This document shows positions 1 to 64,000 of a stretch of DNA of 64,000 nucleotides, piece after piece. The notes under the pieces are model-generated. The model ran no database searches and was not told the DNA's origin. It was given only the letters and a program-made list of their open reading frames with translations. Source of the stretch: an uncultured Opitutaceae bacterium (GTDB taxonomy: Bacteria; Verrucomicrobiota; Verrucomicrobiia; Opitutales; Opitutaceae). Position numbers and translations under genes: made by a program. Numbering within the stretch: position 1 is the stretch's first letter; each line of letters begins with the position of its first letter. The DNA lies in the NCBI GenBank assembly GCA_903916755.1, contig CAIWXW010000087.1, forward strand, positions 1 through 64,000, read 5' to 3'.

Positions 1-2
1 CG

Positions 3-2528
3 GCAGGCGCGGCCTTCCTCGGGATCAACACCGCCTTTCTATATGTGTTCATCCATTGGCTGGCCCTTCCGGTCTGGGCCGGCACGCTCGCCGCTGCGGA
101 AGCCAGCACCATCCTGAGATTTTTTGTCAACCATCACTGGGTATTTGGGCGCAGTCGTGCCACTTGGCGAGAGCTTGGCCAATATCATGTCGCAAATGCC
201 GCCGCGGTGGGCATATGGTGGCTGGCCGCGAATGTGCTGAGCGCCGCTCACGTCCAATACTTGCTGGCGGGAATTCTGGCAGTCGGATTCTCGACTGGTT
301 TTAGTGCGGCCTCGAATTTCTGCTGGATCTGGAAAAGCAGCACCACAAAAGCAGCGGCCCCGACCTCAGTCTGCGGCCTAGTCCTGCTCCGGGCAGACGG
401 CGCCGCGTTGCTGCAGCTGCGGGACAACAAACCCGAGATCAAGGATCCGGGCATCTGGGTGGTACCTGGCGGGCACTCACATCCGAGCGAAACGGCTGCC
501 CATGCGGCGGTACGCGAGTTTGAGGAGGAAACCTGCTACCGTTGCGCAAACCCCCGCCCTTTGGCCGAATATCATGCGACCGAACTCGGCTATCCGGAGG
601 ATTATCGCATGTCCTTCTTTTGGGACGAGTACGACGGCCGGCAAAAAATCGAATGCCGGGAGGGCCAAGCTGTGCGGTTTGTGAGCCGGAACGAAGCCGA
701 GGGGATCCCCCGCCGTGATTATCTGACCCGGGTCTGGGATCTAGCGCTGACCGCCCGGGACGCCCAACAATGCGCCCGGGCAATCGCCAAATATTCTCAA
801 GCTGACTCCTGCCTGAAGACTCCCCCGACAGTCGCCAGTTCGCCTCTCCCCAGCAGGATGGGATCAAATCAATTCTGGATAGTCACGGTACTCGCGCTGC
901 TGCTCGCCGCCGGCCTCGGTTTCGCAAACATTGAGCGGGTCCGCAATCTTGGAAAAGATCTCGACCCACCGGAAGGAATGGATCGCACCCCGCCCATCTG
1001 GATAGTCGACGCCATTCCTGCCGCGCTTTCTAGCCAGCTTTTTGAGAGTCCCGCCGACTACACCGCCCTGCGGGCCGTCCGCGACCGCTTCTACGCGGAT
1101 TTTAAAGATCAATTTCGCAATAGCAACTCGGTCGATCACGCCATCGCCGCCGTCCGCTCGCTAGACCGCGCGGCGATCTCGCGCGAGACCGTCCTGTTAG
1201 GAGGCGACGACAAAGGCATCGTTGATTTCATCAAGATCAGTTTTCATTGTTTCGGCTATTCCAGTAGAACTATTATATATCTATATTTCCTATTATTATA
1301 TACATCAGTTTTTCTGGCCATCATTTCGTTTCAGCGGGTGATCTCGACCGTACTTGTGGCCGAATTCTTCTTGGCCGCCCACTACCTCTTTCTCCCAGCC
1401 GTATTCTACGACCTGCAACTTCAGTCAGTGCTGGCGCTGCGCTTTTTGCCCGTGCTTTCACTAATCGCAACCTGGCACTGCCTCCTTTTCATCCAGCGCG
1501 CGCAATGGACGGTCGGCCGCTGCATCGCCGTTCTTGCCCAAGTTTGCCTGCTTCTGTTCGTCATTCATCTCCGTTCGGTCGCGATTTGGGAAGCATGGCT
1601 AATCGTCTTGTTCGGCGTGGCGAAAGCCGGGGTTGGTTATTTCAAGCGCCCGTCCGATGGCGGCATCGCCTCCAGTCGGCAAGCCGTCTTGTTTCCAGTG
1701 ATGGCCATTCTAGCCGGATTGATTGCTCTCAACCTCTATCACCGCACCGCCTACAATGAGGCCTATCGTCGTGGCGACCAGATCGCAACAAGGCCATTTT
1801 GGCATAACATTTTGTCAGGATTTGCCTTTAACCCGGTACTGGCGCGTGAATATGAATTGAAAGTCGACGATTTCAGTGAACTAAAGGCTGTCCATCGATT
1901 TCTCGCCAGCCGCGGTCGAGAATCCGAATGGAAGGCCATGGGAGGCGACTCGCCCGGATTCTCGCGCATCCGATGGGTCGATTGTGATCCTGCAGAAGGG
2001 GAGCTACTTCGCTCGATAGTCTACCGCCATCCGGGCGAGGTGATGCTCACGGCCTTGTATTATAAGCCGAAATCTTTCCTAAAACATATAGCGTGGCTTT
2101 ACGGTTTTCGCCACCAGCTGCCTGATGTGGGCGTTTTCGTATCGCCCGACGTGGGAGAAGGAATGGCCAATGACATGGGCTGGCTGCAGGCGCGTCTCAA
2201 CGCCTTGGGCCTTCGCTTTGTGCTATGGGATCGGATCGCCGTTGCGACTTTGCTGGCTTGTGTTTTACTGTTCATCCTCGCCCGGGGAATGATTAGCGAT
2301 ATCGATTGGCTGCCGCTGGGGGTTCTAGCTGTCGGCTCCATGATCCCCGTGTTCGTGGGTTATCCATCCATGCTGACGATCGCTGAATCGGCGATTGTAC
2401 TTCCCACTGCCCTTTACACCGTCGTTGCGGCCGTGCTCGGGGATGCGTTCGCGGCCGCTGCAAAATGCCTGTTTAGCCGCGGATTGAGTGGCGCCCCGAA
2501 CAAGGCCGGCCGGTCCGCGGCCGGCTAA
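3..2528 (+). CDS. GtrA-like / Nudix / family A membrane protein fusion, 5' end cut by window edge
   Basis: The frame is open to the left edge, so the true N terminus is missing; GTG at 45 is only an internal codon. Three modules share one frame. First come about 110 residues with the helices and RFFVNHHWVF segment of the GtrA family, small membrane proteins linked to transfer of polyprenyl-linked sugars. Second is a Nudix hydrolase domain (about residues 108-240 counted from 45); its Nudix box near 142-165 keeps the metal-binding REFEEE but has Cys in place of the usual Gly. Third, beginning at an in-frame ATG at 858, is a polytopic family A membrane domain (GGDDKGIVDFIK, RPFWHNILSGFAFNP) of about 550 residues. 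GtrA and Nudix domains are each common in glycan loci; their fusion to this membrane part is unusual. The ATG at 858 could also act as a separate start. The substrate is unknown. Confidence 0.8.
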   Translation, partial: AGAAFLGINTAFLYVFIHWLALPVWAGTLAAAEASTILRFFVNHHWVFGRSRATWRELGQYHVANAAAVGIWWLAANVLSAAHVQYLLAGILAVGFSTGFSAASNFCWIWKSSTTKAAAPTSVCGLVLLRADGAALLQLRDNKPEIKDPGIWVVPGGHSHPSETAAHAAVREFEEETCYRCANPRPLAEYHATELGYPEDYRMSFFWDEYDGRQKIECREGQAVRFVSRNEAEGIPRRDYLTRVWDLALTARDAQQCARAIAKYSQADSCLKTPPTVASSPLPSRMGSNQFWIVTVLALLLAAGLGFANIERVRNLGKDLDPPEGMDRTPPIWIVDAIPAALSSQLFESPADYTALRAVRDRFYADFKDQFRNSNSVDHAIAAVRSLDRAAISRETVLLGGDDKGIVDFIKISFHCFGYSSRTIIYLYFLLLYTSVFLAIISFQRVISTVLVAEFFLAAHYLFLPAVFYDLQLQSVLALRFLPVLSLIATWHCLLFIQRAQWTVGRCIAVLAQVCLLLFVIHLRSVAIWEAWLIVLFGVAKAGVGYFKRPSDGGIASSRQAVLFPVMAILAGLIALNLYHRTAYNEAYRRGDQIATRPFWHNILSGFAFNPVLAREYELKVDDFSELKAVHRFLASRGRESEWKAMGGDSPGFSRIRWVDCDPAEGELLRSIVYRHPGEVMLTALYYKPKSFLKHIAWLYGFRHQLPDVGVFVSPDVGEGMANDMGWLQARLNALGLRFVLWDRIAVATLLACVLLFILARGMISDIDWLPLGVLAVGSMIPVFVGYPSMLTIAESAIVLPTALYTVVAAVLGDAFAAAAKCLFSRGLSGAPNKAGRSAAG

Positions 2529-2594
2529 AGCGCCGGAAATGCGTGTTTCAGCATGTATCCTTAAAGCCAACCATGAGATAGGCCTGCGAAGGAC

Positions 2595-5500
2595 CTACCG
2601 CCGTAGCGAATATGGTCCTGTCCGAACAATGGTTCCGGTAAATCTTGGTCCAGTGGTCGAACCGCCGATCTGATTGCGCCCGATCAAGATCGAAGCGGAG
2701 GGGACCTCATACGACTCCGAAGCAACATCCAAGGCGGCATTCCCATCGATCGTTATACGGACCCGCCCGCTGATCGCCTTAATCTCGGCTCTGGATAGGC
2801 TAGACGGCCAGGTATCTCGAGACAGCGGCAGCAAAGCGCCAAAGGCAATACGTAGGACGTGAACTGAATGGTAGTCCACCGCCACGAGCGGACTCACAAA
2901 GCCGCGGATGCCCCAGTGGTCAAAACCTACCTGCACATGACCAGCGTCTACGTACACGATATAGATCAGGTCGCCGGCGCCCGTCGCACCGGTGGTGATC
3001 AGCGGTTCGGATAGGCCGAACCGATTTAATGGGAACCTGACCTCCAGATCCACGCTCGCCAATGCGGGATGGCCACCTTTGAAGACCCTCGGAAAAAAGA
3101 TGTCGTTGAATCGATCGGCATAAACACCGCCGCCCATGGGATGGTTCCGGTAGTTATCAAAAGTGTGCTGCAGCCATTCGCCCTCCCGGCGATTCAATCG
3201 ATGGATTCGCGACGCAAACTCGGTCGCCAGCTCAGTCGGCCTTTCAAGCTTTTCCGGCAGCGCCCGCGCTTCGACGGGGTAGGCATGCATGATCATGGCG
3301 AGGCGATTTATGGTGCTAAAAGCTGCCAAATTTGCAGCCACAATGACCAGCACCCCAGGAACGAGTATGCCTTTCGGCCAGGGCCATTGAAGCAACGCGA
3401 AGACGATCAACAGCGCCACTGGGCTATGATAATAGTAGGTAAGCGCTCCAAACGCGTTCGATCCAAATGGAGTGTTGTACCAATCAAAGAGGGTAAGCCC
3501 AAAGCTCGCTATCACGGGGGCCACCACGGCAGCCGCCCGCCACCACTGTCTTAGAAGGAGCGTCCATATGACCACCACCGCAAACACGAGCAGCGCAATG
3601 TCGCCGATCCAGTTGGGTGCGCCCATCATCCCAAACGTCGCCAAAGCCCCGGCTGCAAAATCCCGAGCCGCGACCAAATAAAACTTTCCGAACGTCAAAT
3701 TCACCAGAAGACTTTTCATCACGCCGACCTGCATAAGTCGCGGCACCCCGATCAAAGCGTACAGCGCAGGCACCGCCCACCGAACGGTGGCAAGGTAAAC
3801 GAGCGGAAGCGCTGCCAGGGCTGCGGCGCCTTTCCATCGCCGCTCACGTACGAAGATGGGCCCGACCAAAAGCCCGGCGACAGGCCAAAAGACGAAACCC
3901 GCCTCGTCGGCGAAGAAGGCCAGGACAAGTGAAGCCAGCAATGGCACCAACCCTTGGCGACGGTTCCGAAATCTACAGCAGGACAAAAGCATCAGGCTGC
4001 AGAAAAACAGAGCCAGCTTTTTGGCCGGGCGAATATAAGGAACGAAGCAAGAGAGAAAGCCGATCGTCGTCGCTAAGAGCAGCGTGTAAACGGCGGCCTC
4101 GAAGGCGGCCTGACCGGACGCGCGCGCAGTCCGGTAGACCAAAACCATCGTCGCGACGGCGAGTAAGACAGCGCACAAAGTCAGGCTAGGCTGGGTGCCG
4201 AAAAACTGCATTGGGCGCAGGATCGCGTCGACCACTTCCACCAGATCACTCAGTGGGCGCAGACGATGGGGATTGGGATCAAATATCCTCCAGTCCGCCA
4301 AAACCGTTCCCATTTGGCGCAGCCAAGACCCGCTGCGAGCAGGAGACCAGACTGCTTCCGGAACGCTGAGCAACTCGTAGTGGTACCACCCCTCTGTGAT
4401 CCAAAACCAGGCGGGAAGGGCTGCGCCCAAAACCAATGCTCCCACCCATCCGACCCTATGCCAATGGATGTCGAAACGCCGACGGGGAACACGGCGAAAA
4501 ATCGATCGAAGGATTAGGGCTAGGCCACAAGCTAGGCCCACATACAGCGTGGCGGCCAAGATCAGCGCAGGCTCTCCCAAAGTGTGCGGCGCAGGATACC
4601 CGATGATGTCGGGCACAAGAGAGCCCAGCGCCAAAATTCCAATCGGAATCCAATCGGCCGTCCTTCCCTTGGGAAAGCGTTGGAAGCACAGGAGCGCGGC
4701 GAAACCGGCCACTGCGATGAGAGCCAGTTGATTCCAAAGGATGAAACGGAAATGGCCCCGATCGAGCGCCTTGGTCAATTCGGTTAACTCGCTCTCCATA
4801 AAATTTCCTATGTTCGGCGACACGAACAAATCAACATGGGGAACATCGCTGCGAAAACCACAAAGCCACGCGAGGTTCTCCCCCAATGCGAGTGGATGAT
4901 AATAGAAAATGCCTGCGAAAACATCGACCGGATAACGGCAGGCCATCGACCACAACAGCTCCCGCGCCATTGAATCGTAGACCGACCAATTGAACGGCGA
5001 AGCCATCGCCGCCCATTCGCCTTTTCGGCCGCGATCAACCAGATAGGCATAGACCGCCTTAACCTCCGTGCCATCGTCGATCTTTAGATCGTACCTTCGA
5101 GCGAGAAAAGGATCAAACGCCAATCCTGACAAGATGTTATGCCAGAACGGCCGGGTTACAATTTGGTGACCCGCCCGGTAACGCCCATCGAAGGCCACCC
5201 TACGATAGCCGGTTAGGAAAATCATTCCAGCCGCGAGCAACATGGCCGGCAGGCAGACCCCGGCTATTTCGCGGTATCGCCGTAATCTGAACAGCCGCAC
5301 ACCGGCCACGCCGCAGCAGCATACCACCAGCGTCAATTCCCAGGTCGTGGTCGACCGCAAATGCACCACAAAAATGAGGAGCGCCGCCTGCCCTGCCAAA
5401 GCCGCGATGCGCCACCACCGACACTGCGGGCGCATGACGAAAAACAGGCAATGCAAGGTGGCCATCAGCCCCAATACCGGCAGGAAGCGCAGCGCCAGCA

Positions 5501-6086
5501 CCGACTTCAGCTGATCATTGTAGAATACCGCCGGCATGATGAGATAGTGGCCGACAAGGAACGCGCCGGAAGCGACCTGCGGAAACAATGTGTCTGGAAA
5601 AGAGAAGGCAAAGACGGCAATCGATAGAAATAGCAGGATAAAATATAGATATATAATTCTATTCGATCTATATCCAAATAGCCGGAATGACAGCTTAACA
5701 AAATCAACGATGCCCTTGTCGTCGCCCCCCAGGACATGGGTCTCTCGCCGCATGGTGCGCGGGTTCAGGTCGAGCGCCGCTGCGGTGGCCCGATCGATGC
5801 CCGGGCTGACGTAATTCTCTCGCTTCATCACGCCATAGAATGCGCTGTCGACTGCATCAAAGCTCGTATAGCCGTCTCGATTTCCATATTTTAGGTCCGA
5901 AATCGCGGCAGGTATCGCGTCTACGGTCCACATCGCGGGCCATTCGTCCATTTGGATCATGCGCATGCGGTTGATGTTTGCTCCCATTAGCGCAAGGAGG
6001 ATGCAAAACCCAAGGGCGAGCCTCCACCACGGACGTTCCGTCTGAGGCAAAGGTTCGGCCTTATTCGTCCTGGGAGAAAATCTCAT
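2595..6086 (-). CDS. Large polytopic membrane protein, family A plus second membrane domain plus one DHWG domain
   Basis: 1163 residues with an ATG start and no clear Shine-Dalgarno motif. Residues 1 to about 535 are a family A membrane domain (GGDDKGIVDFVKLSFRLFGY, then RIIYLYF). Residues about 540-1000 are a second multi-pass domain with LRPLSDLVEVVD, FVPYIRPAKKLALF and LTYYYHSPVALL. Residues about 1005-1163 are a soluble DHWG domain (EPLITTGATGAGD, VGFDHWGIRG, IGRNQIGGS, FTGTI). The first two domains match two separate adjacent genes at 24364-26028 and 26025-27506, so this is their fused form. It is convergent with the preceding gene (66 bases between stops). Known families do not give a clear assignment; a GT-C-like glycosyltransferase or other lipid-linked-sugar enzyme of the inner membrane is an inference from topology and context. 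Confidence 0.85.
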   Translation of the reverse strand: MRFSPRTNKAEPLPQTERPWWRLALGFCILLALMGANINRMRMIQMDEWPAMWTVDAIPAAISDLKYGNRDGYTSFDAVDSAFYGVMKRENYVSPGIDRATAAALDLNPRTMRRETHVLGGDDKGIVDFVKLSFRLFGYRSNRIIYLYFILLFLSIAVFAFSFPDTLFPQVASGAFLVGHYLIMPAVFYNDQLKSVLALRFLPVLGLMATLHCLFFVMRPQCRWWRIAALAGQAALLIFVVHLRSTTTWELTLVVCCCGVAGVRLFRLRRYREIAGVCLPAMLLAAGMIFLTGYRRVAFDGRYRAGHQIVTRPFWHNILSGLAFDPFLARRYDLKIDDGTEVKAVYAYLVDRGRKGEWAAMASPFNWSVYDSMARELLWSMACRYPVDVFAGIFYYHPLALGENLAWLCGFRSDVPHVDLFVSPNIGNFMESELTELTKALDRGHFRFILWNQLALIAVAGFAALLCFQRFPKGRTADWIPIGILALGSLVPDIIGYPAPHTLGEPALILAATLYVGLACGLALILRSIFRRVPRRRFDIHWHRVGWVGALVLGAALPAWFWITEGWYHYELLSVPEAVWSPARSGSWLRQMGTVLADWRIFDPNPHRLRPLSDLVEVVDAILRPMQFFGTQPSLTLCAVLLAVATMVLVYRTARASGQAAFEAAVYTLLLATTIGFLSCFVPYIRPAKKLALFFCSLMLLSCCRFRNRRQGLVPLLASLVLAFFADEAGFVFWPVAGLLVGPIFVRERRWKGAAALAALPLVYLATVRWAVPALYALIGVPRLMQVGVMKSLLVNLTFGKFYLVAARDFAAGALATFGMMGAPNWIGDIALLVFAVVVIWTLLLRQWWRAAAVVAPVIASFGLTLFDWYNTPFGSNAFGALTYYYHSPVALLIVFALLQWPWPKGILVPGVLVIVAANLAAFSTINRLAMIMHAYPVEARALPEKLERPTELATEFASRIHRLNRREGEWLQHTFDNYRNHPMGGGVYADRFNDIFFPRVFKGGHPALASVDLEVRFPLNRFGLSEPLITTGATGAGDLIYIVYVDAGHVQVGFDHWGIRGFVSPLVAVDYHSVHVLRIAFGALLPLSRDTWPSSLSRAEIKAISGRVRITIDGNAALDVASESYEVPSASILIGRNQIGGSTTGPRFTGTIVRTGPYSLRR

Positions 6087-6825
6087 GGCTGGCGCATTTA
6101 GTAAGACGTTCAGGTTTTATTCGTCGAGGCAAGGATTCACCGTCTCCGGCATAGCTCGCCGACCTTGAAATAACGAACCGAAGCCTGCGGCAGGGGGATC
6201 GCGCGCCTCCATCGCGCGGAAGCCCCGCCTGGTTCGCCTGGGCCCCCGCGCTTCCGCCGCTCTTCGCGCGGATTCGGCGGAAAATCCCCGTAAAAACTTT
6301 GGTCCCATTGAGCGGTTTCGCTGCGGAGGATTGCGAGGTTGATTCGGAGCCGGCGTATCCGTGATACCTGGCAACCATTTTTTGAGCCTGGGAGGATAAC
6401 CGCTCATTCCAGCCAGAAAGGCGGTCGACCGGGCGCGGCGTGGTCATGCTGAGTCACTGGTTCCCGGGAATTATATAGGAAGGAAATGCGATCTCGGACC
6501 ATGTGCAGGTTACGGCTCAAGCAGCCATTCCGGCGTGTTGGTGCATTGGTGAGGATCGAGCTGATGCGCGACCTCCTTAGGCGGCCCGCGGATTCGGCCT
6601 AGAAGCACCGCGTTGGCCGGCCGTAAAATGGTTTGGGGGCGTGACGGCAGACTCGTTCCTGATGAGCGCACGTGAGACCCGCGCCATCCCCATTTTTTCC
6701 CGAGGTTATTTTGGATTGATGCGCTAGCTAACGCTTGCCAGAGCTGGAATCCACGTCTTCCATCAGCGATTCTAAGCAGCGTGGGTCGCCCGGTTTGTCC
6801 CGGACGGCACATCTAAACCAACACG
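6087..6825. other. 739-base intergenic region between divergent genes
   Basis: No convincing gene. It separates the starts of a minus-strand and a plus-strand transcription unit, so promoters for both should lie here. The GC-rich part near 6200-6285 holds inverted repeats: GCGGAAGC (6216-6223) with GCTTCCGC (6250-6257), and TTCCGCCG (6252-6259) with CGGCGGAA (6275-6282). These two hairpins share bases and exclude each other. An A/T-rich TTATATAGGA at 6471-6480 could be a -10-like element, but I see no matching -35. The few ORFs here are Arg/Pro/Gly-rich and not credible. Confidence 0.6.
6252..6282. repeat. Perfect 8-bp inverted repeat in the long intergenic gap
   Basis: TTCCGCCG at 6252-6259 and its exact complement CGGCGGAA at 6275-6282 with a 15-base spacer. 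It overlaps the right arm of another perfect 8-bp pair (6216-6223 with 6250-6257), giving two alternative hairpins. It could be an intergenic palindromic element or a structured leader; I cannot tell which, and there is no T-tract for a classical terminator. Confidence 0.4.
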
Positions 6826-7641
6826 ATGACCCCGGAGAAGATCACCCAGGCTGAAGCCCGCTGCCGCCAATATCGGCGCAGAATACTGGAGGTATCCCAG
6901 CGTCTGAGTGCCCTGCACGTCGCACCCGCATTTTCGTGCCTGGAACTGATCGATTGCTGCTACCGCGAGCTCATGCAACGCGAAGGCCCAACCCCGGACA
7001 ATTTCATCATGTCCAAGGGGCACGGCGCCATGGCGCTCTACGCAGTCCTGGAAGGCCTCGGCATCATGTCCCGCTTCGACATGGATAATGTCTGCCAGCC
7101 AGGGAGCCGCATAGGAGGTCATCCTGACTACGGCCTGCCCGGCGTTGAGATTTCCAGCGGGTCGCTGGGGCACGGTTTGCCCATCGCTGTCGGAATGGCC
7201 CGAGCGGATCTCGAGCTTGGCCAAAAGCGGACGATCTACGTGTTGATGGGAGATGGCGAGATGATGGAAGGCTCCGTGTGGGAATCGCTTCTGTTGGCGC
7301 CATCGCTGGGCATAAAAGACATTGTTATCATCGTCGATCATAACAAGTCCATTGCCCGCGGGTCGATTCCCATCAACCACCCCAATCTCCTGCCGCTCGC
7401 GGACAAGATAGCCGCCTTCGGCTGGGAGGCCGCCGAGGCTGAAGGCCATTCCGCCGCCGCCATCTGCCAGGCAATCGAATCTCGCAGCCGCACCCGTCCG
7501 TTTGCCCTCGTCGCCCACACCACGAAGGGACGCGGAGTGAGCTACATGGAAAACAAGCCAATTTGGGCGTACCGGTCGCCCAACAGGGATGAGTTCGCCC
7601 AGGCCATGGCGGAGCTCGCCGAAAGCAAAGGCGCCTCATGA
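6826..7641 (+). CDS. Transketolase-like protein, N-terminal (TPP-binding) subunit
   Basis: 271 residues, the usual size of the N-terminal half in split transketolases. It binds thiamine diphosphate: FIMSKGHGAMALY near residue 62 carries the conserved His, and the metal/TPP motif GDGEMMEG starts at about residue 142 and runs to DHNK. SSGSLGHGLPIAVGMA is also typical of the family. Transketolases move a two-carbon ketol unit between sugars. With the next gene (4-base ATGA overlap, so translationally coupled) it should form the active enzyme. It is the first gene of the operon to 22531. Its place beside aminotransferases and glycosyltransferases suggests a role in making an unusual sugar rather than in the central pentose phosphate pathway. 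The reaction is sure at class level only. Confidence 0.93.
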   Translation: MTPEKITQAEARCRQYRRRILEVSQRLSALHVAPAFSCLELIDCCYRELMQREGPTPDNFIMSKGHGAMALYAVLEGLGIMSRFDMDNVCQPGSRIGGHPDYGLPGVEISSGSLGHGLPIAVGMARADLELGQKRTIYVLMGDGEMMEGSVWESLLLAPSLGIKDIVIIVDHNKSIARGSIPINHPNLLPLADKIAAFGWEAAEAEGHSAAAICQAIESRSRTRPFALVAHTTKGRGVSYMENKPIWAYRSPNRDEFAQAMAELAESKGAS

Positions 7642-8552
7642 GAGACGCCTTTGCCCGGGGCTTCTGCCAGGCCGCCCGCCAGCACCAGAACCTTTTCCTG
7701 GTGGTGGCGGACATTTCTCCGGCCGCGAGCCTTGATGATTTCCGCCGCGAGTTTCCCACTCGGCTGGTTGACGTGGGGATCTCTGAGCAAACCATGATCG
7801 GCGTGGCCGCCGGGCTGGCGCTGAGGGGTTACAGGCCTTTCACCTACACCATCGCCAATTTCACCATTTATCGGCCGTTTGAGCAGGTGCGGGTGGACTT
7901 ATGCTATCAGAACCTTCCGGTTGTCCTGGTCGGCATCGGCGGAGGCATGTCCTATTCCGCCTTGGGTGGCACCCACCACACGATTGAGGACATCGCCATC
8001 ATGGGCTGCTTGCCCAACATGACGATTTTGGCTCCCTGCGACCCGCTGGAAGTGGAGGCGGCGGTCATGGCCGCGGCAGTGCAAAACGGGCCGGTTTACC
8101 TGCGCGTCGGAAAATCAGGCGAGCCTCCGATCACCGGGCAAGCCGAACCTTTTGTGTTCGGAAAGCTGCGCCGAATCTCCGAGGGCGAGGACGTCGCCAT
8201 TGTCGGCTATGGACCTATTCTCAAGCTCGGGGTGGATGCGGCGCAGCGCTGGAAGCAGCAGACCGGCAAGCATGCGGGCGTCTATTCAGCTCATACCATG
8301 AAGCCTTTCGATCAAGCCGGCGCCAGAGCGTTGCTACAGCGCTATCCGAAGATAATCACAGTCGAGGAGCATGTGGCCGCTGGCGGCCTCGGCAGCCTCA
8401 TTAAGCAAGCGGCCCAGGAATGCGGCTCGAACGCGCGGATAACGACGATGCACCTCCGTGATGAATTCATCCATCTCTACGGATCGCAGGACGACCTAAG
8501 AGCGGCGCATGGAATCACCGTTGATTCTATTTATCAGGAACTTACAAAATAA
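7638..8552 (+). CDS. Transketolase-like protein, C-terminal (pyrimidine-binding and C) subunit
   Basis: 304 residues that complete the split transketolase. It starts with ATG overlapping the stop of its partner. Visible family features are VDVGISEQTMIGVAAGLALRG, containing the Glu that activates TPP, then GGMSYSALGGTHHTIEDIAIM, and the C-terminal domain with VEEHVAAGGLGS. Related split pairs also include 1-deoxyxylulose-5-phosphate synthase-like proteins, but the size and partner fit transketolase better. It probably acts in the cytoplasm as a heteromer with the product of 6826-7641. Confidence 0.93.
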   Translation: MRDAFARGFCQAARQHQNLFLVVADISPAASLDDFRREFPTRLVDVGISEQTMIGVAAGLALRGYRPFTYTIANFTIYRPFEQVRVDLCYQNLPVVLVGIGGGMSYSALGGTHHTIEDIAIMGCLPNMTILAPCDPLEVEAAVMAAAVQNGPVYLRVGKSGEPPITGQAEPFVFGKLRRISEGEDVAIVGYGPILKLGVDAAQRWKQQTGKHAGVYSAHTMKPFDQAGARALLQRYPKIITVEEHVAAGGLGSLIKQAAQECGSNARITTMHLRDEFIHLYGSQDDLRAAHGITVDSIYQELTK

Positions 8553-8562
8553 AAAGACGAAT

Positions 8563-9222
8563 ATGGGACAAGAAATCGACATGATGAGACTTTATCCCAA
8601 AGGGAAAAGTCGGATCGGGACCCGTCCCGATATCAGCGAGGAAGATCGCCGCATTTCCAAACAATTTGGATTCGAATATTTCGATGGCGATCGCCGCTAT
8701 GGCTATGGCGGGTTCAACTACCATCCCCGCTTTTGGACGGACACGGTGGCCCTCTTCCGCGATCACTATCGCCTTGCTGAAAACGCCTCGATTCTCGATA
8801 TCGGCTGCGCGAAGGGCTTCATGCTGACTGATTTTAAGAAGCTGATGCCAAAGGCCAAACTGGCCGGGATCGATCTCTCCGCTTACGCCGTCGAACACGC
8901 CTACCCCGAGGTCAAAGATTTGATCAAGGTCGGTGATGCGCGCCATCTGCCTTTTCCGGATAAGTCATTCGACTTGATCATAGCGATCAACACCCTGCAT
9001 AACCTGAAACGGCCCGATTGCATCGCGGCGCTTCGCGAAGTGCAGCGGGTCACTCGCGGTTCTGCGTTCGTCATGGTCGATGGGTGGCACAACGACGCCG
9101 AAGCTGCGGCGATGCGCGAGTGGGTGCTGACGGCCGAAACCATGATGCATGCCGACGAATGGCGGGAGCTGTTCGCTGAGGCAGGATACACCGGAGATTA
9201 CTTTTTCTGGACGGTTTCCTAA
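8563..9222 (+). CDS. Class I SAM-dependent methyltransferase
   Basis: About 219 residues from ATG at 8563, which I prefer because the ATG at 8509 would overlap the preceding gene by 44 bases; ATG at 8581 is also possible. The Rossmann motif I is ILDIGCAKGFML, followed by an acidic strand end (GIDLSAYAVEHA) and a DARHLPFPDKSFDLIIAIN motif typical of the Methyltransf_11/25 type. It lies 10 bases after the transketolase pair and before the E1-like genes, so its substrate is probably an intermediate or finished sugar of this operon. Whether it methylates O, N or C cannot be read from the sequence. Confidence 0.88.
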   Translation: MGQEIDMMRLYPKGKSRIGTRPDISEEDRRISKQFGFEYFDGDRRYGYGGFNYHPRFWTDTVALFRDHYRLAENASILDIGCAKGFMLTDFKKLMPKAKLAGIDLSAYAVEHAYPEVKDLIKVGDARHLPFPDKSFDLIIAINTLHNLKRPDCIAALREVQRVTRGSAFVMVDGWHNDAEAAAMREWVLTAETMMHADEWRELFAEAGYTGDYFFWTVS

Positions 9223-9257
9223 ATAACCCCTGTTTTCCTTTCTGCCAGACTCATCCC

Positions 9258-10406
9258 ATGCCGAATTCTCCCCTGCCCTCAATCGACAACCTTCTGACGC
9301 ACCGCCGAATTCAGGAGATTGGCCGGTATCAACCGCAACGGCCAGAAACGATCGGGCTGGATGTCTCGTTGGCGCTTTACTGCCAAATGAAGCGCCTGCG
9401 GATGATCGAGAAAGCGCTCTTCAACGAGTACCATCCCGCCGACGAGATGCGATGCCCGATCCATTTCTGCATTGGGCAGGAGGCGATTCCCGCCGCGCTA
9501 TCTCAAGTCGTACAATCGGCGGATCACATCTTCAGCCATCACCGCTCGCACGGGTATTTCTTCGCGAAGGGCAGCCCGATGCGCGAGCTATTTGCCGAGA
9601 TCTATGGCAAGGCCACAGGTGCGAGCGGCGGCCGAGCGGGCTCGCAGGACATTTCCCATATTGAGACTAATTTTTACAGCGGGGCCATCCTGGCCGGGGC
9701 TCTCTCCATTGCCGTGGGGACCGCCTTTGGGTTCAAGCACCAGAATATTCCCCAGATTGCCATCTCAGGTTGCGGCGAGGGCGCGACCGATGAGGGAGCG
9801 TTCTGGGAAGCGGTCAATTACGCCGGTCGCATGAAGCTCCCGCTCTTGATCGTGATTGAGAACAATCGGTACGCGACTTTTTCGGATCAGCTCAAGCGTC
9901 AGGCTAACGACAATATTTGCGAACGCGTGCGCCCTTTCGGAATGCGCGCCACCAAGATATTCGGCAACGACGCGGTGCTGGCTTGGCAAACCCTGAGCAA
10001 TGAGATTGCCCGCATTCGCAATGGCGACGGGCCGGCTCTGGTCGAGGCCTATACGTTCCGACTCAATAGCCACGTCGGCCCGGAAGACGACAGCTTCAAC
10101 CTGTACCGGGGCCGCGAAGAAATGAAGTTCTGGGAGGATAATTGTCCCATCGCCTTGCTCGAGGCCGGCCTCCGCGACACCGGCACGGTCACTGACGCGG
10201 TCGTGCAGAACATCGAGGCTGAAATCGAGGCTGAAATTGCCGGACACTTCAAGTTCGCCAAGGAAAGCCCCTTCCCGCGCGAAACCAATTGGCACGCGAT
10301 GAACTGGGAGGACGCCTCCCCGCTTGCGGACAAGCTGCTCGGAAGCGCTGAGGGCGGAAGCAACTTCGACCAAAACCAAGCTGAGGCCAAACTTGGCCCC
10401 TACTGA
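9258..10406 (+). CDS. TPP-dependent dehydrogenase/transferase E1 component, alpha subunit-like
   Basis: 382 residues, similar to the alpha subunit of pyruvate and branched-chain 2-oxoacid dehydrogenase E1. Conserved features are CIGQEAIPAAL, the HHRSHGYFFAKG segment with the active-site His pair, and the TPP/Mg site GEGATDEGAFWEAVN with IENN downstream. The family's usual GDG is GEG here (Glu at about residue 174). No E2 lipoyl-acyltransferase or E3 gene is nearby, so a full dehydrogenase complex is unlikely. In avilamycin-type antibiotic clusters, similar E1 alpha/beta pairs are proposed to add a two-carbon branch to a sugar; a related role here is inference. It is followed 4 bases later by the beta subunit. 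Confidence 0.9.
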   Translation: MPNSPLPSIDNLLTHRRIQEIGRYQPQRPETIGLDVSLALYCQMKRLRMIEKALFNEYHPADEMRCPIHFCIGQEAIPAALSQVVQSADHIFSHHRSHGYFFAKGSPMRELFAEIYGKATGASGGRAGSQDISHIETNFYSGAILAGALSIAVGTAFGFKHQNIPQIAISGCGEGATDEGAFWEAVNYAGRMKLPLLIVIENNRYATFSDQLKRQANDNICERVRPFGMRATKIFGNDAVLAWQTLSNEIARIRNGDGPALVEAYTFRLNSHVGPEDDSFNLYRGREEMKFWEDNCPIALLEAGLRDTGTVTDAVVQNIEAEIEAEIAGHFKFAKESPFPRETNWHAMNWEDASPLADKLLGSAEGGSNFDQNQAEAKLGPY

Positions 10407-10410
10407 TCTC

Positions 10411-11409
10411 ATGGCTGCAACCCCTCCCACCACCAATCGCCAGCTTTCCTATGCAAAGGCGATTCTCGAAGCGACCGACCAAGCCATGGCGCTTTGTCCC
10501 CAGGTGATCGTGCTCGGGCAATTGGTCGACACGAAATCGGGCATCTTTGGCACGACCACGGGACTGGTCGAAAAATACGGCACCGCTCGCGTCCAGGACT
10601 TTCCGGTGTCCGAGAACTTGATGACGGCGACCGCCATGGGCGCCACGCTCACTGGCCTCCGCCCGGTCCTCTGCCATCAGCGGCTGGACTTCATGATCTA
10701 CTCGCTCGATGCGATCGTGAACTGGCTCGCGCTCTGGCGCTTCAAGTCGAATTCGAAGTCGGCCATGCCGGTCACCATCCGAACGATTGTGGGCAAAGGC
10801 TGGGGCCAGGGCCCCCAGCATTCGAAAAACCTCCAGACCTGGTTCGCCCACATCCCCGGCCTGCGGGTGGCCGTGCCCGCGACGGCCTACGACATCAAGG
10901 GCCTGCTCCTGGAAAGCATCCTAAGCGAGACGCCTACGCTCTTCGTGGAAGGCCGCGGCCTCTATTCCATGACGGACCATGTGCCCGAAACGCCCTACCG
11001 CGTGCGCTTCGGCCACGCAGTCGTAAGACGGACCGGCGCCGATGCGACGATCGTCGCCATCGGCATCATGGTGCCGCTGGCGCTCCGCGCTGCCGCTATT
11101 TTGGAGAAAGAAGGGATCAGCGTCGAGGTCGTCGACCCCCGCACGCTTTCGCCTCTCGACCGCAAGACCATCTGCGATTCCGCCTTCAAGACGCGCCGCC
11201 TGGTGGTCGCGGACGCGACGTGGAACACATTTGGATCAGCCGGCGAGATCATTGCCTGTGTGGCGGAGAACCTGGGCGACAAGCTCAAGGCCAAGCCGGT
11301 GCGCGTCACCCTGCCCGACAGCCATACTCCCATGAGCATGACGCTTGAGGCCGAGTACTATCCGGACGAAAACGACATCGTTGCGGCAGTTCGTCAAACG
11401 CTCGCGTAA
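10411..11409 (+). CDS. TPP-dependent E1 component, beta subunit-like
   Basis: 332 residues from ATG at 10411, just 4 bases after the alpha-subunit stop. An upstream in-frame start at 10324 would overlap that gene by 83 bases and add an unrelated tail. It has the beta-subunit features VQDFPVSENLMTATAMGATL (with the TPP-activating Glu) and GWGQGPQHSKNLQTWFAHIPG, and the C-terminal transketolase-like domain (VEVVDPRTLSPLDRKTI, then VVADATWNTFGSAGEI). It should assemble with the alpha subunit as a heterotetramer. It is part of the sugar operon; the acyl or ketol donor is unknown, pyruvate being the family default. Confidence 0.9.
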   Translation: MAATPPTTNRQLSYAKAILEATDQAMALCPQVIVLGQLVDTKSGIFGTTTGLVEKYGTARVQDFPVSENLMTATAMGATLTGLRPVLCHQRLDFMIYSLDAIVNWLALWRFKSNSKSAMPVTIRTIVGKGWGQGPQHSKNLQTWFAHIPGLRVAVPATAYDIKGLLLESILSETPTLFVEGRGLYSMTDHVPETPYRVRFGHAVVRRTGADATIVAIGIMVPLALRAAAILEKEGISVEVVDPRTLSPLDRKTICDSAFKTRRLVVADATWNTFGSAGEIIACVAENLGDKLKAKPVRVTLPDSHTPMSMTLEAEYYPDENDIVAAVRQTLA

Positions 11410-11435
11410 GCCGCACGCCCCTTTCCGCGTTCGCG

Positions 11436-12545
11436 ATGCGTGTTCCCTACAATTACCTCCCGTTCCAGTTCGCCGATCCGGAGCCGTTCATCGCCGAGTG
11501 GCGCGAGCTGATCACCAGCACGGAGTTCACTCTCGGACCTTACGTCGACGCTTTTGAGAAGAAATTTGCGGGCTTCGTCGGTGCCCGGCACGTCCTCGGC
11601 ACCAATACCGGGACCGACGCCCTCATTCTGGCGCTCAAGGCCCTTGGCATCGGGCCCGGCGATGAGGTCATCACCGTCGCCGCCACTTTTTTTGCCACCG
11701 CCGGGGCCATCGTGGCGGTGGGCGCGACGCCCGTCTTCGTGGAAGTGGAGGAGCGCTATCAGATGGATCCAGCCGCTGTCCGCAGCGCCATCACGCCGCG
11801 CACGCGGGCCCTCCTTCCGGTTCACTGGGCGGGCGCCTCGCCGGATATGCCGAGGCTGATGGAAATCGCGCGCAATCATGGTCTGCGCGTTATCGAGGAT
11901 GCCTGCATGGGCCCGGGCGGGAGCGTCGCGGGCCGCCATCCCGGCACCTTCGGCGACATTGGCTGCTTCAGCATGCATCCCCTGAAGCCACTGCACGTCA
12001 TGGGCGACGGGGGCATGGTTTGCACCGACGACGAGCAGCTCTGGTCCTGGATGGGCAAATATCGAAATCACGGCATGGTGGATCGGAATCGCATTGAATT
12101 CTGGGGCGTCAACATGCGGCTGCAGCCGCTGCAAGCGATTGTCGCTAGCCGGGTGCTCGACACCGTGCATCATAGCGTCGCGGAACGGAACCGATTGGCG
12201 ACTCGGTTGGATGACCAGCTTCGTTCGCTTGCGCCGAAAATCGTTGTACCGCCCCGGCCGGCCGGCTATCGCGAAACGTTCAGCCTCTACATGATTTGCG
12301 GGGAAAGCCGCGACTCGCTGCTTCGGTTCTTGGTCGAGCGAGGCATTGACGCCAAGGTCCACTATCCCCTCCCCCTGCATCTCCAACCAGCCGCCGCGTC
12401 GCTCGGCTACCGAATCGGCTCTTTGCCCCTGACGGAGTGGCAGGCTGCCCGCCTTTTGACCCTGCCGATGCACCCTTTCCTCGGTGAAGCTCAGATCGAC
12501 TACATGGCTGATTCGATCCGGGCTTTCTACCAGCGTGAACCATGA
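11436..12545 (+). CDS. DegT/DnrJ/EryC1/StrS family aminotransferase
   Basis: 369 residues, full length for the family. These PLP enzymes aminate keto groups on nucleotide sugars. GTNTGTDALILALKALGIGPG is the cofactor-phosphate region (cut here to its core), VIEDACMGPG carries the Asp that contacts the PLP ring nitrogen, and SMHPLKPLHVMGDGG holds the expected Schiff-base Lys at residue 184. The family consensus is SFHxxKxxxxGEGG, so Met and Asp variants are present but the Lys is kept. A minority of the family are dehydratases (which replace this Lys), so this one is most likely an aminotransferase. It overlaps the next gene by 4 bases. Confidence 0.93.
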   Translation: MRVPYNYLPFQFADPEPFIAEWRELITSTEFTLGPYVDAFEKKFAGFVGARHVLGTNTGTDALILALKALGIGPGDEVITVAATFFATAGAIVAVGATPVFVEVEERYQMDPAAVRSAITPRTRALLPVHWAGASPDMPRLMEIARNHGLRVIEDACMGPGGSVAGRHPGTFGDIGCFSMHPLKPLHVMGDGGMVCTDDEQLWSWMGKYRNHGMVDRNRIEFWGVNMRLQPLQAIVASRVLDTVHHSVAERNRLATRLDDQLRSLAPKIVVPPRPAGYRETFSLYMICGESRDSLLRFLVERGIDAKVHYPLPLHLQPAAASLGYRIGSLPLTEWQAARLLTLPMHPFLGEAQIDYMADSIRAFYQREP

Positions 12546-13336
12546 AGGAACGAGGGACCGATTTTCCCGTCGAATTTACCTTCTTCGTTCCTTGCCTCAA
12601 CGAGGCTCCTCGAGTCCAGGGCACGCTCGAGACGGTACGCGAGGCGATGGTCAAGCTGGGGAGAAGCTACGAGGTTCTCGTGGTTGACGACGGCTCGTCG
12701 GATGGTACTTACGAAGTGGTTGAGCAATATCGGAGATCCCATCCAGAAATGCCCCTTTTTCTCTCCCGCAATGCCGTGAATTGCGGAGTGGCATATTCCT
12801 ACGTGGAGGCGGCTTTTCGGGGCCGGGGAGAATATTTTCGGCTCGTTTGGGGCGACAATACCGAACCGGTCGAGACCCAGATCAAGATCCTGGCCCTGGC
12901 GGGAACGGCCGACCTGATCGTTCCTTACTACCCCGACGTAGCGGGCAAGAGCGCGCTGCGCTTGGCTGTTTCTGGCAGCTACACGCGTCTCGTGAATTTG
13001 CTCTCCGGCTTTAAGCTGCGTTATTACAACGGCAGCGTGCTCTGCCGTCGGTATGATGCGATGCGCTGGAGTCCGCACAATCACGGGTTCACCGGCTTTC
13101 TGGCGGATCTGATCACCCAACTTTTGGCTGAGGGCGCCTCGTATGCGGAGATCGCAGTGGTCGGCATTCACGTCGAAAAGAAGGCGAAAGCCACGCCGTT
13201 GACCTTCCACAACCTATTTTCGACCGGGCTCACGTTAACCGGAATCTTCATGCGGCGCCTCAGCTACGCGATTTATCGCAACCGGATTGCCCGGCTCAAC
13301 CAGCCAATCGGGGCGGGCGCGTCCAACCATCGCTAG
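12542..13336 (+). CDS. Family 2 glycosyltransferase, DPM1-like
   Basis: 264 residues. The N-terminal GT-A fold has FVPCLNEAPRVQGTL and VLVVDDGSSDGT (UDP/GDP-sugar binding Asp residues); a WGDNTEP segment stands where the metal-binding DxD motif normally is. The C-terminal part has GFKLRYYNGSVL. There are no C-terminal membrane helices, unlike GtrB. It is clearly paralogous to the GT2 enzyme at 17211-17993 (shared YYPxxxGKS, RYYNG, LLxEGASY). By class it moves a sugar from a nucleotide donor to a lipid phosphate or glycan acceptor on the cytoplasmic side. ATGA overlap with the aminotransferase indicates coupled translation. Confidence 0.9.
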   Translation: MKERGTDFPVEFTFFVPCLNEAPRVQGTLETVREAMVKLGRSYEVLVVDDGSSDGTYEVVEQYRRSHPEMPLFLSRNAVNCGVAYSYVEAAFRGRGEYFRLVWGDNTEPVETQIKILALAGTADLIVPYYPDVAGKSALRLAVSGSYTRLVNLLSGFKLRYYNGSVLCRRYDAMRWSPHNHGFTGFLADLITQLLAEGASYAEIAVVGIHVEKKAKATPLTFHNLFSTGLTLTGIFMRRLSYAIYRNRIARLNQPIGAGASNHR

Positions 13337-13357
13337 GGAACGCGCGATCCACGAGAA

Positions 13358-14527
13358 ATGCCCGCCACCGACGCCGCCCTTCACTGTCATATCTGCGCTT
13401 CGCCGACACTTGACACTGTCGCGGGGTATCATTCGTTCCGCCGGGTCACCTCGGACTGCAAGCCATGGCCGGCAGGGGGACGCTTGTGCGTTTGCCGGAG
13501 CTGCGGCTGCATACAAAAAGCGATCGATCCCTTCTGGCAGCAAGAGGTCGGACGGATTTATAGCGACTACGCCATCTATCACCAGAGCGGCGGCGTTGAG
13601 CAGGCTATTTTTGAGCCGGACTCGGGCCAATCGCTCCGACGCTCTAGCCGCCTCGTCGAGCGGTTGCGGACTGCGGTGCCTATTGCGGATCGCGGGCGCT
13701 TGCTGGACGTCGGCTGCGGTAATGGCGCGTTGCTTGACGCGTTTATCGCCCAGAATGCAGGCTGGTCGCTGGTCGGGACAGAATTGAATGAGAAATATCG
13801 TCCCATCGTCGAGAGCATCCAAGGGGTGGAGGCTCTTTACACCTGCCCGCCGGAGGACATCCCCGGCAACTTTGATCTCATCGTGCTAATGCATGCGCTG
13901 GAGCATATTCCCGAGCCGACGCAGTTGCTGGCGAAACTGGCGGACAAATTGAGCGCCGATGGACGGCTGCTCGTGGAGGTACCCGACCACCTGCAGAACC
14001 CATTTGACCTGTTGATCGCAGATCATTGCACCCACTTTACGCGCACAACTTTGGCCGAACTTATCCAGCGCAGCGGCTTCAACATCGATCTCGCCGCAAA
14101 CGACTGGTTGCCGAAGGAACTCACGGTGCTGGCTCGCCATGGTCGTGGCCAGCCGGCCGCTCACTTCCAGGCCGGCTCGTTTCGAGGGGCTGAATCAGCC
14201 ACCAGGAGTATGGCCTGGCTGCATTCGGTCATCGCCGCCGCCCGGAAGGTGTCCGCCGCTGAATGCTTTGGTCTGTTTGGCACCTCGATCTCAGCCACTT
14301 GGCTCGACAGCGAGCTCGAGAACATCGCGACCTTTTTTGTCGACGAGGATCCCAGCCGCGTGGGCAAAACCCACCTGGGTCGCCCAATTGTTCACCCGCG
14401 CTCTGTCGCCGCTGGCAGCAATATATTTGTCGCATTACCGCTGCCGTTCGCGGATTCTGTAAAAGAGCGTCTAGCGAGCGAAAACCGGTCCTGCACCTAT
14501 CATGGGCCGCCACCGTTCCCCAGCTAA
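13358..14527 (+). CDS. Sugar C-methyltransferase-like protein (zinc-binding N-terminal, SAM and C-terminal domains)
   Basis: 389 residues with the three-part plan of NDP-sugar C-methyltransferases such as TylC3-like enzymes. An N-terminal Cys cluster (CHICASP near residue 9 and CVCRSCGC near residue 46) is the putative zinc site. A central SAM-binding domain has LLDVGCGNGALLDAF and HALEHIPEP. A C-terminal Rossmann-like domain includes FGLFGTSISATW and FFVDEDPSRVGK, matching the C-Methyltransf_14 style. Such enzymes add a methyl branch to a keto sugar, which fits the unusual-sugar theme of the operon. A role as an O-methyltransferase cannot be excluded. Confidence 0.85.
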   Translation: MPATDAALHCHICASPTLDTVAGYHSFRRVTSDCKPWPAGGRLCVCRSCGCIQKAIDPFWQQEVGRIYSDYAIYHQSGGVEQAIFEPDSGQSLRRSSRLVERLRTAVPIADRGRLLDVGCGNGALLDAFIAQNAGWSLVGTELNEKYRPIVESIQGVEALYTCPPEDIPGNFDLIVLMHALEHIPEPTQLLAKLADKLSADGRLLVEVPDHLQNPFDLLIADHCTHFTRTTLAELIQRSGFNIDLAANDWLPKELTVLARHGRGQPAAHFQAGSFRGAESATRSMAWLHSVIAAARKVSAAECFGLFGTSISATWLDSELENIATFFVDEDPSRVGKTHLGRPIVHPRSVAAGSNIFVALPLPFADSVKERLASENRSCTYHGPPPFPS

Positions 14528-14581
14528 GCGCAGCCACGCGTCCCTCCTCCGCTGATTCACTCTTTTAAGGCTCAAGTACCA

Positions 14582-15355
14582 ATGAAGCCAACGCTTTCCA
14601 TCATCATCCCCGCCTTCAATGAGGAGGTCGGCTTGCGCCGCACGGTGGAGATGCTGGTGGGCCTTCTCGGCGGCTTCTTCGCTGACTTCGAGCTATTGAT
14701 CGTTGATGACGGCAGCCGGGACCGAACGGGGCAGATCGCCGACCAGCTGGCCGCCGGTGACCGGCGGATTCGAGTCGTCCACCACGACGTGAACCGGGGC
14801 TTGGGTTACAGTTACCGCGAAGGCATAAAGTTGGCCACCAAAGAGAATATCTGGTGGATACCGGGTGACGGCGGCGGGCTCAATTCTGAGGACGACTTGG
14901 CCAACATCTTTGGCGCGGTCGGTCAAAGCGACATGGTCTTGGTCTACCTGCTGAGCGAAAACCGTCCTCGCCATCGGCAGATGATCTCCCGGTCCTACAC
15001 GGCACTCCTCAACCTCCTTTTTGGGCTCAAGATCAAGTATTATAACGGTGCGAATATTTATCGGAGCGAGTTGCTCCGCGATCTGCCCATGACTTCCAAT
15101 GGCCACGGCCTTCTAGCGGAAATTTCCCTGCAGCTAGTCAAAGGACAATATAGCTATACCGAGGTTGGGATGCACAATCGAGAGCCTGCCGGCGGCAGCT
15201 CCAATGCCCTGCGGCTAAAAAATATCTTCCGCGTGGGCAAAGTCTTGCTCGGACTCTACTGGCGACTGCAGGTGAGGGGAAATTATCGGAAAACAGGATC
15301 AACAAAGATGACACCATTGACCTCGAGCACCCCCGAGCCCGAGCGCTCCCCATAA
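14582..15355 (+). CDS. Family 2 glycosyltransferase, DPM1-like
   Basis: 257 residues starting MKPTLSIIIPAFNEE, a typical GT2 beginning, followed by LLIVDDGSRDRTGQI. The usual DxD position reads WIPGDGGGL, which is atypical. It shares IKYYNGANIY with the two other GT2 enzymes of the operon (12542-13336 and 17211-17993), so the three are probably paralogues with different donors or acceptors. It lacks transmembrane helices. The last 20 or so residues are Ser/Thr/Pro-rich and probably disordered. Confidence 0.9.
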   Translation: MKPTLSIIIPAFNEEVGLRRTVEMLVGLLGGFFADFELLIVDDGSRDRTGQIADQLAAGDRRIRVVHHDVNRGLGYSYREGIKLATKENIWWIPGDGGGLNSEDDLANIFGAVGQSDMVLVYLLSENRPRHRQMISRSYTALLNLLFGLKIKYYNGANIYRSELLRDLPMTSNGHGLLAEISLQLVKGQYSYTEVGMHNREPAGGSSNALRLKNIFRVGKVLLGLYWRLQVRGNYRKTGSTKMTPLTSSTPEPERSP

Positions 15356-15369
15356 TTTGGGCCAATCCT

Positions 15370-16485
15370 ATGAGTATAACCACAGAAATCAAAGTTCCTT
15401 ACACCAATTTTCCGCAGTTGATTGCACAAGTTAGGCCGGAACTGCACGAGGCCTTCGACGCCGTGATCACCAGCGGTCGTTATATCCTCGGCCCGCATCT
15501 GGCCCAATTTGAGAAAGAGGTCTCCGAATTCATTGGTGTCGGTCATGCTTTGGGCTTCTCCAATGGCACAGCCGCTTTGCATGTCGCGTTGCAGCAGATG
15601 AAGATCGGCGCGGGTGACGAAGTCATCACGGCGCCCAATTCCTTCCTCGCCTCCGCCTCTTCCGTCGCGCTGGCCGGCGCGGAGCCGCGCTTCGCCGACG
15701 TTGGCGACGACATGAACATGGATCCCGCCGCCCTCGAGGCCGCGATCACCCCGAGAACCCGTGCGATCATTCCGGTGCATCTCACCGGCCGTCCGGCCCG
15801 GATGCCGGAAATCATGGCCATCGCCCGGAAGCACAACCTGCTCGTTCTCGAAGATTGCGCCCAAGCCATCGGGGCGCGCCGCGACGGCCGCATGGTCGGC
15901 ACCTGGGGAGAGGCCAGCGCCTTCAGCCTTCACCCGCTGAAAAACCTCTTTACGTTTGGCGATAGCGGATTGCTGGTGACGAACGATCCGGAGTTGCACC
16001 GTCGACTCTGGATGGCCCGGAGCCATGGCATGTCCACCCGCGACGTTTGCGATTTCTGGAGCGACAACAACCGCATGGACGAGCTTCACGCGGCCTTCTT
16101 GCTGGTCCATCTGAAGAAGCTAAAGCAGTGGACGGAGGAGCGCCGGAGCCTGGCGCTGAGGTACAATGACGCTTTGCGGGGCTTGGTAAAGGTTCCGGAC
16201 GAAGGCGCGGGCGAATACCACGTGTATCAAACTTACATGATCCGCACCGACCGGCGGGATCAATTGCAGGATTTTCTCCGCGGGAAGGGGATCGAAGCGC
16301 TAACGCATTATCGGATTCCAATTCATATGCAACCGGCCGCCAGGTCGCTAGGCTACAAGCCCGACGATTTTCCCGCCGCGAAGAAGCTTAGTGAAACGAT
16401 CCTCAGCTTGCCGCTCTATCCGGGCCTGACTGAGGAGAAGCAGGAGTACGTGCAAAGCAGCATTCGGGATTTCTTCCGAGCCTAG
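15370..16485 (+). CDS. DegT/DnrJ/EryC1/StrS family aminotransferase (second copy)
   Basis: 371 residues. GFSNGTAALHVALQQMKIG is the PLP-phosphate loop region, VLEDCAQAIGARRDG carries the ring-nitrogen Asp, and SLHPLKNLFTFGDSG holds the Schiff-base Lys at residue 191. It is a separate enzyme from the copy at 11436-12545, with moderate similarity, so the operon can make two amino positions or two amino sugars. It starts 14 bases after the GT2 stop and is followed by a methyltransferase, giving a second aminotransferase/methyltransferase/GT2 block in the operon. Confidence 0.93.
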   Translation: MSITTEIKVPYTNFPQLIAQVRPELHEAFDAVITSGRYILGPHLAQFEKEVSEFIGVGHALGFSNGTAALHVALQQMKIGAGDEVITAPNSFLASASSVALAGAEPRFADVGDDMNMDPAALEAAITPRTRAIIPVHLTGRPARMPEIMAIARKHNLLVLEDCAQAIGARRDGRMVGTWGEASAFSLHPLKNLFTFGDSGLLVTNDPELHRRLWMARSHGMSTRDVCDFWSDNNRMDELHAAFLLVHLKKLKQWTEERRSLALRYNDALRGLVKVPDEGAGEYHVYQTYMIRTDRRDQLQDFLRGKGIEALTHYRIPIHMQPAARSLGYKPDDFPAAKKLSETILSLPLYPGLTEEKQEYVQSSIRDFFRA

Positions 16486-16516
16486 TGCGCCCGGCATCCT
16501 CTTGAATCATCCATCC

Positions 16517-17206
16517 ATGAAAATCGAGAACGCGGCGACCCGCGAAACCCAGTATCAGCGCTCCATTGACTTATTAAAAGAACGGGGACTGACGCCGTTG
16601 GGCCTGATGACAAATCAGGCGTGGCAGGACGATCCCAAGCATCTTCTTTTCACTCTGTCGCGCTACAAGTTTGTCGCCAAGATGTTTGCCGGTGCGAAAA
16701 ATGTGCTGGAAGTCGGATGTGCCGACGCATTCGGAACTCGGATCGTCGTCCAAACGGTGGAAAGGCTTACGGCGACGGACTTCGACCCGGTCTTCGTGGA
16801 GGACGTCGTTCGTCGCATGGATCCGCAATGGGCATTCGAGTGCCGCCAGCACGACCTCTTGCAGGGCCCGTTTCCAGGCCACTACGATGCAGCCTATGCG
16901 TTGGACGTAATTGAACATATCCAACCCAAAGATGAGGTAAACTTTACCGGCAACATCGCCAAGTCACTATCTGCTCATGGGGCGTTGATCCTCGGCTGTC
17001 CCACAATCCATTCTCAGGCCCATGCTTCGCCGCAAAGCAAAACCGGCCACGTAAATTGCAAGGATGACGCAGGCATGAGGTCCTTGCTAGCCAGGTTTTT
17101 CCACAACGTCTTCGTCTTCTCGATGAACGATGAAGTCGTCCATACGGGATTTGGCCCCATGGCCCATTATATCTTCGGCCTCGGCTGTGGGCGAAAGGAG
17201 ACCTGA
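16517..17206 (+). CDS. Class I SAM-dependent methyltransferase
   Basis: 229 residues from ATG at 16517; a TTG 15 bases upstream is the alternative start and neither has a good Shine-Dalgarno motif. Motif I is VLEVGCADAFGTR. The acidic residue of strand 2 is in TATDFDPVFVED, and the post-motif region is YDAAYALDVIEHI. This looks like the small Methyltransf_11/23 enzymes that modify sugars in polysaccharide clusters. Its substrate is unknown. It lies between an aminotransferase and a GT2 gene, so N-methylation of an amino sugar is one reasonable option. Confidence 0.86.
   Translation: MKIENAATRETQYQRSIDLLKERGLTPLGLMTNQAWQDDPKHLLFTLSRYKFVAKMFAGAKNVLEVGCADAFGTRIVVQTVERLTATDFDPVFVEDVVRRMDPQWAFECRQHDLLQGPFPGHYDAAYALDVIEHIQPKDEVNFTGNIAKSLSAHGALILGCPTIHSQAHASPQSKTGHVNCKDDAGMRSLLARFFHNVFVFSMNDEVVHTGFGPMAHYIFGLGCGRKET
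17194..17200 (+). promoter_or_regulatory. Shine-Dalgarno AAAGGAG that decides the start of the next GT2 gene
   Basis: AAAGGAG ends 10 bases before GTG at 17211. The longer reading frame from 17130 would overlap the methyltransferase gene by 77 bases, so the GTG with this site is the better start. Strong sites like this are rare in the window. Confidence 0.5.
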
Positions 17207-17210
17207 GCGC

Positions 17211-17993
17211 GTGGGCAATTCCGAACAAGCTCCGCCCGCCGGCATTCGCGAAGAAATAGACCTCACCCTATTCGTTCCTTGCTACAATGAGGAGGCCCGT
17301 ATCGCAGGCACGCTCGACACGATCCGATCCGCCCAAGGGGCGATGCATTTCACTTACGAGGTGCTTGTGGTCGATGACGGCTCCAAGGACAGCACCTGCG
17401 CGGTGGTCGAGGAATACCGGCGGGCCCACCCCGATATGCCGATAAGATTACACAAGAATCCACGCAACCTCGGACTGGCCCGCTCGTTCGTCGACACCGC
17501 ATTTCAGGGGCGCGGCCGCTATTATCGGCTGGTTTGCGGCGACAACGTGGAACCTGTGGCCACAATGATCACCTTGCTCCAGCAGGTGGGAAAGGCCGAT
17601 CTCGTGCTCCCCTATTATCCTGTGCTGCCGGGCAAGAGTCGCACCCGCCTCGCTATATCCAAAACCTTCACTTTCCTGGTCAGCGCCTTAAGCGGCCATT
17701 CCATCCGGTACTACAATGGCTGTGCTCTCTACCGGCGTTTTCACGTCATGCGATGGGCGCCGTACAACTATGGGTTCGGATTCCAAGCCGATCTCATTAC
17801 CACTCTGCTGGATGAAGGAGCAAGTTACGTGCAGGTACCCGTCTCCGGAAGCCATTTCGTGAAGGAAGGAGGCCGCTCTCCGCTGAATTTTAGGAATTTC
17901 GTTTCAACCGGCCACACACTTTTCGAGATTTTTCTCCGGCGCCTGCGGGCCTTCATGTTCCAAAGTCAGAAGAATTCCACCCCGAGACAATGA
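17211..17993 (+). CDS. Family 2 glycosyltransferase, paralogue of the 12542 gene
   Basis: About 260 residues from GTG at 17211, supported by AAAGGAG upstream. GT2 features are LFVPCYNEEARIAGTL and VLVVDDGSKDSTC; CGDNVEP stands in the DxD position, just as WGDNTEP does in the 12542 gene. It shares YYPVLPGKSRTRLA and IRYYNGCALYRR with that gene, which shows clear duplication and divergence. It has no membrane helix. The stop overlaps the next start (ATGA), indicating coupled translation with the methyltransferase. Confidence 0.9.
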   Translation: MGNSEQAPPAGIREEIDLTLFVPCYNEEARIAGTLDTIRSAQGAMHFTYEVLVVDDGSKDSTCAVVEEYRRAHPDMPIRLHKNPRNLGLARSFVDTAFQGRGRYYRLVCGDNVEPVATMITLLQQVGKADLVLPYYPVLPGKSRTRLAISKTFTFLVSALSGHSIRYYNGCALYRRFHVMRWAPYNYGFGFQADLITTLLDEGASYVQVPVSGSHFVKEGGRSPLNFRNFVSTGHTLFEIFLRRLRAFMFQSQKNSTPRQ

Positions 17994-18868
17994 TTCCGGC
18001 CCGTTCGACGGCTGCGGCCGAACCATCCGTTCTGGTCGAAAAGTTCCTGGCGTGCCCGCGCAGCCATCAACCCGTGCTGGTCTCGGGCGACCAAATAACC
18101 TGTGGCGGATCCGCATTCTCCGGATCCCTGCGGGACGGGGTTGCAGTCATGATGCCCTCCACTCAATCCTCATTTTTTGACAATAAATTTGAAGTAATGC
18201 GTTCGGGCCACGAAAGCGAAGGCGAATGGAGCTTTTGCTATGCCCAGCAGACGAAGCTCCTTTCAAGCTATCTTCGCCCTGGCCAGGTGATCCTCGACGT
18301 CGGATGCGGTCCCTCATTGCCCTACGAAAGGCCGCCGGGCACGATCACAATCGGCCTGGAGCCCTCGTTTCATTCGATCCGCGCGAATCATGACGTGGAC
18401 TTGCGCGTGTACGCCAGTGCTGGCGAGATTCCCATGGCCGACCGATCCGTAGATGTCGTGGTGTGCTTTTATTCCATTCATCATATGGTAGGGTCCTCTC
18501 GGAAACAGACCATTGCGAACGTTCGCCGCGCCTTTTCCGAGTTTGGCCGCGTCCTGAAGCCCGACGGGCTTCTTTTTGTCTTCGAAATGACGCCCATCAC
18601 GCTGTTTTCACTGGCCCAGACGGCTCTCTGGAACCTAGCTCGGCGTATGGCGCCCAGTAAGCTCGACATGTATTTCTGGTCAGCCGATTCCCTGGCGGGC
18701 ATGGGCACGAGCCAGCTGCCAACCGGAAGCACCTTGGAGAAGATTTTCTTCGGCGCGTCCGCATTTACGATGTTTCCACCGGCTTTCAGTTTGCCTTGGA
18801 TTAAAGTGCCTCGGCTGATCTATCCACTGGATGCTAAGTTATATAAGTGGCGAATGGCCATTTCGTGA
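17990..18868 (+). CDS. SAM-dependent methyltransferase with Trm112-like N terminus
   Basis: 292 residues. The first 55 residues (FLACPRSHQPVLVSGDQI...) resemble the Trm112-like segment often seen at the front of sugar-cluster methyltransferases, although only part of the usual Cys set is present. The catalytic domain has VILDVGCGPSLPY, then DRSVDVVVCFYSIHHM and GRVLKPDGLLFVFEM. It is the last small gene before the membrane protein at 18974, 105 bases downstream. Its substrate is probably a sugar in the growing glycan. Confidence 0.86.
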   Translation: MIPARSTAAAEPSVLVEKFLACPRSHQPVLVSGDQITCGGSAFSGSLRDGVAVMMPSTQSSFFDNKFEVMRSGHESEGEWSFCYAQQTKLLSSYLRPGQVILDVGCGPSLPYERPPGTITIGLEPSFHSIRANHDVDLRVYASAGEIPMADRSVDVVVCFYSIHHMVGSSRKQTIANVRRAFSEFGRVLKPDGLLFVFEMTPITLFSLAQTALWNLARRMAPSKLDMYFWSADSLAGMGTSQLPTGSTLEKIFFGASAFTMFPPAFSLPWIKVPRLIYPLDAKLYKWRMAIS

Positions 18869-18973
18869 TCGCCGCTGCGCGCTCGAAATCATGATTGCAC
18901 CGCTCAATGAACGCTAACGCTTGTACCGCTGCCCGCACCTCAAGCTGCTGGCGGTAAAGAGGCGGCCTGATCC

Positions 18974-21900
18974 ATGGTTCAATCGCGCACGGGACGCCTG
19001 CTAGACTGGAGGTTGGCAGCGGTCGTATTCGTCTATGTCACCGCCGTAGCAGCGATCCTCATTCAATCCCATGGCTTGCCCTATGCTTCGGATGGAAACG
19101 AGACCTTTTCCTCCGCCATCCATGCCCGAAATCTGAGCGAATTTTCTTGGCGGCAGAGTTATGGGCTGACCGACGAATCATACGGCACCAGCGCCGGTTC
19201 CCATCCTTTCATCCACAGCCATCAAGGCAATTTTCCGCGCCTGTTCACCTACGTCATTTATTTACTGGGAGCACGCACCATCGAAGCCCAGATCATCGCG
19301 ACGGCATTCACCGCGGGTCTGGCTGCAATAGTTTTAGTCTTTATATTTCTTTTCCGGGCGTTCAACCCGACTTTTGCGCTCATTGGAAGCCTGGTATTTA
19401 TCAGCGATTATTTTCTCTTTGGGCAATGGCACCTGAACACGTACCGCGTCTGGCACTGCTTTTTCTTTTTTTCATCGGTCCTTTGCGCGCTCTCCTTCTG
19501 CCGCAAGCCGTCCCGGCGCATCGGTGTCATCACTTCGGTAAATTTCGTCTGCCTTTGCTATTGGGAATATGTTTTCGCCTTTTTTGTCGTTAGCCTAGCG
19601 TTCGTTTTCGCGGCGGCGCTGAGTTACCGGCGTCCGAAGAGAGTCTTGGCCTTCCTAGGGTTTCAGATGGTTGGGGTGCTGGGCGCAGCAGCAATATTGA
19701 TTGCGCAGCTGACCGCCTACATGGGCTGGGGTGGCGTGAAACAAGATATCGCCTACACGTTGCAGGGGCGAAATTCTGCGTTTGATGAAGATTTTGTCGC
19801 AAAAGCCACGGCATTCTACGCGAAGCACAAGGTGCTCTGGTGGCCGAACTATGTCGACGCCAGCCCGCTCCGCCACTTCGATGCATTTAGCAATCTGCTG
19901 TTAAAGTTCCATCTGGAATACTACAGCCCGTGGATCGCGTTTTTGATGGTGTTCGCAGCGGTCGCGTGGATTTTGGCGCAATGGCGGCTCAAACGACCGA
20001 TCGGGCTGAGCCTATTGCTGGCAAGCGGCGCGTTGATTCTGGCCAGCCTATGGCTCAATGATCGTTCCCTATTTGACTGGACTGAGGCTCCCCTGTGGGA
20101 GGCTGCAGGATGGCCGAATGGGGTCTGCCAGGAAATTAGCCTCTTTGGAATGGCCGCGTGCGCACTTCTCCTTCTTGCCTTCGGCCCACGGCTCGTAGGC
20201 ACCAAAAGAGTTCAGGCCAGCCGCAGAGTCCTCGTGTTCATTGCGGCCGGTCTGTTCGCCTATGGGATCACCTATCGGATTTTTACGGGGTACGTTTTTA
20301 GCGGTTATTTGAATCGCCAGGCCCCGTTCCTGGTCTTTTTGAGCGATCCTTTGCTCGCACTCGCCTTCTATCTGCCGATTTCCCTCTTCGCTGCGGCATG
20401 GGCGAGATGGAAATGGAGCCGGCGGGCAAGAAATCTGGGCCGGCGTCGCCTCGGAGCGGGCTCGATCGTGGTCGCTGCGACTTGCGGAGGCATTGGCGTT
20501 TCGCTTGGCTTCGGCTGGCTGGCGCTGCAAAAAGAGTATTTCGTCGCCATGCCGCCGAATCGGTACGAATTCATCAAGCGGTTGGCCGCGCCGCCGTTTC
20601 GCAACGAGTCGTTTGTCGTCAATACGTATGCCGCTCCGATCTCGGTCGAAACACGTTCATGGGCCTATATGGAGCCGGCCATTTTTAGCGGAAATATTCG
20701 CCTGACCAGATCAGGCTTTCGACGCGATCGCGAGGACACCTATAAATGGCTGGCCGATTTCGGAAAAGATCCAGGGTACGAAAAGCCTACCTACGCGCTG
20801 ATCGTCCGGCCCACCGGGTGGAGCACGATGTTCGCCGACTATCTGCATGCCCGCGGCTTGCGGCAGACCCATATGCCGCTAGCCGACACTTACGGACTGC
20901 TGCGGCGGGCATCCAAGCCTTTCAGTTCTTTTTTGCACGATCAGGTGGTCTGGTCAGACGAGGATAGAAATCGGGACGGTTACAGCATTATCCGAATCGA
21001 CTGGGATTATCCTGCCTATCTTCGCCCCCTCCTCGCGCAAGATTCCATGCCCGACGACGATCCTGCTCCTTCACCCGATCAGAATTGGTCGATCGAAGTA
21101 CAATCCATTCCGGTCGTCCCGTCGGGCGCGATTGAGGGAGCGATCCGAGTCGTTGGCATCGGCACAGAGACGGAGCACCTAAATCTCGCGGCCGGAACCC
21201 TCCATGTCGGAAGCTGGACGGCTTTGGGGGCGCCGCCCAAATCGCGCTCCCTCCCGCTCGCGACCACCGGGTCCATCGAACGCCTGCAGGCTGTCGTCAG
21301 CGGCCAGTATCTCCACATTGAGCTGCTGAAGGGCCCGGAAGCTGGTCGAGCTCGATTGATGGTGAACGACCTGGAGGGCGAAGTCGACCTGCGGGCGAGC
21401 CGCCCTGGAATCGAGTCATTGAATTTTGACGCTGCGAACTCTTTTGAGGACGCCGCCATTAGGCCGGTTCCGCGCGCGGGCGAGTATGTGGGCTTAAGTC
21501 GGCGCCCAGAGGGCATTCAGCTAGCCTATCAGTTCAGGCAGCAGGAGAATCTTCCCGAGGAGAATACACGGATTGACTTGGTAAGCGAGGGATCAGCGGG
21601 AAAGCGGGGCTCGGTCCAAACCGTAGTACTGCTCGGAAGAACCGGTATTCCCATCGACTTGTTCGCCTTCATCGCCGGCAACCCCGACACCGTGGCGGAG
21701 TACGTTCGCGTTCGCCGGCTGGGCGATTCTCGGAGCTATTTGCAATGGTTATCCGACTTCCTCGGCAAGCAACCGCGCGGAAGCCGGCGCTTGGGAGTTC
21801 TCGGTCCGGCTTGCTTTCCTCCTTCGTCCAGCCAGCCGTCCATCCTCCCGGTCCGGCGCCTTGTGCTTCCGCTGCCCTCGGATGCCCACAACGTGCTCAA

Positions 21901-22531
21901 GGCTTGGCTGCGCCCAGGAACACGAACGAAACTGGGCCCCATCTACCCATCCAACGCCGTTGATTTGGCTGGGCCCAGGCCCCGGCCGCGGGTGAGCACA
22001 CCCAATCCCTTCGAGGACCTTTCTCCGACGATGCTCGGGCACCTAGAATTGGATCTTAAGTTTCCGTCCGACCGTTCGGGCCGATCCGAGCCTTTGGTTA
22101 CAACCGGAATACCAGGAGCGGGCGACTTCGTTTACGCGCTGTACCTCGATGCGCACCATGTCCGAATCGGGTTCGATCACTGGGGCGTCGGCGGCTTCCT
22201 GAGTCCTCCGATCGCGATCGACTACCAGGCAGCCCATCATCTCGGGATCGCGATGGGCAGTTTGTTCCCGCGGGATAGCGATCCCGCCTTGCGCGGACAT
22301 CCGCTGGCCGAAATCGACACGCTAAAGAGCAGAGTTACGATCACGATCGACAACCGTATGGCGCTTGATGTGGCGGCGGAGGCCTATGACACCCCGCCCG
22401 CTGCGGTGACGGTCGGACGGAACCGAATTGGAGGATCAACCGCCGGGCCGGAATTCACCGGCCAAATACTCCATGTACGATGGGCTGCTGATTCGATGAT
22501 CAGCGGAGCGTCGGGACCGCCACATCCTTAA
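18974..22531 (+). CDS. Polytopic membrane protein with long periplasmic part and one C-terminal DHWG domain
   Basis: 1185 residues. The first 520 or so are multi-pass, with a GT-C-like first loop (LPYASDGNETFSSAIHARNL) and HPFIHSHQGNFPRLFTYVIY; a single Asp/Glu-bearing loop after helix 1 is typical of GT-C glycosyltransferases. Residues about 520-1010 are mostly soluble and unlike anything I recognise. Residues about 1020-1180 are a canonical DHWG domain (EPLVTTGIPGAGD, IGFDHWGVGG, VGRNRIGGS, FTGQI). It ends the 6826-22531 operon, and its last 32 bases overlap the 3' end of the opposing gene. Probably an inner-membrane enzyme acting on a lipid-linked glycan; this is inference. Confidence 0.85.
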   Translation: MVQSRTGRLLDWRLAAVVFVYVTAVAAILIQSHGLPYASDGNETFSSAIHARNLSEFSWRQSYGLTDESYGTSAGSHPFIHSHQGNFPRLFTYVIYLLGARTIEAQIIATAFTAGLAAIVLVFIFLFRAFNPTFALIGSLVFISDYFLFGQWHLNTYRVWHCFFFFSSVLCALSFCRKPSRRIGVITSVNFVCLCYWEYVFAFFVVSLAFVFAAALSYRRPKRVLAFLGFQMVGVLGAAAILIAQLTAYMGWGGVKQDIAYTLQGRNSAFDEDFVAKATAFYAKHKVLWWPNYVDASPLRHFDAFSNLLLKFHLEYYSPWIAFLMVFAAVAWILAQWRLKRPIGLSLLLASGALILASLWLNDRSLFDWTEAPLWEAAGWPNGVCQEISLFGMAACALLLLAFGPRLVGTKRVQASRRVLVFIAAGLFAYGITYRIFTGYVFSGYLNRQAPFLVFLSDPLLALAFYLPISLFAAAWARWKWSRRARNLGRRRLGAGSIVVAATCGGIGVSLGFGWLALQKEYFVAMPPNRYEFIKRLAAPPFRNESFVVNTYAAPISVETRSWAYMEPAIFSGNIRLTRSGFRRDREDTYKWLADFGKDPGYEKPTYALIVRPTGWSTMFADYLHARGLRQTHMPLADTYGLLRRASKPFSSFLHDQVVWSDEDRNRDGYSIIRIDWDYPAYLRPLLAQDSMPDDDPAPSPDQNWSIEVQSIPVVPSGAIEGAIRVVGIGTETEHLNLAAGTLHVGSWTALGAPPKSRSLPLATTGSIERLQAVVSGQYLHIELLKGPEAGRARLMVNDLEGEVDLRASRPGIESLNFDAANSFEDAAIRPVPRAGEYVGLSRRPEGIQLAYQFRQQENLPEENTRIDLVSEGSAGKRGSVQTVVLLGRTGIPIDLFAFIAGNPDTVAEYVRVRRLGDSRSYLQWLSDFLGKQPRGSRRLGVLGPACFPPSSSQPSILPVRRLVLPLPSDAHNVLKAWLRPGTRTKLGPIYPSNAVDLAGPRPRPRVSTPNPFEDLSPTMLGHLELDLKFPSDRSGRSEPLVTTGIPGAGDFVYALYLDAHHVRIGFDHWGVGGFLSPPIAIDYQAAHHLGIAMGSLFPRDSDPALRGHPLAEIDTLKSRVTITIDNRMALDVAAEAYDTPPAAVTVGRNRIGGSTAGPEFTGQILHVRWAADSMISGASGPPHP

Positions 22532-24149
22532 GGTAGGCCAAATGAGCTTTCCTCGCGCCATTTGGCAGCATTTCAAAGACATCATGGGATAAATCGCGGC
22601 GCTGCAGCAGGCCATCGATCTCGGGAAAATCGTCCTGAATGCGGGGAGTTTTTTGGCCCTCTCCCCACATGATGAGAAAGCCGGCATTGATCGCCGCGAC
22701 CAATTGCGCATGTTCCCCGCGATTAATGATGTACGTGTCGGGGAAAAGTTGCTGCCTCAGCAGACTGAGGCTTTGCTTGCGCGGCAACAAACGTTCGTCG
22801 GTTACATCCACTGCGAGATTAAGATGGCCAGTGTAAAGCCCGAAGGCCTCGGCCGTGTACGGATGAATGCGATTATCCGGTAAGAGGAGGATGATGGGAC
22901 GGTGAATGTTCCTCACGCGGACGCGAACAGCTTCAATCGCACGGAGAGTGGCCAGTTGGTCGGCCTTGGCCCAATGACCGAATGGTGCCGGCCGATAGAA
23001 AAAGCATCCGACCACAATTAAAACAGACATGACGGCGATCAATCGCCTCTGCATCCGCTTTGCAGTCAGCCCTATCGCTATCGGAACGACAAACGCTCCG
23101 TAAAACATCGCATCGGTCATAGACGTTCCCGAGGGCCTTGTAAAAACGACGAAGACATGGCCAAAAGCCACCAGCCAAAGAAATACAATTATATAACACG
23201 ACGCGCGCGATCGCCCTGTGACTACATCTCCACGAAATGCGGAGACCGACGTCATAACCAGGGCCACCAACCCAATGACAATTGGCACAAAAAGGAAATT
23301 AGAGCCGCGCAGGAGTTCCCAAAATGATCCCGCCAGCGAGGTCCCCGCATCGGGATTATGCAACAACCAGTTCCAATAGTTCCTGTAAGCCAACATGGCT
23401 TGGGGTTGGTGGAATTCTAGATAAAGCTGAAAGACAAGCCAGTGGGTCATGGCGGCGCTTGCCGCCAGCAGGAGAATCGACGCACCGACGCGGTTTCGCG
23501 AGGCGCGACCGAGGATCAGCACCAGCACGCCAGGCAGGAGCGCCATCGCCGTAAGCGACGGCTTTTGCAAAAAAGCCAAGCCGCACCAAAACCCCGAAAA
23601 GGCGAAGAATGGCAGCCCGGGCGTGCTCAACGCGCCGTCGCGATATCGCTGGATTAGACGGAGGGCCCAAAGCGTTGACAGGAAGTAGATCGGAAACTCA
23701 TAAATCCAATAAAATGGAGCTAGGAGAAAATAATAGTCACGCGTCAACGGCCATATGGCAATCGCCGTAGCGGCAACGCAACTCTTGTCGAGCAGCGACC
23801 AGCGTCGGCTGATCCACATTCCTGATATCATGAGCCCAATCGCCAGGTAAGCGAACCAGACGGTGACCGCGGCGAATAAGTCGATTTGAGCCACACTTCC
23901 CACATCCTGCGGCTGGAAGTGGACGATCAAATGCTGAAATTGGGTCTGCAGCCAAGCCATGGGTATTCCCTGAACGATGAAGATCGCCCCAAAATCCTGG
24001 TGCAGGATACTCAGGCTGGAATAATAGTGGTCCGCAGCAGGCTCCCAAAAGTCCACGAAAAACGAGCGACCCGAAAAATGGAAGGCCAACAACGGCATCT
24101 GGAAGAGCACGGCGCAGAACAAACCTAAAAACAAATTACGAGAACGCAT
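22500..24149 (-). CDS. Polytopic membrane protein of unknown function
   Basis: 549 residues with ATG start. It has around ten hydrophobic segments in the first 400 residues, and a first outside loop FFVDFWEPAADHYYSSL with acidic residues after helix 1, as in GT-C enzymes. About 150 soluble residues follow at the C terminus (IILLLPDNRIHPYTAEAFGL...), with no DHWG domain. I recognise no named family. It is transcribed against the 6826-22531 operon and divergently from the 24364 gene, with 214 bases between. A role in glycan assembly is inferred from context. Confidence 0.8.
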   Translation of the reverse strand: MRSRNLFLGLFCAVLFQMPLLAFHFSGRSFFVDFWEPAADHYYSSLSILHQDFGAIFIVQGIPMAWLQTQFQHLIVHFQPQDVGSVAQIDLFAAVTVWFAYLAIGLMISGMWISRRWSLLDKSCVAATAIAIWPLTRDYYFLLAPFYWIYEFPIYFLSTLWALRLIQRYRDGALSTPGLPFFAFSGFWCGLAFLQKPSLTAMALLPGVLVLILGRASRNRVGASILLLAASAAMTHWLVFQLYLEFHQPQAMLAYRNYWNWLLHNPDAGTSLAGSFWELLRGSNFLFVPIVIGLVALVMTSVSAFRGDVVTGRSRASCYIIVFLWLVAFGHVFVVFTRPSGTSMTDAMFYGAFVVPIAIGLTAKRMQRRLIAVMSVLIVVGCFFYRPAPFGHWAKADQLATLRAIEAVRVRVRNIHRPIILLLPDNRIHPYTAEAFGLYTGHLNLAVDVTDERLLPRKQSLSLLRQQLFPDTYIINRGEHAQLVAAINAGFLIMWGEGQKTPRIQDDFPEIDGLLQRRDLSHDVFEMLPNGARKAHLAYLKDVAVPTLR

Positions 24150-24354
24150 CGGTGGGTGAAGGGTCGATCGCGCATCGGACGCATTTCACTTGTCGTCGGA
24201 GGCGACGTTGTCCAACCAGCAACGACGGTCAGCGTCGAGCAGAAATGGTATTTGACCACGTGAGACCAGGCCATCGCCCGCGCTTGGAGGCGGTTCGCCT
24301 CTTCCCATCACAAAGATAAAGGCCATTGACTCCAGCCGGCCATTGGCTGGCTTT

Positions 24355-24359
24355 CGAGG
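24355..24359 (+). promoter_or_regulatory. Possible ribosome binding site CGAGG before ATG 24364
   Basis: CGAGG at 24355-24359 lies 4 bases before ATG at 24364. It supports the ATG over the TTG at 24343 as the start of the family A gene, though the spacing is short. Confidence 0.35.
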
Positions 24360-24363
24360 CTTC

Positions 24364-26028
24364 ATGGATAATACTTCTATTCGCCGGGCGCGCTGGGGGG
24401 CAGCTGGCTTGATCTTGATCGCCCTTTTTGGCGCAAACCTGGCGAGAGTGCGCTCCCTTGGGATGGACGATCTGCCGCCGTTCTGGGTGGTCGACGCCAT
24501 ACCGCCGGCGCTGTCCAATCTCGTATTCCACAGTCCGAGTGACCATGCCAGCTTGGCCGTGGTCAGTTCGGCATTTTACGCCTCGTTGCAGGGCAATGCT
24601 CCCTATCAGCCCCGCGACACCCAGATGATCGGGCGCGCCATCGCCGCAGTTCGCGCACTCGACCCCGGGACGATCGCAAGGGATGAGCAGTTAATGTCCG
24701 GTGACGACAAAGGAATCGTCGATTTCGTCAAAATTGCTTTTGCCCTATTCGGATATCGATCAGACCGGATAATCTATCTCTATTTCCTAGTCCTATTCGT
24801 ATCGATTTCCTTGCTCATTTTTTGTTTTCGGGCGTCACCCTTGCCGCCGATTATTGCCGGCGCATTTCTCACTGCCCATTTTATGCTTTTGCCGGCGGTA
24901 TTTTATAACTTGCAGCTCCGGTCTGTATTGGCGCCGCGCTTTCTTCCCGTCCTGGGCCTAGTCGCCTGCCTGCATTGCTTGTTTTTCGCTTTCCGGCCCA
25001 GCTCCAAGCCTTCCGGCGTTGCGGGGCTGATCCTCCAGGCCGCGGTGCTGATTTTTGCCATGCACCTGCGCTCCGTCGCAATATGGGAGATCGCGCTGGT
25101 TGGAATCGTCAGTGTGGCCATGTTCGCCGCTAATTTGGTTTCGCCCGCCTCCCAGGCTTGCGCCCGAAGCCGCTGGGCGCCCCTTCTCCCTGCCGCCTTA
25201 CTCGTTCTAGGCATGGCCGGGTTAAGCGAATACCGCCAGCTCACCTACAACCGCCATTATTTGAATGGTGACGTCATGGCCACCCGCCCATTCTGGCACA
25301 ATATTCTTTCGGGCTTTGCGATTAATCCGGTGTTGGCCGCGCAATATGGATTCAAAGTCGATGACTCCAGCGAGGTCCGTGCCACCGGAAGATACTTGAC
25401 CCAGCATGGCCGCGGCGCGGAATGGGCCGCCATGGGCGGAACCCCGATGGACCGGCCGTGGGTGTGGAGCGCTGTATTTTCCCGCCTTCGGCTTGGAGAC
25501 TACGACCACGCGGCGCGGGGCTTGATCCTTTCAATCGTGGTCCATCAGCCCGGTGAGGTTCTGGCCACATATCTCTACTACAAGCCGCGATCGCTATGGA
25601 ACCATTTGGCCTGGATCTATGGCTTCCGGCGCAACATACCGGACGTGGCCATATATGTCTCGCCGGATGTGGGCGAGGCTATGGCAACCCAACTCGCCGA
25701 TCTGCAGGCTACAATAGACCACCGACATATGCGATTTTTGCTGTTAAATCCCGTTGGTGTCGCGGTAGTGCTCGCCTTTGCGCTACTCTTGTCCTCTCAG
25801 GCTGATCGCCTCCCTTGGCGCGATTGGGCGCCATTGGCTGTGCTGGCGGGGGGCGCGCTCATCCCGGCGACGATCGGTTATGCGGGAATGCATACGATCT
25901 CCGAACCGGCACTCATGCTAGCAGTGGCGATCTATGTCGCGGCAACGGCCGCGTTGGCTCGCCTCCTAACAGCACGCTGGAATCACCGGAAGCCCGGGCG
26001 CGCCGGCCCCCGCCTTGGTAAAAGTTGA
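24364..26028 (+). CDS. Family A polytopic membrane protein
   Basis: 554 residues from ATG at 24364 (TTG at 24343 is the alternative). It matches, along its whole length, the first half of the 2595-6086 protein and the last part of the 3-2528 protein: VDAIPPALSNL near the start, GDDKGIVDFVK, FGYRSDRIIYLYF, RPFWHNILSGFAINPVLAAQY, and YAGMHTISEPALML near the end. It is multi-pass with a loop rich in conserved charged residues after the first helix. Its stop overlaps the TTG start of the next gene by 4 bases, so the two are made together. It is probably one half of a two-part enzyme. No named family is recognised. Confidence 0.85.
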   Translation: MDNTSIRRARWGAAGLILIALFGANLARVRSLGMDDLPPFWVVDAIPPALSNLVFHSPSDHASLAVVSSAFYASLQGNAPYQPRDTQMIGRAIAAVRALDPGTIARDEQLMSGDDKGIVDFVKIAFALFGYRSDRIIYLYFLVLFVSISLLIFCFRASPLPPIIAGAFLTAHFMLLPAVFYNLQLRSVLAPRFLPVLGLVACLHCLFFAFRPSSKPSGVAGLILQAAVLIFAMHLRSVAIWEIALVGIVSVAMFAANLVSPASQACARSRWAPLLPAALLVLGMAGLSEYRQLTYNRHYLNGDVMATRPFWHNILSGFAINPVLAAQYGFKVDDSSEVRATGRYLTQHGRGAEWAAMGGTPMDRPWVWSAVFSRLRLGDYDHAARGLILSIVVHQPGEVLATYLYYKPRSLWNHLAWIYGFRRNIPDVAIYVSPDVGEAMATQLADLQATIDHRHMRFLLLNPVGVAVVLAFALLLSSQADRLPWRDWAPLAVLAGGALIPATIGYAGMHTISEPALMLAVAIYVAATAALARLLTARWNHRKPGRAGPRLGKS

Positions 26029-27506
26029 GCTCTCGAGGCAGCAATACAACCGCGCTTCACCCGCGTCCCAGCGTGCCCAATATAAGCCAGACAGGCAAAA
26101 CTACACCGGGCAGGACTCGCGTTTACGAGACTGCTCTTTGGATCCTAATCGGCTTGGTCGTGGGGTCGTTTTGGGTTCACGAAGGCTGGTTTCATCTCGA
26201 ACTCTTCCAAGTCTCCGAGACGCTCTCGCGGCCGGGTCACAATTCGACCCTCTTTAGCCAGCTGGCGGTTATCTTTGCCTGGCAAGAGGCGTTTGACGCT
26301 AACGCCAACCGCCTTCGCCCCCTCAGCGAGGTCGTGGAGGTGATTGACGGGGTGCTCCGGCCCATGCGGCTCTTTGGAACCCATCCTAGTTTAACCGTCA
26401 TTGCAGTCGTTTTGGCAATAGGAACGATCGCAGCATATCACCGGGCCCTGATTCGGAGCGGCCTGCCGCCTCTCCACGCGGTGCTGCTCACGTTCTTGAT
26501 GATTACGACCGTCGGATACCTTTCGTGCTTCGTCCCCTATATTCGCCCCGCCAAAAAGTTGGCCTTGTTTTGCACGGCCTTGACACTTTTCTTCTCTGCC
26601 AACTATCGGATCTCCCAGCGCTCGTTTATGCTGCTGTGGCTGGCGGTCTTTTTCGCATTCTTCAGCGATGAAGCCGGATTTCTCCTTTGGCCAATATCGC
26701 TTTTCCTCGTCGGCCCAACCATTGCGAAGCAAAAGCGATGGCGGGACGGGGCGCTGTTGCTGGGTCTTCCGATCTTCTGTGCCATCGTCGCCAAATGGGG
26801 CATACCGGCGATCTACCGCCTAGCGGGCCATCCCCGCAATCCGGCGCCCGATGCTGCCGCCTTCCTGGTTACGTTCCTGCTGGCGCCGCGCTTTTATTGG
26901 CTCGCTGCGCAGGACCTCGCTTCGGGGCTACTAATCTCATTTGGCGTGGCCGGGCCTGGCCAACTGGCGATCGATGCCGCCATTGTCCTAATCTTCAGCC
27001 TCGTTGTGTATGGGATTTGGCGGAAAAAATGGCGGATCGCAATGGCGAGCATGTGCCTGATCGCCATGAGCTTCGGACTTTCGCTGTTTGACATGTACAA
27101 CTCGCCCTTCCGGTCGTCCCCTTTTGGCCAGCTCACCTACTATTACCATAGCCCAATCGGCCTTCTCGCGGTCTTTCTGCTGGCGACGCTCGAACTCCGA
27201 TCGAAAATTCTTGTGCCGCTCGTCATCTTACTAATTTTCAGCAACATACACACATTTTACATGGTCAATCGCGCCATCATGATCGAACACAATTACCCTT
27301 TTGAGGCCAGGGCTTTACCCGAGGCCGTGCGCGAGCCGGACAAATTGGCGCGTGAATTCCTCAAATTGATCCCCCATATCGGAGGCTTGAACGAGCAGTG
27401 GTTCGATACGAATTTCATCCATTATCAAGCCCATCCCATAGCGAACGATGAGTTCCCTCGACGCTACCGAGCGCTGTTTCAGTCTCACAATTCGCCCAAC
27501 CATTGA
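26025..27506 (+). CDS. Polytopic membrane protein matching the second half of the 2595-6086 protein
   Basis: 493 residues, most likely from TTG at 26025, which overlaps the preceding stop. It matches residues about 540-1000 of the fused protein at 2595-6086: WVHEGWFHLELFQVSE, NRLRPLSEVVEVIDGVLRPM, FVPYIRPAKKLALF and LTYYYHSPIGLL. Unlike the fused protein it ends before the DHWG domain. The NRLRPLS segment and the paired aromatic residues of the first outer loop are the most conserved region. The fusion elsewhere argues that it works in direct contact with the family A protein encoded just upstream. The substrate is unknown. Confidence 0.83.
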   Translation: MSSRGSNTTALHPRPSVPNISQTGKTTPGRTRVYETALWILIGLVVGSFWVHEGWFHLELFQVSETLSRPGHNSTLFSQLAVIFAWQEAFDANANRLRPLSEVVEVIDGVLRPMRLFGTHPSLTVIAVVLAIGTIAAYHRALIRSGLPPLHAVLLTFLMITTVGYLSCFVPYIRPAKKLALFCTALTLFFSANYRISQRSFMLLWLAVFFAFFSDEAGFLLWPISLFLVGPTIAKQKRWRDGALLLGLPIFCAIVAKWGIPAIYRLAGHPRNPAPDAAAFLVTFLLAPRFYWLAAQDLASGLLISFGVAGPGQLAIDAAIVLIFSLVVYGIWRKKWRIAMASMCLIAMSFGLSLFDMYNSPFRSSPFGQLTYYYHSPIGLLAVFLLATLELRSKILVPLVILLIFSNIHTFYMVNRAIMIEHNYPFEARALPEAVREPDKLAREFLKLIPHIGGLNEQWFDTNFIHYQAHPIANDEFPRRYRALFQSHNSPNH

Positions 27507-27522
27507 CTGTCCGCACAGCGCT

Positions 27523-27939
27523 TCAGTTTCTTCTCAAGAGAACCGATCCATCCGGCATGATTGAGCCGGTAAAGACAGCTGAGGCGGCCGCATATCCTCC
27601 ATGTTGGTACAGGTTCATGAAATCGACCACGCCCCTCGGTTCCTCGAATGCGGCAGCAATTGTTCCCTGTTGGGTGAAGACCAGCAGGCAATAGCCGCCT
27701 CCGTCAAGGTGCGGGTAAGGGACGCTGACGCCGGTCTCTTGCTTAATGGTCTCGCGGAGGCTCCGCGGTTCATAGATGTAGAGGCGATCCCACGCAAACG
27801 GGGTGTATTTGGCGATTTCGACCATCTTCCCGCTTTTTATGTCGTCAACGAGCCTGCTGTCCAAAAAGCCGTGATTATCCAGCCGCACGCACCCGGCAAG
27901 CATAAGCCCAAAAAGCACGAATGGTCTCAGTTTTCTCAT
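27523..27939 (-). CDS. Small predicted lipoprotein
   Basis: 138 residues. The N terminus MRKLRPFVLFGLMLAGC is a lipoprotein signal peptide with lipobox LAGC and the modified Cys at residue 17; the mature protein would be about 122 residues, membrane-anchored outside the cytoplasm. The body (DRLYIYEPRSLRETIKQETG, FTQQGTIAAAFEEPRG) belongs to no family I recognise. It is 65 bases downstream of the large minus-strand membrane gene and probably co-transcribed with it. It could be an accessory factor for that protein. Confidence 0.75.
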   Translation of the reverse strand: MRKLRPFVLFGLMLAGCVRLDNHGFLDSRLVDDIKSGKMVEIAKYTPFAWDRLYIYEPRSLRETIKQETGVSVPYPHLDGGGYCLLVFTQQGTIAAAFEEPRGVVDFMNLYQHGGYAAASAVFTGSIMPDGSVLLRRN

Positions 27940-28004
27940 CGTAAGGAACGGCGTTTCCCCTTTTGCGACTTGGCGTCAGATCTGCGTATTTCCAGCATTT
28001 GCCT

Positions 28005-30020
28005 TCAAAGGCTAAGAGGCGGGATCACTTGAAATCGAGTTACAAAATTCCCGTTCCGATCAAAGCAATAATAGAACGCTCCATCCTGCACCACGCACAA
28101 GTCCTGCACGCCGGTTTTCGCGCCCTTCAGGCGGATTTCACCGGAACCGACCACGCTAACCTCGCCCTGTTGGCGCCATACACGCATGACCGTGGGAATC
28201 CAAAATCGCTCCACAAAATCGCCGTGCGAATAAGAACGCGTGAAGTTGTATTCTTCATTTCCTCCATGCCACGCCTTGTCGGTGACTAACTCCCTCAATT
28301 CAACCTCCGACAATTTTTTTGCTCCTCCGGCCAACCGATCCGCCATTGTGGCCTCCGCCGCGCCTGCCTTCGGCACGGCGCCCGTGGCGCCAAGGGAACC
28401 AACGTGGGTTCGAAGGAGAGATCCATACAAGGAATTATCGCTTTCGGTCGGCACAAAATCAATCTTCCTGCCCATTGCCTGCTGCCGTCTCGCCTCTAAC
28501 TCAAACGCATAGCAATAGGCCCGCGATGGGTAGGGATGGAGCTCAGCCGCTTGCGCAAATTTCCCGGCGTCGACCAACTGCTTTATCTCTTTTAGGACAC
28601 GGTAGTCCCAAGGGACCTCCGGTCCCTCAAAGCCCACAAAGACGTGGTTGGAAAACACAGTTCTATTGCGATACGCAGTCTCCGCATAGCCCCGCGCCTC
28701 AAGCACCGCGAAGAGGAAAACAGCCGATAGCGCCACGAGGCGCTGCCAACGCTCGGGACCAATATCGGCAAAAAGGCAGCCAATGAAGAGCGCGTATAAC
28801 ATCGAAGCGAGCGAGCCGTAATAGTTGACCTCTACAATGGCCGGAGCGATCGGAATCAGGAGAACCGCATAGGCCAGAACCATAAGCCCGGCGGCCACGG
28901 CCAAAGCTGCAACGAGCAAGCGGCGCTCTTTTGGCAACAACGCCATCGTGCTGGCGAAAAGGCAGACAAAAAGCACCATCAACTGGACTTCGTTCCGCGG
29001 CCAGCTGGCAGGCTTGATCGCATGACCCGAAGTCCAGAAAGTCCCGACCCGCCGAAAGGGAAGAAGATGCGCCGTCAGCATCGTATAGGCGGTCCCCGCG
29101 GGGTGAAAGTTCGGGGTCCAGCTTGCAAGGTGCGTCGACGAAATATTTCCCGTCGAAGGGGCGCCCTTGTAGGCAACAACTGGCCCTTTCAGCACCAGCT
29201 GAATGTAATCGAGCGGAATCTGATTAGTCAGTCGATTCAACCAGGGATAGCCCCACAAGGCTATCAGCAGGAACAGGAGGATCGGAGCAATCAAAGCGCT
29301 CCAAGCCAGCGCGGCCCTACCAAGGTTCCTGCGCACGGAAAAAAATGTGCGGTAGCATATCACCGGCAGGCAGACCAGGATGACCACCACCGTTTCGTCC
29401 GTCAGGAATGCAAGAATAACAATCAAAGCCAGGACCGCAGCGGCTCGGCGGGAATCGCCCCAGAGGCCCGACCGCGGCCGCGGGGTCTGCGGGGCCACTT
29501 GGAGATGGGCCGCAGCCAACAGCGCCAATGCAAACCAAAGGTTCATCAGTGGCTTCGCGGGAATATATACCTCTGCGAGAGAGTCCAGGGCGCCGGGGCT
29601 CAGGGCCCAGAGGAGGGAAACCGAAAGGGCAATGAATCTCTTGCCGGTGAGCAGCTGGACAGCGCGATAAAGTGCCACGCAGACCAACGGATAGACGAAC
29701 CAGCCGACTCCAAATGCGGGCGGCAGGGTCGCCACGTGCGACACCCAGCCTCGAAGATGAAGATTGGCCACTTCGGCGAGAATGGTGACAAACCGGGGCC
29801 GCGGATCCCCCATTTCCCATGTATTAAACCAATCGATCGGATGGGCCGGGAGGAGAAACGGGATAAACTTCAGGATATCTTCATAGAAGAAATAGCTGTT
29901 ATCAATCTTGACGATAAAATTCCAGAAAACATACCCGGCAGCCACAACAGCCGCATGCACCAATGCCATCCAGGTGGAATCTCCCGTCCAGAGCGAACGA
30001 TACCGGTTCAAGAAGCGCAT
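28005..30020 (-). CDS. Polytopic membrane protein with soluble C-terminal region
   Basis: 671 residues from ATG at 30020. The frame is open to a GTG at 30146 preceded by GGAAGG, but the extra 42 residues are Arg/Ser/Cys-rich and lie before the first helix, so I prefer the ATG. About ten helices fill residues 15-430. The segment after helix 1 (YEDILKFIPFLLPAHP, then GDPRPRFVTILAEVANL) is placed like the NRLRPLS loop of the 26025 protein and may be a distant relative. About 220 soluble residues follow, with no DHWG domain. Function unknown; probably a glycan-assembly membrane enzyme, with the lipoprotein gene downstream. Confidence 0.78.
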   Translation of the reverse strand: MRFLNRYRSLWTGDSTWMALVHAAVVAAGYVFWNFIVKIDNSYFFYEDILKFIPFLLPAHPIDWFNTWEMGDPRPRFVTILAEVANLHLRGWVSHVATLPPAFGVGWFVYPLVCVALYRAVQLLTGKRFIALSVSLLWALSPGALDSLAEVYIPAKPLMNLWFALALLAAAHLQVAPQTPRPRSGLWGDSRRAAAVLALIVILAFLTDETVVVILVCLPVICYRTFFSVRRNLGRAALAWSALIAPILLFLLIALWGYPWLNRLTNQIPLDYIQLVLKGPVVAYKGAPSTGNISSTHLASWTPNFHPAGTAYTMLTAHLLPFRRVGTFWTSGHAIKPASWPRNEVQLMVLFVCLFASTMALLPKERRLLVAALAVAAGLMVLAYAVLLIPIAPAIVEVNYYGSLASMLYALFIGCLFADIGPERWQRLVALSAVFLFAVLEARGYAETAYRNRTVFSNHVFVGFEGPEVPWDYRVLKEIKQLVDAGKFAQAAELHPYPSRAYCYAFELEARRQQAMGRKIDFVPTESDNSLYGSLLRTHVGSLGATGAVPKAGAAEATMADRLAGGAKKLSEVELRELVTDKAWHGGNEEYNFTRSYSHGDFVERFWIPTVMRVWRQQGEVSVVGSGEIRLKGAKTGVQDLCVVQDGAFYYCFDRNGNFVTRFQVIPPLSL

Positions 30021-30308
30021 GAAGTGGAGACAATAGCGACGCACCGTGTTCCGGCTGCAAGCGATAAACCGAACCGTTAAGCTTACAGCGGTCGGGAATA
30101 AAGCCGTGGGTGCAGCTAGCGAATTACGGGCAAGCTTCGAATGCACCAGGCCTTCCGCACATAGGCCTCCGCGTGTGACGGGCTAAGCGCATGAGCGTGA
30201 CAAAGCGATGTGAAACCCTAGGTTTGCCGGCCTGATGACCCGATACCGCCATTTCTCGTTTTGCCGTCGCCAGATCAGAATGCGCTTCCGAAAAGGGCAT
30301 CGCGCCCC

Positions 30309-32870
30309 ATGATTCAATCCGCCTTCTCCTCGGCGAGGAAATGGGTCCCTTTTCGGACGGACGCCGCGGCGCTGGTCGCGCTCGCCGGCCTGGTCGCGGC
30401 CGTCTACCGGGAACATCTCACCGGCCGTTCACTTTTCCTGGGAAATTTCGACCGGCTCAATAGCTTCCTCAACACCCTCCTCGTCCACGTGGAAGGCTGG
30501 AACTCGGGACATTTCTCGGCCTGGGACGACTCCATGTTCATGGGCCGGAATATTTTTGCCCTGCCCTTCACCTATCCGAACGCGCTCAATCGGCTGGTTT
30601 CCATCTTTCCGCGCTCGGAGTTCTACTGGGTGGCCGGATATGTCTCGATTGGCCTTCTGGTCCTGGCGGGCTGGTCCGCCTATCTCTTCATCAGGACATG
30701 GGTGGGCGATCGCTTCGCTGCCTTTGTCGGCGCGGCTCTCTATCAGTTTTCCGCCCTGGCCGTTTTGAAGGTGAGCCAGAACGACATGAGCTTCGCGGTT
30801 CTCATCCAGATCCCCTTGCTGCTCTGGCTGGTCCGCGGGATTCAGCCTGACCGCTGGCGTTGGCGATTCGCCGGATTGTGTCTGGTGCTGACCCACCTCC
30901 TTTTCTTCTGCTTCCTGCAGAAGGCCGCCTACGCCTTGCTGCTATTAGGGACCTATACCTGCTACTTGGCGCGGTCGCGGCGGAGCTGGCACTTGTTCGC
31001 CGTGGTGGTGGCGGCCGGCACGACGGCGGTGCTCGCGGCTTTTCCCCGCATCTACGGTATCGCCCAGGAAATGGGGCAACTGCAGCGCCAGTACTCGCCG
31101 GGCGTCGAGATGCACGACTTCGACTCACTGTATCCGTGGCTGAATATCTCGACGGTGGATGTGCTGCGGTGGTTTCACGACGGGCTGTTTGGCCGCTACT
31201 TCGGAGAAAGGACCGCCCTGCACAACAGCATCAACATCACCGAGGGCATGCTGATGTACACCGGCACCCTGGTTCCGTTCATCCTGCTCGCCGGACTCAT
31301 CCGCTGGAACGGTCGCTGGCTGGGCGTCTTCCGCCGCGGCCAGGGCGAAACCCGGCTATTTTACGGCGTCATCGCGTTTGTCTTTGCCGTGATGGTCAGC
31401 AAGAACGTCTATCATTTCCTTTTCGACCTGTTTCTTCGCCTCGATTTCACCCACAGCCGCATCGTGATTGCGGGGCTACCCCTCATTTGCGCCCTGCTGG
31501 CCGCCCGCTTGGCCCAATTTCGTCCCACACTCCCATCGGGGCCGTGGCAGCGTCGCGCCGCCCAAGCCGTCGCCGCAGCCATAATCGCCATTGGCCTGCA
31601 GACTTTCTTGGAAAAGTGGTCCAATCGCCACGCTTTGGGCCGCCCGCTCCCCCTGACCAACTCGTGGGCGGATTTAGGCAAGCTCCTGCTCGCCGCCGCC
31701 AAACGCCTGACCGGCGGCACCCCGACTCCCTGGATCAATCAGGGGGGAGTGGTTTGGGCATGGCTGCAACCGGCGGCTCTGGGGCAGATCCTCTTTTCGG
31801 CCGCGCTGGCGGCGCTATTTTTTGGCCTGCTGGGCCTTGTTCGACGCCGGCCCGAGTGGCGATGGACGCTGTACCTTTCCCTTGGGATGCTCCTCGTCGC
31901 CGGCAGTTGGAGTTTTGCCGACTTCCAAGTCAATGGCGCCCAAGTCCACACCCTTCGCCCATTTGCCGACAGCAACTCCTATTCCGCGGCTCCAGATGAA
32001 TTTCAACTTCCCACCGACCGTGCGCTGGACTTGATCCATGAGCGTCTGGAGTCGAATGACTACCGCACCGTGCTCTACGCCAACACGGAGCAACTTCCGC
32101 TCTTTGCCGAGCCGCACTTGGGCGCGATGTGGGCGCTGCGGCAAGTAGGTGGTTATAGCAGCGGTTTGCCCCAGCGCCTGGCCGCCCTGCCCTGGCCGCC
32201 GGGCCCCTTGGGACTGCGTACGCTGACCTTCGGCAGCGTCGCGAAGCCAAATGACTTGCCCTGGAAAATCCTGGCCTTCCTTAACGTCAAATATGCGCTC
32301 AGGCCTTCGCAGGCCCTTTATAAGAATCGGCCTGATTCCTCCGGCCTGCCGCCGCTGGATCTGGCCGAAAGTCCCATCCCGGTGGTTCCGAGGGTGTTCT
32401 TTGCGCATCGCGCTCGGACGGTTCCGGATCTCGAGACAGCCCGCCGCAGTATCGTTTTCGGTTCCGGGACTGACGCCCAATTGATCGATCCTGTGGCCGA
32501 GACGATAGCTGAAACGCCCCTTCCGCTATCGGGCCTGGACGGCGACGGCACCATTCGCGCCGTTTTCACCGGGGACGTCATCGCCCTGGACCTGACTCCA
32601 TCAACCCTTCCCCGCGTGCTCGTTCTCAATGAGCTTTATCATCCGGATTGGACGGCCAAGGCCAACGGGCAAAAGCTCACCGTGTTTCCTGCCAATGTGG
32701 TGATGCGTGGCATCTTGGTGCCGCCGGGGGCCGATCACATCGAGATGGACTTTGCCCCCTTTTGCCGGACTCGCAATGTCCTGCTCTTCCTCTCCGCCGC
32801 CCTGGCTTTCAGCCTGCTGGCGGCCCAAAGGCTATGCCGCGCCCGGCCGCGAGTACCCGGAATTTGCTAG
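30309..32870 (+). CDS. YfhO-like polytopic membrane protein
   Basis: 853 residues from ATG at 30309 (TTG at 30261 is the alternative). The layout matches the YfhO family (Bacterial membrane protein YfhO, PF09586 style): many N-terminal helices, a large soluble part, then a closing LVLNELYHPDWTAKANGQKL and VMRGILVPPGADHIEMDF just before a last helix. YfhO-type proteins are linked to adding sugars to surface polymers. FGNFDRLNSF-like text after helix 1 (here LGNFDRLNSFLNTL) is the expected acidic outer loop. It is upstream of a family B gene with a 46-base gap and is probably co-transcribed. The DHWG domain is absent. Confidence 0.83.
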   Translation: MIQSAFSSARKWVPFRTDAAALVALAGLVAAVYREHLTGRSLFLGNFDRLNSFLNTLLVHVEGWNSGHFSAWDDSMFMGRNIFALPFTYPNALNRLVSIFPRSEFYWVAGYVSIGLLVLAGWSAYLFIRTWVGDRFAAFVGAALYQFSALAVLKVSQNDMSFAVLIQIPLLLWLVRGIQPDRWRWRFAGLCLVLTHLLFFCFLQKAAYALLLLGTYTCYLARSRRSWHLFAVVVAAGTTAVLAAFPRIYGIAQEMGQLQRQYSPGVEMHDFDSLYPWLNISTVDVLRWFHDGLFGRYFGERTALHNSINITEGMLMYTGTLVPFILLAGLIRWNGRWLGVFRRGQGETRLFYGVIAFVFAVMVSKNVYHFLFDLFLRLDFTHSRIVIAGLPLICALLAARLAQFRPTLPSGPWQRRAAQAVAAAIIAIGLQTFLEKWSNRHALGRPLPLTNSWADLGKLLLAAAKRLTGGTPTPWINQGGVVWAWLQPAALGQILFSAALAALFFGLLGLVRRRPEWRWTLYLSLGMLLVAGSWSFADFQVNGAQVHTLRPFADSNSYSAAPDEFQLPTDRALDLIHERLESNDYRTVLYANTEQLPLFAEPHLGAMWALRQVGGYSSGLPQRLAALPWPPGPLGLRTLTFGSVAKPNDLPWKILAFLNVKYALRPSQALYKNRPDSSGLPPLDLAESPIPVVPRVFFAHRARTVPDLETARRSIVFGSGTDAQLIDPVAETIAETPLPLSGLDGDGTIRAVFTGDVIALDLTPSTLPRVLVLNELYHPDWTAKANGQKLTVFPANVVMRGILVPPGADHIEMDFAPFCRTRNVLLFLSAALAFSLLAAQRLCRARPRVPGIC

Positions 32871-32916
32871 ACCCATTTCGCAACCGCAGGATCCATTGCC
32901 CACATCAAAAGCACGC

Positions 32917-35322
32917 ATGATGGTCCGGCTCTCGCTCGGCTGCGTGTTGCTCCTGGCGGCGGGGTGGTTTTATTCCTGGGCGCCCGCTTCGTTCCCCGTC
33001 GAGGCATTCGGCCGGCAGCCCACTGAATTTTATCATGAGCTGAGCGATGCCCTGATCCGGGGGCACGCCCGGCTGGAGCGTCAGCCCGATCCACGCCTGG
33101 TGGCGCTACCTGATCCCTATGATCCGGCGCAGAATGCCCCCTATCGGGTCAACAACCTGAGCTATTTCCGGGGGCACTATTACCTCTACATGGGCGTCGC
33201 GCCGGCGCTGCTGCTGTTCGTCCCGGTCAAGCTTCTCACCGGATATTATCTTTCACATGAATTCGCCGTTGTCATCCTGTGCGTCACCGGCCTGGCCGCC
33301 GGTCTGGGGATCATCTGGCGCCTGCGCGCCGAACTGAACCTCCTCGCTGGCCCCGCCACCATGGCGGTTCTGGCCCTGGCCTTGGGCCTGGCCAACGGAT
33401 ACAACGTCGTTCTGCCCGGAGCCCTGGCCCAGGAGGTGGCCATCGCCGGCGGCTTCGCCTTTGCCATGGTGGCGCTGCTTGCCTGCACCCTCGCGCTGTC
33501 AGCGCGGAGGGCTTGGCTCTGGTTTGGACTCGCGAGCGTGGCTCTCGGCGCGGCCATCGGCTCCCGGCCCGAATATGTCTTTGCGAGCGTTGCGCTGCTG
33601 CCTCCGCTATTCACCTGGTGGAGCGCCCGCGGTCGAGGCTGGACCCCGGCCTTTTGGGGGACCGCCGCCGCCGCCGTGCTGCCGCTCGTCGGCGTGGTGG
33701 TCGCATTGCTGGCTTACAATTATGCCCGGTTCGGGGCGATATTTGAATTTGGCCAACACTACATGCTCGGAGGGTGGAATCAGCTGAAGCTGGGCAACAG
33801 CTCGGGAGCGATTGTGCGGGAGAACGCCTGGCGATATTTGGCGGCGCCGGGGCATTACAGCCGCACTTTTCCCTTCGTCACCGCCAATGGGCCACTGGCG
33901 ATTGGCGCCATCTTGAACGTTCCCTGGCTATGGCTGCTGCCCTTTGCGATTTGGGCGCTGGCGCAGAAATCGGCGCCCTCCCGGCTGCGCGCGATTGGCC
34001 TTTCCGCCCTGGGCCTGGCTCTGGCCAACCTGCTCGTCTTGCTCGTCCTGCCCAGCGGCAACGCCGACGTGACAGCCGGCAGCGCCAACGCCCGCTACGT
34101 GCTCGATTTCCTGCCCGGATTGACCTTGTTCGTGTCGATCGGCGTCCTCGCGGCGCACCCATGGGCGGCCGGTTCGCGCATCAGGCGATTCGGCTTGGGA
34201 ACGGTGGTCGCGATGCTGGTGGCCGCTTCGGTCCTCGCCGGCTTGTCGCTAAATTTCGAGCGGTTCCCGCCGGAAGACTACCGGCCGGTTTCCCTGCTGC
34301 TCAACCTGCCAGACTTTGCCGTGAGGGCCTGGGGGCAGCCAAGTTTCGGACCTTTGGACATGGATCTGGCTTTTCCCACGGAAGCCATCGGCCGCTACGA
34401 GCCCCTGGTTACGACCGGGGCCGCGAATGCGGCAAATCTATTGTATGTGACCTATACCGGACCGAACGAAATCCAGCTGGGATTCATGGGGAGCGGCATC
34501 AAAGGGCCTCTCAGCGACCGGATTCCGCTTGGTCCCCACCCCGTGCACCGCCTGTTGATCAGTTTTGGATCCCTCTATCCCCCGATTGGCTATCCCAGCT
34601 TGGCCGGTTTCGATCGCGCACAGGTGGCTTTTCTAAAGCGAGATGTCCATGTCGTGATCGACGGTCATCCGATCTTTGATGCTCCTTCCTATTGCTATCC
34701 CGCACCGCCCGGCAGCGTCCGGTTCGGTCAAAATTCGATTTTGCCGGGCTATACCGAAGGCAAGTTCTCCGGCCGGATCCTGGCTGTGCGGCGCGCGCCG
34801 ATCACCCCGCTGCCCGGTTCGGCCGAAAGCCGACGTGACTTCGGCGCGCTGCGTCTGCTACTGCGCTTTCCCGCGCACAAGGCGGGCCAATGCGAGCCCT
34901 TGGTCGTCACCGGCGTCCCCGAGGCAGGAGACTTCATCTACGTCCGGTACCTCGACGACCGCCATGTCAGTTTCGGTCTTGATCACTGGGGTGGCCTCGG
35001 CGGCGAAAGCGCCCCCCAAGCGCTGGACCTGTCGCGCAGCCACACGGTCGAGGTCTCCATGGGCTCGCTCTATCCGCCGGTCAGGCATTCTTTGCTTGCC
35101 CAACTCCCTCCCGCGAGGCGGGAGCAATTGAAGCAGCAAGTGCGGATCCTGGTGGACGGCTCCGCCGTTTTTTCCGCCGATCGCGGAACGTACGAAGCTT
35201 CCAGCTCCGACGTCATCATCGGCAGGAATGCCATTGGCGGCTCAGTATGCGATTATGCGTTTACCGGGACGATCGAAAAAGTGGAGCGATTGGACCTGCC
35301 CTATGCGGCTTCCGGCAAATAG
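32917..35322 (+). CDS. Family B polytopic membrane protein with two DHWG domains
   Basis: 801 residues from ATG at 32917; longer readings run back into the YfhO-like gene. Residues 1 to about 470 carry the family B helices with FRGHYYLYMGVAPALLL, a GSRPEYVFASVALLPPL helix, and ARYVLDFLPGL near the end, a RYxLxxLP feature also seen in GT-C enzymes. The last helix is preceded by SRIRRFG (positive, inside), so the C-terminal part lies outside. Two DHWG domains follow, at about 478-632 (degenerate: LGFMGSGIKG replaces the DHWG core) and 642-795 (near consensus). Function is unproven; a glycan-modifying enzyme with a recognition module is the best guess. Confidence 0.84.
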   Translation: MMVRLSLGCVLLLAAGWFYSWAPASFPVEAFGRQPTEFYHELSDALIRGHARLERQPDPRLVALPDPYDPAQNAPYRVNNLSYFRGHYYLYMGVAPALLLFVPVKLLTGYYLSHEFAVVILCVTGLAAGLGIIWRLRAELNLLAGPATMAVLALALGLANGYNVVLPGALAQEVAIAGGFAFAMVALLACTLALSARRAWLWFGLASVALGAAIGSRPEYVFASVALLPPLFTWWSARGRGWTPAFWGTAAAAVLPLVGVVVALLAYNYARFGAIFEFGQHYMLGGWNQLKLGNSSGAIVRENAWRYLAAPGHYSRTFPFVTANGPLAIGAILNVPWLWLLPFAIWALAQKSAPSRLRAIGLSALGLALANLLVLLVLPSGNADVTAGSANARYVLDFLPGLTLFVSIGVLAAHPWAAGSRIRRFGLGTVVAMLVAASVLAGLSLNFERFPPEDYRPVSLLLNLPDFAVRAWGQPSFGPLDMDLAFPTEAIGRYEPLVTTGAANAANLLYVTYTGPNEIQLGFMGSGIKGPLSDRIPLGPHPVHRLLISFGSLYPPIGYPSLAGFDRAQVAFLKRDVHVVIDGHPIFDAPSYCYPAPPGSVRFGQNSILPGYTEGKFSGRILAVRRAPITPLPGSAESRRDFGALRLLLRFPAHKAGQCEPLVVTGVPEAGDFIYVRYLDDRHVSFGLDHWGGLGGESAPQALDLSRSHTVEVSMGSLYPPVRHSLLAQLPPARREQLKQQVRILVDGSAVFSADRGTYEASSSDVIIGRNAIGGSVCDYAFTGTIEKVERLDLPYAASGK
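34348..35298 (+). repeat. Two tandem DHWG domain units
   Basis: Two copies of the domain of about 150 residues. The first keeps EPLVTTG, GSLYPP and DG but has lost the DHWG core. The second keeps EPLVVTG, LDHWGGLGG, GSLYPP, GRNAIGGS and FTGTI. Protein-level repeat only; the DNA copies are strongly diverged. Confidence 0.75.
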
Positions 35323-35345
35323 CCCTTCGCCCGGAACGTAATCGC

Positions 35346-37334
35346 TTAGGGCGATACCGGCAGACCCAACCGCTGAACCGATGCAATTCGCCCGCTGAAG
35401 TGGCGTCCAAACGCGTCGGACACCGTATTGCGACCCACCGTCACATCCCCAGGCGAAGAATCGTAAAAGTCGTACTTGCCCGTGAGGATCGGTTTTCCAT
35501 CAAGCAGCACACGAAGCGTATGCTTCAGCGCCGATACCCGATCGGGCGCCATCCCGTCATACAGAGGATGCTCCACCGGAGGATACAGCGATCCCATCGC
35601 CACCTCGAGCGTGTGCCCGGTGGAAAAATCGATCTCGATCGGATCGGTCACAGGCCCGCCATAGCTCGTGTGCTCAAAACCAATCTTGATCGTGTGGTCG
35701 TCCACATAATAAACCCAAAGAAAATCCGCCTTGTACGAAAGCCCCGTCACGACCAGGGGAGCCAGTTTTCCCGTTTCCTCCTGCGGGAACGTCAGCTGAA
35801 TCTTAAGGGGACCGATCTTTTCCGGCGCGGTTTCGCCCAACCAGGCCGACACGTGGTCGAACGCATGGGCGAGGCGCCGATAGGCGACGGGATTGTAGTA
35901 CTGCAGCAGATCGTTGTGCTGAAAACTCACGAACACATTGAAGGCGGCCGTGTAGGCCAGGGCCGCCAGCCAGAACGAGCGCCAGGCCGCCCGGCGCCAC
36001 CATGGGCCGGCTCGCTGCTCGAGCCAGAAGACGCCGAGGCAGCCCAGCGGAATCAACGGCGGCAGCACATCCAGCAGGTAGCGGCCGCTGGCCCCATTCA
36101 GCCGCAGGATCACCAGTCCGTTCAAGGCCGCGACCGCGAAGATTCCGTGGGCCAGGTCGCGCAGCGACCCGACCGCCGGCAACGCTGCGTCCTTCAGGGC
36201 CCGGTGCGAAAGAAAAAAGACAAACCAGAAGAAGGGCATATTGGTCAGAATGCCGTAGACGTTCTCCTCCCCGATATATCCCGCCGGGAGGGAAAACCAG
36301 GGCATGTGAATGATCTGAAAAAAGGGAAAGAAGGCGCTGAACTGCGCCGGCGCGAGGAGATGAAACCAGACGTTGGTCGGCAGGAACGCAAAGGACGTGG
36401 ACACATCGTGCTGGGGATTGAGGCCCGCCAGCATGTAGCTGGTGCCAAACTCGGCCGGATTGCCGAAGCGCAGCCAATTATAAAGCAGCAGGAGGGCAAT
36501 CACGGCCGCGAACGGACCGGCCGCCGCGAGGGCATCGCGGCGCGCGCTTACCCGGTTCCAAGGCTCCCGGCGCCGCCAGCTTCGCCAAGCCGGAAAAAGC
36601 GGGACGAAGAGAATCACCGCTCCAAAGACATAGTCGGGGCGGGCCGCCACCGCTAGGCCGTAGGCCAGCCCGGCCAGAGCGAGCCAGCGTCGCCGGCCGC
36701 GGTCTTCCCGGCCGAGCGCGAGCGCCAGGCACAGGATCGCCGCCATCGCGCAGGCATAGGCACTGGCGATCGCGAGCTCATAGTAGACCGGACGGCGGAG
36801 CAGGGGCGCGCCGAAATTTGCGAAAGCCGCAGCCAACAGACATAATCCCACAATCCAGGAAGGAGTCTGCGGAAAATGCCGGGCCCGCAGCACCAGGATC
36901 AACCCCATGCTCGCTGCCACCCCCAACCCGGCAAAGACCACCGCAGCCACATTTTGCGGGAGATAGCCTCCCGTCAGCGCCTTCCATGGCGCCAGCAGCA
37001 GCACCGCCGGGGTCGGTCCGAAATAGAGGTAATATTTCCCGCGATAATAGGTGACGTCGTGAAACTTCTTGTAGGGTGCATTCTGCGCCGGGTCCCAGGG
37101 ATCGGACAGAAGGGCCAGCGCGGGATCAGGCTGCTCCAAAAAGCTGAGCCGGCCGGCGAGCAGGCCGTCCGAGAGCCGGTTGTAGAGGTCGTCGGGAGCC
37201 AGCTGCCGGGTCCATGGACTTCCCGCCGAGGTCGCCGTCCACCCATAGAACCAGGCCGCCACCACCAAGATGACCAACGCCCAGATCCTTTCCGCCCGAT
37301 GCGAGCGGGCGGCAGGACAATGGGGGGGACTCAT
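35346..37334 (-). CDS. Family B polytopic membrane protein with one DHWG domain
   Basis: 662 residues. It has the family B features YYRGKYYLYFGPTPAVLLL, AARPDYVFGAVILFVPL and SGRYLLDVLPPL. The last helix is preceded by EQRAGPWWRRAAWR, which places what follows outside the cytoplasm. That is a single DHWG-type domain at about 505-655 (LVVTGLSYKAD, IGFEHTSYGG, GSLYPP, VGRNTVSD, FSGRI), more diverged than most single copies. It is convergent with the 32917 gene, its paralogue (23 bases between stops), suggesting an inverted duplication. It is divergent from the exporter operon. Confidence 0.84.
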   Translation of the reverse strand: MSPPHCPAARSHRAERIWALVILVVAAWFYGWTATSAGSPWTRQLAPDDLYNRLSDGLLAGRLSFLEQPDPALALLSDPWDPAQNAPYKKFHDVTYYRGKYYLYFGPTPAVLLLAPWKALTGGYLPQNVAAVVFAGLGVAASMGLILVLRARHFPQTPSWIVGLCLLAAAFANFGAPLLRRPVYYELAIASAYACAMAAILCLALALGREDRGRRRWLALAGLAYGLAVAARPDYVFGAVILFVPLFPAWRSWRRREPWNRVSARRDALAAAGPFAAVIALLLLYNWLRFGNPAEFGTSYMLAGLNPQHDVSTSFAFLPTNVWFHLLAPAQFSAFFPFFQIIHMPWFSLPAGYIGEENVYGILTNMPFFWFVFFLSHRALKDAALPAVGSLRDLAHGIFAVAALNGLVILRLNGASGRYLLDVLPPLIPLGCLGVFWLEQRAGPWWRRAAWRSFWLAALAYTAAFNVFVSFQHNDLLQYYNPVAYRRLAHAFDHVSAWLGETAPEKIGPLKIQLTFPQEETGKLAPLVVTGLSYKADFLWVYYVDDHTIKIGFEHTSYGGPVTDPIEIDFSTGHTLEVAMGSLYPPVEHPLYDGMAPDRVSALKHTLRVLLDGKPILTGKYDFYDSSPGDVTVGRNTVSDAFGRHFSGRIASVQRLGLPVSP

Positions 37335-37481
37335 CAGGCCCGACCCAAAGCAGCCGACGCAGCCTTGACAACCCTCATTTCCACTCTGCTAGCAGCCGAG
37401 CCGCCATTCGGGCGACAAGGCAAGAGGCGGCTAGCGCAGGCGTGACAATGCGGGGTGATCGTCCTTACGATGATGCGGTAA

Positions 37482-38291
37482 TTGAACACCCCCGGTCATT
37501 CCTCAACTTTCTCCCACCTGGCGCGCAAACGGGACCTTTGGTGGCAGTTCACGGTCCGGGCGGTTGAACTTCGGCATCGCGGGAGCTATCTGGGCGCCGT
37601 CTGGACGGTTCTCGCCCCCCTGCTCATGCTGGCGGTGTACGCCGTGGTTTTCGGAGTAATATTCGGAGCGCATGCGCCCGGTGAGACTCCGACCGACTAC
37701 GTCCTCCAGCTTTTCCTCGGCATCTCCTTGTTCCAGTTGCTGGCCGAGACGATGGTCGTCGCGCCCACCGTCATCGTCGGGAGCCCAAACCTGGTCAAAA
37801 AGGTGGTTTTTCCGCTCGAACTCCTGCCGCTTTCACAGCTTGGCGCCACTTGGTTTCACTTTCTCATCAGTCTTTGCCTGCTCTTGGTCGGAATCGTCAT
37901 TTTTGGGCACGGCCTCACGGTCCGGGGCCTGCTCTGGCTCCCGCCGATCCTGGCGCCCCTTTTGCTGCTTTCGATCGGCCTCTGCTGGATCTGCGCGGCC
38001 TTGGGGGTTTTCTTTCGCGATCTCGCCCAGGCGATGCCGTTCCTTACCCAGGTGGTGTTTTACTCGAGTGCGGTTCTCTATCGCACCGCCATCATTACCC
38101 CGCGCCTCTGGGCCGTCCTGAAATGGAATCCTTTCCTGCGCACGGTGAACCTGGCCCGCAGCGCCCTCCTCTGGAACGCCCCGGTGAACCTGAACCAGCT
38201 GGGTTATACCTACGTCTTCGGCCTGGCGGTATTTTTTCTGGGGCGATTGATATTTCTTAAGTTGCAGCCCGCGTTCGCCGACGTGATTTGA
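37482..38291 (+). CDS. wzm: ABC-2 type polysaccharide export permease (Wzm/RfbA type)
   Basis: 269 residues with six hydrophobic segments, the normal size for Wzm-type permeases. The first 35 residues (RDLWWQFTVRAVELRHRGSY) match the amphipathic start of this family, followed by LGAVWTVLAPLLMLAVY. With the ATPase encoded next it should flip a finished, lipid-linked polysaccharide across the inner membrane. The start is probably TTG at 37482, since no ATG or GTG gives the conserved N terminus. The stop overlaps the TTG at 38288, so translation is coupled to the ATPase gene. Its presence means export is of the ABC type, not Wzx/Wzy only. Confidence 0.92.
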   Translation: MNTPGHSSTFSHLARKRDLWWQFTVRAVELRHRGSYLGAVWTVLAPLLMLAVYAVVFGVIFGAHAPGETPTDYVLQLFLGISLFQLLAETMVVAPTVIVGSPNLVKKVVFPLELLPLSQLGATWFHFLISLCLLLVGIVIFGHGLTVRGLLWLPPILAPLLLLSIGLCWICAALGVFFRDLAQAMPFLTQVVFYSSAVLYRTAIITPRLWAVLKWNPFLRTVNLARSALLWNAPVNLNQLGYTYVFGLAVFFLGRLIFLKLQPAFADVI

Positions 38292-38299
38292 ACGGGCGT

Positions 38300-39760
38300 A
38301 TGGCTGAACCGATCATTGAGGTTCGCAACCTCTCCAAGGCCTATCGGATCTGGCAGGATCCCTCCGCCCGACTGAAAAGCCCGCTGCTGGAGGGAATGGC
38401 GAAGGCATTCCCGCCGGGCAGCGGTCCCCACCGGGCTCTGACCGCGCGCGCCGCGCGGGGCTATCGTGATTTTTATGCGCTGCGGGAACTATCCTTCACG
38501 GTTCGCGCCGGCGAAGCCACGGGGATCATCGGCCGCAACGGTTCGGGCAAGAGCACGCTCCTCCAGCTGATCGCCGGCACCCTGACGCCGACCACCGGAT
38601 CGCTTTCCGTCAACGGCCGGGTTTCCGCCCTTCTCGAGCTCGGCTCCGGCTTCAACCCCGACTTCACCGGCCGGGAGAATGTCTTTCTGAACGGGGCCAT
38701 CTACGGGCTGACCCACCGCGAAATGGAGGCGAAGTTCGAGGAGATTGCCGATTTCGCCGACATTGGGGACTTCATCGAGCAGCCCGTTAAGACCTATTCC
38801 TCCGGCATGATGGTCCGGCTGGCCTTCGCGGTCGGTTTCTCCGTGCAGCCCGATATTCTGATCATCGACGAGGCGCTTTCCGTGGGAGACGTTTTCTTCC
38901 AGCAAAAATGCTTCAAGAAGCTGCATGCCATGCTTGAGACCGGAACGACGCTGCTCTTCGTCTCCCACGATATGGAGGCGGTGCGCAATCTGTGCGAACA
39001 GGTCGTCCTCCTCGACCAGGGCCGGATGGACTTCGTCGGCGCGCCCGACGAGACAGTGAGCCGCTACTACGCGCTTTTTGGCCGGCGGATCGAGAACAGC
39101 GCCGATGCGGTCGCCGCCGCACCCGTCACCGCCATCGCCGCGGCCGACAAGGCGGGAATTGTCGAGAACGACATCCTGGTCACCGGCAAATCCCGGCATG
39201 GCGATCGCCGCCTGGAGATCACAGCCCTGGCGGTCGAGAACGAGCACGGCGCCAGTTCCCTCCGGGTTGAGATGACGCGGATCGCTACCCTGCGGGTGCT
39301 GCTGCGGGCGCGGGAGGCCGTGGCCGAACCGGCTCTCGGGCTCAACCTGTACGATCGCATGGCCAACCTGGTCTTCGCCGCCGGCACCCGCCAGCTCGGG
39401 GTGGTCCTCCGGCCCATGGCCGCCGGGGAGGAGCGGATCGTTACCTTCAAGCTCACGTGCAACCTGCAACCCGGCGAGTACACGCTCAGCTTCGAGGCCA
39501 GCGAGCCCTCGGCCGAGGGCCCGAATTTCGGCTACCTGCACGACAAGCACGAGGGGCTTGGGCCCCTGACGGTGCATTACGAGCACAACCACACGTGGCC
39601 CTTTACGGGATTGCCCGCCTGCCGCTTGAAATTTCCGCCTAGTCTTCATGTCGTTTCGCCTGCCCTTCCTCCCTTCGCGTATTCGTCCCGCCGGTCCCCG
39701 CCTCGGCTCCGTCAGCGAACTCGAATCTCCTCCCTTTCGCGCCTTCATGGCCGAATGTAA
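38300..39760 (+). CDS. wzt: ABC transporter ATPase with C-terminal polysaccharide-binding domain (Wzt type)
   Basis: 486 residues from ATG at 38300; TTG at 38288 would add four residues and overlap the permease stop. Counting from the TTG, Walker A is GRNGSGKST at 82-90, the signature SSGM is at 171-174 and Walker B ILIIDEA is at 190-196. Residues about 290-450 form a beta-rich Wzt C-terminal domain, which in known systems recognises the chemical cap at the non-reducing end of the glycan. The natural end of that domain seems to be near KFPP (about 39640), yet the frame runs on to 39760, overlapping the next gene by 113 bases with an Arg/Ser/Pro-rich tail. That may be real or a sequence error. 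Confidence 0.9.
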   Translation: MAEPIIEVRNLSKAYRIWQDPSARLKSPLLEGMAKAFPPGSGPHRALTARAARGYRDFYALRELSFTVRAGEATGIIGRNGSGKSTLLQLIAGTLTPTTGSLSVNGRVSALLELGSGFNPDFTGRENVFLNGAIYGLTHREMEAKFEEIADFADIGDFIEQPVKTYSSGMMVRLAFAVGFSVQPDILIIDEALSVGDVFFQQKCFKKLHAMLETGTTLLFVSHDMEAVRNLCEQVVLLDQGRMDFVGAPDETVSRYYALFGRRIENSADAVAAAPVTAIAAADKAGIVENDILVTGKSRHGDRRLEITALAVENEHGASSLRVEMTRIATLRVLLRAREAVAEPALGLNLYDRMANLVFAAGTRQLGVVLRPMAAGEERIVTFKLTCNLQPGEYTLSFEASEPSAEGPNFGYLHDKHEGLGPLTVHYEHNHTWPFTGLPACRLKFPPSLHVVSPALPPFAYSSRRSPPRLRQRTRISSLSRLHGRM

Positions 39761-40391
39761 TGCGTTTGCCGCCCGCCACGGGCTGCGGCAGTTCACCAAC
39801 TGGTCCAAGGTTTGGGAATACCCTTGGATCCATGAGCACGGCCTGGAAACCATGCGGTGGCCCGGCCGACACTTGGTCGATTTCGGCAGCGAGATCTCCC
39901 CGCTGCCATGGCTCCTCGCGACCCAGGGCGCCCGCGTGACATTGATCGAGACCGATCCGCAATGGCAGCCGATCTGGGAAAGGCTGCGGAACGAACTGGG
40001 CGTGAAGGTCGACTGGCATATCGTCACCTCGGAGCTGCTGCCGTTGCCCGATGCGTCGGCCGATGCGGTGACCAGCTTCTCGGTCATCGAGCACCAGCCG
40101 GACAAGCGCCGGGCCATTTCCGAGATTGCCCGCATCCTGAAGAAAAATGCCCCTTTTTTCGTCTCGTTCGACATCTGCGAAGCTGCCCAAGGCATGACTT
40201 TCCCGGAATGGAACGGCCGAGCGATCACCCTCGCCGAATTCGAGGATGAGATCTGGCGGCATCCCGCCTTCGGCAACACCGAGCGCCCGACCTGGAACCT
40301 GGCCGACATCCCGGCGTATCAGGCCTGGCACCTCCAGAGCGCCCCTCACCACAACTACGTTACCGGCGCAGCCGTGCTCGTGAAGCGCTGA
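39648..40391 (+). CDS. SAM-dependent methyltransferase next to the exporter
   Basis: 247 residues. The SAM motif reads LVDFGSEISPLPWLLA, a variant of the usual glycine-rich loop, followed by VTLIETDPQW and LPDASADAVTSFSVIEH. In ABC-exported O antigens the chain is often ended by methylation or phosphomethylation that Wzt then recognises; a methyltransferase directly after wzt fits a capping role, but this is inference. Its first 113 bases overlap the wzt frame. The next gene follows after 7 bases. Confidence 0.86.
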   Translation: MSFRLPFLPSRIRPAGPRLGSVSELESPPFRAFMAECNAFAARHGLRQFTNWSKVWEYPWIHEHGLETMRWPGRHLVDFGSEISPLPWLLATQGARVTLIETDPQWQPIWERLRNELGVKVDWHIVTSELLPLPDASADAVTSFSVIEHQPDKRRAISEIARILKKNAPFFVSFDICEAAQGMTFPEWNGRAITLAEFEDEIWRHPAFGNTERPTWNLADIPAYQAWHLQSAPHHNYVTGAAVLVKR

Positions 40392-40398
40392 TACGGCG

Positions 40399-43300
40399 AT
40401 GAAGGTCAAATGGTTTGCCGGGTTCGCCCTGGTCGTCGCCTTGGTGTACAGCTGGGGCGCGAGCGGGTCGAACGGGACCTTTGCCACCCGCGAGGCGCAG
40501 GATTTCTACGGCTTCCTCACCGACGCGTTTCTTTCCGGGCAGACTTATCTCAAGGTCGCGCCGAACCCGGCCCTCCAGAACCTCGCGAATCCGTGGGCAG
40601 GCGCCCAAGGGATTCCCCGGCTGCACGACGCCAGCTATTTTCACGGCCGCTACTACATCTACTTCGGTCCGCCGCCGGTTCTGCTGCTGCTGCTGCCCTG
40701 GCGCCTGGTGACCGGCACCTTCCTCGCACAGGGATTGGCAACGCTTGTCTTCGGTGTCGGTGGCACCTTGTTGGCCGGACTCTTGCTCCTCTGGGCCTGG
40801 GCCCGGTGGTTCGCGAAATTGCCGACGGTTTGGCTGGCCTTGGGGCTGCTGCTGGTGGCCTTCGCGACCCGGGCACTTGTCCTGGTTGAGGACAGTAGCG
40901 TCTACCAAGTCCCGATTACCTGCGCCTATTTTTGCCTGATGGCCGCCCTGTGCTCGATCGCCTGGGCGATAAGCGCGAAGGGCCGCCGGGTGACGATCGC
41001 GTTGGGGCTGGCCAGTTTGGCCTGGGGACTAGCCGTTTCCTCCCGACCCGATTATTTCTTCAGCCTGATCGCCCTGCTCGTGCCGCTGCGCTACCTGACG
41101 CGCCGGGTCGGCAGCGGCGCGCCGCCCATTCCCGGCGGCCGGCTCCGGTTGGCTGCGGCAACCCTCCTGCCCGCCGCCGTCATCGGATGCGGCATTGCCG
41201 CCTATAACTACGTCCGGTTTGAAGACATCACGCAGTTCGGGATGAAATACCAGTTCACGGCGGCCGATCAGCGTTTCCTGAAGTTCTTCGCGCCGGAGAG
41301 CCTGTTCAGCAACCTTGACCGCTATGTCTTCAGCCACCCCTTCTACACCCCTTATTTTCCGTTCATCACCGCCGGCGAAAATTGGGGCATACTCTTTTGC
41401 ACCCCGTTTGCGGTGCTGGGCCTTCTTTGGCCGCTGACCCTTCGGGGCAGCAAGCTCGCCGCCGAGCCGGGCTGGACCGCGTGGAGCTTAACTCTCCTGG
41501 TCGCGCTTATACCCAACATGCTATTGCTAAGTATGTTGGCCATTGCAAACGAGCGCTACTTCCTCGACTTCCTGCCCTTGGCCGTTCTGTCGGGTGTGGT
41601 CGTTGGCTGGGGACTGATTGCCCGGTTGCGCCGAGCGGCCACCAAAGGCGCGTGGCTTTCCCAGGCGCTGATCTTCGGCCTGGCCATTTGGACCGTCGGC
41701 CAAGGCGTGTTGATGGCGTTCCGGAGCACAGCCAACCCTGATCAGCTGCGGCCGCTGGCGCGGGTCGCTGATCGCATGACCGCAGCCGTCGAGTCCTGGC
41801 GAGGGACCCGCTATGGCCCGTGGCTCTTCCAAATCACCTTTCCCGTCCGGCCTCAGGTTCAGCGCGAGCCGCTGCTCACGGGAGGTCATGGAGGCGATGT
41901 CCTTTATGTCGAATACCCCGATCCCAGCCACATTCGGGTGGGGTTCTTTCATGCTGGTTCGGGCGGCCCTGTCAGCGATCCGGTGCCAGTGATTCCCGGA
42001 AAGAGCTATCAGCTTAAGGTCGACCTAGGGGCCCTCTATCCGCCTAAAGAACATCCGCTTCTGGCTGCGTGGCCCTCCTCCCTGGCCGACGTTCTTCTGC
42101 ATCGGCTCGAAGTCGCGCTTGATGGGAGGACGATCCTGCACGGGGCCGTGGCCTACTATCCGACCTTTCCAGGTGACATTCGGCTGGGCCAAAATCCCGG
42201 TGGCCTGTACGCTCCAGAAGCATTCTCCGGCAAACTCGTCAGCGAGGCGCGGCCCGGAATTCCCACTCCTGAGTCCCTGCGCGGGCCTCCAGGCGAAGGA
42301 TCGGTCCGAATGGTGGTGCGATTCCCGACGTTCGACAATTTCCGGCACGAACCGCTCGTCAGCACGGGGCATCGCGGGGCCGGTGATCTGCTTTATGTCG
42401 CGTACGTCTCGACCGGCGTGATTCGACTCGGGATCGATTCCTGGGGCAGCGGGGGGCTGGAGAGCGCGCCCCTAGAGTATAATCCCAACCAAGACCAAGT
42501 GATCGAGGCCGACTTGGCTTCGCTCCATCCCCGCCCCGGCTCCCGGCAACTCGGGACGCTGGCCCTGCGCTTCAACGGGCAACTGGTTCTGTTCGCCCGG
42601 CGCCCTTTCAATGCCTCTTCCGCGGAGGAGGTGGTGTTTGGCTTCAACGGCTGCGAGTCCAGCACAGCATCGGCTACCTTCTCCGGCTCCATCGTGCGGA
42701 CCGAACGAATCGGCGCGGTCGCAGCCCCCCCGCCCGTGGCGGAAGGCACGGGTCCGATCCAAATGGTGCTGCGCTTTCCCCAGGACTACACGAACTATAG
42801 CCAGCCCCTGCTTGCAACCGGTCGTCCGAACGCGGGTGATCTCATATTTGTTCACTATCTCGACGACCACCGCCTTTCCATCGGATACGCCCATGCCGGA
42901 GCGCCAGCCATCATGGGCCACCCCATCGCGGTCGACTATGGCGCCACCCATGCCATCAACTTAAGCTTGGGTTCCTTGTATCCTCCCGCCGCCGATCCCG
43001 CGTGGCAGGAACTCCCCGCCACGCGGCGGGTTCAGGCCGGGGGCACCATTTCGGTCACCCTCGACGGGCAACCGGCGTTGCTGGTGCCACAAGCCGCCTT
43101 TCCGGCGGCGCGGGGCGAAACGATCGTGGGGCAAAATGCGACCGCGGCCTCGGACTGTGGACCGGCGTTTACCGGCACGCTGTTGGTTGCGCAGCGCCTG
43201 GCGCTAGCCAATTTGATGACTCAGGCCGGAGCGATGCTGGTCCCTGACATCCAGGACGGCAGTGGGCCGGTGAAAATCGCCCTCCGCTTTCCCACCGGCC

Positions 43301-43737
43301 GCCCCGGCCGCAACGAGCCGCTGCTGGTCACCGGCCGGACTGGCGCGGGCGACGTAATTTACGTCCACTATGTCGACGAACATCATGTTCGGCTGGGCTA
43401 CGACCACTGGAATGTGGGCGGTCCCTTGTCCGACCCCCTCGAAGTCGACTATGCGTCGACCCATCTTCTCGAGCTTAGCCTGGGCTCGCTTTATCCGCCG
43501 TTGGCCGATGCGTCCTGGGGCTCGATTCCCATCGATCGCCGGCAGCGCATGCATTCAACCGTGCTGATCAAGCTGGACGGCCAAGCGGCGCTGCGCGCGC
43601 ACCAGACGGCCTATCCGGCCGCTCCGCGCGAAATCAACGCCGCGGCCAATCCCATCGGGGCCTCCACGTGTGACGAGGCCTTCACGGGCGAACTCATCCA
43701 AGAGCAGCGTCTTGATCCCGCCGCGGGGCCGCCCTGA
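40399..43737 (+). CDS. Family B polytopic membrane protein with four tandem DHWG domains
   Basis: 1112 residues. Residues 1 to about 470 are the family B membrane part: FHGRYYIYFGPPPVLLLLLP, SSRPDYFFSLIALLVPL, ERYFLDFLPLAVLSG, and a last helix preceded by RLRRAATKG, so the rest is outside. Four DHWG domains follow at about 475-630, 634-780, 785-950 and 955-1110. The last is closest to consensus (EPLLVTGRTGAGD, LGYDHWNVGG, GSLYPP, FTGEL); the first three have changed cores (GFFHAGSGG, GIDSWGSGG, GYAHAGAPA). It lies in the exporter operon. Four beta domains make a long periplasmic arm; binding of the exported glycan is a reasonable guess. The stop sits inside a strong hairpin. Confidence 0.86.
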   Translation: MKVKWFAGFALVVALVYSWGASGSNGTFATREAQDFYGFLTDAFLSGQTYLKVAPNPALQNLANPWAGAQGIPRLHDASYFHGRYYIYFGPPPVLLLLLPWRLVTGTFLAQGLATLVFGVGGTLLAGLLLLWAWARWFAKLPTVWLALGLLLVAFATRALVLVEDSSVYQVPITCAYFCLMAALCSIAWAISAKGRRVTIALGLASLAWGLAVSSRPDYFFSLIALLVPLRYLTRRVGSGAPPIPGGRLRLAAATLLPAAVIGCGIAAYNYVRFEDITQFGMKYQFTAADQRFLKFFAPESLFSNLDRYVFSHPFYTPYFPFITAGENWGILFCTPFAVLGLLWPLTLRGSKLAAEPGWTAWSLTLLVALIPNMLLLSMLAIANERYFLDFLPLAVLSGVVVGWGLIARLRRAATKGAWLSQALIFGLAIWTVGQGVLMAFRSTANPDQLRPLARVADRMTAAVESWRGTRYGPWLFQITFPVRPQVQREPLLTGGHGGDVLYVEYPDPSHIRVGFFHAGSGGPVSDPVPVIPGKSYQLKVDLGALYPPKEHPLLAAWPSSLADVLLHRLEVALDGRTILHGAVAYYPTFPGDIRLGQNPGGLYAPEAFSGKLVSEARPGIPTPESLRGPPGEGSVRMVVRFPTFDNFRHEPLVSTGHRGAGDLLYVAYVSTGVIRLGIDSWGSGGLESAPLEYNPNQDQVIEADLASLHPRPGSRQLGTLALRFNGQLVLFARRPFNASSAEEVVFGFNGCESSTASATFSGSIVRTERIGAVAAPPPVAEGTGPIQMVLRFPQDYTNYSQPLLATGRPNAGDLIFVHYLDDHRLSIGYAHAGAPAIMGHPIAVDYGATHAINLSLGSLYPPAADPAWQELPATRRVQAGGTISVTLDGQPALLVPQAAFPAARGETIVGQNATAASDCGPAFTGTLLVAQRLALANLMTQAGAMLVPDIQDGSGPVKIALRFPTGRPGRNEPLLVTGRTGAGDVIYVHYVDEHHVRLGYDHWNVGGPLSDPLEVDYASTHLLELSLGSLYPPLADASWGSIPIDRRQRMHSTVLIKLDGQAALRAHQTAYPAAPREINAAANPIGASTCDEAFTGELIQEQRLDPAAGPP
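41821..43728 (+). repeat. Array of four DHWG domain units
   Basis: Four tandem protein units of 145-165 residues starting at about 41821, 42298, 42751 and 43261. All keep the EPLL/TG strand, the DG turn in the second half and the closing FTG/FSG strand. DNA identity between units is low, so the array is old. Confidence 0.75.
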
Positions 43738-43756
43738 GGCCGGCGCCTCAGGGCGG
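43729..43756. terminator. Perfect 12-bp hairpin covering both stop codons of a convergent gene pair
   Basis: CCGCCCTGAGGC at 43729-43740, loop CGGC, then the exact complement GCCTCAGGGCGG at 43745-43756. The stop of the + strand gene (43735-43737) lies in the left arm and that of the - strand gene (43748-43750) in the right arm. The stem is very stable and symmetric, so it could end transcription from both sides. There is no T-run on either side, so it would not be a standard intrinsic terminator. Confidence 0.55.
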
Positions 43757-44974
43757 ATAACCCAGCTGCGCCGCCATCGTCCGCACCTTCGGAGCCACCA
43801 CCTCGGCCAGCTTGGCGCCGCCCAGCTTGGACAGGTGCGTGCGATCACCGTAGTCGTCGTCGTTAAAGTCCCGTCCGTAGGCGATCGCGGAGTAACCGGC
43901 CTTTTCCCAGATATCCACGGTGTTCTTGTACGCCTGGTCCTCGCCGATTGCCTCATCGGCGGTCAGATGCCGGCGATAGTACGGACTGCTGCGGCTGATC
44001 AGCATCAGCGTTCGCGCCTTCAACGGCGTCGGGAAAGCCTCGGCAAAATGCGCCGCCATGTCGGCCCGCGTCGCCTCGGCAAGTTCCCAGTGGCCGTCGG
44101 GCATCCGGTGGGAGTAAATTTCGAAGCCCCGGACGATCTCCATCTCGATGTTGAAGCCGGAAGCAGGATAGCGGTTCGCCACATTGGCCGGGTCGGTCGC
44201 GTCCGACTCCGCGTCGGGAATTTTCGACCTGGCGGTCAGGAGGTCGGGCACCGCCGCGCCATAGAGGGACGGAATGGTGCAGACATACTTAAAGGTGATC
44301 CAATTCCACAGATCATGATAATACAGGAGGCGATCGAAGAGTGAGCTAATGGCCGCATCGATGAGGATCGGCCGTCCCTCAGCGGTCGAGCGATACTGGG
44401 TGATGCGAGCGGTGCGCGGCGGGTAGTCGATCAACCTTCCTCCGAAATAGGCCTGCCACGTCAGGTACCGGTAAGGTTCATAGCCGATCGACTCCACGGC
44501 CGTCTGCACGGCTTCATTGGCGATGTAGATCTGATGGGGGAACTCATTCCGCAGCACCTCGGCCACCACGCCTCCGCCATTGGCCGGTCCCGCGCCGCGA
44601 AATGCGAAGTTCAGCACGCAATAGTGATCGCCCAGCAATTGCTGAAGGCGCTTCGTCCAAACCTCGGCCGCCGGCTGCCAGACACCCTGGAGGATCGAAT
44701 TGCCGCCGACAATCACCAGGACCTGGTCGGGCCGGCAGCGGGCCCGCACGATGGCGGCCATCTCGTTCACCGTCGGGAAGTAATTACTCTCAGGGGAAGT
44801 CGGGGGAAAGAAGCGGACAAACCCGGGGTGATAGTCCGTGCGCGCGACCCGACGCCCGACGAGGGACAAAACGGCCAAGCCCGCGATCAGGCCGCCCAAG
44901 AACCAGAAGGGGGCGATCCATTTGAAGCGGGCCGGGTGTGCCGGCGGAGACTGGTCGCTCATGAGACGGTCCAT
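43748..44974 (-). CDS. SGNH-hydrolase-like membrane-anchored protein, probable O-acyltransferase partner
   Basis: 408 residues. A single helix near residues 19-40 anchors it, with the rest outside. The catalytic signature is VIVGGNSILQG with Ser at 93, and DRTHLSKLGG near the C terminus with Asp377 and His380, the usual SGNH Ser/Asp-x-x-His arrangement. Proteins of this plan pair with MBOAT acyltransferases (AlgI/AlgJ or PatA/PatB logic): the MBOAT passes an acetyl group across the membrane and the SGNH protein puts it on the glycan. An MBOAT gene lies at 57619-58833. Pure esterase activity is the alternative. Confidence 0.8.
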   Translation of the reverse strand: MDRLMSDQSPPAHPARFKWIAPFWFLGGLIAGLAVLSLVGRRVARTDYHPGFVRFFPPTSPESNYFPTVNEMAAIVRARCRPDQVLVIVGGNSILQGVWQPAAEVWTKRLQQLLGDHYCVLNFAFRGAGPANGGGVVAEVLRNEFPHQIYIANEAVQTAVESIGYEPYRYLTWQAYFGGRLIDYPPRTARITQYRSTAEGRPILIDAAISSLFDRLLYYHDLWNWITFKYVCTIPSLYGAAVPDLLTARSKIPDAESDATDPANVANRYPASGFNIEMEIVRGFEIYSHRMPDGHWELAEATRADMAAHFAEAFPTPLKARTLMLISRSSPYYRRHLTADEAIGEDQAYKNTVDIWEKAGYSAIAYGRDFNDDDYGDRTHLSKLGGAKLAEVVAPKVRTMAAQLGYPP

Positions 44975-45045
44975 CCAAACCCGAACTAGGTGCTATTCAA
45001 GCAAAAGCGTTTCAGGCTCGCCTCGGTCCGGCACTTCCATTTTTT

Positions 45046-48000
45046 TTGACCCTTTACGTGCCAGAAAAGCCCCAAAGCGTCGTTTATGTCCGTCCCGATA
45101 CCATCGGCGATCTGGTCATATTCCTGCCAGCGCTCGCCCGGCTGCAGGCGGCATGGCCGAAGGCCCGCCACACGATCGTCGTGCGGCCCGGTTATGAGGA
45201 CCTGGCCCCCCTCTTCCCCGACGGTTTGGATTGGTTAGTCGCGCCCATCAATCCCTTCAGCCAGCGTCCCGCCCAATGCCGGGAGGAATTGGCCGGCCTG
45301 ACCGGAGCGCTGGAGAAGCTGCAGCCGGATTTGATCCTGGCATCGGCCTTCAATCGGACTTGGCTGGAGGCAGCGGTCGCAACTCACTTCCCCCAGGTTC
45401 GCAGCCTCGTGCTCGGGGCCGCCGGGGTCGATCCCATCTTCGCCACCGCGCTGCGGATCGATCTGGGCGTGGATGAGAAAAGCGCGTTCGGCGAGATCGT
45501 CCCGGTCAACGAGGGGGAACGGGACTGGGAAATCCAGCATCGGTTCGTCGACTATCTCCTTCAGGAAAAAGGTCCCCGGCCCCTGCCGGCAATCACCGTG
45601 CCCGACGCTGCCGCCAAGGCGGCCGACCAGATTCTCTTGGATAGGAAACTGCCCGCCCACGGCTGGGCCGCGGTCTTCGCCGGCGGTTTGGCCAATGTGC
45701 CGGTGAAGGCTTGGACGACCGAAGGCTTTGGCCGGGTGGTCGCCGACCTCCAGCAGAACCAGCAGCTGCCGGTATTGCTGCTCGGTCATATCAGCGAGGC
45801 GGCCATGATCGAAGGCGTCGCGGCCGCCGCCGTGAGCCAGGGGGCAACGCGCCCGGCCATCTGGCTGGGCCAAAAGGGCGAGCTGCCGGTCTTGGCCGGG
45901 CTCCTCCGCCAAGCGCGGCTCTACGTCGGCCATGACACGGGGGCGATGCATATCGCCGCCGCCGTCGACCGGCCCGTGGTGGGAATCTTCGGGGGCGGTC
46001 ACTGGCCCCGCTTTCGTCCGGCGGCGCGACAGGGGGTCTCTGTCGTCCAACCCCTCCCCTGTTTCAACTGCAATTGGGACTGCCATTTCAATGATGGGCC
46101 CTGCGTCAAGACGCTGACGCCGGCGGATGTAAACCAGGGCATCGCGGCCATCCTGTCCGCGGGCGACCACCCGCTGGACCGGATCGTCGAGGCGCGGAAT
46201 CTGCCGGAGGTCGCCCTGCGCCTGATTGCCGCGGAGGTCCCGCGCTACGCCGCTTTGCAGCGCGACCGGCTCGACCGGCAGCACAAGATCGAGGAGCTCA
46301 AGGGGGAAGCTGACATCAAGGACCGCGAGATCGGATCCCTGAAGCAGGAGACCGATTTCAAGGATGGCGAGATTGCGTCGCTCAAGCAGGAAACCGATAT
46401 CAAGGATCGGGAGATCGCCGCCCTGAAGGACGAAACCGACGTCAAGGACCGCGAAATCGAATCGCTCAAGCGGGAGACTGATTTCAAGGACGGCGAAATC
46501 GCCTCCCTCAAGCGGGAAACCGACGTCAAGGACCGCGAGATCGAGGGGCTGAAGGAAGAGACCGACGTAAAGGACGGCGAAATCGCCTCCCTCAAGCGGG
46601 AAACCGACGTCAAGGACCGCGAGATCGATGAGCTCAAGCGGACCTGCAACGAACGTGAAGCCCTGATCATGGAGCTGACCGGCCACATCACGAATTTCCA
46701 GAAGATCGTCGCCGACCTCAACGCCGCCCACGAACAGAAGGATCGCCGCATCGCGGGCCTCGAGGCCCAGCTGGCCGAAGTTAGCGCCGCCCGGGCGCGG
46801 GCGGAGGACACCCTCGCCAAACTGCCGCCGGACGCCGAGACCTGGGCCGGACATTTCGCCGCCAAGGATGTCCATATCGCCAACGTCGAGGCCCTGGTGG
46901 CGCACCATAAGCGTGAATCCACCGAAAAGGACCACTCCCTTTCGAACTACGCCGCCGGTTACGCCGGCCTTGAGCAGGCCAAGCACTATGGTCGGCTGCT
47001 GGCCGAGAAGGAGGCCGTCATCCAGATGCTGAATCGCGCCTGCGTTGAGCGCGAGGCGATCATCAACCAGCTCGTGGCCGAGGCCGCCGGCCCGGTCGGT
47101 CGCACCCGGAAGCTTTGGATCGGTGCCAGCGGGCATGTGCGCGAGAAATGGTGGCGCCCCTTCACCACCTGGGTCTTCCGCAAAGTCGTCGAGGACTATT
47201 GGATGAAGATTGGTGTGCTGCGGCACTATGAACCACGGCCGATTGTGTGGGACCCACGACTGCCGAAGAAGCCGAGCCTGCCGGTTGACCGACTCCCGCA
47301 GATCGGCATCGTCACGCCGAGCTTTGGCCAGCCGGCCTTCATCGAGAGCACCATGCTCAGCGTCCTCAACCAGGACTATCCCAAACTGCTCTATGTGGTG
47401 CAGGACGGCGCCGCCCGCGATGCCAGCGCCCAGATCATCGAGCGATATGCCAGCCGCCTGGCGCATTGGGAGTCCGCGCCCGACAAGGGCCAGGGCGACG
47501 CCATCCGCAAGGGTTTCGCCAGCATCGAGGCCTCGCTGCGCCCGGATGACGTGATGGCGTACCTGAATTCGGATGATTTTATCGCCCCGCGGGTACTGCG
47601 TTTTGTCGGTGAGTATTTCGCCACGCACCCGCAGGTCGACGTGATCTATGGTCACCGGATCATCATCGATGAAACGGACCAGGAGGTCGGGCGCTGGATC
47701 ATGCCCAGGCACGACCCGGCTGCGCTCGAATGGATCGACTATATCCCCCAGGAAACCCTGTTCTGGCGAAAGCGGGCCTGGGATGTTGCCGGCGGAATCG
47801 ATCCTCACTTCCACTTCGCCCTGGACTGGGACCTTTTGGCCCGATTCCAGCGTGCCGGCTGCCGGATGGTCCGGCTGCCCTACTTCCTGGGGTGCTTCAG
47901 GGTGCACCAGGGCCAGAAGACCCATCAGAACATCCACACCACCGGCGCGGAGGAAATGTCCCGCGTTCGCGCGCGCTTCAATCCGGGCCGCGAGGCGGAA

Positions 48001-48087
48001 TTTCCCACGATCGAGCGCTATGCCCGGAAGACCCGTTGGCAGGGGGCCGTGACGGCCCGGATGCTGGCCTTGGGCCTAAGATGGTAA
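45046..48087 (+). CDS. GT9 / coiled-coil / GT2 two-headed glycosyltransferase
   Basis: 1013 residues from TTG at 45046 (GTG at 45058 is possible). Residues 1 to about 375 are a GT9 heptosyltransferase-like domain: VYVRPDTIGDLVIFLPAL at the front, the sugar-nucleotide site GHDTGAMHIAAA near 296, and a CFNCNWDCHF Cys cluster. Residues about 400-690 are a long coiled coil that contains eight 14-residue units of the form ETDxKDxEIxxLK (421-532). Residues from about 752 are a GT2 domain (PQIGIVTPSFGQPAFIEST, YVVQDGA, LNSDDF, ETLFWRKRAWD). Two glycosyltransferases joined by a rod suggest two successive sugar additions by one cytoplasmic protein. It begins the 45046-57396 run. Confidence 0.9.
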   Translation: MTLYVPEKPQSVVYVRPDTIGDLVIFLPALARLQAAWPKARHTIVVRPGYEDLAPLFPDGLDWLVAPINPFSQRPAQCREELAGLTGALEKLQPDLILASAFNRTWLEAAVATHFPQVRSLVLGAAGVDPIFATALRIDLGVDEKSAFGEIVPVNEGERDWEIQHRFVDYLLQEKGPRPLPAITVPDAAAKAADQILLDRKLPAHGWAAVFAGGLANVPVKAWTTEGFGRVVADLQQNQQLPVLLLGHISEAAMIEGVAAAAVSQGATRPAIWLGQKGELPVLAGLLRQARLYVGHDTGAMHIAAAVDRPVVGIFGGGHWPRFRPAARQGVSVVQPLPCFNCNWDCHFNDGPCVKTLTPADVNQGIAAILSAGDHPLDRIVEARNLPEVALRLIAAEVPRYAALQRDRLDRQHKIEELKGEADIKDREIGSLKQETDFKDGEIASLKQETDIKDREIAALKDETDVKDREIESLKRETDFKDGEIASLKRETDVKDREIEGLKEETDVKDGEIASLKRETDVKDREIDELKRTCNEREALIMELTGHITNFQKIVADLNAAHEQKDRRIAGLEAQLAEVSAARARAEDTLAKLPPDAETWAGHFAAKDVHIANVEALVAHHKRESTEKDHSLSNYAAGYAGLEQAKHYGRLLAEKEAVIQMLNRACVEREAIINQLVAEAAGPVGRTRKLWIGASGHVREKWWRPFTTWVFRKVVEDYWMKIGVLRHYEPRPIVWDPRLPKKPSLPVDRLPQIGIVTPSFGQPAFIESTMLSVLNQDYPKLLYVVQDGAARDASAQIIERYASRLAHWESAPDKGQGDAIRKGFASIEASLRPDDVMAYLNSDDFIAPRVLRFVGEYFATHPQVDVIYGHRIIIDETDQEVGRWIMPRHDPAALEWIDYIPQETLFWRKRAWDVAGGIDPHFHFALDWDLLARFQRAGCRMVRLPYFLGCFRVHQGQKTHQNIHTTGAEEMSRVRARFNPGREAEFPTIERYARKTRWQGAVTARMLALGLRW
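46306..46641 (+). repeat. Eight tandem 42-bp units encoding a coiled-coil heptad pair
   Basis: Units of exactly 42 bases (14 residues, two heptads) starting at 46306 and ending at 46641, consensus ETDxKDxEIxxLKx with Arg or Gly after KD. The later units show near-identity with an 84-bp period: the stretch from 46491 recurs from 46575 almost unchanged. Recent slippage or unequal crossing over is likely, so unit number may vary between strains. Confidence 0.85.
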
Positions 48088-48135
48088 GACTTGTTTTTAT
48101 CCCCGGAATTCCGGAGGCTTAGCTTTTACCGCCGC

Positions 48136-51100
48136 ATGCGTGCCCTTCTCCTCGTCCTCGGTCTCACCCTCTACCTGACCATCATCGGCCAAGCGGTCAT
48201 CAATCTGATCCGGCCGCGGTTGGGAGTCCTGAGAAGCTGGTTTCTTTCGCCCACGGTCGGGCTGGTGACGCTGGTCCTGATCGTCACTCGGCTGAGCGTC
48301 TGGGGCATTCCCGTCCAAGCCTTTGGTGGCCGGCTATTTGTCGGCGCGTTGGTCGCGGCCGTCGCCATTCTGGCCTGGCGCCGTCCCGCCCTGCCCTGGA
48401 GGCAGCTGCTGCCATTCGTCGGAATTGCCGTGGTCTACGTGCTTTATGTGGGGTGGCCGGCCCTGCGCTTCGGGTTCAGCTGGATTTCCTACGGCAATGA
48501 CGACATGGCCAATTACGTCTTGGCCGCCGAGCGCTTCCTGCGCCATGGGTATTATGAGCTGCCGCTCCAGACCGACCTGGAGGGCCGCGACTACTCTCAG
48601 CATTACTGGTTCATGCACGCGCTGCAGCAGATCCGGCCGGGATCTGAGCTGACCATCGCATGGGTCGCCGCCATCACCGGCCTCCGCAGCCAGCAGGTGT
48701 TCATGCCCGTGATCCTGATGCTGAGCTTGGTGCAGCTGTTCGCCATGGCCGCGATGGCGCTTTTTCGCGGCCGCTACCGCCGGCTCACCCTGCTCGCCGT
48801 CTTCCTGCTGGCGACCAGCCCGCTCTTTGGCCTGGGGACCCTCTATCAGCTGATTGCCCAGGTCGGCGGCATGGCCATCGTCCTGGCCGCCATCGCCGTC
48901 CTGCTTTCGGTCGAACGCATGACCTGGCGGACCGTCGTCCTCGGCGGCACGCTTACGGCCGGGCTCGCGATTTTCTATCCCGAAGTCTCGCCGTTCCTCG
49001 CCCTCAGCATCCTCTTGTTCGGCCTTCGGCTGCGCTACAAGGACTCGGCCATATTCCGCCGTTACCTGATCTTCATCGGTTGCGTCGCCGTCCTTACGTT
49101 TGCCCTGATCGGGACCAACACCTACGAGTTCATCAATACGGTCGTGATGCAGTCCGTGGGGTCCGCGGGCCTCGGGGCTGTGACCGCGGTCAACGACCAA
49201 AGCGGAGGCTTGGTGCTCTTCCCGTGGACGCTCGTGCCCTCCTTTGTGCCGATGCTTTTCGGCCTGCATCCCTTTGGCGTCGTGGGCACCGATCCGTGGA
49301 TGTCGCTCGTGATTCTGGTGGGCTTTGGCTTTCTGGGCTACTTCGTGTGGCGGGTCTACCGGAACACCGCGGACGGCGTGCCGGCCGGATATCTGGGCGT
49401 GATCATGCTGCTCATGGATGGCTATTTCTTCATGAAGGGCGGCGACTTTCAGCTCTTCAAGCTGGCCATGTATACCCAGCCCGTGATCGCCATCTGCCTG
49501 GCGCAGGGGTTTGGGCGGTTCCTCTATTCCGGCCGACCCGCGCCCCGAAAATGGGCCAAGTGGGCCATCGCCGTCTTCTTCGCCATCACGATCTATCCCG
49601 AATTCTACTATACCTACGCGTCGCTTGGCACCTACGGCGGCGGCTTGACCGAAGTGGTTGAAGCCTCGCATCTCGGGACCCGGTTCACCCCGCCCAAGAA
49701 CCTCAATTATCAGGGTATCGAGAGCGACATCAATAACGTGGTGACCGCGAAGATGCTGGCGCTCAGCACCGAGGGCATTGACACACGCTTCCTGTCGCGC
49801 AGCTACATGGACAACATCGCGAACATCGCGGTGCTCAAGTTCCTGCGCACGCCCAATCCGGACCTGGGGCCGCAGGCCCGGATCATCGAGAAGCTCTCGC
49901 TCCTCCGGTTCCTTTTGCCGAAGGAAATCATGACCGGGGACGTGCCTGACTACCAGGTGATGACCATCCGGAAGCCGGACAACAACTGGACCGACACGAG
50001 CTCGCGCAACCTGGCCTACCAGGATCGCCTGCTGGTCGCGGTGCGCACCGATCTCGATCACTTTAACAAGGCCAACCCCGGCTCCGGCTGGACCGTCCAG
50101 CATATGTACCAGTACAAGCTCGAGAGCGAAGTGAAGGATCGCCTCGTCTTTGTCCATTCCGAGCTGAGCCCCCACTATTATTCATCGGCGCGGTTCAAGG
50201 CGGCGTTCTTTCAGCGCGAACCCGAGCCAGTCACGAAGGGCAAGGCCTACCTCGTGTATTTTCACGGCACCGGCCAGTACAACCTCTTCCATATCCTCCA
50301 CCCGTCGCCCAATCTCCGGGTGATGGTGGACTTCACCGTGACCGATCTGGGCACGGGCCGGTCCAAGTTGCCGCCGAAAGCAAAGGTGATTGGCGACGAG
50401 GACTATCCCATCCCCTTCGTCGGGCATGGCTCCGCTCGTGTCGTCACGTCGATCATTAAGCCAGAATACTTCGAGCAGGAGGCTTACATCACGCTGGATT
50501 TCGGCCAGATCCCCTACCCCATCAACAAGCCGAAGACCGGCCTGATGCGCCTCTATGGGGCCGGCTACAAGCTGGATGACCGCCGCCTGATCGGATTCAC
50601 CCGCGACATCTCGGTCCTCACCGACGCGCAGTACCAAGCCCTCCCGCGCCCGACCAAAATCAATGATTTCCCGGACGACCTGACCCGCTATCCCGGCCTC
50701 GAATACTCCGGCCTCTATGAGGACGGATGGATCGCCGACGACTCTTTTTTCAAGCTGGGCGCCTCTCATCCCGGACAAGTGCTGTATTTCAAGGGCTACA
50801 TCCCCGATGTCCCTCGGTACCGCGCCAAGGGGATCGACCTGACCATCTCGATCAATGCCAAGCCCACGGAGGTCGTCCATCTGACTCCGGGCGACTTCAT
50901 CCTGACGCGACTGATCAAGGATCCGGCCGCAATCACCTCGATCTCGATGCACTTCTCGGATTCCGAGGTGTTCGAGAACAGCGTGGATCGCCGGCCGGTT
51001 TCCGCCTACGTCCGCGAGATATCGATCGGCGATATTCCCGACCTCACGTCGTTCCGCCGCCTGGCCAATCAAAAGGGTGACAAGTTCGACCTTCAGGGCG

Positions 51101-51780
51101 TCGATGACGACGGCTGGATCGCCCAGACGGCCCGGTTCAAGGCTCCCACCTTCTCGGACTTCAAGGTGCTGAAAATCGACATGGAGATGCCCGGCTGGGC
51201 CCCCGTCGCCTCGAACACGCTCAAGGTCTCCCTCGACGGCCAGATCGTGCAAACCCTGGTTGTGCCGAAGGAGACCTATCAGAGCCTCTACCTGCCGCTG
51301 CCGCCCGGCACGGCCCGCACCATCCAGCTCGATTCCTCCGCGGTCTTTCCTCTTCCCGGGGAAAAGCGCTCCCGGTCCTTCCTGATCAAGAACATTTCCT
51401 TCGAGAACCTGAGCTCGACCGACCTGTTCCTGCGGGGCTGGCACCGCTCAGGCTACCTCTTTGCGCTGGATCACCCGGATAGCGACGGCTGGGTCGACCG
51501 GTCAGTGTCGTTTCGCTTTCCCGCCACCACCCGCTTCCATACCGCGATCATCGAGGTGATGCGCTTTCCCGCGCGCTCCGACCTTCCGCTCAGCGTCAGC
51601 GTGAACGGCGAGACCGCCCCATCGCGCACCCTGGGGCTCGACCGGACGGAACGGATTCAAGTGCCCCTTTCGGCCAGCGGCGAAACGGAGCTCAAGCTGA
51701 GCGCCCCGCGCAGCTTCCCGCTTTCGGAATCCGACCCGCGCGTCCGCTCCTTCCGCCTCGTCAATATCGATTTTCAGTAA
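48136..51780 (+). CDS. Polytopic membrane protein with three C-terminal DGW-type beta repeats
   Basis: 1214 residues from ATG at 48136; TTG at 48091 is also possible. About 12 helices fill residues 1-480; the loop after the early helices (ISYGNDDMANYVLAAERFLRHG) has paired Asp residues as in GT-C enzymes. The rest is soluble. The last 360 residues hold three units of 110-130 residues that each begin with DGWI or DGWV (about 862, 992 and 1118) and close with a strand like FLIKNISFEN or FRLVNIDFQ. These repeats differ from the DHWG domain. I recognise no named family. It sits between two glycosyltransferase genes on the same strand; an outer-face glycan enzyme is the likely role. Confidence 0.84.
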   Translation: MRALLLVLGLTLYLTIIGQAVINLIRPRLGVLRSWFLSPTVGLVTLVLIVTRLSVWGIPVQAFGGRLFVGALVAAVAILAWRRPALPWRQLLPFVGIAVVYVLYVGWPALRFGFSWISYGNDDMANYVLAAERFLRHGYYELPLQTDLEGRDYSQHYWFMHALQQIRPGSELTIAWVAAITGLRSQQVFMPVILMLSLVQLFAMAAMALFRGRYRRLTLLAVFLLATSPLFGLGTLYQLIAQVGGMAIVLAAIAVLLSVERMTWRTVVLGGTLTAGLAIFYPEVSPFLALSILLFGLRLRYKDSAIFRRYLIFIGCVAVLTFALIGTNTYEFINTVVMQSVGSAGLGAVTAVNDQSGGLVLFPWTLVPSFVPMLFGLHPFGVVGTDPWMSLVILVGFGFLGYFVWRVYRNTADGVPAGYLGVIMLLMDGYFFMKGGDFQLFKLAMYTQPVIAICLAQGFGRFLYSGRPAPRKWAKWAIAVFFAITIYPEFYYTYASLGTYGGGLTEVVEASHLGTRFTPPKNLNYQGIESDINNVVTAKMLALSTEGIDTRFLSRSYMDNIANIAVLKFLRTPNPDLGPQARIIEKLSLLRFLLPKEIMTGDVPDYQVMTIRKPDNNWTDTSSRNLAYQDRLLVAVRTDLDHFNKANPGSGWTVQHMYQYKLESEVKDRLVFVHSELSPHYYSSARFKAAFFQREPEPVTKGKAYLVYFHGTGQYNLFHILHPSPNLRVMVDFTVTDLGTGRSKLPPKAKVIGDEDYPIPFVGHGSARVVTSIIKPEYFEQEAYITLDFGQIPYPINKPKTGLMRLYGAGYKLDDRRLIGFTRDISVLTDAQYQALPRPTKINDFPDDLTRYPGLEYSGLYEDGWIADDSFFKLGASHPGQVLYFKGYIPDVPRYRAKGIDLTISINAKPTEVVHLTPGDFILTRLIKDPAAITSISMHFSDSEVFENSVDRRPVSAYVREISIGDIPDLTSFRRLANQKGDKFDLQGVDDDGWIAQTARFKAPTFSDFKVLKIDMEMPGWAPVASNTLKVSLDGQIVQTLVVPKETYQSLYLPLPPGTARTIQLDSSAVFPLPGEKRSRSFLIKNISFENLSSTDLFLRGWHRSGYLFALDHPDSDGWVDRSVSFRFPATTRFHTAIIEVMRFPARSDLPLSVSVNGETAPSRTLGLDRTERIQVPLSASGETELKLSAPRSFPLSESDPRVRSFRLVNIDFQ
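50703..51780 (+). repeat. Three tandem DGW-type beta units
   Basis: Units start near YEDGWIADDSFFKL, DDDGWIAQTARFKA and DSDGWVDRSVSFRF. Each has about 110-130 residues and ends in a hydrophobic strand before the next. They share the DGW turn and the closing strand but little else, so they are old duplicates, probably beta-sandwich domains on the outside of the cell membrane. Confidence 0.65.
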
Positions 51781-51784
51781 GGGC

Positions 51785-51809
51785 CAACCCCGGCCGCCCG
51801 GCGGGGTTG
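51785..51809 (+). terminator. Hairpin after the 48136 gene
   Basis: CAACCCCG (51785-51792) pairs with CGGGGTTG (51802-51809) across a 9-base GC-rich loop, 4 bases after the stop. There is no T-run, so termination may be partial. Its position also argues against starting the next gene at TTG 51814. Confidence 0.35.
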
Positions 51810-51855
51810 AGCGTTGACCCAGGCGGGGCGCCGCTTGAATCTGTGGTTCCTGTCC

Positions 51856-52785
51856 ATGCTGCTTAGCATCGTCGTCCCCGTCTACAAGGAAGAGAAGAAC
51901 ATCTCGGAGTTCCTTCAGCGCATCCGTCCGATCCTCAGCACGATCACGGAAGACTATGAGATCATCTTCTCGCTGGATCCCTCCCCTGACCGCACCGAGG
52001 ATGTCATCCTCGAGCAGCGGGCGGCGGACCGGCGCATCAAGCTGCTGAAGTTTTCCCGCCGCTTTGGCCAGCCCATGGCGACCCTGGCCGGGCTCGAGTA
52101 CTCCGGCGGCGACGCCGTTATCGTCATGGACGTGGACTTGCAGGATCCCCCGGAGCTTATCCTCGATCTGGTGGCCAAGTGGCGCGAGGGTTACGACGTC
52201 GTTCTCCCTCAGCGCCGCGCGCGCACGGGCGAGCCCTGGATCAAGAAACTCGTCGCGGGCACCGGCTATAAAGTGATCAACAAGATCGCCGATGTGAAGA
52301 TTCCGCCCAATACCGGGGACTTCCGCCTGATGACCCGCCGCGTCGTGGTGGAGGTGGTGAAACTGAAGGAGAGCCATGGCTTCCTGCGCGGCATGGTCGC
52401 AGTCGTCGGCTTCCGGCAGGCGATCATCCCCTTCGACCGCCCGGCCCGCTTTGCCGGCGAAACCAACTACAACCGCTTCCTCGGTTCCCTGCGCATCGGG
52501 TTCAACGGGATCTTCTGCTTCTCCACCTACGCCCTTACGCTCAGCACCATGTTCGGCTTCATCATCGCCGGCTGCTCGTTCCTGCTGATGGCGATCTACC
52601 TTTTCTATAAGCTGATGGGCTGGCCCATCCTCTGGGGCAATCCGACCCTCGTCATCCTCATCTCCTTCCTCGGTGGCATCCAGCTGATCAGCGTTGGCAT
52701 CCTCGGCGAATATATCGGCCGTATCTACGAGGAGGTGCGGTCTCGGCCGAAATTCATCGTGGATCGGGCCGAGGGCTTTCGGTGA
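51856..52785 (+). CDS. GtrB-like family 2 glycosyltransferase with two C-terminal helices
   Basis: 309 residues from ATG at 51856 (MLLSIVVPVYKEEKNI), where GT2 proteins normally begin; the TTG at 51814 adds an unlikely 14 residues and abuts a hairpin. VIVMDVDLQDPPELI carries the DxD metal motif, and FAGETNYNRF matches the RxxGxSKY-like acceptor motif of the family with a change. Two helices close the protein (STMFGFIIAGCSFLLMAIYL and LVILISFLGGIQLISVGILG). Such enzymes put a sugar on undecaprenyl phosphate on the inner face, and multi-pass enzymes then use it outside. The next gene starts with a 4-base overlap, so its membrane protein may be the user. Confidence 0.92.
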   Translation: MLLSIVVPVYKEEKNISEFLQRIRPILSTITEDYEIIFSLDPSPDRTEDVILEQRAADRRIKLLKFSRRFGQPMATLAGLEYSGGDAVIVMDVDLQDPPELILDLVAKWREGYDVVLPQRRARTGEPWIKKLVAGTGYKVINKIADVKIPPNTGDFRLMTRRVVVEVVKLKESHGFLRGMVAVVGFRQAIIPFDRPARFAGETNYNRFLGSLRIGFNGIFCFSTYALTLSTMFGFIIAGCSFLLMAIYLFYKLMGWPILWGNPTLVILISFLGGIQLISVGILGEYIGRIYEEVRSRPKFIVDRAEGFR

Positions 52786-55550
52786 CGGTCGGGTGGGCGG
52801 CCGGATTTGTCGCCGGCGGCATGGCCGCCTTGCTTTGGATGGCGGCGTGGCGTCAGGACCGGTCAGCTGGCGAGATCGTCGGGACCCTGGGCGCCTGGAT
52901 GGCGCTATCCGCCCTCACATTCTGGCTATATGCGCCCTATCTCGGTGGCGGACTGGTGGGGGCCGGGGATGCCTACCACTACACGCTGCAGATCGCCGAT
53001 TTTGTCACGCAACTCCGCCGCGGGCACTTCCCGATCTTCGTTGGGCAGAGCGCATACGCCTTCAACGGCAACATCCATACGCTGCGGACCGCCCCCTATT
53101 TTCTCCACTTCGTCGGTGGACTTGATCTGGCCACGTGGCACCGCCTGAGCTTCCCCGCGCTGCTTGACCTGACGATCGTCTGCCATGCCCTCGGCCTGGC
53201 GATGACGGCATGGCTGACTGCGCGCTGGCTCGTCGGCCGGGCAGGCGCCGGTTGGGCGGCCGGGTTCGCCGGCTTATACCTGCTCGCGCCCGCGATCGCG
53301 GAGACCGTCCAGGCTTTCGACCTCGTTGCGACCTACATGGCTCTGCCCTGGCTTCCGATCCTAGTCTGGGCCATGGTCGCCGTGGTCGAGGAAGGCAATC
53401 CTTGCCCAGGGGTGATGGTCGGGACGGGCGTCCTCGCCATTATATGGTGGGCGCATCCGGCCCTCGCCGCGTGGGCGACCATCATCTGGGGCGTCATTGG
53501 CCTCGCCGCCCTGTTCCGCCGCCGTGGCGATCCGGGGGCCTGGCTGGCGGCGGCGGCAGGCGTGGCCGGTCTGGGAGTGCTGACCGCGTATTGTTTCGTC
53601 TCCGTGCACTCGCTGGACCTTAACGCGACTTTTGGCACAGCCGACGCGATCAGGGCAGGCGCCGTCCGCACCGTTCAAGCCCTCTGGCCGCGGTTCATTT
53701 TCCCGTCAGCCACCGCACCCAGACTGGACCTGAGCCCCGGTTGCGCCCTGTGGCTAGCGGCCATTGTTTCCGCGGTGCTATGGCGTGGCCGTTCCTTCGC
53801 CCTCAACAGTCTCGTGGCTTGCGTCCTCATCCTCCTGCTATTTCTCGGCGCAGTGCCCTTCGCAACGACCGCCCTTTGGGCCCGCTTGCCCGACAGCCTT
53901 GTCCATATCACCTATTCCTGGCCGGTGCAACGCCTGGCTCCCCTTCTGGCCGCGCTGCTTCTTGGCATCGGAGCCCTCGGCCTCCGGCAGATCAGCCGGC
54001 AGCCGGTTTGGGTCCGGCAGGCGGCCGGCCTCCTCCTCCTATTCCTGGTCGGCTGGAGCATTCGCGCCGCTATCCCTGGCAGGCGCCAAGCCATAAATTC
54101 CCGCTGGGAGGCCACGGACGCGAGCCGAGCCTTGGATCCGCGGAACGTCTACCTGACGCGATCGTCGTACGCCATGTTCGGGCGGCTGCCAGACACTTTC
54201 ACCAACGGACGCACCTCGGCGTTGTGGGAGATGCGCCTCCTCCAAACCGCCGTCGGACCGTCCATCGCCAGCAACGCCGGGGCCGTAGTGGCTGCGGCCC
54301 AGAATCGCGGCGAAAAGCCGGCGGCCCTTGGCGTGGGTGTGGGCCCGGGGTTGGACCTACCGATCCAACCGGATCGTGGCTACGTGCTTGAATTCCTCTT
54401 TTCCCAGCCTCCGGCTGCGGGGGAGATCAAACTGGAGGCGGGCTCCATCAGCCGGACCTACAGCCTCCCCAGTTCTGGGGAATCCGCGGCCTTCGGCTCG
54501 GCACCCGGCAACGCCTATCTGGTGGGCTTCGAAGTCGCCGAACTTGAGGGCCCCACTCTGCACGTCGCGGCGAGCATCGCGGGCGTATCGGTGCGGGCTT
54601 ATCCCTTCGACCCCGCGAGTCTCCCGTTCCAGCTCGAGTCTTTGCTGCCATTGCGCGCCCGCGTGGAGGCCAACACGGATGCCTGGCTCGAGACGCCCCG
54701 GGGCTGGATGCCGGGCTACGCCGCCCAGGTCGATCATCACCCCGTTACCGTGAAGCGCTCACCCAACGGATTTGCGACGCTGCCGGTTCCGCGCGGCGTG
54801 CATGAAATTGAGTTGGACTATCGAGCGCCGGCGCTGCTCCGGACAACCTATTTCCTCTCGCTGGGCGGATTTGCCGGCTGGATCATCGCGCTACCGGCCG
54901 TTTTTCGTCCTCGCCGAAAAGGCGCCGTCTCCACGCCCACGCCTTCGCAGTCGGGATCGATTCGCCGGCTTGCCGGCGTGCTGACGCTCCTCGCGCTCCT
55001 CGCCGGTACGGCCCTTTTGGGACGACACCTCTTTGGCGGCCCCGGATCCTTGGCCGAGCCGCCGGCGCGCGGGCCGACCTCGGCCCCCCTATTGCCTGGT
55101 GCGGGGCCGGTCCGCCTTACCCTGTTGCTGCCGCAGACAGCCACCCAGGCAGCGGAACCGCTCCTGCTCACCGGAACCGCCGGAGCTGCCGACCTGGTTT
55201 ACCTCCGCTACCTGCCGGGGCGCCGGCTGCAGATCGGATTCGACCATTGGTCCGTCGGCGGGCCGATCTCTCCGGTCATAGACTACACTCCCGGAGAGCG
55301 CCAAGTCGTGGAGGTGGAGCACTCGGGGCTGTTGGCTGAAAAGGCGCTGACAGCGACCGCCGGCGGGCGCGCGGTGCTCTCGCCCATCGTGGTGCGATGG
55401 AACGGCCGAATAGTCCTGGATTTCAAGGGCCCCGTCTACCCGGGTGCCACGGGCGACTGCGTCGTGGGCCAAAACACCGTGGGGGCAAGCTCCGCCAGTC
55501 CTCGCTTTACCGGAACCATCCTTGATGTCGTCCGGCTCGCGCCACCCTAG
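52782..55550 (+). CDS. Family C polytopic membrane protein with one DHWG domain
   Basis: 922 residues from GTG overlapping the GtrB-like stop. About 12 helices fill residues 1-430. GAGDAYHYTLQIADFVTQL after the early helices, then GQSAYAFNGNIHTLRTAPYF, resemble membrane proteins of the '6-pyruvoyl-tetrahydropterin synthase-related' type (PF10131 style), whose name says little about function. A YfhO-like segment (ETPRGWMPGYAAQVDHHPV) follows. The last helix comes after a positively charged linker, so the DHWG domain at about 775-920 (EPLLLTGTAGAAD, IGFDHWSVGG, GQNTVGAS, FTGTI) lies outside. Coupling to the GtrB-like enzyme suggests it transfers the polyprenyl-phosphate-linked sugar. Confidence 0.85.
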   Translation: MTVGWAAGFVAGGMAALLWMAAWRQDRSAGEIVGTLGAWMALSALTFWLYAPYLGGGLVGAGDAYHYTLQIADFVTQLRRGHFPIFVGQSAYAFNGNIHTLRTAPYFLHFVGGLDLATWHRLSFPALLDLTIVCHALGLAMTAWLTARWLVGRAGAGWAAGFAGLYLLAPAIAETVQAFDLVATYMALPWLPILVWAMVAVVEEGNPCPGVMVGTGVLAIIWWAHPALAAWATIIWGVIGLAALFRRRGDPGAWLAAAAGVAGLGVLTAYCFVSVHSLDLNATFGTADAIRAGAVRTVQALWPRFIFPSATAPRLDLSPGCALWLAAIVSAVLWRGRSFALNSLVACVLILLLFLGAVPFATTALWARLPDSLVHITYSWPVQRLAPLLAALLLGIGALGLRQISRQPVWVRQAAGLLLLFLVGWSIRAAIPGRRQAINSRWEATDASRALDPRNVYLTRSSYAMFGRLPDTFTNGRTSALWEMRLLQTAVGPSIASNAGAVVAAAQNRGEKPAALGVGVGPGLDLPIQPDRGYVLEFLFSQPPAAGEIKLEAGSISRTYSLPSSGESAAFGSAPGNAYLVGFEVAELEGPTLHVAASIAGVSVRAYPFDPASLPFQLESLLPLRARVEANTDAWLETPRGWMPGYAAQVDHHPVTVKRSPNGFATLPVPRGVHEIELDYRAPALLRTTYFLSLGGFAGWIIALPAVFRPRRKGAVSTPTPSQSGSIRRLAGVLTLLALLAGTALLGRHLFGGPGSLAEPPARGPTSAPLLPGAGPVRLTLLLPQTATQAAEPLLLTGTAGAADLVYLRYLPGRRLQIGFDHWSVGGPISPVIDYTPGERQVVEVEHSGLLAEKALTATAGGRAVLSPIVVRWNGRIVLDFKGPVYPGATGDCVVGQNTVGASSASPRFTGTILDVVRLAPP

Positions 55551-55636
55551 GCCACCAGCGCACCCGCCGCAGAAGTGGCGTTCGCCTGCATTTTCCGCTT
55601 TTCTCGGCCGCCGCTAGCCGATGGAATGTAACCCTT

Positions 55637-56422
55637 ATGCAGACCAGCAAGTGGCCCAAATCCCTGCCGCCCATGACCCCGGAGCAGCAACGGATCAGCA
55701 ATGAATTCATGCGGGTCTGGCATGAGGTCCTGCCCCGCCGGTTCGGGATCGTGGAGCGGTTCAACCACAACTTTCCCGTCAAGTATTCGCGGCCCGGCTT
55801 CAAGACCACCCTGGAGGTAGGCGCCGGCCTGGGGGAGCACCTCCACTATGAGAAGCTCACAGCCGAACAGGAGAAGAATTATTACGCCCTGGAACTCCGG
55901 GAGAATATGGCGTCGGCCATCCGCCAGAATTTTCCCCGGGTGAATGCGATCGTGGGCGACTGCCAGGCCCGCCTCGACTTTGCCGACGGCACCTTCGACC
56001 GGGTCATCGCGGTACATGTCTTCGAGCATCTCCCCAATCTCCCGGCCACGATCCGCGAGAGCTGGCGGCTGCTCAACAAGCAGACGGGCCAGTTGCTGAT
56101 TGTCATCCCGACTGAGGGCAGCCCGGCCTATACCCTCGCACGGAAGCTCTCGGGCGAGCGCACCTACAAGAAGCATTTCGGCGGTGACTACTCCTGGCTC
56201 TACAAGCGGGAGCACATCAACTTGCCCCCGGAGATCCTCGAGGAGCTCGATCCCTATTTCACCATCGAGTCGAAGGATTTCTTTCCGCTGCCCTTCCTGC
56301 CGATGATCTTCTGCAACCTCTGCATTGGCTTGGCGCTTCGTCCGCGACCGGCCATCGCCATTCCCGCGCGCGAGGAACAAGAAGCCCCCGCCCTGAACGC
56401 GGCGTTTCAGAGACCCTCTTGA
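55637..56422 (+). CDS. SAM-dependent methyltransferase
   Basis: 261 residues. TLEVGAGLGEHLHYE is the SAM loop, LELRENMASAI the acidic strand, and DGTFDRVIAVHVFEHLPN the usual post-motif. The C-terminal third has a hydrophobic stretch (FLPMIFCNLCIGLAL) that may bind the membrane or a lipid-linked substrate. Its stop overlaps the start of the SDR gene by one base, so the two are coupled. Confidence 0.87.
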   Translation: MQTSKWPKSLPPMTPEQQRISNEFMRVWHEVLPRRFGIVERFNHNFPVKYSRPGFKTTLEVGAGLGEHLHYEKLTAEQEKNYYALELRENMASAIRQNFPRVNAIVGDCQARLDFADGTFDRVIAVHVFEHLPNLPATIRESWRLLNKQTGQLLIVIPTEGSPAYTLARKLSGERTYKKHFGGDYSWLYKREHINLPPEILEELDPYFTIESKDFFPLPFLPMIFCNLCIGLALRPRPAIAIPAREEQEAPALNAAFQRPS

Positions 56423-57396
56423 TGCAACGCGTGTTTGTGACCGGCGCAGCCGGCTTTATCGGATCCAATCTGGTCGACCGGCTGCTGGCGGACAAGGTCG
56501 CCGTGGTGGGCTGGGACAACCTCTCGACCGGCCAGGAGCGCTTCATCGCGGGCGCCTCCCAGCAGGCGCAGTTCACGCTAGTGCGAGGCGACAACCTTGA
56601 CCTGCCCGGCTTGACCCGGGCCATGCAGGGCTGCGACTTCGTCTTTCATCTCGCCGCCAACGCTGACGTCCGCTTTGGCACCGATCATCCGCGCAAGGAC
56701 CTCGAACAGAACACGATCGCGACGTTCAATGTGCTGGAGGCCATGCGGGCCAATGGCATCAAGCGTATTGCATTTTCGTCCACCGGTTCGACTTACGGCG
56801 AGAGCGCCGTCATCCCCACCCCCGAGGATGCGCCGTTCCCGGTGCAAACCTCCCTTTACGGGGCCTCAAAGGTCGCAGGTGAAGGGATGATCGCAGCGTA
56901 CGGCGAGGGCTTCGGCTTCGAATGTTACATTTTCCGTTTCGTCTCGATCTTGGGCGAACGCTACACGCACGGCCACATCTTCGACTTTTACCAGCAGCTC
57001 ACCGCCCATCCGGATTGGCTTAAGATCTTGGGCGACGGCTCACAGCGGAAGAGTTACCTGTATGTGCAGGACTGCATCGACGCGATCCTGCATGTCACCC
57101 GGCTAGGCACGGCCAAGGGGGCCAGGCACGGCACGCAGATCTACAATCTCGGCGCGCCCGAATATGTCCAAGTCAATGACAGCGTCGGCTTTATTTGCGG
57201 CGCGCTCGGGCTCAAGCCGGAATTGCGCTACACCGGGGGCAACCGGGGCTGGATTGGGGACAATCCATTCATCTTCCTCGAGACCAAGAAGATCCAAGCC
57301 ACCGGCTGGAAGCCTAAGCTCACGATCGAACAGGGCATTATCCGGACGCTGCGCTGGCTCCAGGCCAACCCCTGGATCTACGAACTGCGCTCCTGA
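56422..57396 (+). CDS. NAD-dependent epimerase/dehydratase (extended SDR, GalE-like)
   Basis: 324 residues from ATG at 56422 (TTG at 56419 also in frame). VTGAAGFIGSN is the NAD-binding Gly motif; SSTGSTYGES gives the catalytic Ser/Thr and SLYGASKVAGEG the YxxxK pair. Length and the C-terminal GWKPKLTIEQGI fit UDP-sugar 4-epimerases and related dehydratases. It acts on a nucleotide sugar in the cytoplasm and supplies a precursor for the glycosyltransferases here; which sugar cannot be read. It ends 3 bases before the opposing small gene. Confidence 0.92.
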   Translation: MQRVFVTGAAGFIGSNLVDRLLADKVAVVGWDNLSTGQERFIAGASQQAQFTLVRGDNLDLPGLTRAMQGCDFVFHLAANADVRFGTDHPRKDLEQNTIATFNVLEAMRANGIKRIAFSSTGSTYGESAVIPTPEDAPFPVQTSLYGASKVAGEGMIAAYGEGFGFECYIFRFVSILGERYTHGHIFDFYQQLTAHPDWLKILGDGSQRKSYLYVQDCIDAILHVTRLGTAKGARHGTQIYNLGAPEYVQVNDSVGFICGALGLKPELRYTGGNRGWIGDNPFIFLETKKIQATGWKPKLTIEQGIIRTLRWLQANPWIYELRS

Positions 57397-57399
57397 GCG

Positions 57400-57573
57400 C
57401 TAGAAAGCGACATAGATGAACGGCTTGCTGGGCAAGCCGACGCGATAGAGGAGGTAACTGAGCATCACGGCCACCGCCATGCCGCCCAGCAGCGAAAGCA
57501 CGGCGCGAAGCACAGCCCAACCCGGGCCTTCAAACCGGGGCTTGGCCGCAAGTGGACGATCAGATTCAGACAT
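57400..57573 (-). CDS. DUF5989-like small membrane protein after the MBOAT gene
   Basis: 57 residues from ATG at 57573 (another ATG at 57600 adds nine residues). One helix near the middle (LSLLGGMAVAVMLSYLLY) is followed by the ending GLPSKPFIYVAF. DUF5989 proteins are of this size, with one helix and a closing SAPFIYTLF-like tail, and are found beside MBOAT and SGNH genes. It lies 45 bases after the MBOAT coding region on the same strand. A structural helper of the acyltransferase is likely; its biochemical role is unknown. Confidence 0.65.
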   Translation of the reverse strand: MSESDRPLAAKPRFEGPGWAVLRAVLSLLGGMAVAVMLSYLLYRVGLPSKPFIYVAF

Positions 57574-57618
57574 CGAAGGTAAAGAGGCAGAAGGGCCCAT
57601 CCGCAGCCAGCGGGCAGA

Positions 57619-58833
57619 TCATTGAAAGAGGTTCACGCCCATATGCCAGGCCACGGCGGTGGGATAGAAGAACAGCAGCCAGCCTAGCCAGACAAAAAGC
57701 TGCGTCAGGAGCCAGGCCACAAATCGTTCCTTCTGCAAGACCTTGGCCACGATCGGTCCCACCCCCGGCAGCCGGGCGTAAATCGCACAGAGCCCGAGGC
57801 CGGCTCCGTGATAGACTCCCCAAAGGACAAAATGCCAGGCCGGGCCATGCCACAGGCCGACGAGCGCGAAGGCGATCAGCCCATTGAGAATGCGGCGGGG
57901 CCACCCCCTGCGACTCCCGCCTAGGGGGATGTAGACGTAGTCCCGGATCCAACTGCTGAGCGAAATGTGCCAGCGCTGCCAAAAATCCTGGATATTGCGC
58001 GCCGCATAGGGCCAATTGAAATTCTCCGGCAGCCGGATGCCCAGCAGTTGGGCGCAGCCGATGGCAATATCGCTGTAACCGGAGAAATCCATCAGGATTC
58101 GGAAGGCAATCGCGGCCAACAGTCCCCAGCGTTGCGGATGCGTCAACGCATCGTAAAGCGGCTGCTGCTGGTCGATATAGAGCGTCAGTTGATCGGCGAT
58201 GAGGATCTTTTTCGCGAAACCCAGCCCGACCCGGGCAAATCCCTCCGCCCAGTTCGCCGCCGGATTGCGGGTCGCCACCGCGTGATCCAGGGACGGAATA
58301 AACTGGGTGTAGCGCTTGATCGGTCCCGCCACAAGCGATGGGAAGAAAATCGCGAAGAGGAGGAATTCCAGGGGATTGCGGATCGGCTTGCCCCCTCGGC
58401 GGACCTCAAAGAGGTAATGCACGAACTCAAAGACGAAAAAGCTCACCCCGAGCGGCGGCGCGACCAGCCCCTTCGCGTCCCGGGGCAGCAGGGGCACCGC
58501 GGAGTGGGTCAGGAAGCTGGCGAACGCGGGGCTGATGGGTCCCGCCATCGCACCGATGATAAAGAGCAGGTACTTGTAGAAACAGAGGGCCGCCACGCAG
58601 ACCAACATGGCCGCCACGCACGCTGCCGGACGCCGGGTCAGCGCCGCCAGATACGTGAGCACCATCAAGACTATGATCGGGAGCACCCCGGCCGGTCCGG
58701 CGAAATGAAAGTGAAACACCACGCAGGCCGCCCCCAGCCAGCAGCGCCGGGCCCATGGCCAGGGTGCAAGCACGTGAAACAAGCCGATGGCCAGGACCGC
58801 GAAGGCCAGGAACCAATAGGTGTCGAAGATCAT
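57619..58833 (-). CDS. MBOAT family membrane O-acyltransferase
   Basis: 404 residues with about ten helices. PSLVAGPIKRYTQF, DFSGYSDIAIG, NFNWPYAARNIQDFWQRWHI and the active-site GLWHGPAWHF (His329) are all hallmarks of AlgI/DltB-type MBOAT proteins. They carry acetyl or other acyl groups across the inner membrane for attachment to exported glycans, usually with an SGNH partner. The probable partner gene is at 43748-44974, and the DUF5989-like gene follows. It is divergent from the next gene with 96 bases between. Confidence 0.95.
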   Translation of the reverse strand: MIFDTYWFLAFAVLAIGLFHVLAPWPWARRCWLGAACVVFHFHFAGPAGVLPIIVLMVLTYLAALTRRPAACVAAMLVCVAALCFYKYLLFIIGAMAGPISPAFASFLTHSAVPLLPRDAKGLVAPPLGVSFFVFEFVHYLFEVRRGGKPIRNPLEFLLFAIFFPSLVAGPIKRYTQFIPSLDHAVATRNPAANWAEGFARVGLGFAKKILIADQLTLYIDQQQPLYDALTHPQRWGLLAAIAFRILMDFSGYSDIAIGCAQLLGIRLPENFNWPYAARNIQDFWQRWHISLSSWIRDYVYIPLGGSRRGWPRRILNGLIAFALVGLWHGPAWHFVLWGVYHGAGLGLCAIYARLPGVGPIVAKVLQKERFVAWLLTQLFVWLGWLLFFYPTAVAWHMGVNLFQ

Positions 58834-58929
58834 TTAAGGGCGAATCCGGAGGGTCAGAAGACACCGGCAGGCGGCCAATTAATACCGGGCGTTGACCACA
58901 CCGGGCCGAACGCCTCTACTCAAGCAAAT

Positions 58930-61900
58930 GTGCATATAATTTTGCAACATCGGCTTGCATCGGGCTTTCGAGCTGTGCTGCTCGTCGCCGCCGGGCTCCT
59001 GATCGCCGCGCCCTTCCTTACTTTTCGCGGCGTGGGCACCGGCGAGGCTTACAATTACAGCTTGGCGGTGGCCGATGGAGTCACCCAGTTTCGCGCCGGC
59101 ATCTTCCCGGTGCTGGTCGGACAGACGCCGTATGCCTTCAATGGCCGGGTCCATCCCCTGCGCAGCGCACCGTATCTCGTCTACCTCGCCGGTGCGATCG
59201 ACGTCCTCACGGGCCGCTCACTCGGCTTCCCGGCCCTCCAGAACCTGTCGCTCGCCTTCAGCCTGGTGGGCTCCCTGTTCGGCGCCTACGGAGCCTTGCG
59301 CTGGGGCACCCGCTGCCCGCCGTGGCCCGCCATCTTTCTAGCCTGCGTCTACGGCTCAAGCGCGGCCTTGCTGGCCGCGGCCTATGCGTTTGATCTGTTC
59401 ATGACCGTTCACGCGGCGCCGTTTGTACCGCTGGCTCTGGCGGCAGCCGCGCGACCTGCGACCGATCCGCGCATCAGACATGACTTTGCCTTGGCCGCCG
59501 CGCTGGCTGCGTGCTGGTGGGCTCATCCGCCCGTGGCCCTTTGGTTGACGATGAGCGCCGGCGCCGTCCGCGTCGCCACCTGGGCGGGCCGACCCTCCGG
59601 CCGTGGCGCCGCGGGACTGGCGGTGGCGGCCCTCTTCGGCCTTATGCTGGCAGGCTTCCCGTTCGTCTCGACCTACGAAATCACCCACTTCCGCACGTTC
59701 TTCGACAGCGGGTCCAGGGCGGGCACAAGCTTCGTGACTCTGGTCCTGGCGGAGGTTCGCCATGCCTTTGTCGGCAGTGTCTCACCGGTTAGCCGCTCCG
59801 CCGGCAGTTTGGGCGACTTTCAGATGGGCTATGTCGCATGGGCCCTCCTTGGCGCCATCGTGGTGATCCTCCGCCGGCCGGGACCGTTGGCGGGCCGCCG
59901 CCTCGCCGCCACCGCTCTCGCCGCGATGGCCGGACTGCTGATCGCCCTTTGCATCCCCGTCCCCTATTTCACCGGCTGGGCCTGGAATCGGCTCCCGGGG
60001 GTCTTCTACGTGCTCACCAACGACTGGCCCATGCAACGGCTCTATCTGATCGCAGTCAGTGCCGTGATCCTGGCCAGCGGCCTCGTGGTGGCTCCCCTCG
60101 CCGCGACAACCTGGCGGCGCCGACCCATCACCTTGGGCGCCCTGTTGCTCGTCGCGCTGGGCTGGATGGCCTGGGAAACCGCGCCGTTCATCGCGCGTGG
60201 CCTGCGGGACCGCTGGTCCAAGGAGGTCACGGCCCACAACTACCTTCCCGCAAACATCAATCTCACGGTCACCTCCTACACCTTTATCGGGGTATCCCCG
60301 ACTTTCATCCACGGCGTGATGGAGCCTTGGGCCGAGTTTAGGCTACTAAGCCGCCAAGGATCCCTTCCGGCGGGCGGAAACTACGAGGCTGGCCTGGCCA
60401 CGGGGCGGGTGGCCCAGCAGGGCTCGTTCGACCTCCAAGGTCGTCCCGGCACCGGGCCGGCCCTCTACCTTCCCACGCTCAAGCTTGAGCCGCACCGGCG
60501 CTATCTGCTCAACCTCAGGTGGCGGACCGGTCCCTTCGCCGGCGTGATCAACCTGAAGGGGCCTTCGCTCGAGCGACTATACATTCTGCCCGAAGCGGGG
60601 GCCGCCCAAGGCTTCGGCATCGGCCCGGGCCACCGATCCGCCTTGGCGCTCTCGACCTCGCAAGAGACACCCGAGGCGGTCCAGCTGCGGATGCTCAATC
60701 CGACCGGCAAACCCCAGGACCTTCCTCCCGCTCATCTCGCGGATTTTCAACTGCTCGCGATCGATGATGGCAAGCTACCGGTGCGCGTGGATTCGTGGCT
60801 GCCGCTTCGCGCGGACGTGACTGCGCCGTCAGCCGAATGCTATGTCGAAACGCCCCGGCGTTTTATCCCCGGATACCGCGGAGTGGTCAACGGTCGCCGG
60901 GTGATCCCCGTGGCCTCACCTAGCGGGGACTTGATGCTCCCGGTTCCGGAAGGGCTGAGCCACATTGAAGTGCGCTTCGTGGGGACGCCATTGCTGCGAT
61001 GGGCCTTCTGGGTCAGTTTCGGCAGCTGGGCGGGAATAGCCGGAGCGGTCGGCCTTGCTGGCCTGAGCTCACTGCGCGGGGGTCGCCGCCGAAGCGTTGC
61101 GGCCCGGCCAGCTGTTCGCCGCCGTCGATGGGTGCGCGGATGGCGGTGGTTCGGCGCCGGCGCCTTGGTGATGGCGGGGCTTTGGATCGCCGGGGCAGGC
61201 CTCATGCCACGCGATCGTGCGCCGGGCACGGCCGGCCCCATCAAATTGCGCCTGCTGCTGCCCAAGGGGCTGACCAACCGACAGCAGCCCCTCCTGGTCA
61301 GCGGCCACCGCGGGGCGGGCAATATCGTCTTTCTGAAATATCTGGATGACGTGCACCTGCAGGTCGGGGTCGATATTTGGGGCTTTGTGCGCCTTTCGGC
61401 GCCCATAGCGGTGGACTACAACCAGGAGCAGGAGCTGGTCGTTTCTGGCGGAATGCTCTATCCGGCGGCCGATCCCCTCCTGCGCAGGCTGAGTCCGTTT
61501 GAGAATGCCCGGCTGCGGAGGGAACTGCGGGTCGAGCTCAACGGGCACGCCGTGCTGCTGGAAGGCCGCCCCACCTACGACTCCGCGCCGGAGGACATAT
61601 CGATCGGAGTTTCTCACATAGGCGGTTCGACCATCCAGCCCCGCTTTCAAGGCCAGATCCTCCAGGTCACCCGGCTTCCAGTACCGATCAGGGTCGTCCG
61701 CACCAGCCGACCTCTGACCCTCCATTTTATCCCACCGATAAACCATGAGGGCTGGACCGAGCCGCTCTTGACCGCTTGGCCCGGTGGCGGGCCGCCCGAC
61801 CTTTTTTTCATCACTTACCGGGGCGCTGCGCAGGTTTCCCTGGGCTATGCGCGCAACGACCGGCCCGATATTGTTGGGCAACCGATCACGCTCCGGCCGG

Positions 61901-62592
61901 GACGCTCCCACACCATCGAATGGCTGACCCACGGGAGCGATTTGACGCTTTCGATTGACGGTCAGCTCGCACTCGTCGTGCCCGGCCGCGGCCTGCCGGC
62001 CGGCCGGATCGAGCTGGCCCGCTTGGGCCTCAACCAGACTACCCTGGCGTCAGTCCGCGACCGCTTCACCGGAAGCCAGCTTGCGCCCACGGGTGCATCG
62101 GGCCCACTCGGCCCGCTGCCATCGGTCCCGAATGGACCTTTTCGCCTCGCCGTGCTTTTGCCCCAGGGAAGGACCGGGCAAGCCGAGCCGCTGGTTGTAA
62201 CCGGTAAAACCGCGAAAGGCGACCTGGTGTACGTGAAATATGTGGACGCGACGCACGTGCAGTTCGGCTACGACCATTGGGGAGTCGGCGGCGGCATCAG
62301 CGGGCCCATTGCGATCGACTACAGCCAACCTCACGAGATCGAGGTGGGCCTGGGTTCCCTCTACGCCGAAAGCAAGGACGCCGGCTGGATGAGCCTGCCA
62401 CCCGATGTCCGCAAGCGCCTGCACGACCAGGTGGCCGTCAGGATTGACGGCAACGCCGTCTGGCAGGCCCAGAGTCCCGCCTATCCCTCGACCCATGATG
62501 ACATCCGGGTCGGGGAAAACCGCATCGGGGCCTCCAGTTGTGGTCCGCGTTTTACCGGAGAGATCCTGGCGGTCGCACGGGCAGATCCCTGA
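58930..62592 (+). CDS. Family C polytopic membrane protein with three DHWG domains
   Basis: 1220 residues from GTG at 58930 (GTG at 58975 possible). The frame stays open back to 57967, but that part lies antisense to the MBOAT gene and is Arg/Gln-rich noise. GTGEAYNYSLAVADGVTQF, GQTPYAFNGRVHPLRSAPYL and the YfhO-like ETPRRFIPGYRGVVNGRRV match the 52782 protein. The last helix follows a run of Arg residues (RRRSVAARPAVRRRRW), so the C-terminal half is outside. Three DHWG domains are at about 770-920, 928-1065 and 1070-1220. The last is canonical (EPLVVTGKTAKGD, FGYDHWGVGG, FTGEI), the first partly so, and the middle one is barely recognisable. Confidence 0.86.
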   Translation: MHIILQHRLASGFRAVLLVAAGLLIAAPFLTFRGVGTGEAYNYSLAVADGVTQFRAGIFPVLVGQTPYAFNGRVHPLRSAPYLVYLAGAIDVLTGRSLGFPALQNLSLAFSLVGSLFGAYGALRWGTRCPPWPAIFLACVYGSSAALLAAAYAFDLFMTVHAAPFVPLALAAAARPATDPRIRHDFALAAALAACWWAHPPVALWLTMSAGAVRVATWAGRPSGRGAAGLAVAALFGLMLAGFPFVSTYEITHFRTFFDSGSRAGTSFVTLVLAEVRHAFVGSVSPVSRSAGSLGDFQMGYVAWALLGAIVVILRRPGPLAGRRLAATALAAMAGLLIALCIPVPYFTGWAWNRLPGVFYVLTNDWPMQRLYLIAVSAVILASGLVVAPLAATTWRRRPITLGALLLVALGWMAWETAPFIARGLRDRWSKEVTAHNYLPANINLTVTSYTFIGVSPTFIHGVMEPWAEFRLLSRQGSLPAGGNYEAGLATGRVAQQGSFDLQGRPGTGPALYLPTLKLEPHRRYLLNLRWRTGPFAGVINLKGPSLERLYILPEAGAAQGFGIGPGHRSALALSTSQETPEAVQLRMLNPTGKPQDLPPAHLADFQLLAIDDGKLPVRVDSWLPLRADVTAPSAECYVETPRRFIPGYRGVVNGRRVIPVASPSGDLMLPVPEGLSHIEVRFVGTPLLRWAFWVSFGSWAGIAGAVGLAGLSSLRGGRRRSVAARPAVRRRRWVRGWRWFGAGALVMAGLWIAGAGLMPRDRAPGTAGPIKLRLLLPKGLTNRQQPLLVSGHRGAGNIVFLKYLDDVHLQVGVDIWGFVRLSAPIAVDYNQEQELVVSGGMLYPAADPLLRRLSPFENARLRRELRVELNGHAVLLEGRPTYDSAPEDISIGVSHIGGSTIQPRFQGQILQVTRLPVPIRVVRTSRPLTLHFIPPINHEGWTEPLLTAWPGGGPPDLFFITYRGAAQVSLGYARNDRPDIVGQPITLRPGRSHTIEWLTHGSDLTLSIDGQLALVVPGRGLPAGRIELARLGLNQTTLASVRDRFTGSQLAPTGASGPLGPLPSVPNGPFRLAVLLPQGRTGQAEPLVVTGKTAKGDLVYVKYVDATHVQFGYDHWGVGGGISGPIAIDYSQPHEIEVGLGSLYAESKDAGWMSLPPDVRKRLHDQVAVRIDGNAVWQAQSPAYPSTHDDIRVGENRIGASSCGPRFTGEILAVARADP
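61236..62580 (+). repeat. Array of three DHWG domain units
   Basis: Units start near 61236, 61711 and 62137. The middle unit keeps the EPLL strand, one DG turn and a closing RFTGS but has lost the DHWG core and the GSLYPP loop. The third is near consensus. Confidence 0.7.
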
Positions 62593-62601
62593 ATCGAGGC
62601 C

Positions 62602-64000
62602 TCATGGCCCCGGCGACGGCCGGGTGAGCGAAAGGATTTGACCCGTGTAATTGGCTCCGCAGCTCGACGCCCCCACCCGATTGATGGCAATGTGAATTTG
62701 TTCGGCTGAGGTCGGATAATTCGTCGCCGGCTCGGTCCAGACCGCAACCCCGTCGAGGCGCACCTGCACCTGGTGGGCCGGGGGGCGTCCGGACGGAAGC
62801 AGCGCATCCATGGTCAGTTCCAGCGTGTGCGATACGCCGTAGTCGACCTCCACGGGTTCGCTCATCGCCGCGGCGGTGCCCCAGTGGTCCAGGCCAAAGC
62901 GCACATGATGTTCGTCGTCGTAGCGGACAAAGATCAGGTCCGCCGCTCCGGCCCGGCCCGACTCGACCAGCGGCTCGGACGCATGCGTTAGCCCGCTAGG
63001 GAAAAGGGTTTCCAGCTTGATCGCACCGCGGCCCGACCAGGCCGCGGGCGCCAGGTCAGTCGGCGGCTTTCGCTCGACCGAGAGGATCTTGCCGGTGAAC
63101 GCCGCATCCGAGACCGAGCCCCCTAGCGGATTCGAGCCGAGACGGATCTCATAAGGGGCGGACGGAAAGCACTCGGCGGCTCCCTCGAGGGCGATGACGC
63201 CGTCCAGCGCCACCCGCAACCGGCCGGAAAAGGGGCGTCCGCCCGAGGCCGCGGGATAAAGCGAGTCCATCGTGGCTTCAATTCGGTGCGGTTGCGAATA
63301 GTCGATCTCAATCGGGACGCCGGTGAGGGTGCTGATGCCCCAATGATGAAATCCGAAAGCCACATGGGTTGGATCGACATAGTGCACATAAAGGAGATCT
63401 CCCGCGCCGCTCATTCCCGTGACCACCAGGGGTTCGGTGCTGCCCGACATTCCATCCGGAAAGCGCACCTCAAGTTCAACGGCTCCCGTTTCACCGCCCC
63501 GCTCGGCCGGCGGAAGCGCCGCGAAGTCCCGCGCCGAACCCGCGGCCAGGATCTGGCCCGTGAACCGGGTCAATTCGGAAGAGGCTCCCCATGGGTTCCG
63601 ACCAATCTTAATCGTGTCCGAGGCCGCGGAATAGAAGAGGGCCTCCTCGTCGAAAACCACCACCCCGTCCATCAGAACCACGATGCGCCGCGCCAACGGC
63701 AAAACCGTGGCTGCCTCCGCCACGCGATCGGTCGGTGCCAGCGATCCCATCCAAATCAGCAGGCGATGCGGACGCAGCGGATCGTACGATACAAGTTCGC
63801 TCTGGGGGCCGCCGAAGCCGAAATGGTTGGCCCGAAAGCGAAGGCGCCCTGCCCCCTCGTAGACACACGATAGCACGTCGCTGCGGGATCCGGCTCCCGT
63901 GAGCAGCAACGGCTCGGCGCCGGAACTGCGGTCCGCGGGAAACAGCACCTGCAACTCAACCGGCCGGCGCGCCTGCGGCGCCGCCAGGACCGGCGGTCGG
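62602..64000 (-). CDS. C-terminal part of a protein with three DHWG domains, cut by the right edge
   Basis: The frame is open to the right edge; the TTG at 63954 falls inside the first domain (ELQVLFPADRSSGAEPLLL), so it is not the true start. At least 465 residues are visible, all of them DHWG units: about 63960-63520 (core lost, ANHFGFGG), 63505-63060 (FHHWGIST) and 63035-62610 (LDHWGTAA, FVRYDDEHHVRFG). By analogy with the seven other carriers the missing N-terminal part should be a polytopic membrane domain. It is convergent with the 58930 gene, 9 bases apart, a layout like the 32917/35346 pair. Confidence 0.82.
   Translation of the reverse strand, partial: RPPVLAAPQARRPVELQVLFPADRSSGAEPLLLTGAGSRSDVLSCVYEGAGRLRFRANHFGFGGPQSELVSYDPLRPHRLLIWMGSLAPTDRVAEAATVLPLARRIVVLMDGVVVFDEEALFYSAASDTIKIGRNPWGASSELTRFTGQILAAGSARDFAALPPAERGGETGAVELEVRFPDGMSGSTEPLVVTGMSGAGDLLYVHYVDPTHVAFGFHHWGISTLTGVPIEIDYSQPHRIEATMDSLYPAASGGRPFSGRLRVALDGVIALEGAAECFPSAPYEIRLGSNPLGGSVSDAAFTGKILSVERKPPTDLAPAAWSGRGAIKLETLFPSGLTHASEPLVESGRAGAADLIFVRYDDEHHVRFGLDHWGTAAAMSEPVEVDYGVSHTLELTMDALLPSGRPPAHQVQVRLDGVAVWTEPATNYPTSAEQIHIAINRVGASSCGANYTGQILSLTRPSPGP
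62610..63960 (-). repeat. Array of three DHWG domain units
   Basis: Three tandem units on the minus strand. The unit nearest the C terminus keeps DHWG; the middle one has HHWG; the first has lost it. All keep EPLL/EPLV, the DG turn and a closing FTG/YTG strand. Confidence 0.72.

Follow-up and report, generated by a model that had tools for sequence, protein, structure and literature searches.

In a few enteric serotypes, the length of the O-polysaccharide is known to be measured by coiled-coil rulers, and there the length of the rod was altered by engineering. In the known pathways of this type, a coiled-coil protein holds the terminating enzyme off the site of polymerisation, which restricts termination to long chains, and the coiled coil is both the ruler and a marker of this type of ABC-dependent O-polysaccharide pathway (PMC11231755). 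WbdD of Escherichia coli O9a and Klebsiella O3 carries its catalytic head on a long coiled coil and is found beside Wzm and a CBM-bearing Wzt; the length of its rod matters, as insertions lengthen the chain and truncations shorten it (reviewed in PMC5082667). WbbB of Klebsiella pneumoniae O12 and Raoultella terrigena unites, as described, several glycosyltransferase (GT) modules with a coiled-coil ruler in a single protein chain of an ABC-dependent pathway and has an N-terminal GT head, and ORF6-O7 of K. pneumoniae O7 is built of an N-terminal head, a central coiled coil and C-terminal GT2-type modules (PMC11231755). In the literature searched, which left the primary WbdD-ruler and WbbB papers outside, neither a GT9-coil-GT2 protein nor an Opitutaceae pathway of this type was found; an apparent "GT9" in PMC11231755 turned out to be a text match to GT99.

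The gene described here resembles WbbB and ORF6-O7 in its architecture, and its unusual asset is a natural series of rod lengths. It lies in a stretch of 64,000 nucleotides (the window) from the 3.35 Mb genome of an uncultured Opitutaceae bacterium, assembled in 227 contigs (contig G000:C87). A single open reading frame of 1013 codons (45046-48087, + strand) joins a GT9 domain and a GT2 domain by a helical rod. The frame opens with TTG at 45046 and stops at 48087, but a GTG at 45058 is kept in position in all seven relatives checked, where an in-frame TGA precedes it by a few codons; therefore translation probably starts at GTG 45058, giving a gene of 45058-48087. The GT9 (heptosyltransferase-type) domain (aa 10-373; 45073-46164) was recognised by Pfam (PF01075, 4.6e-17, aa 216-341; 62.6 bits, cut-off 22), and an AlphaFold2 model of it matched 3tov (Z 32.4), 1psw (29.5), WaaC (27.1) and TibC (21.2) in structure comparison. 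The GT2 domain (aa 750-1000; 47293-48045) was found with PF00535 (6e-10, aa 755-897; 39.7 bits, cut-off 23.3), and its closest fold matches were WrtF and chondroitin polymerase (Z about 22). Thus, the first head has both the fold and the catalytic motifs of GT9, and the second the GT-A fold with a DxD-type motif (NSDD). D22, K221, E251 and D297-T-G-x-x-H302 of the GT9 head are invariant or more than 90% conserved among orthologues, and NSDD is more than 90% conserved as well. Since these motifs, whose catalytic roles we take to be those of WaaC and of GT2 enzymes, are so well preserved, both heads look catalytically active. The sequence-only reading of two glycosyltransferases joined in one protein was borne out, with both folds intact in a single open frame.

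The heads set the fusion apart from each of the described systems. WbbB contains GT99, GT102 and GT103 modules of which the N-terminal one terminates the chain, whereas the fusion pairs GT9 with a single GT2, a separate gene encoding the likely capping enzyme. WbdD combines methyltransferase and kinase heads and recruits the polymerase; in the fusion the heads are glycosyltransferases, and Pfam and fold matches gave GT9 and GT2 only, with no kinase or methyltransferase domain in the protein. The head of ORF6-O7 is likewise a methyltransferase-kinase, followed by two C-terminal GT modules. The fusion shares the fold (Z 21-32) and the GD, K-x-W and DTGxxH motifs with the GT9 heptosyltransferases WaaC, WaaF and TibC, but it is only 14-19% identical over the fold matches and adds the rod, the GT2 domain and a set of invariant cysteines. 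These four cysteines (C339, C342, C346 and C353; nt 46060-46104) lie near the end of the GT9 domain. TibC is an iron-containing GT9-type enzyme and, since it is among the fold matches, the cysteines may form a metal site.

The two heads are separated by about 290 mostly helical residues in the AlphaFold2 model (single chain, 34 sequences, mean pLDDT 81.1, pTM 0.50), in agreement with the claim, made from the letters, of some 290 residues of coiled coil. The GT9 fold (aa 10-373) is followed by helices at 388-474, 482-590, 597-636, 640-678 and 685-716 and by the GT2 fold at about 750-1000. The first long rod helix (aa 388-590; 46207-46815) has a predicted gap of low confidence at 475-481, and pLDDT falls below 50 at aa 470-489 and 593-598. 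Beyond a break at LPPD, the distal part (aa 597-678; 46834-47079) holds the conserved motif LLAEKEAVIQ...CxER. The helical stretch 388-678 thus combines breaks with a heptad phase, and its heptad moment had a z of 2.9, compared with 3.6 in a relative (L055); the feature between the catalytic modules is a heptad-patterned, probably oligomeric helical rod. Helix 685-716, ahead of GT2, is rich in tryptophan and arginine with a net charge of +6; its hydrophobic moment is ordinary, being reached by 1565 of 2000 shuffled sequences, and lends no support to a membrane-associated amphipathic helix such as WbdD has towards its C-terminus.

Part of the first rod helix is a tandem array. The sequence-only reading had counted eight exact 42-bp units; we found nine units of 14 residues (aa 416-541; 46291-46668), the ninth diverged, which share exact length and register but differ in sequence, only units 6 and 8 being identical (42/42). 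Tandem Repeats Finder (TRF) reported two periods, one of 42 bp (7.9 copies, 72% matches) and one of 84 bp (4.2 copies, 80%). The age of the array was examined by redrawing synonymous codons 2000 times with the gene's own codon usage. Similarity at an offset of 42 bp was no higher than such resampling yields; the likeness of adjacent units is fully accounted for by the protein sequence, and a recent amplification of the entire 42-bp array was therefore rejected. In contrast, the 59 bases at 46486-46544 recur without change at 46570-46628, at an offset of 84 bp, and a run of this length was reached in none of the 2000 resampled sequences. Hence a single recent step of 84 bp stands within an old 42-bp array, which upholds the recent 84-bp copying that had been claimed. 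The description of a coil "still expanding" holds for the family, whose species have rods of different length; in this strain it reduces to that one copy.

A family search found fused orthologues in many genera of one Verrucomicrobiota family, which we call Opitutaceae-type because those relatives of the gene that carry a name come from metagenome-assembled genomes of Opitutus and Opitutae. Of the orthologues 35 were read, a few being cut by contig ends or containing an N; the fusion is open in these orthologues of separate genomes and conserved in the family, and an assembly or repeat artefact was rejected. Outside the family, two matches at E <= 1e-40 were obtained, both to the GT2 part only, in 288 Verrucomicrobiota genomes with two candidates scored per genome, a search by which fusions elsewhere may be missed. 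In three relatives (G007, G006 and G010) the GT9 domain with its coil and the GT2 domain are encoded by separate genes; a covalently fixed GT9-GT2 distance is therefore not essential there. The separate GT2 gene of G006 (L068, 3644-6454) carries three copies of an N-terminal domain (RYWID...GWCY) ahead of the GT2 part.

Rod length was compared among these proteins by measuring the repeat segment from an RQHKIE anchor to a CxER anchor. It ranged from 25 to 158 residues with 16 distinct lengths in homologous proteins. Segments without an "IKAELE" stutter module were 25, 32, 46, 53, 60, 67, 81, 109, 116, 123 or 158 residues long, the 116-residue segment belonging to a GT9-rod protein with a separate GT2; all of these 11 lengths leave a remainder of 4 modulo 7. 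The remainder was 1 with one stutter module and 5 with two, a shift that follows from the 4-residue stutter in each module, and this rule was obeyed by 36 of the 36 proteins from which it had been derived. Duplication of units of 7, 14 or 46 residues gives such arithmetic by itself; the rule confirms a heptad rod and not selection for a ruler. Most proteins also keep the phase in the segment that follows, with a remainder of 5 in 23 and of 1 in 8 of the 35, and 32 of 34 measure 77 residues from LLAEKE to YEPRP. On a tree built from both GT parts, parsimony required at least 19 changes of rod length among 35 proteins. The closest pair that differs in length has 67 and 60 residues in genes with 93% identical DNA, and the next relative of this pair has 109 residues, its GT2 part being 90-92% and its GT9 part about 84% identical. 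Copies of the stutter module were on average 94.6% alike within one gene versus 83.2% between species at the same position, and copies have thus been renewed or homogenised within lineages. Further, the repeat units themselves differ between lineages. At the same position of the rod, a relative (L080, 2604-2828; G166) has a different unit, a 21-bp array of one heptad in 10.7 copies. Taken together, these data show that rod length changed repeatedly in whole heptads via tandem copying. Rod length thus varies among relatives, and the heptad pattern is present; the outcome named as contrary to the sequence-only reading, a constant number of units without a coiled coil, did not occur.

Like the known rulers, the fusion is encoded alongside an ABC transporter with a carbohydrate-binding domain on its ATPase. 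A Wzm-like ABC-2 permease (37482-38291, + strand as all genes in this paragraph unless stated; PF01061, 2.6e-15) precedes a Wzt-like ATPase (38288-39760; PF00005) with a C-terminal Wzt_C domain (39191-39577; PF14524, 1.3e-17) and a methyltransferase (39648-40391; PF08241, 5.2e-13), the putative capping enzyme. Two genes separate this methyltransferase from the fusion, one for a membrane protein (40399-43737) and one on the opposite strand (43748-44974, -). Downstream lies a gene for a membrane protein of 1229 residues (48091-51780) which adjoins the fusion in most relatives and is about 64% identical across one clade. It had no Pfam or NCBIfam match; fold search with an AlphaFold2 model (mean pLDDT 73.4) assigned a GT-C glycosyltransferase fold to its first 580 residues (Z 25 to oligosaccharyltransferase, 18.9 to ArnT). 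It is followed by a polyprenyl-phosphate-sugar synthase-like GT2 (51814-52785; PF00535; ArnC-like NCBIfam, 151 bits), about 80-90% identical in relatives, and the pair suggests extracytoplasmic sugar addition. Beyond one more membrane protein, the operon ends with a methyltransferase and an NAD-dependent epimerase (55637-57396; PF08241, PF01370), an ending that is conserved in synteny. RNA families and tRNAs were not found in the window. Several large proteins without a clear Pfam match (40399-43737, 52782-55550 and 57967-62592 on the + strand, 62602-63954 on the - strand) share C-terminal tandem repeats of about 90-150 residues (PLLVTG..GAGDL.YVHY.D..HVR.GYDHW..GGP.S).

One clade has kept the order of the core operon; in the second clade, on contigs that extend far enough, wzt is found 12-17 kb from the fusion. 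Wzt_C was present in 27 of the 29 genomes searched and was not detected in G113 and G006; in G046 the nearest Wzt_C on the same contig is about 300 kb off, and in several genomes the domain lies on a different contig. The window genome has LpxC, an HldE-type domain that scored 325.8 bits, just below the cut-off of 345, and Wzy_C and WbaP-type matches on other contigs. The gene thus sits in an ABC-transporter-dependent surface-polysaccharide pathway, whose product is probably LPS O-polysaccharide.

The gene slot between wzt and the fusion is exchangeable. It holds a methyltransferase in the window, a sulfotransferase-methyltransferase in L074 and L076, another type of methyltransferase in L066, L071, L073 and L082, and in L078 a pyruvyltransferase-like gene whose match is below the curated cut-off; L075 has no slot gene directly between wzt and the fusion. 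In L075 and L076 (G149 and G071) wzm and the fusion are 97.2% and 96.3% identical, whereas the wzt/cap region between them was replaced and the Wzt binding domains are only 49% alike. The pair presents itself as a cassette exchange of export specificity together with end modification. In the other relatives, the type of the Wzt binding domain follows the slot enzyme. From this covariation and the exchange, the tag read by Wzt is probably made by the slot enzyme and not by the fusion, which is then probably not the tag-adding terminator.

The reading that fits best, to which we give a probability of about 45%, is that the rod spaces the GT2 site from the GT9 site in a ruler-like manner, the chain being finished by the slot enzyme. 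The two heads sit at opposite ends of the rod, which would act as a spacer fixing the distance of their sites; a chain growing near the GT2 end would have to attain a sufficient length before it could reach the GT9 site, and the rod would thereby help to set chain length. The separate exchangeable methyl-, sulfo- or perhaps pyruvyltransferase beside wzt would then add a tag, and the carbohydrate-binding domain of Wzt would read this tag on the finished chain. Intact folds and motifs, the operon with wzm and a CBM-type wzt, the in-phase changes of length, the constant 77-residue segment and the published precedent speak for a ruler. Against it stand the exchange of cap and wzt beside an unchanged fusion, the split GT9-rod and GT2 genes, the ordinary moment of the helix ahead of GT2 and a hydrophobic stripe that is single in several species; moreover, changes in heptad steps follow automatically from slippage in heptad-periodic DNA. 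The rod and the operon agree with the WbdD-type logic proposed from the sequence alone, but its strict form is doubtful, with neither kinase nor methyltransferase in the protein, a separate probable cap gene, and wzt and cap replaced beside the same fusion.

Slippage is also central to the main rival, according to which the rod merely oligomerises the protein and keeps two sequential transferases together, any number of heptads being good enough and length drifting freely. That segments from 25 to 158 residues occur with no evident optimum, that length differs even between close relatives and that each lineage has its own repeat units is what such a neutral tether predicts, and the greater likeness of module copies within genes than between species is expected of ongoing duplication or conversion. 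Taken alone, it leaves unexplained why every member has a long rod and a constant distal part, and rulers are known from just such an ABC-transporter setting; we regard the neutral tether as a serious candidate. The order of N-terminal head, coiled coil and C-terminal GT module, shared with WbbB and ORF6-O7 (PMC11231755), would also suit a GT9 head that terminates the chain with a product recognised by the binding domain of Wzt, like the N-terminal beta-Kdo transferase of WbbB on the O12 chain, and GT9 and rod do form one module where the GT2 is separate. A constant GT9 product, though, should not need two different readers as found in L075 and L076, and the binding domain follows the slot enzyme; terminator function of GT9 is for these reasons improbable. 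Finally, the content of 40-58% E, K, R, D and Q and the lone stripe per heptad in several species would be compatible with a monomeric single alpha-helix and no coiled coil. Such a helix would hardly keep the heptad phase in 36 of 36 proteins or have the heptad moments observed in the window protein and in L055, the hydrophobic residues of the stutter module are regularly spaced, and SMC-type coiled-coil proteins match the rod region, which makes this the least probable of the alternatives.

The 16 natural lengths of the repeat segment, with heptad steps between close relatives, make the ruler hypothesis testable by comparison. The operon may separate the part that sets length from the part that adds the end tag, two functions that are joined in WbdD and WbbB. 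One may go further and suppose, doubtful as this step is, an evolvable ruler in which gain and loss of tandem heptads would tune the length of the surface glycan while an exchangeable cap with its matched Wzt binding domain would change the end tag, so that length and end chemistry evolve independently. With this locus, the coiled-coil type of polysaccharide pathway is extended to a family of the Verrucomicrobiota.
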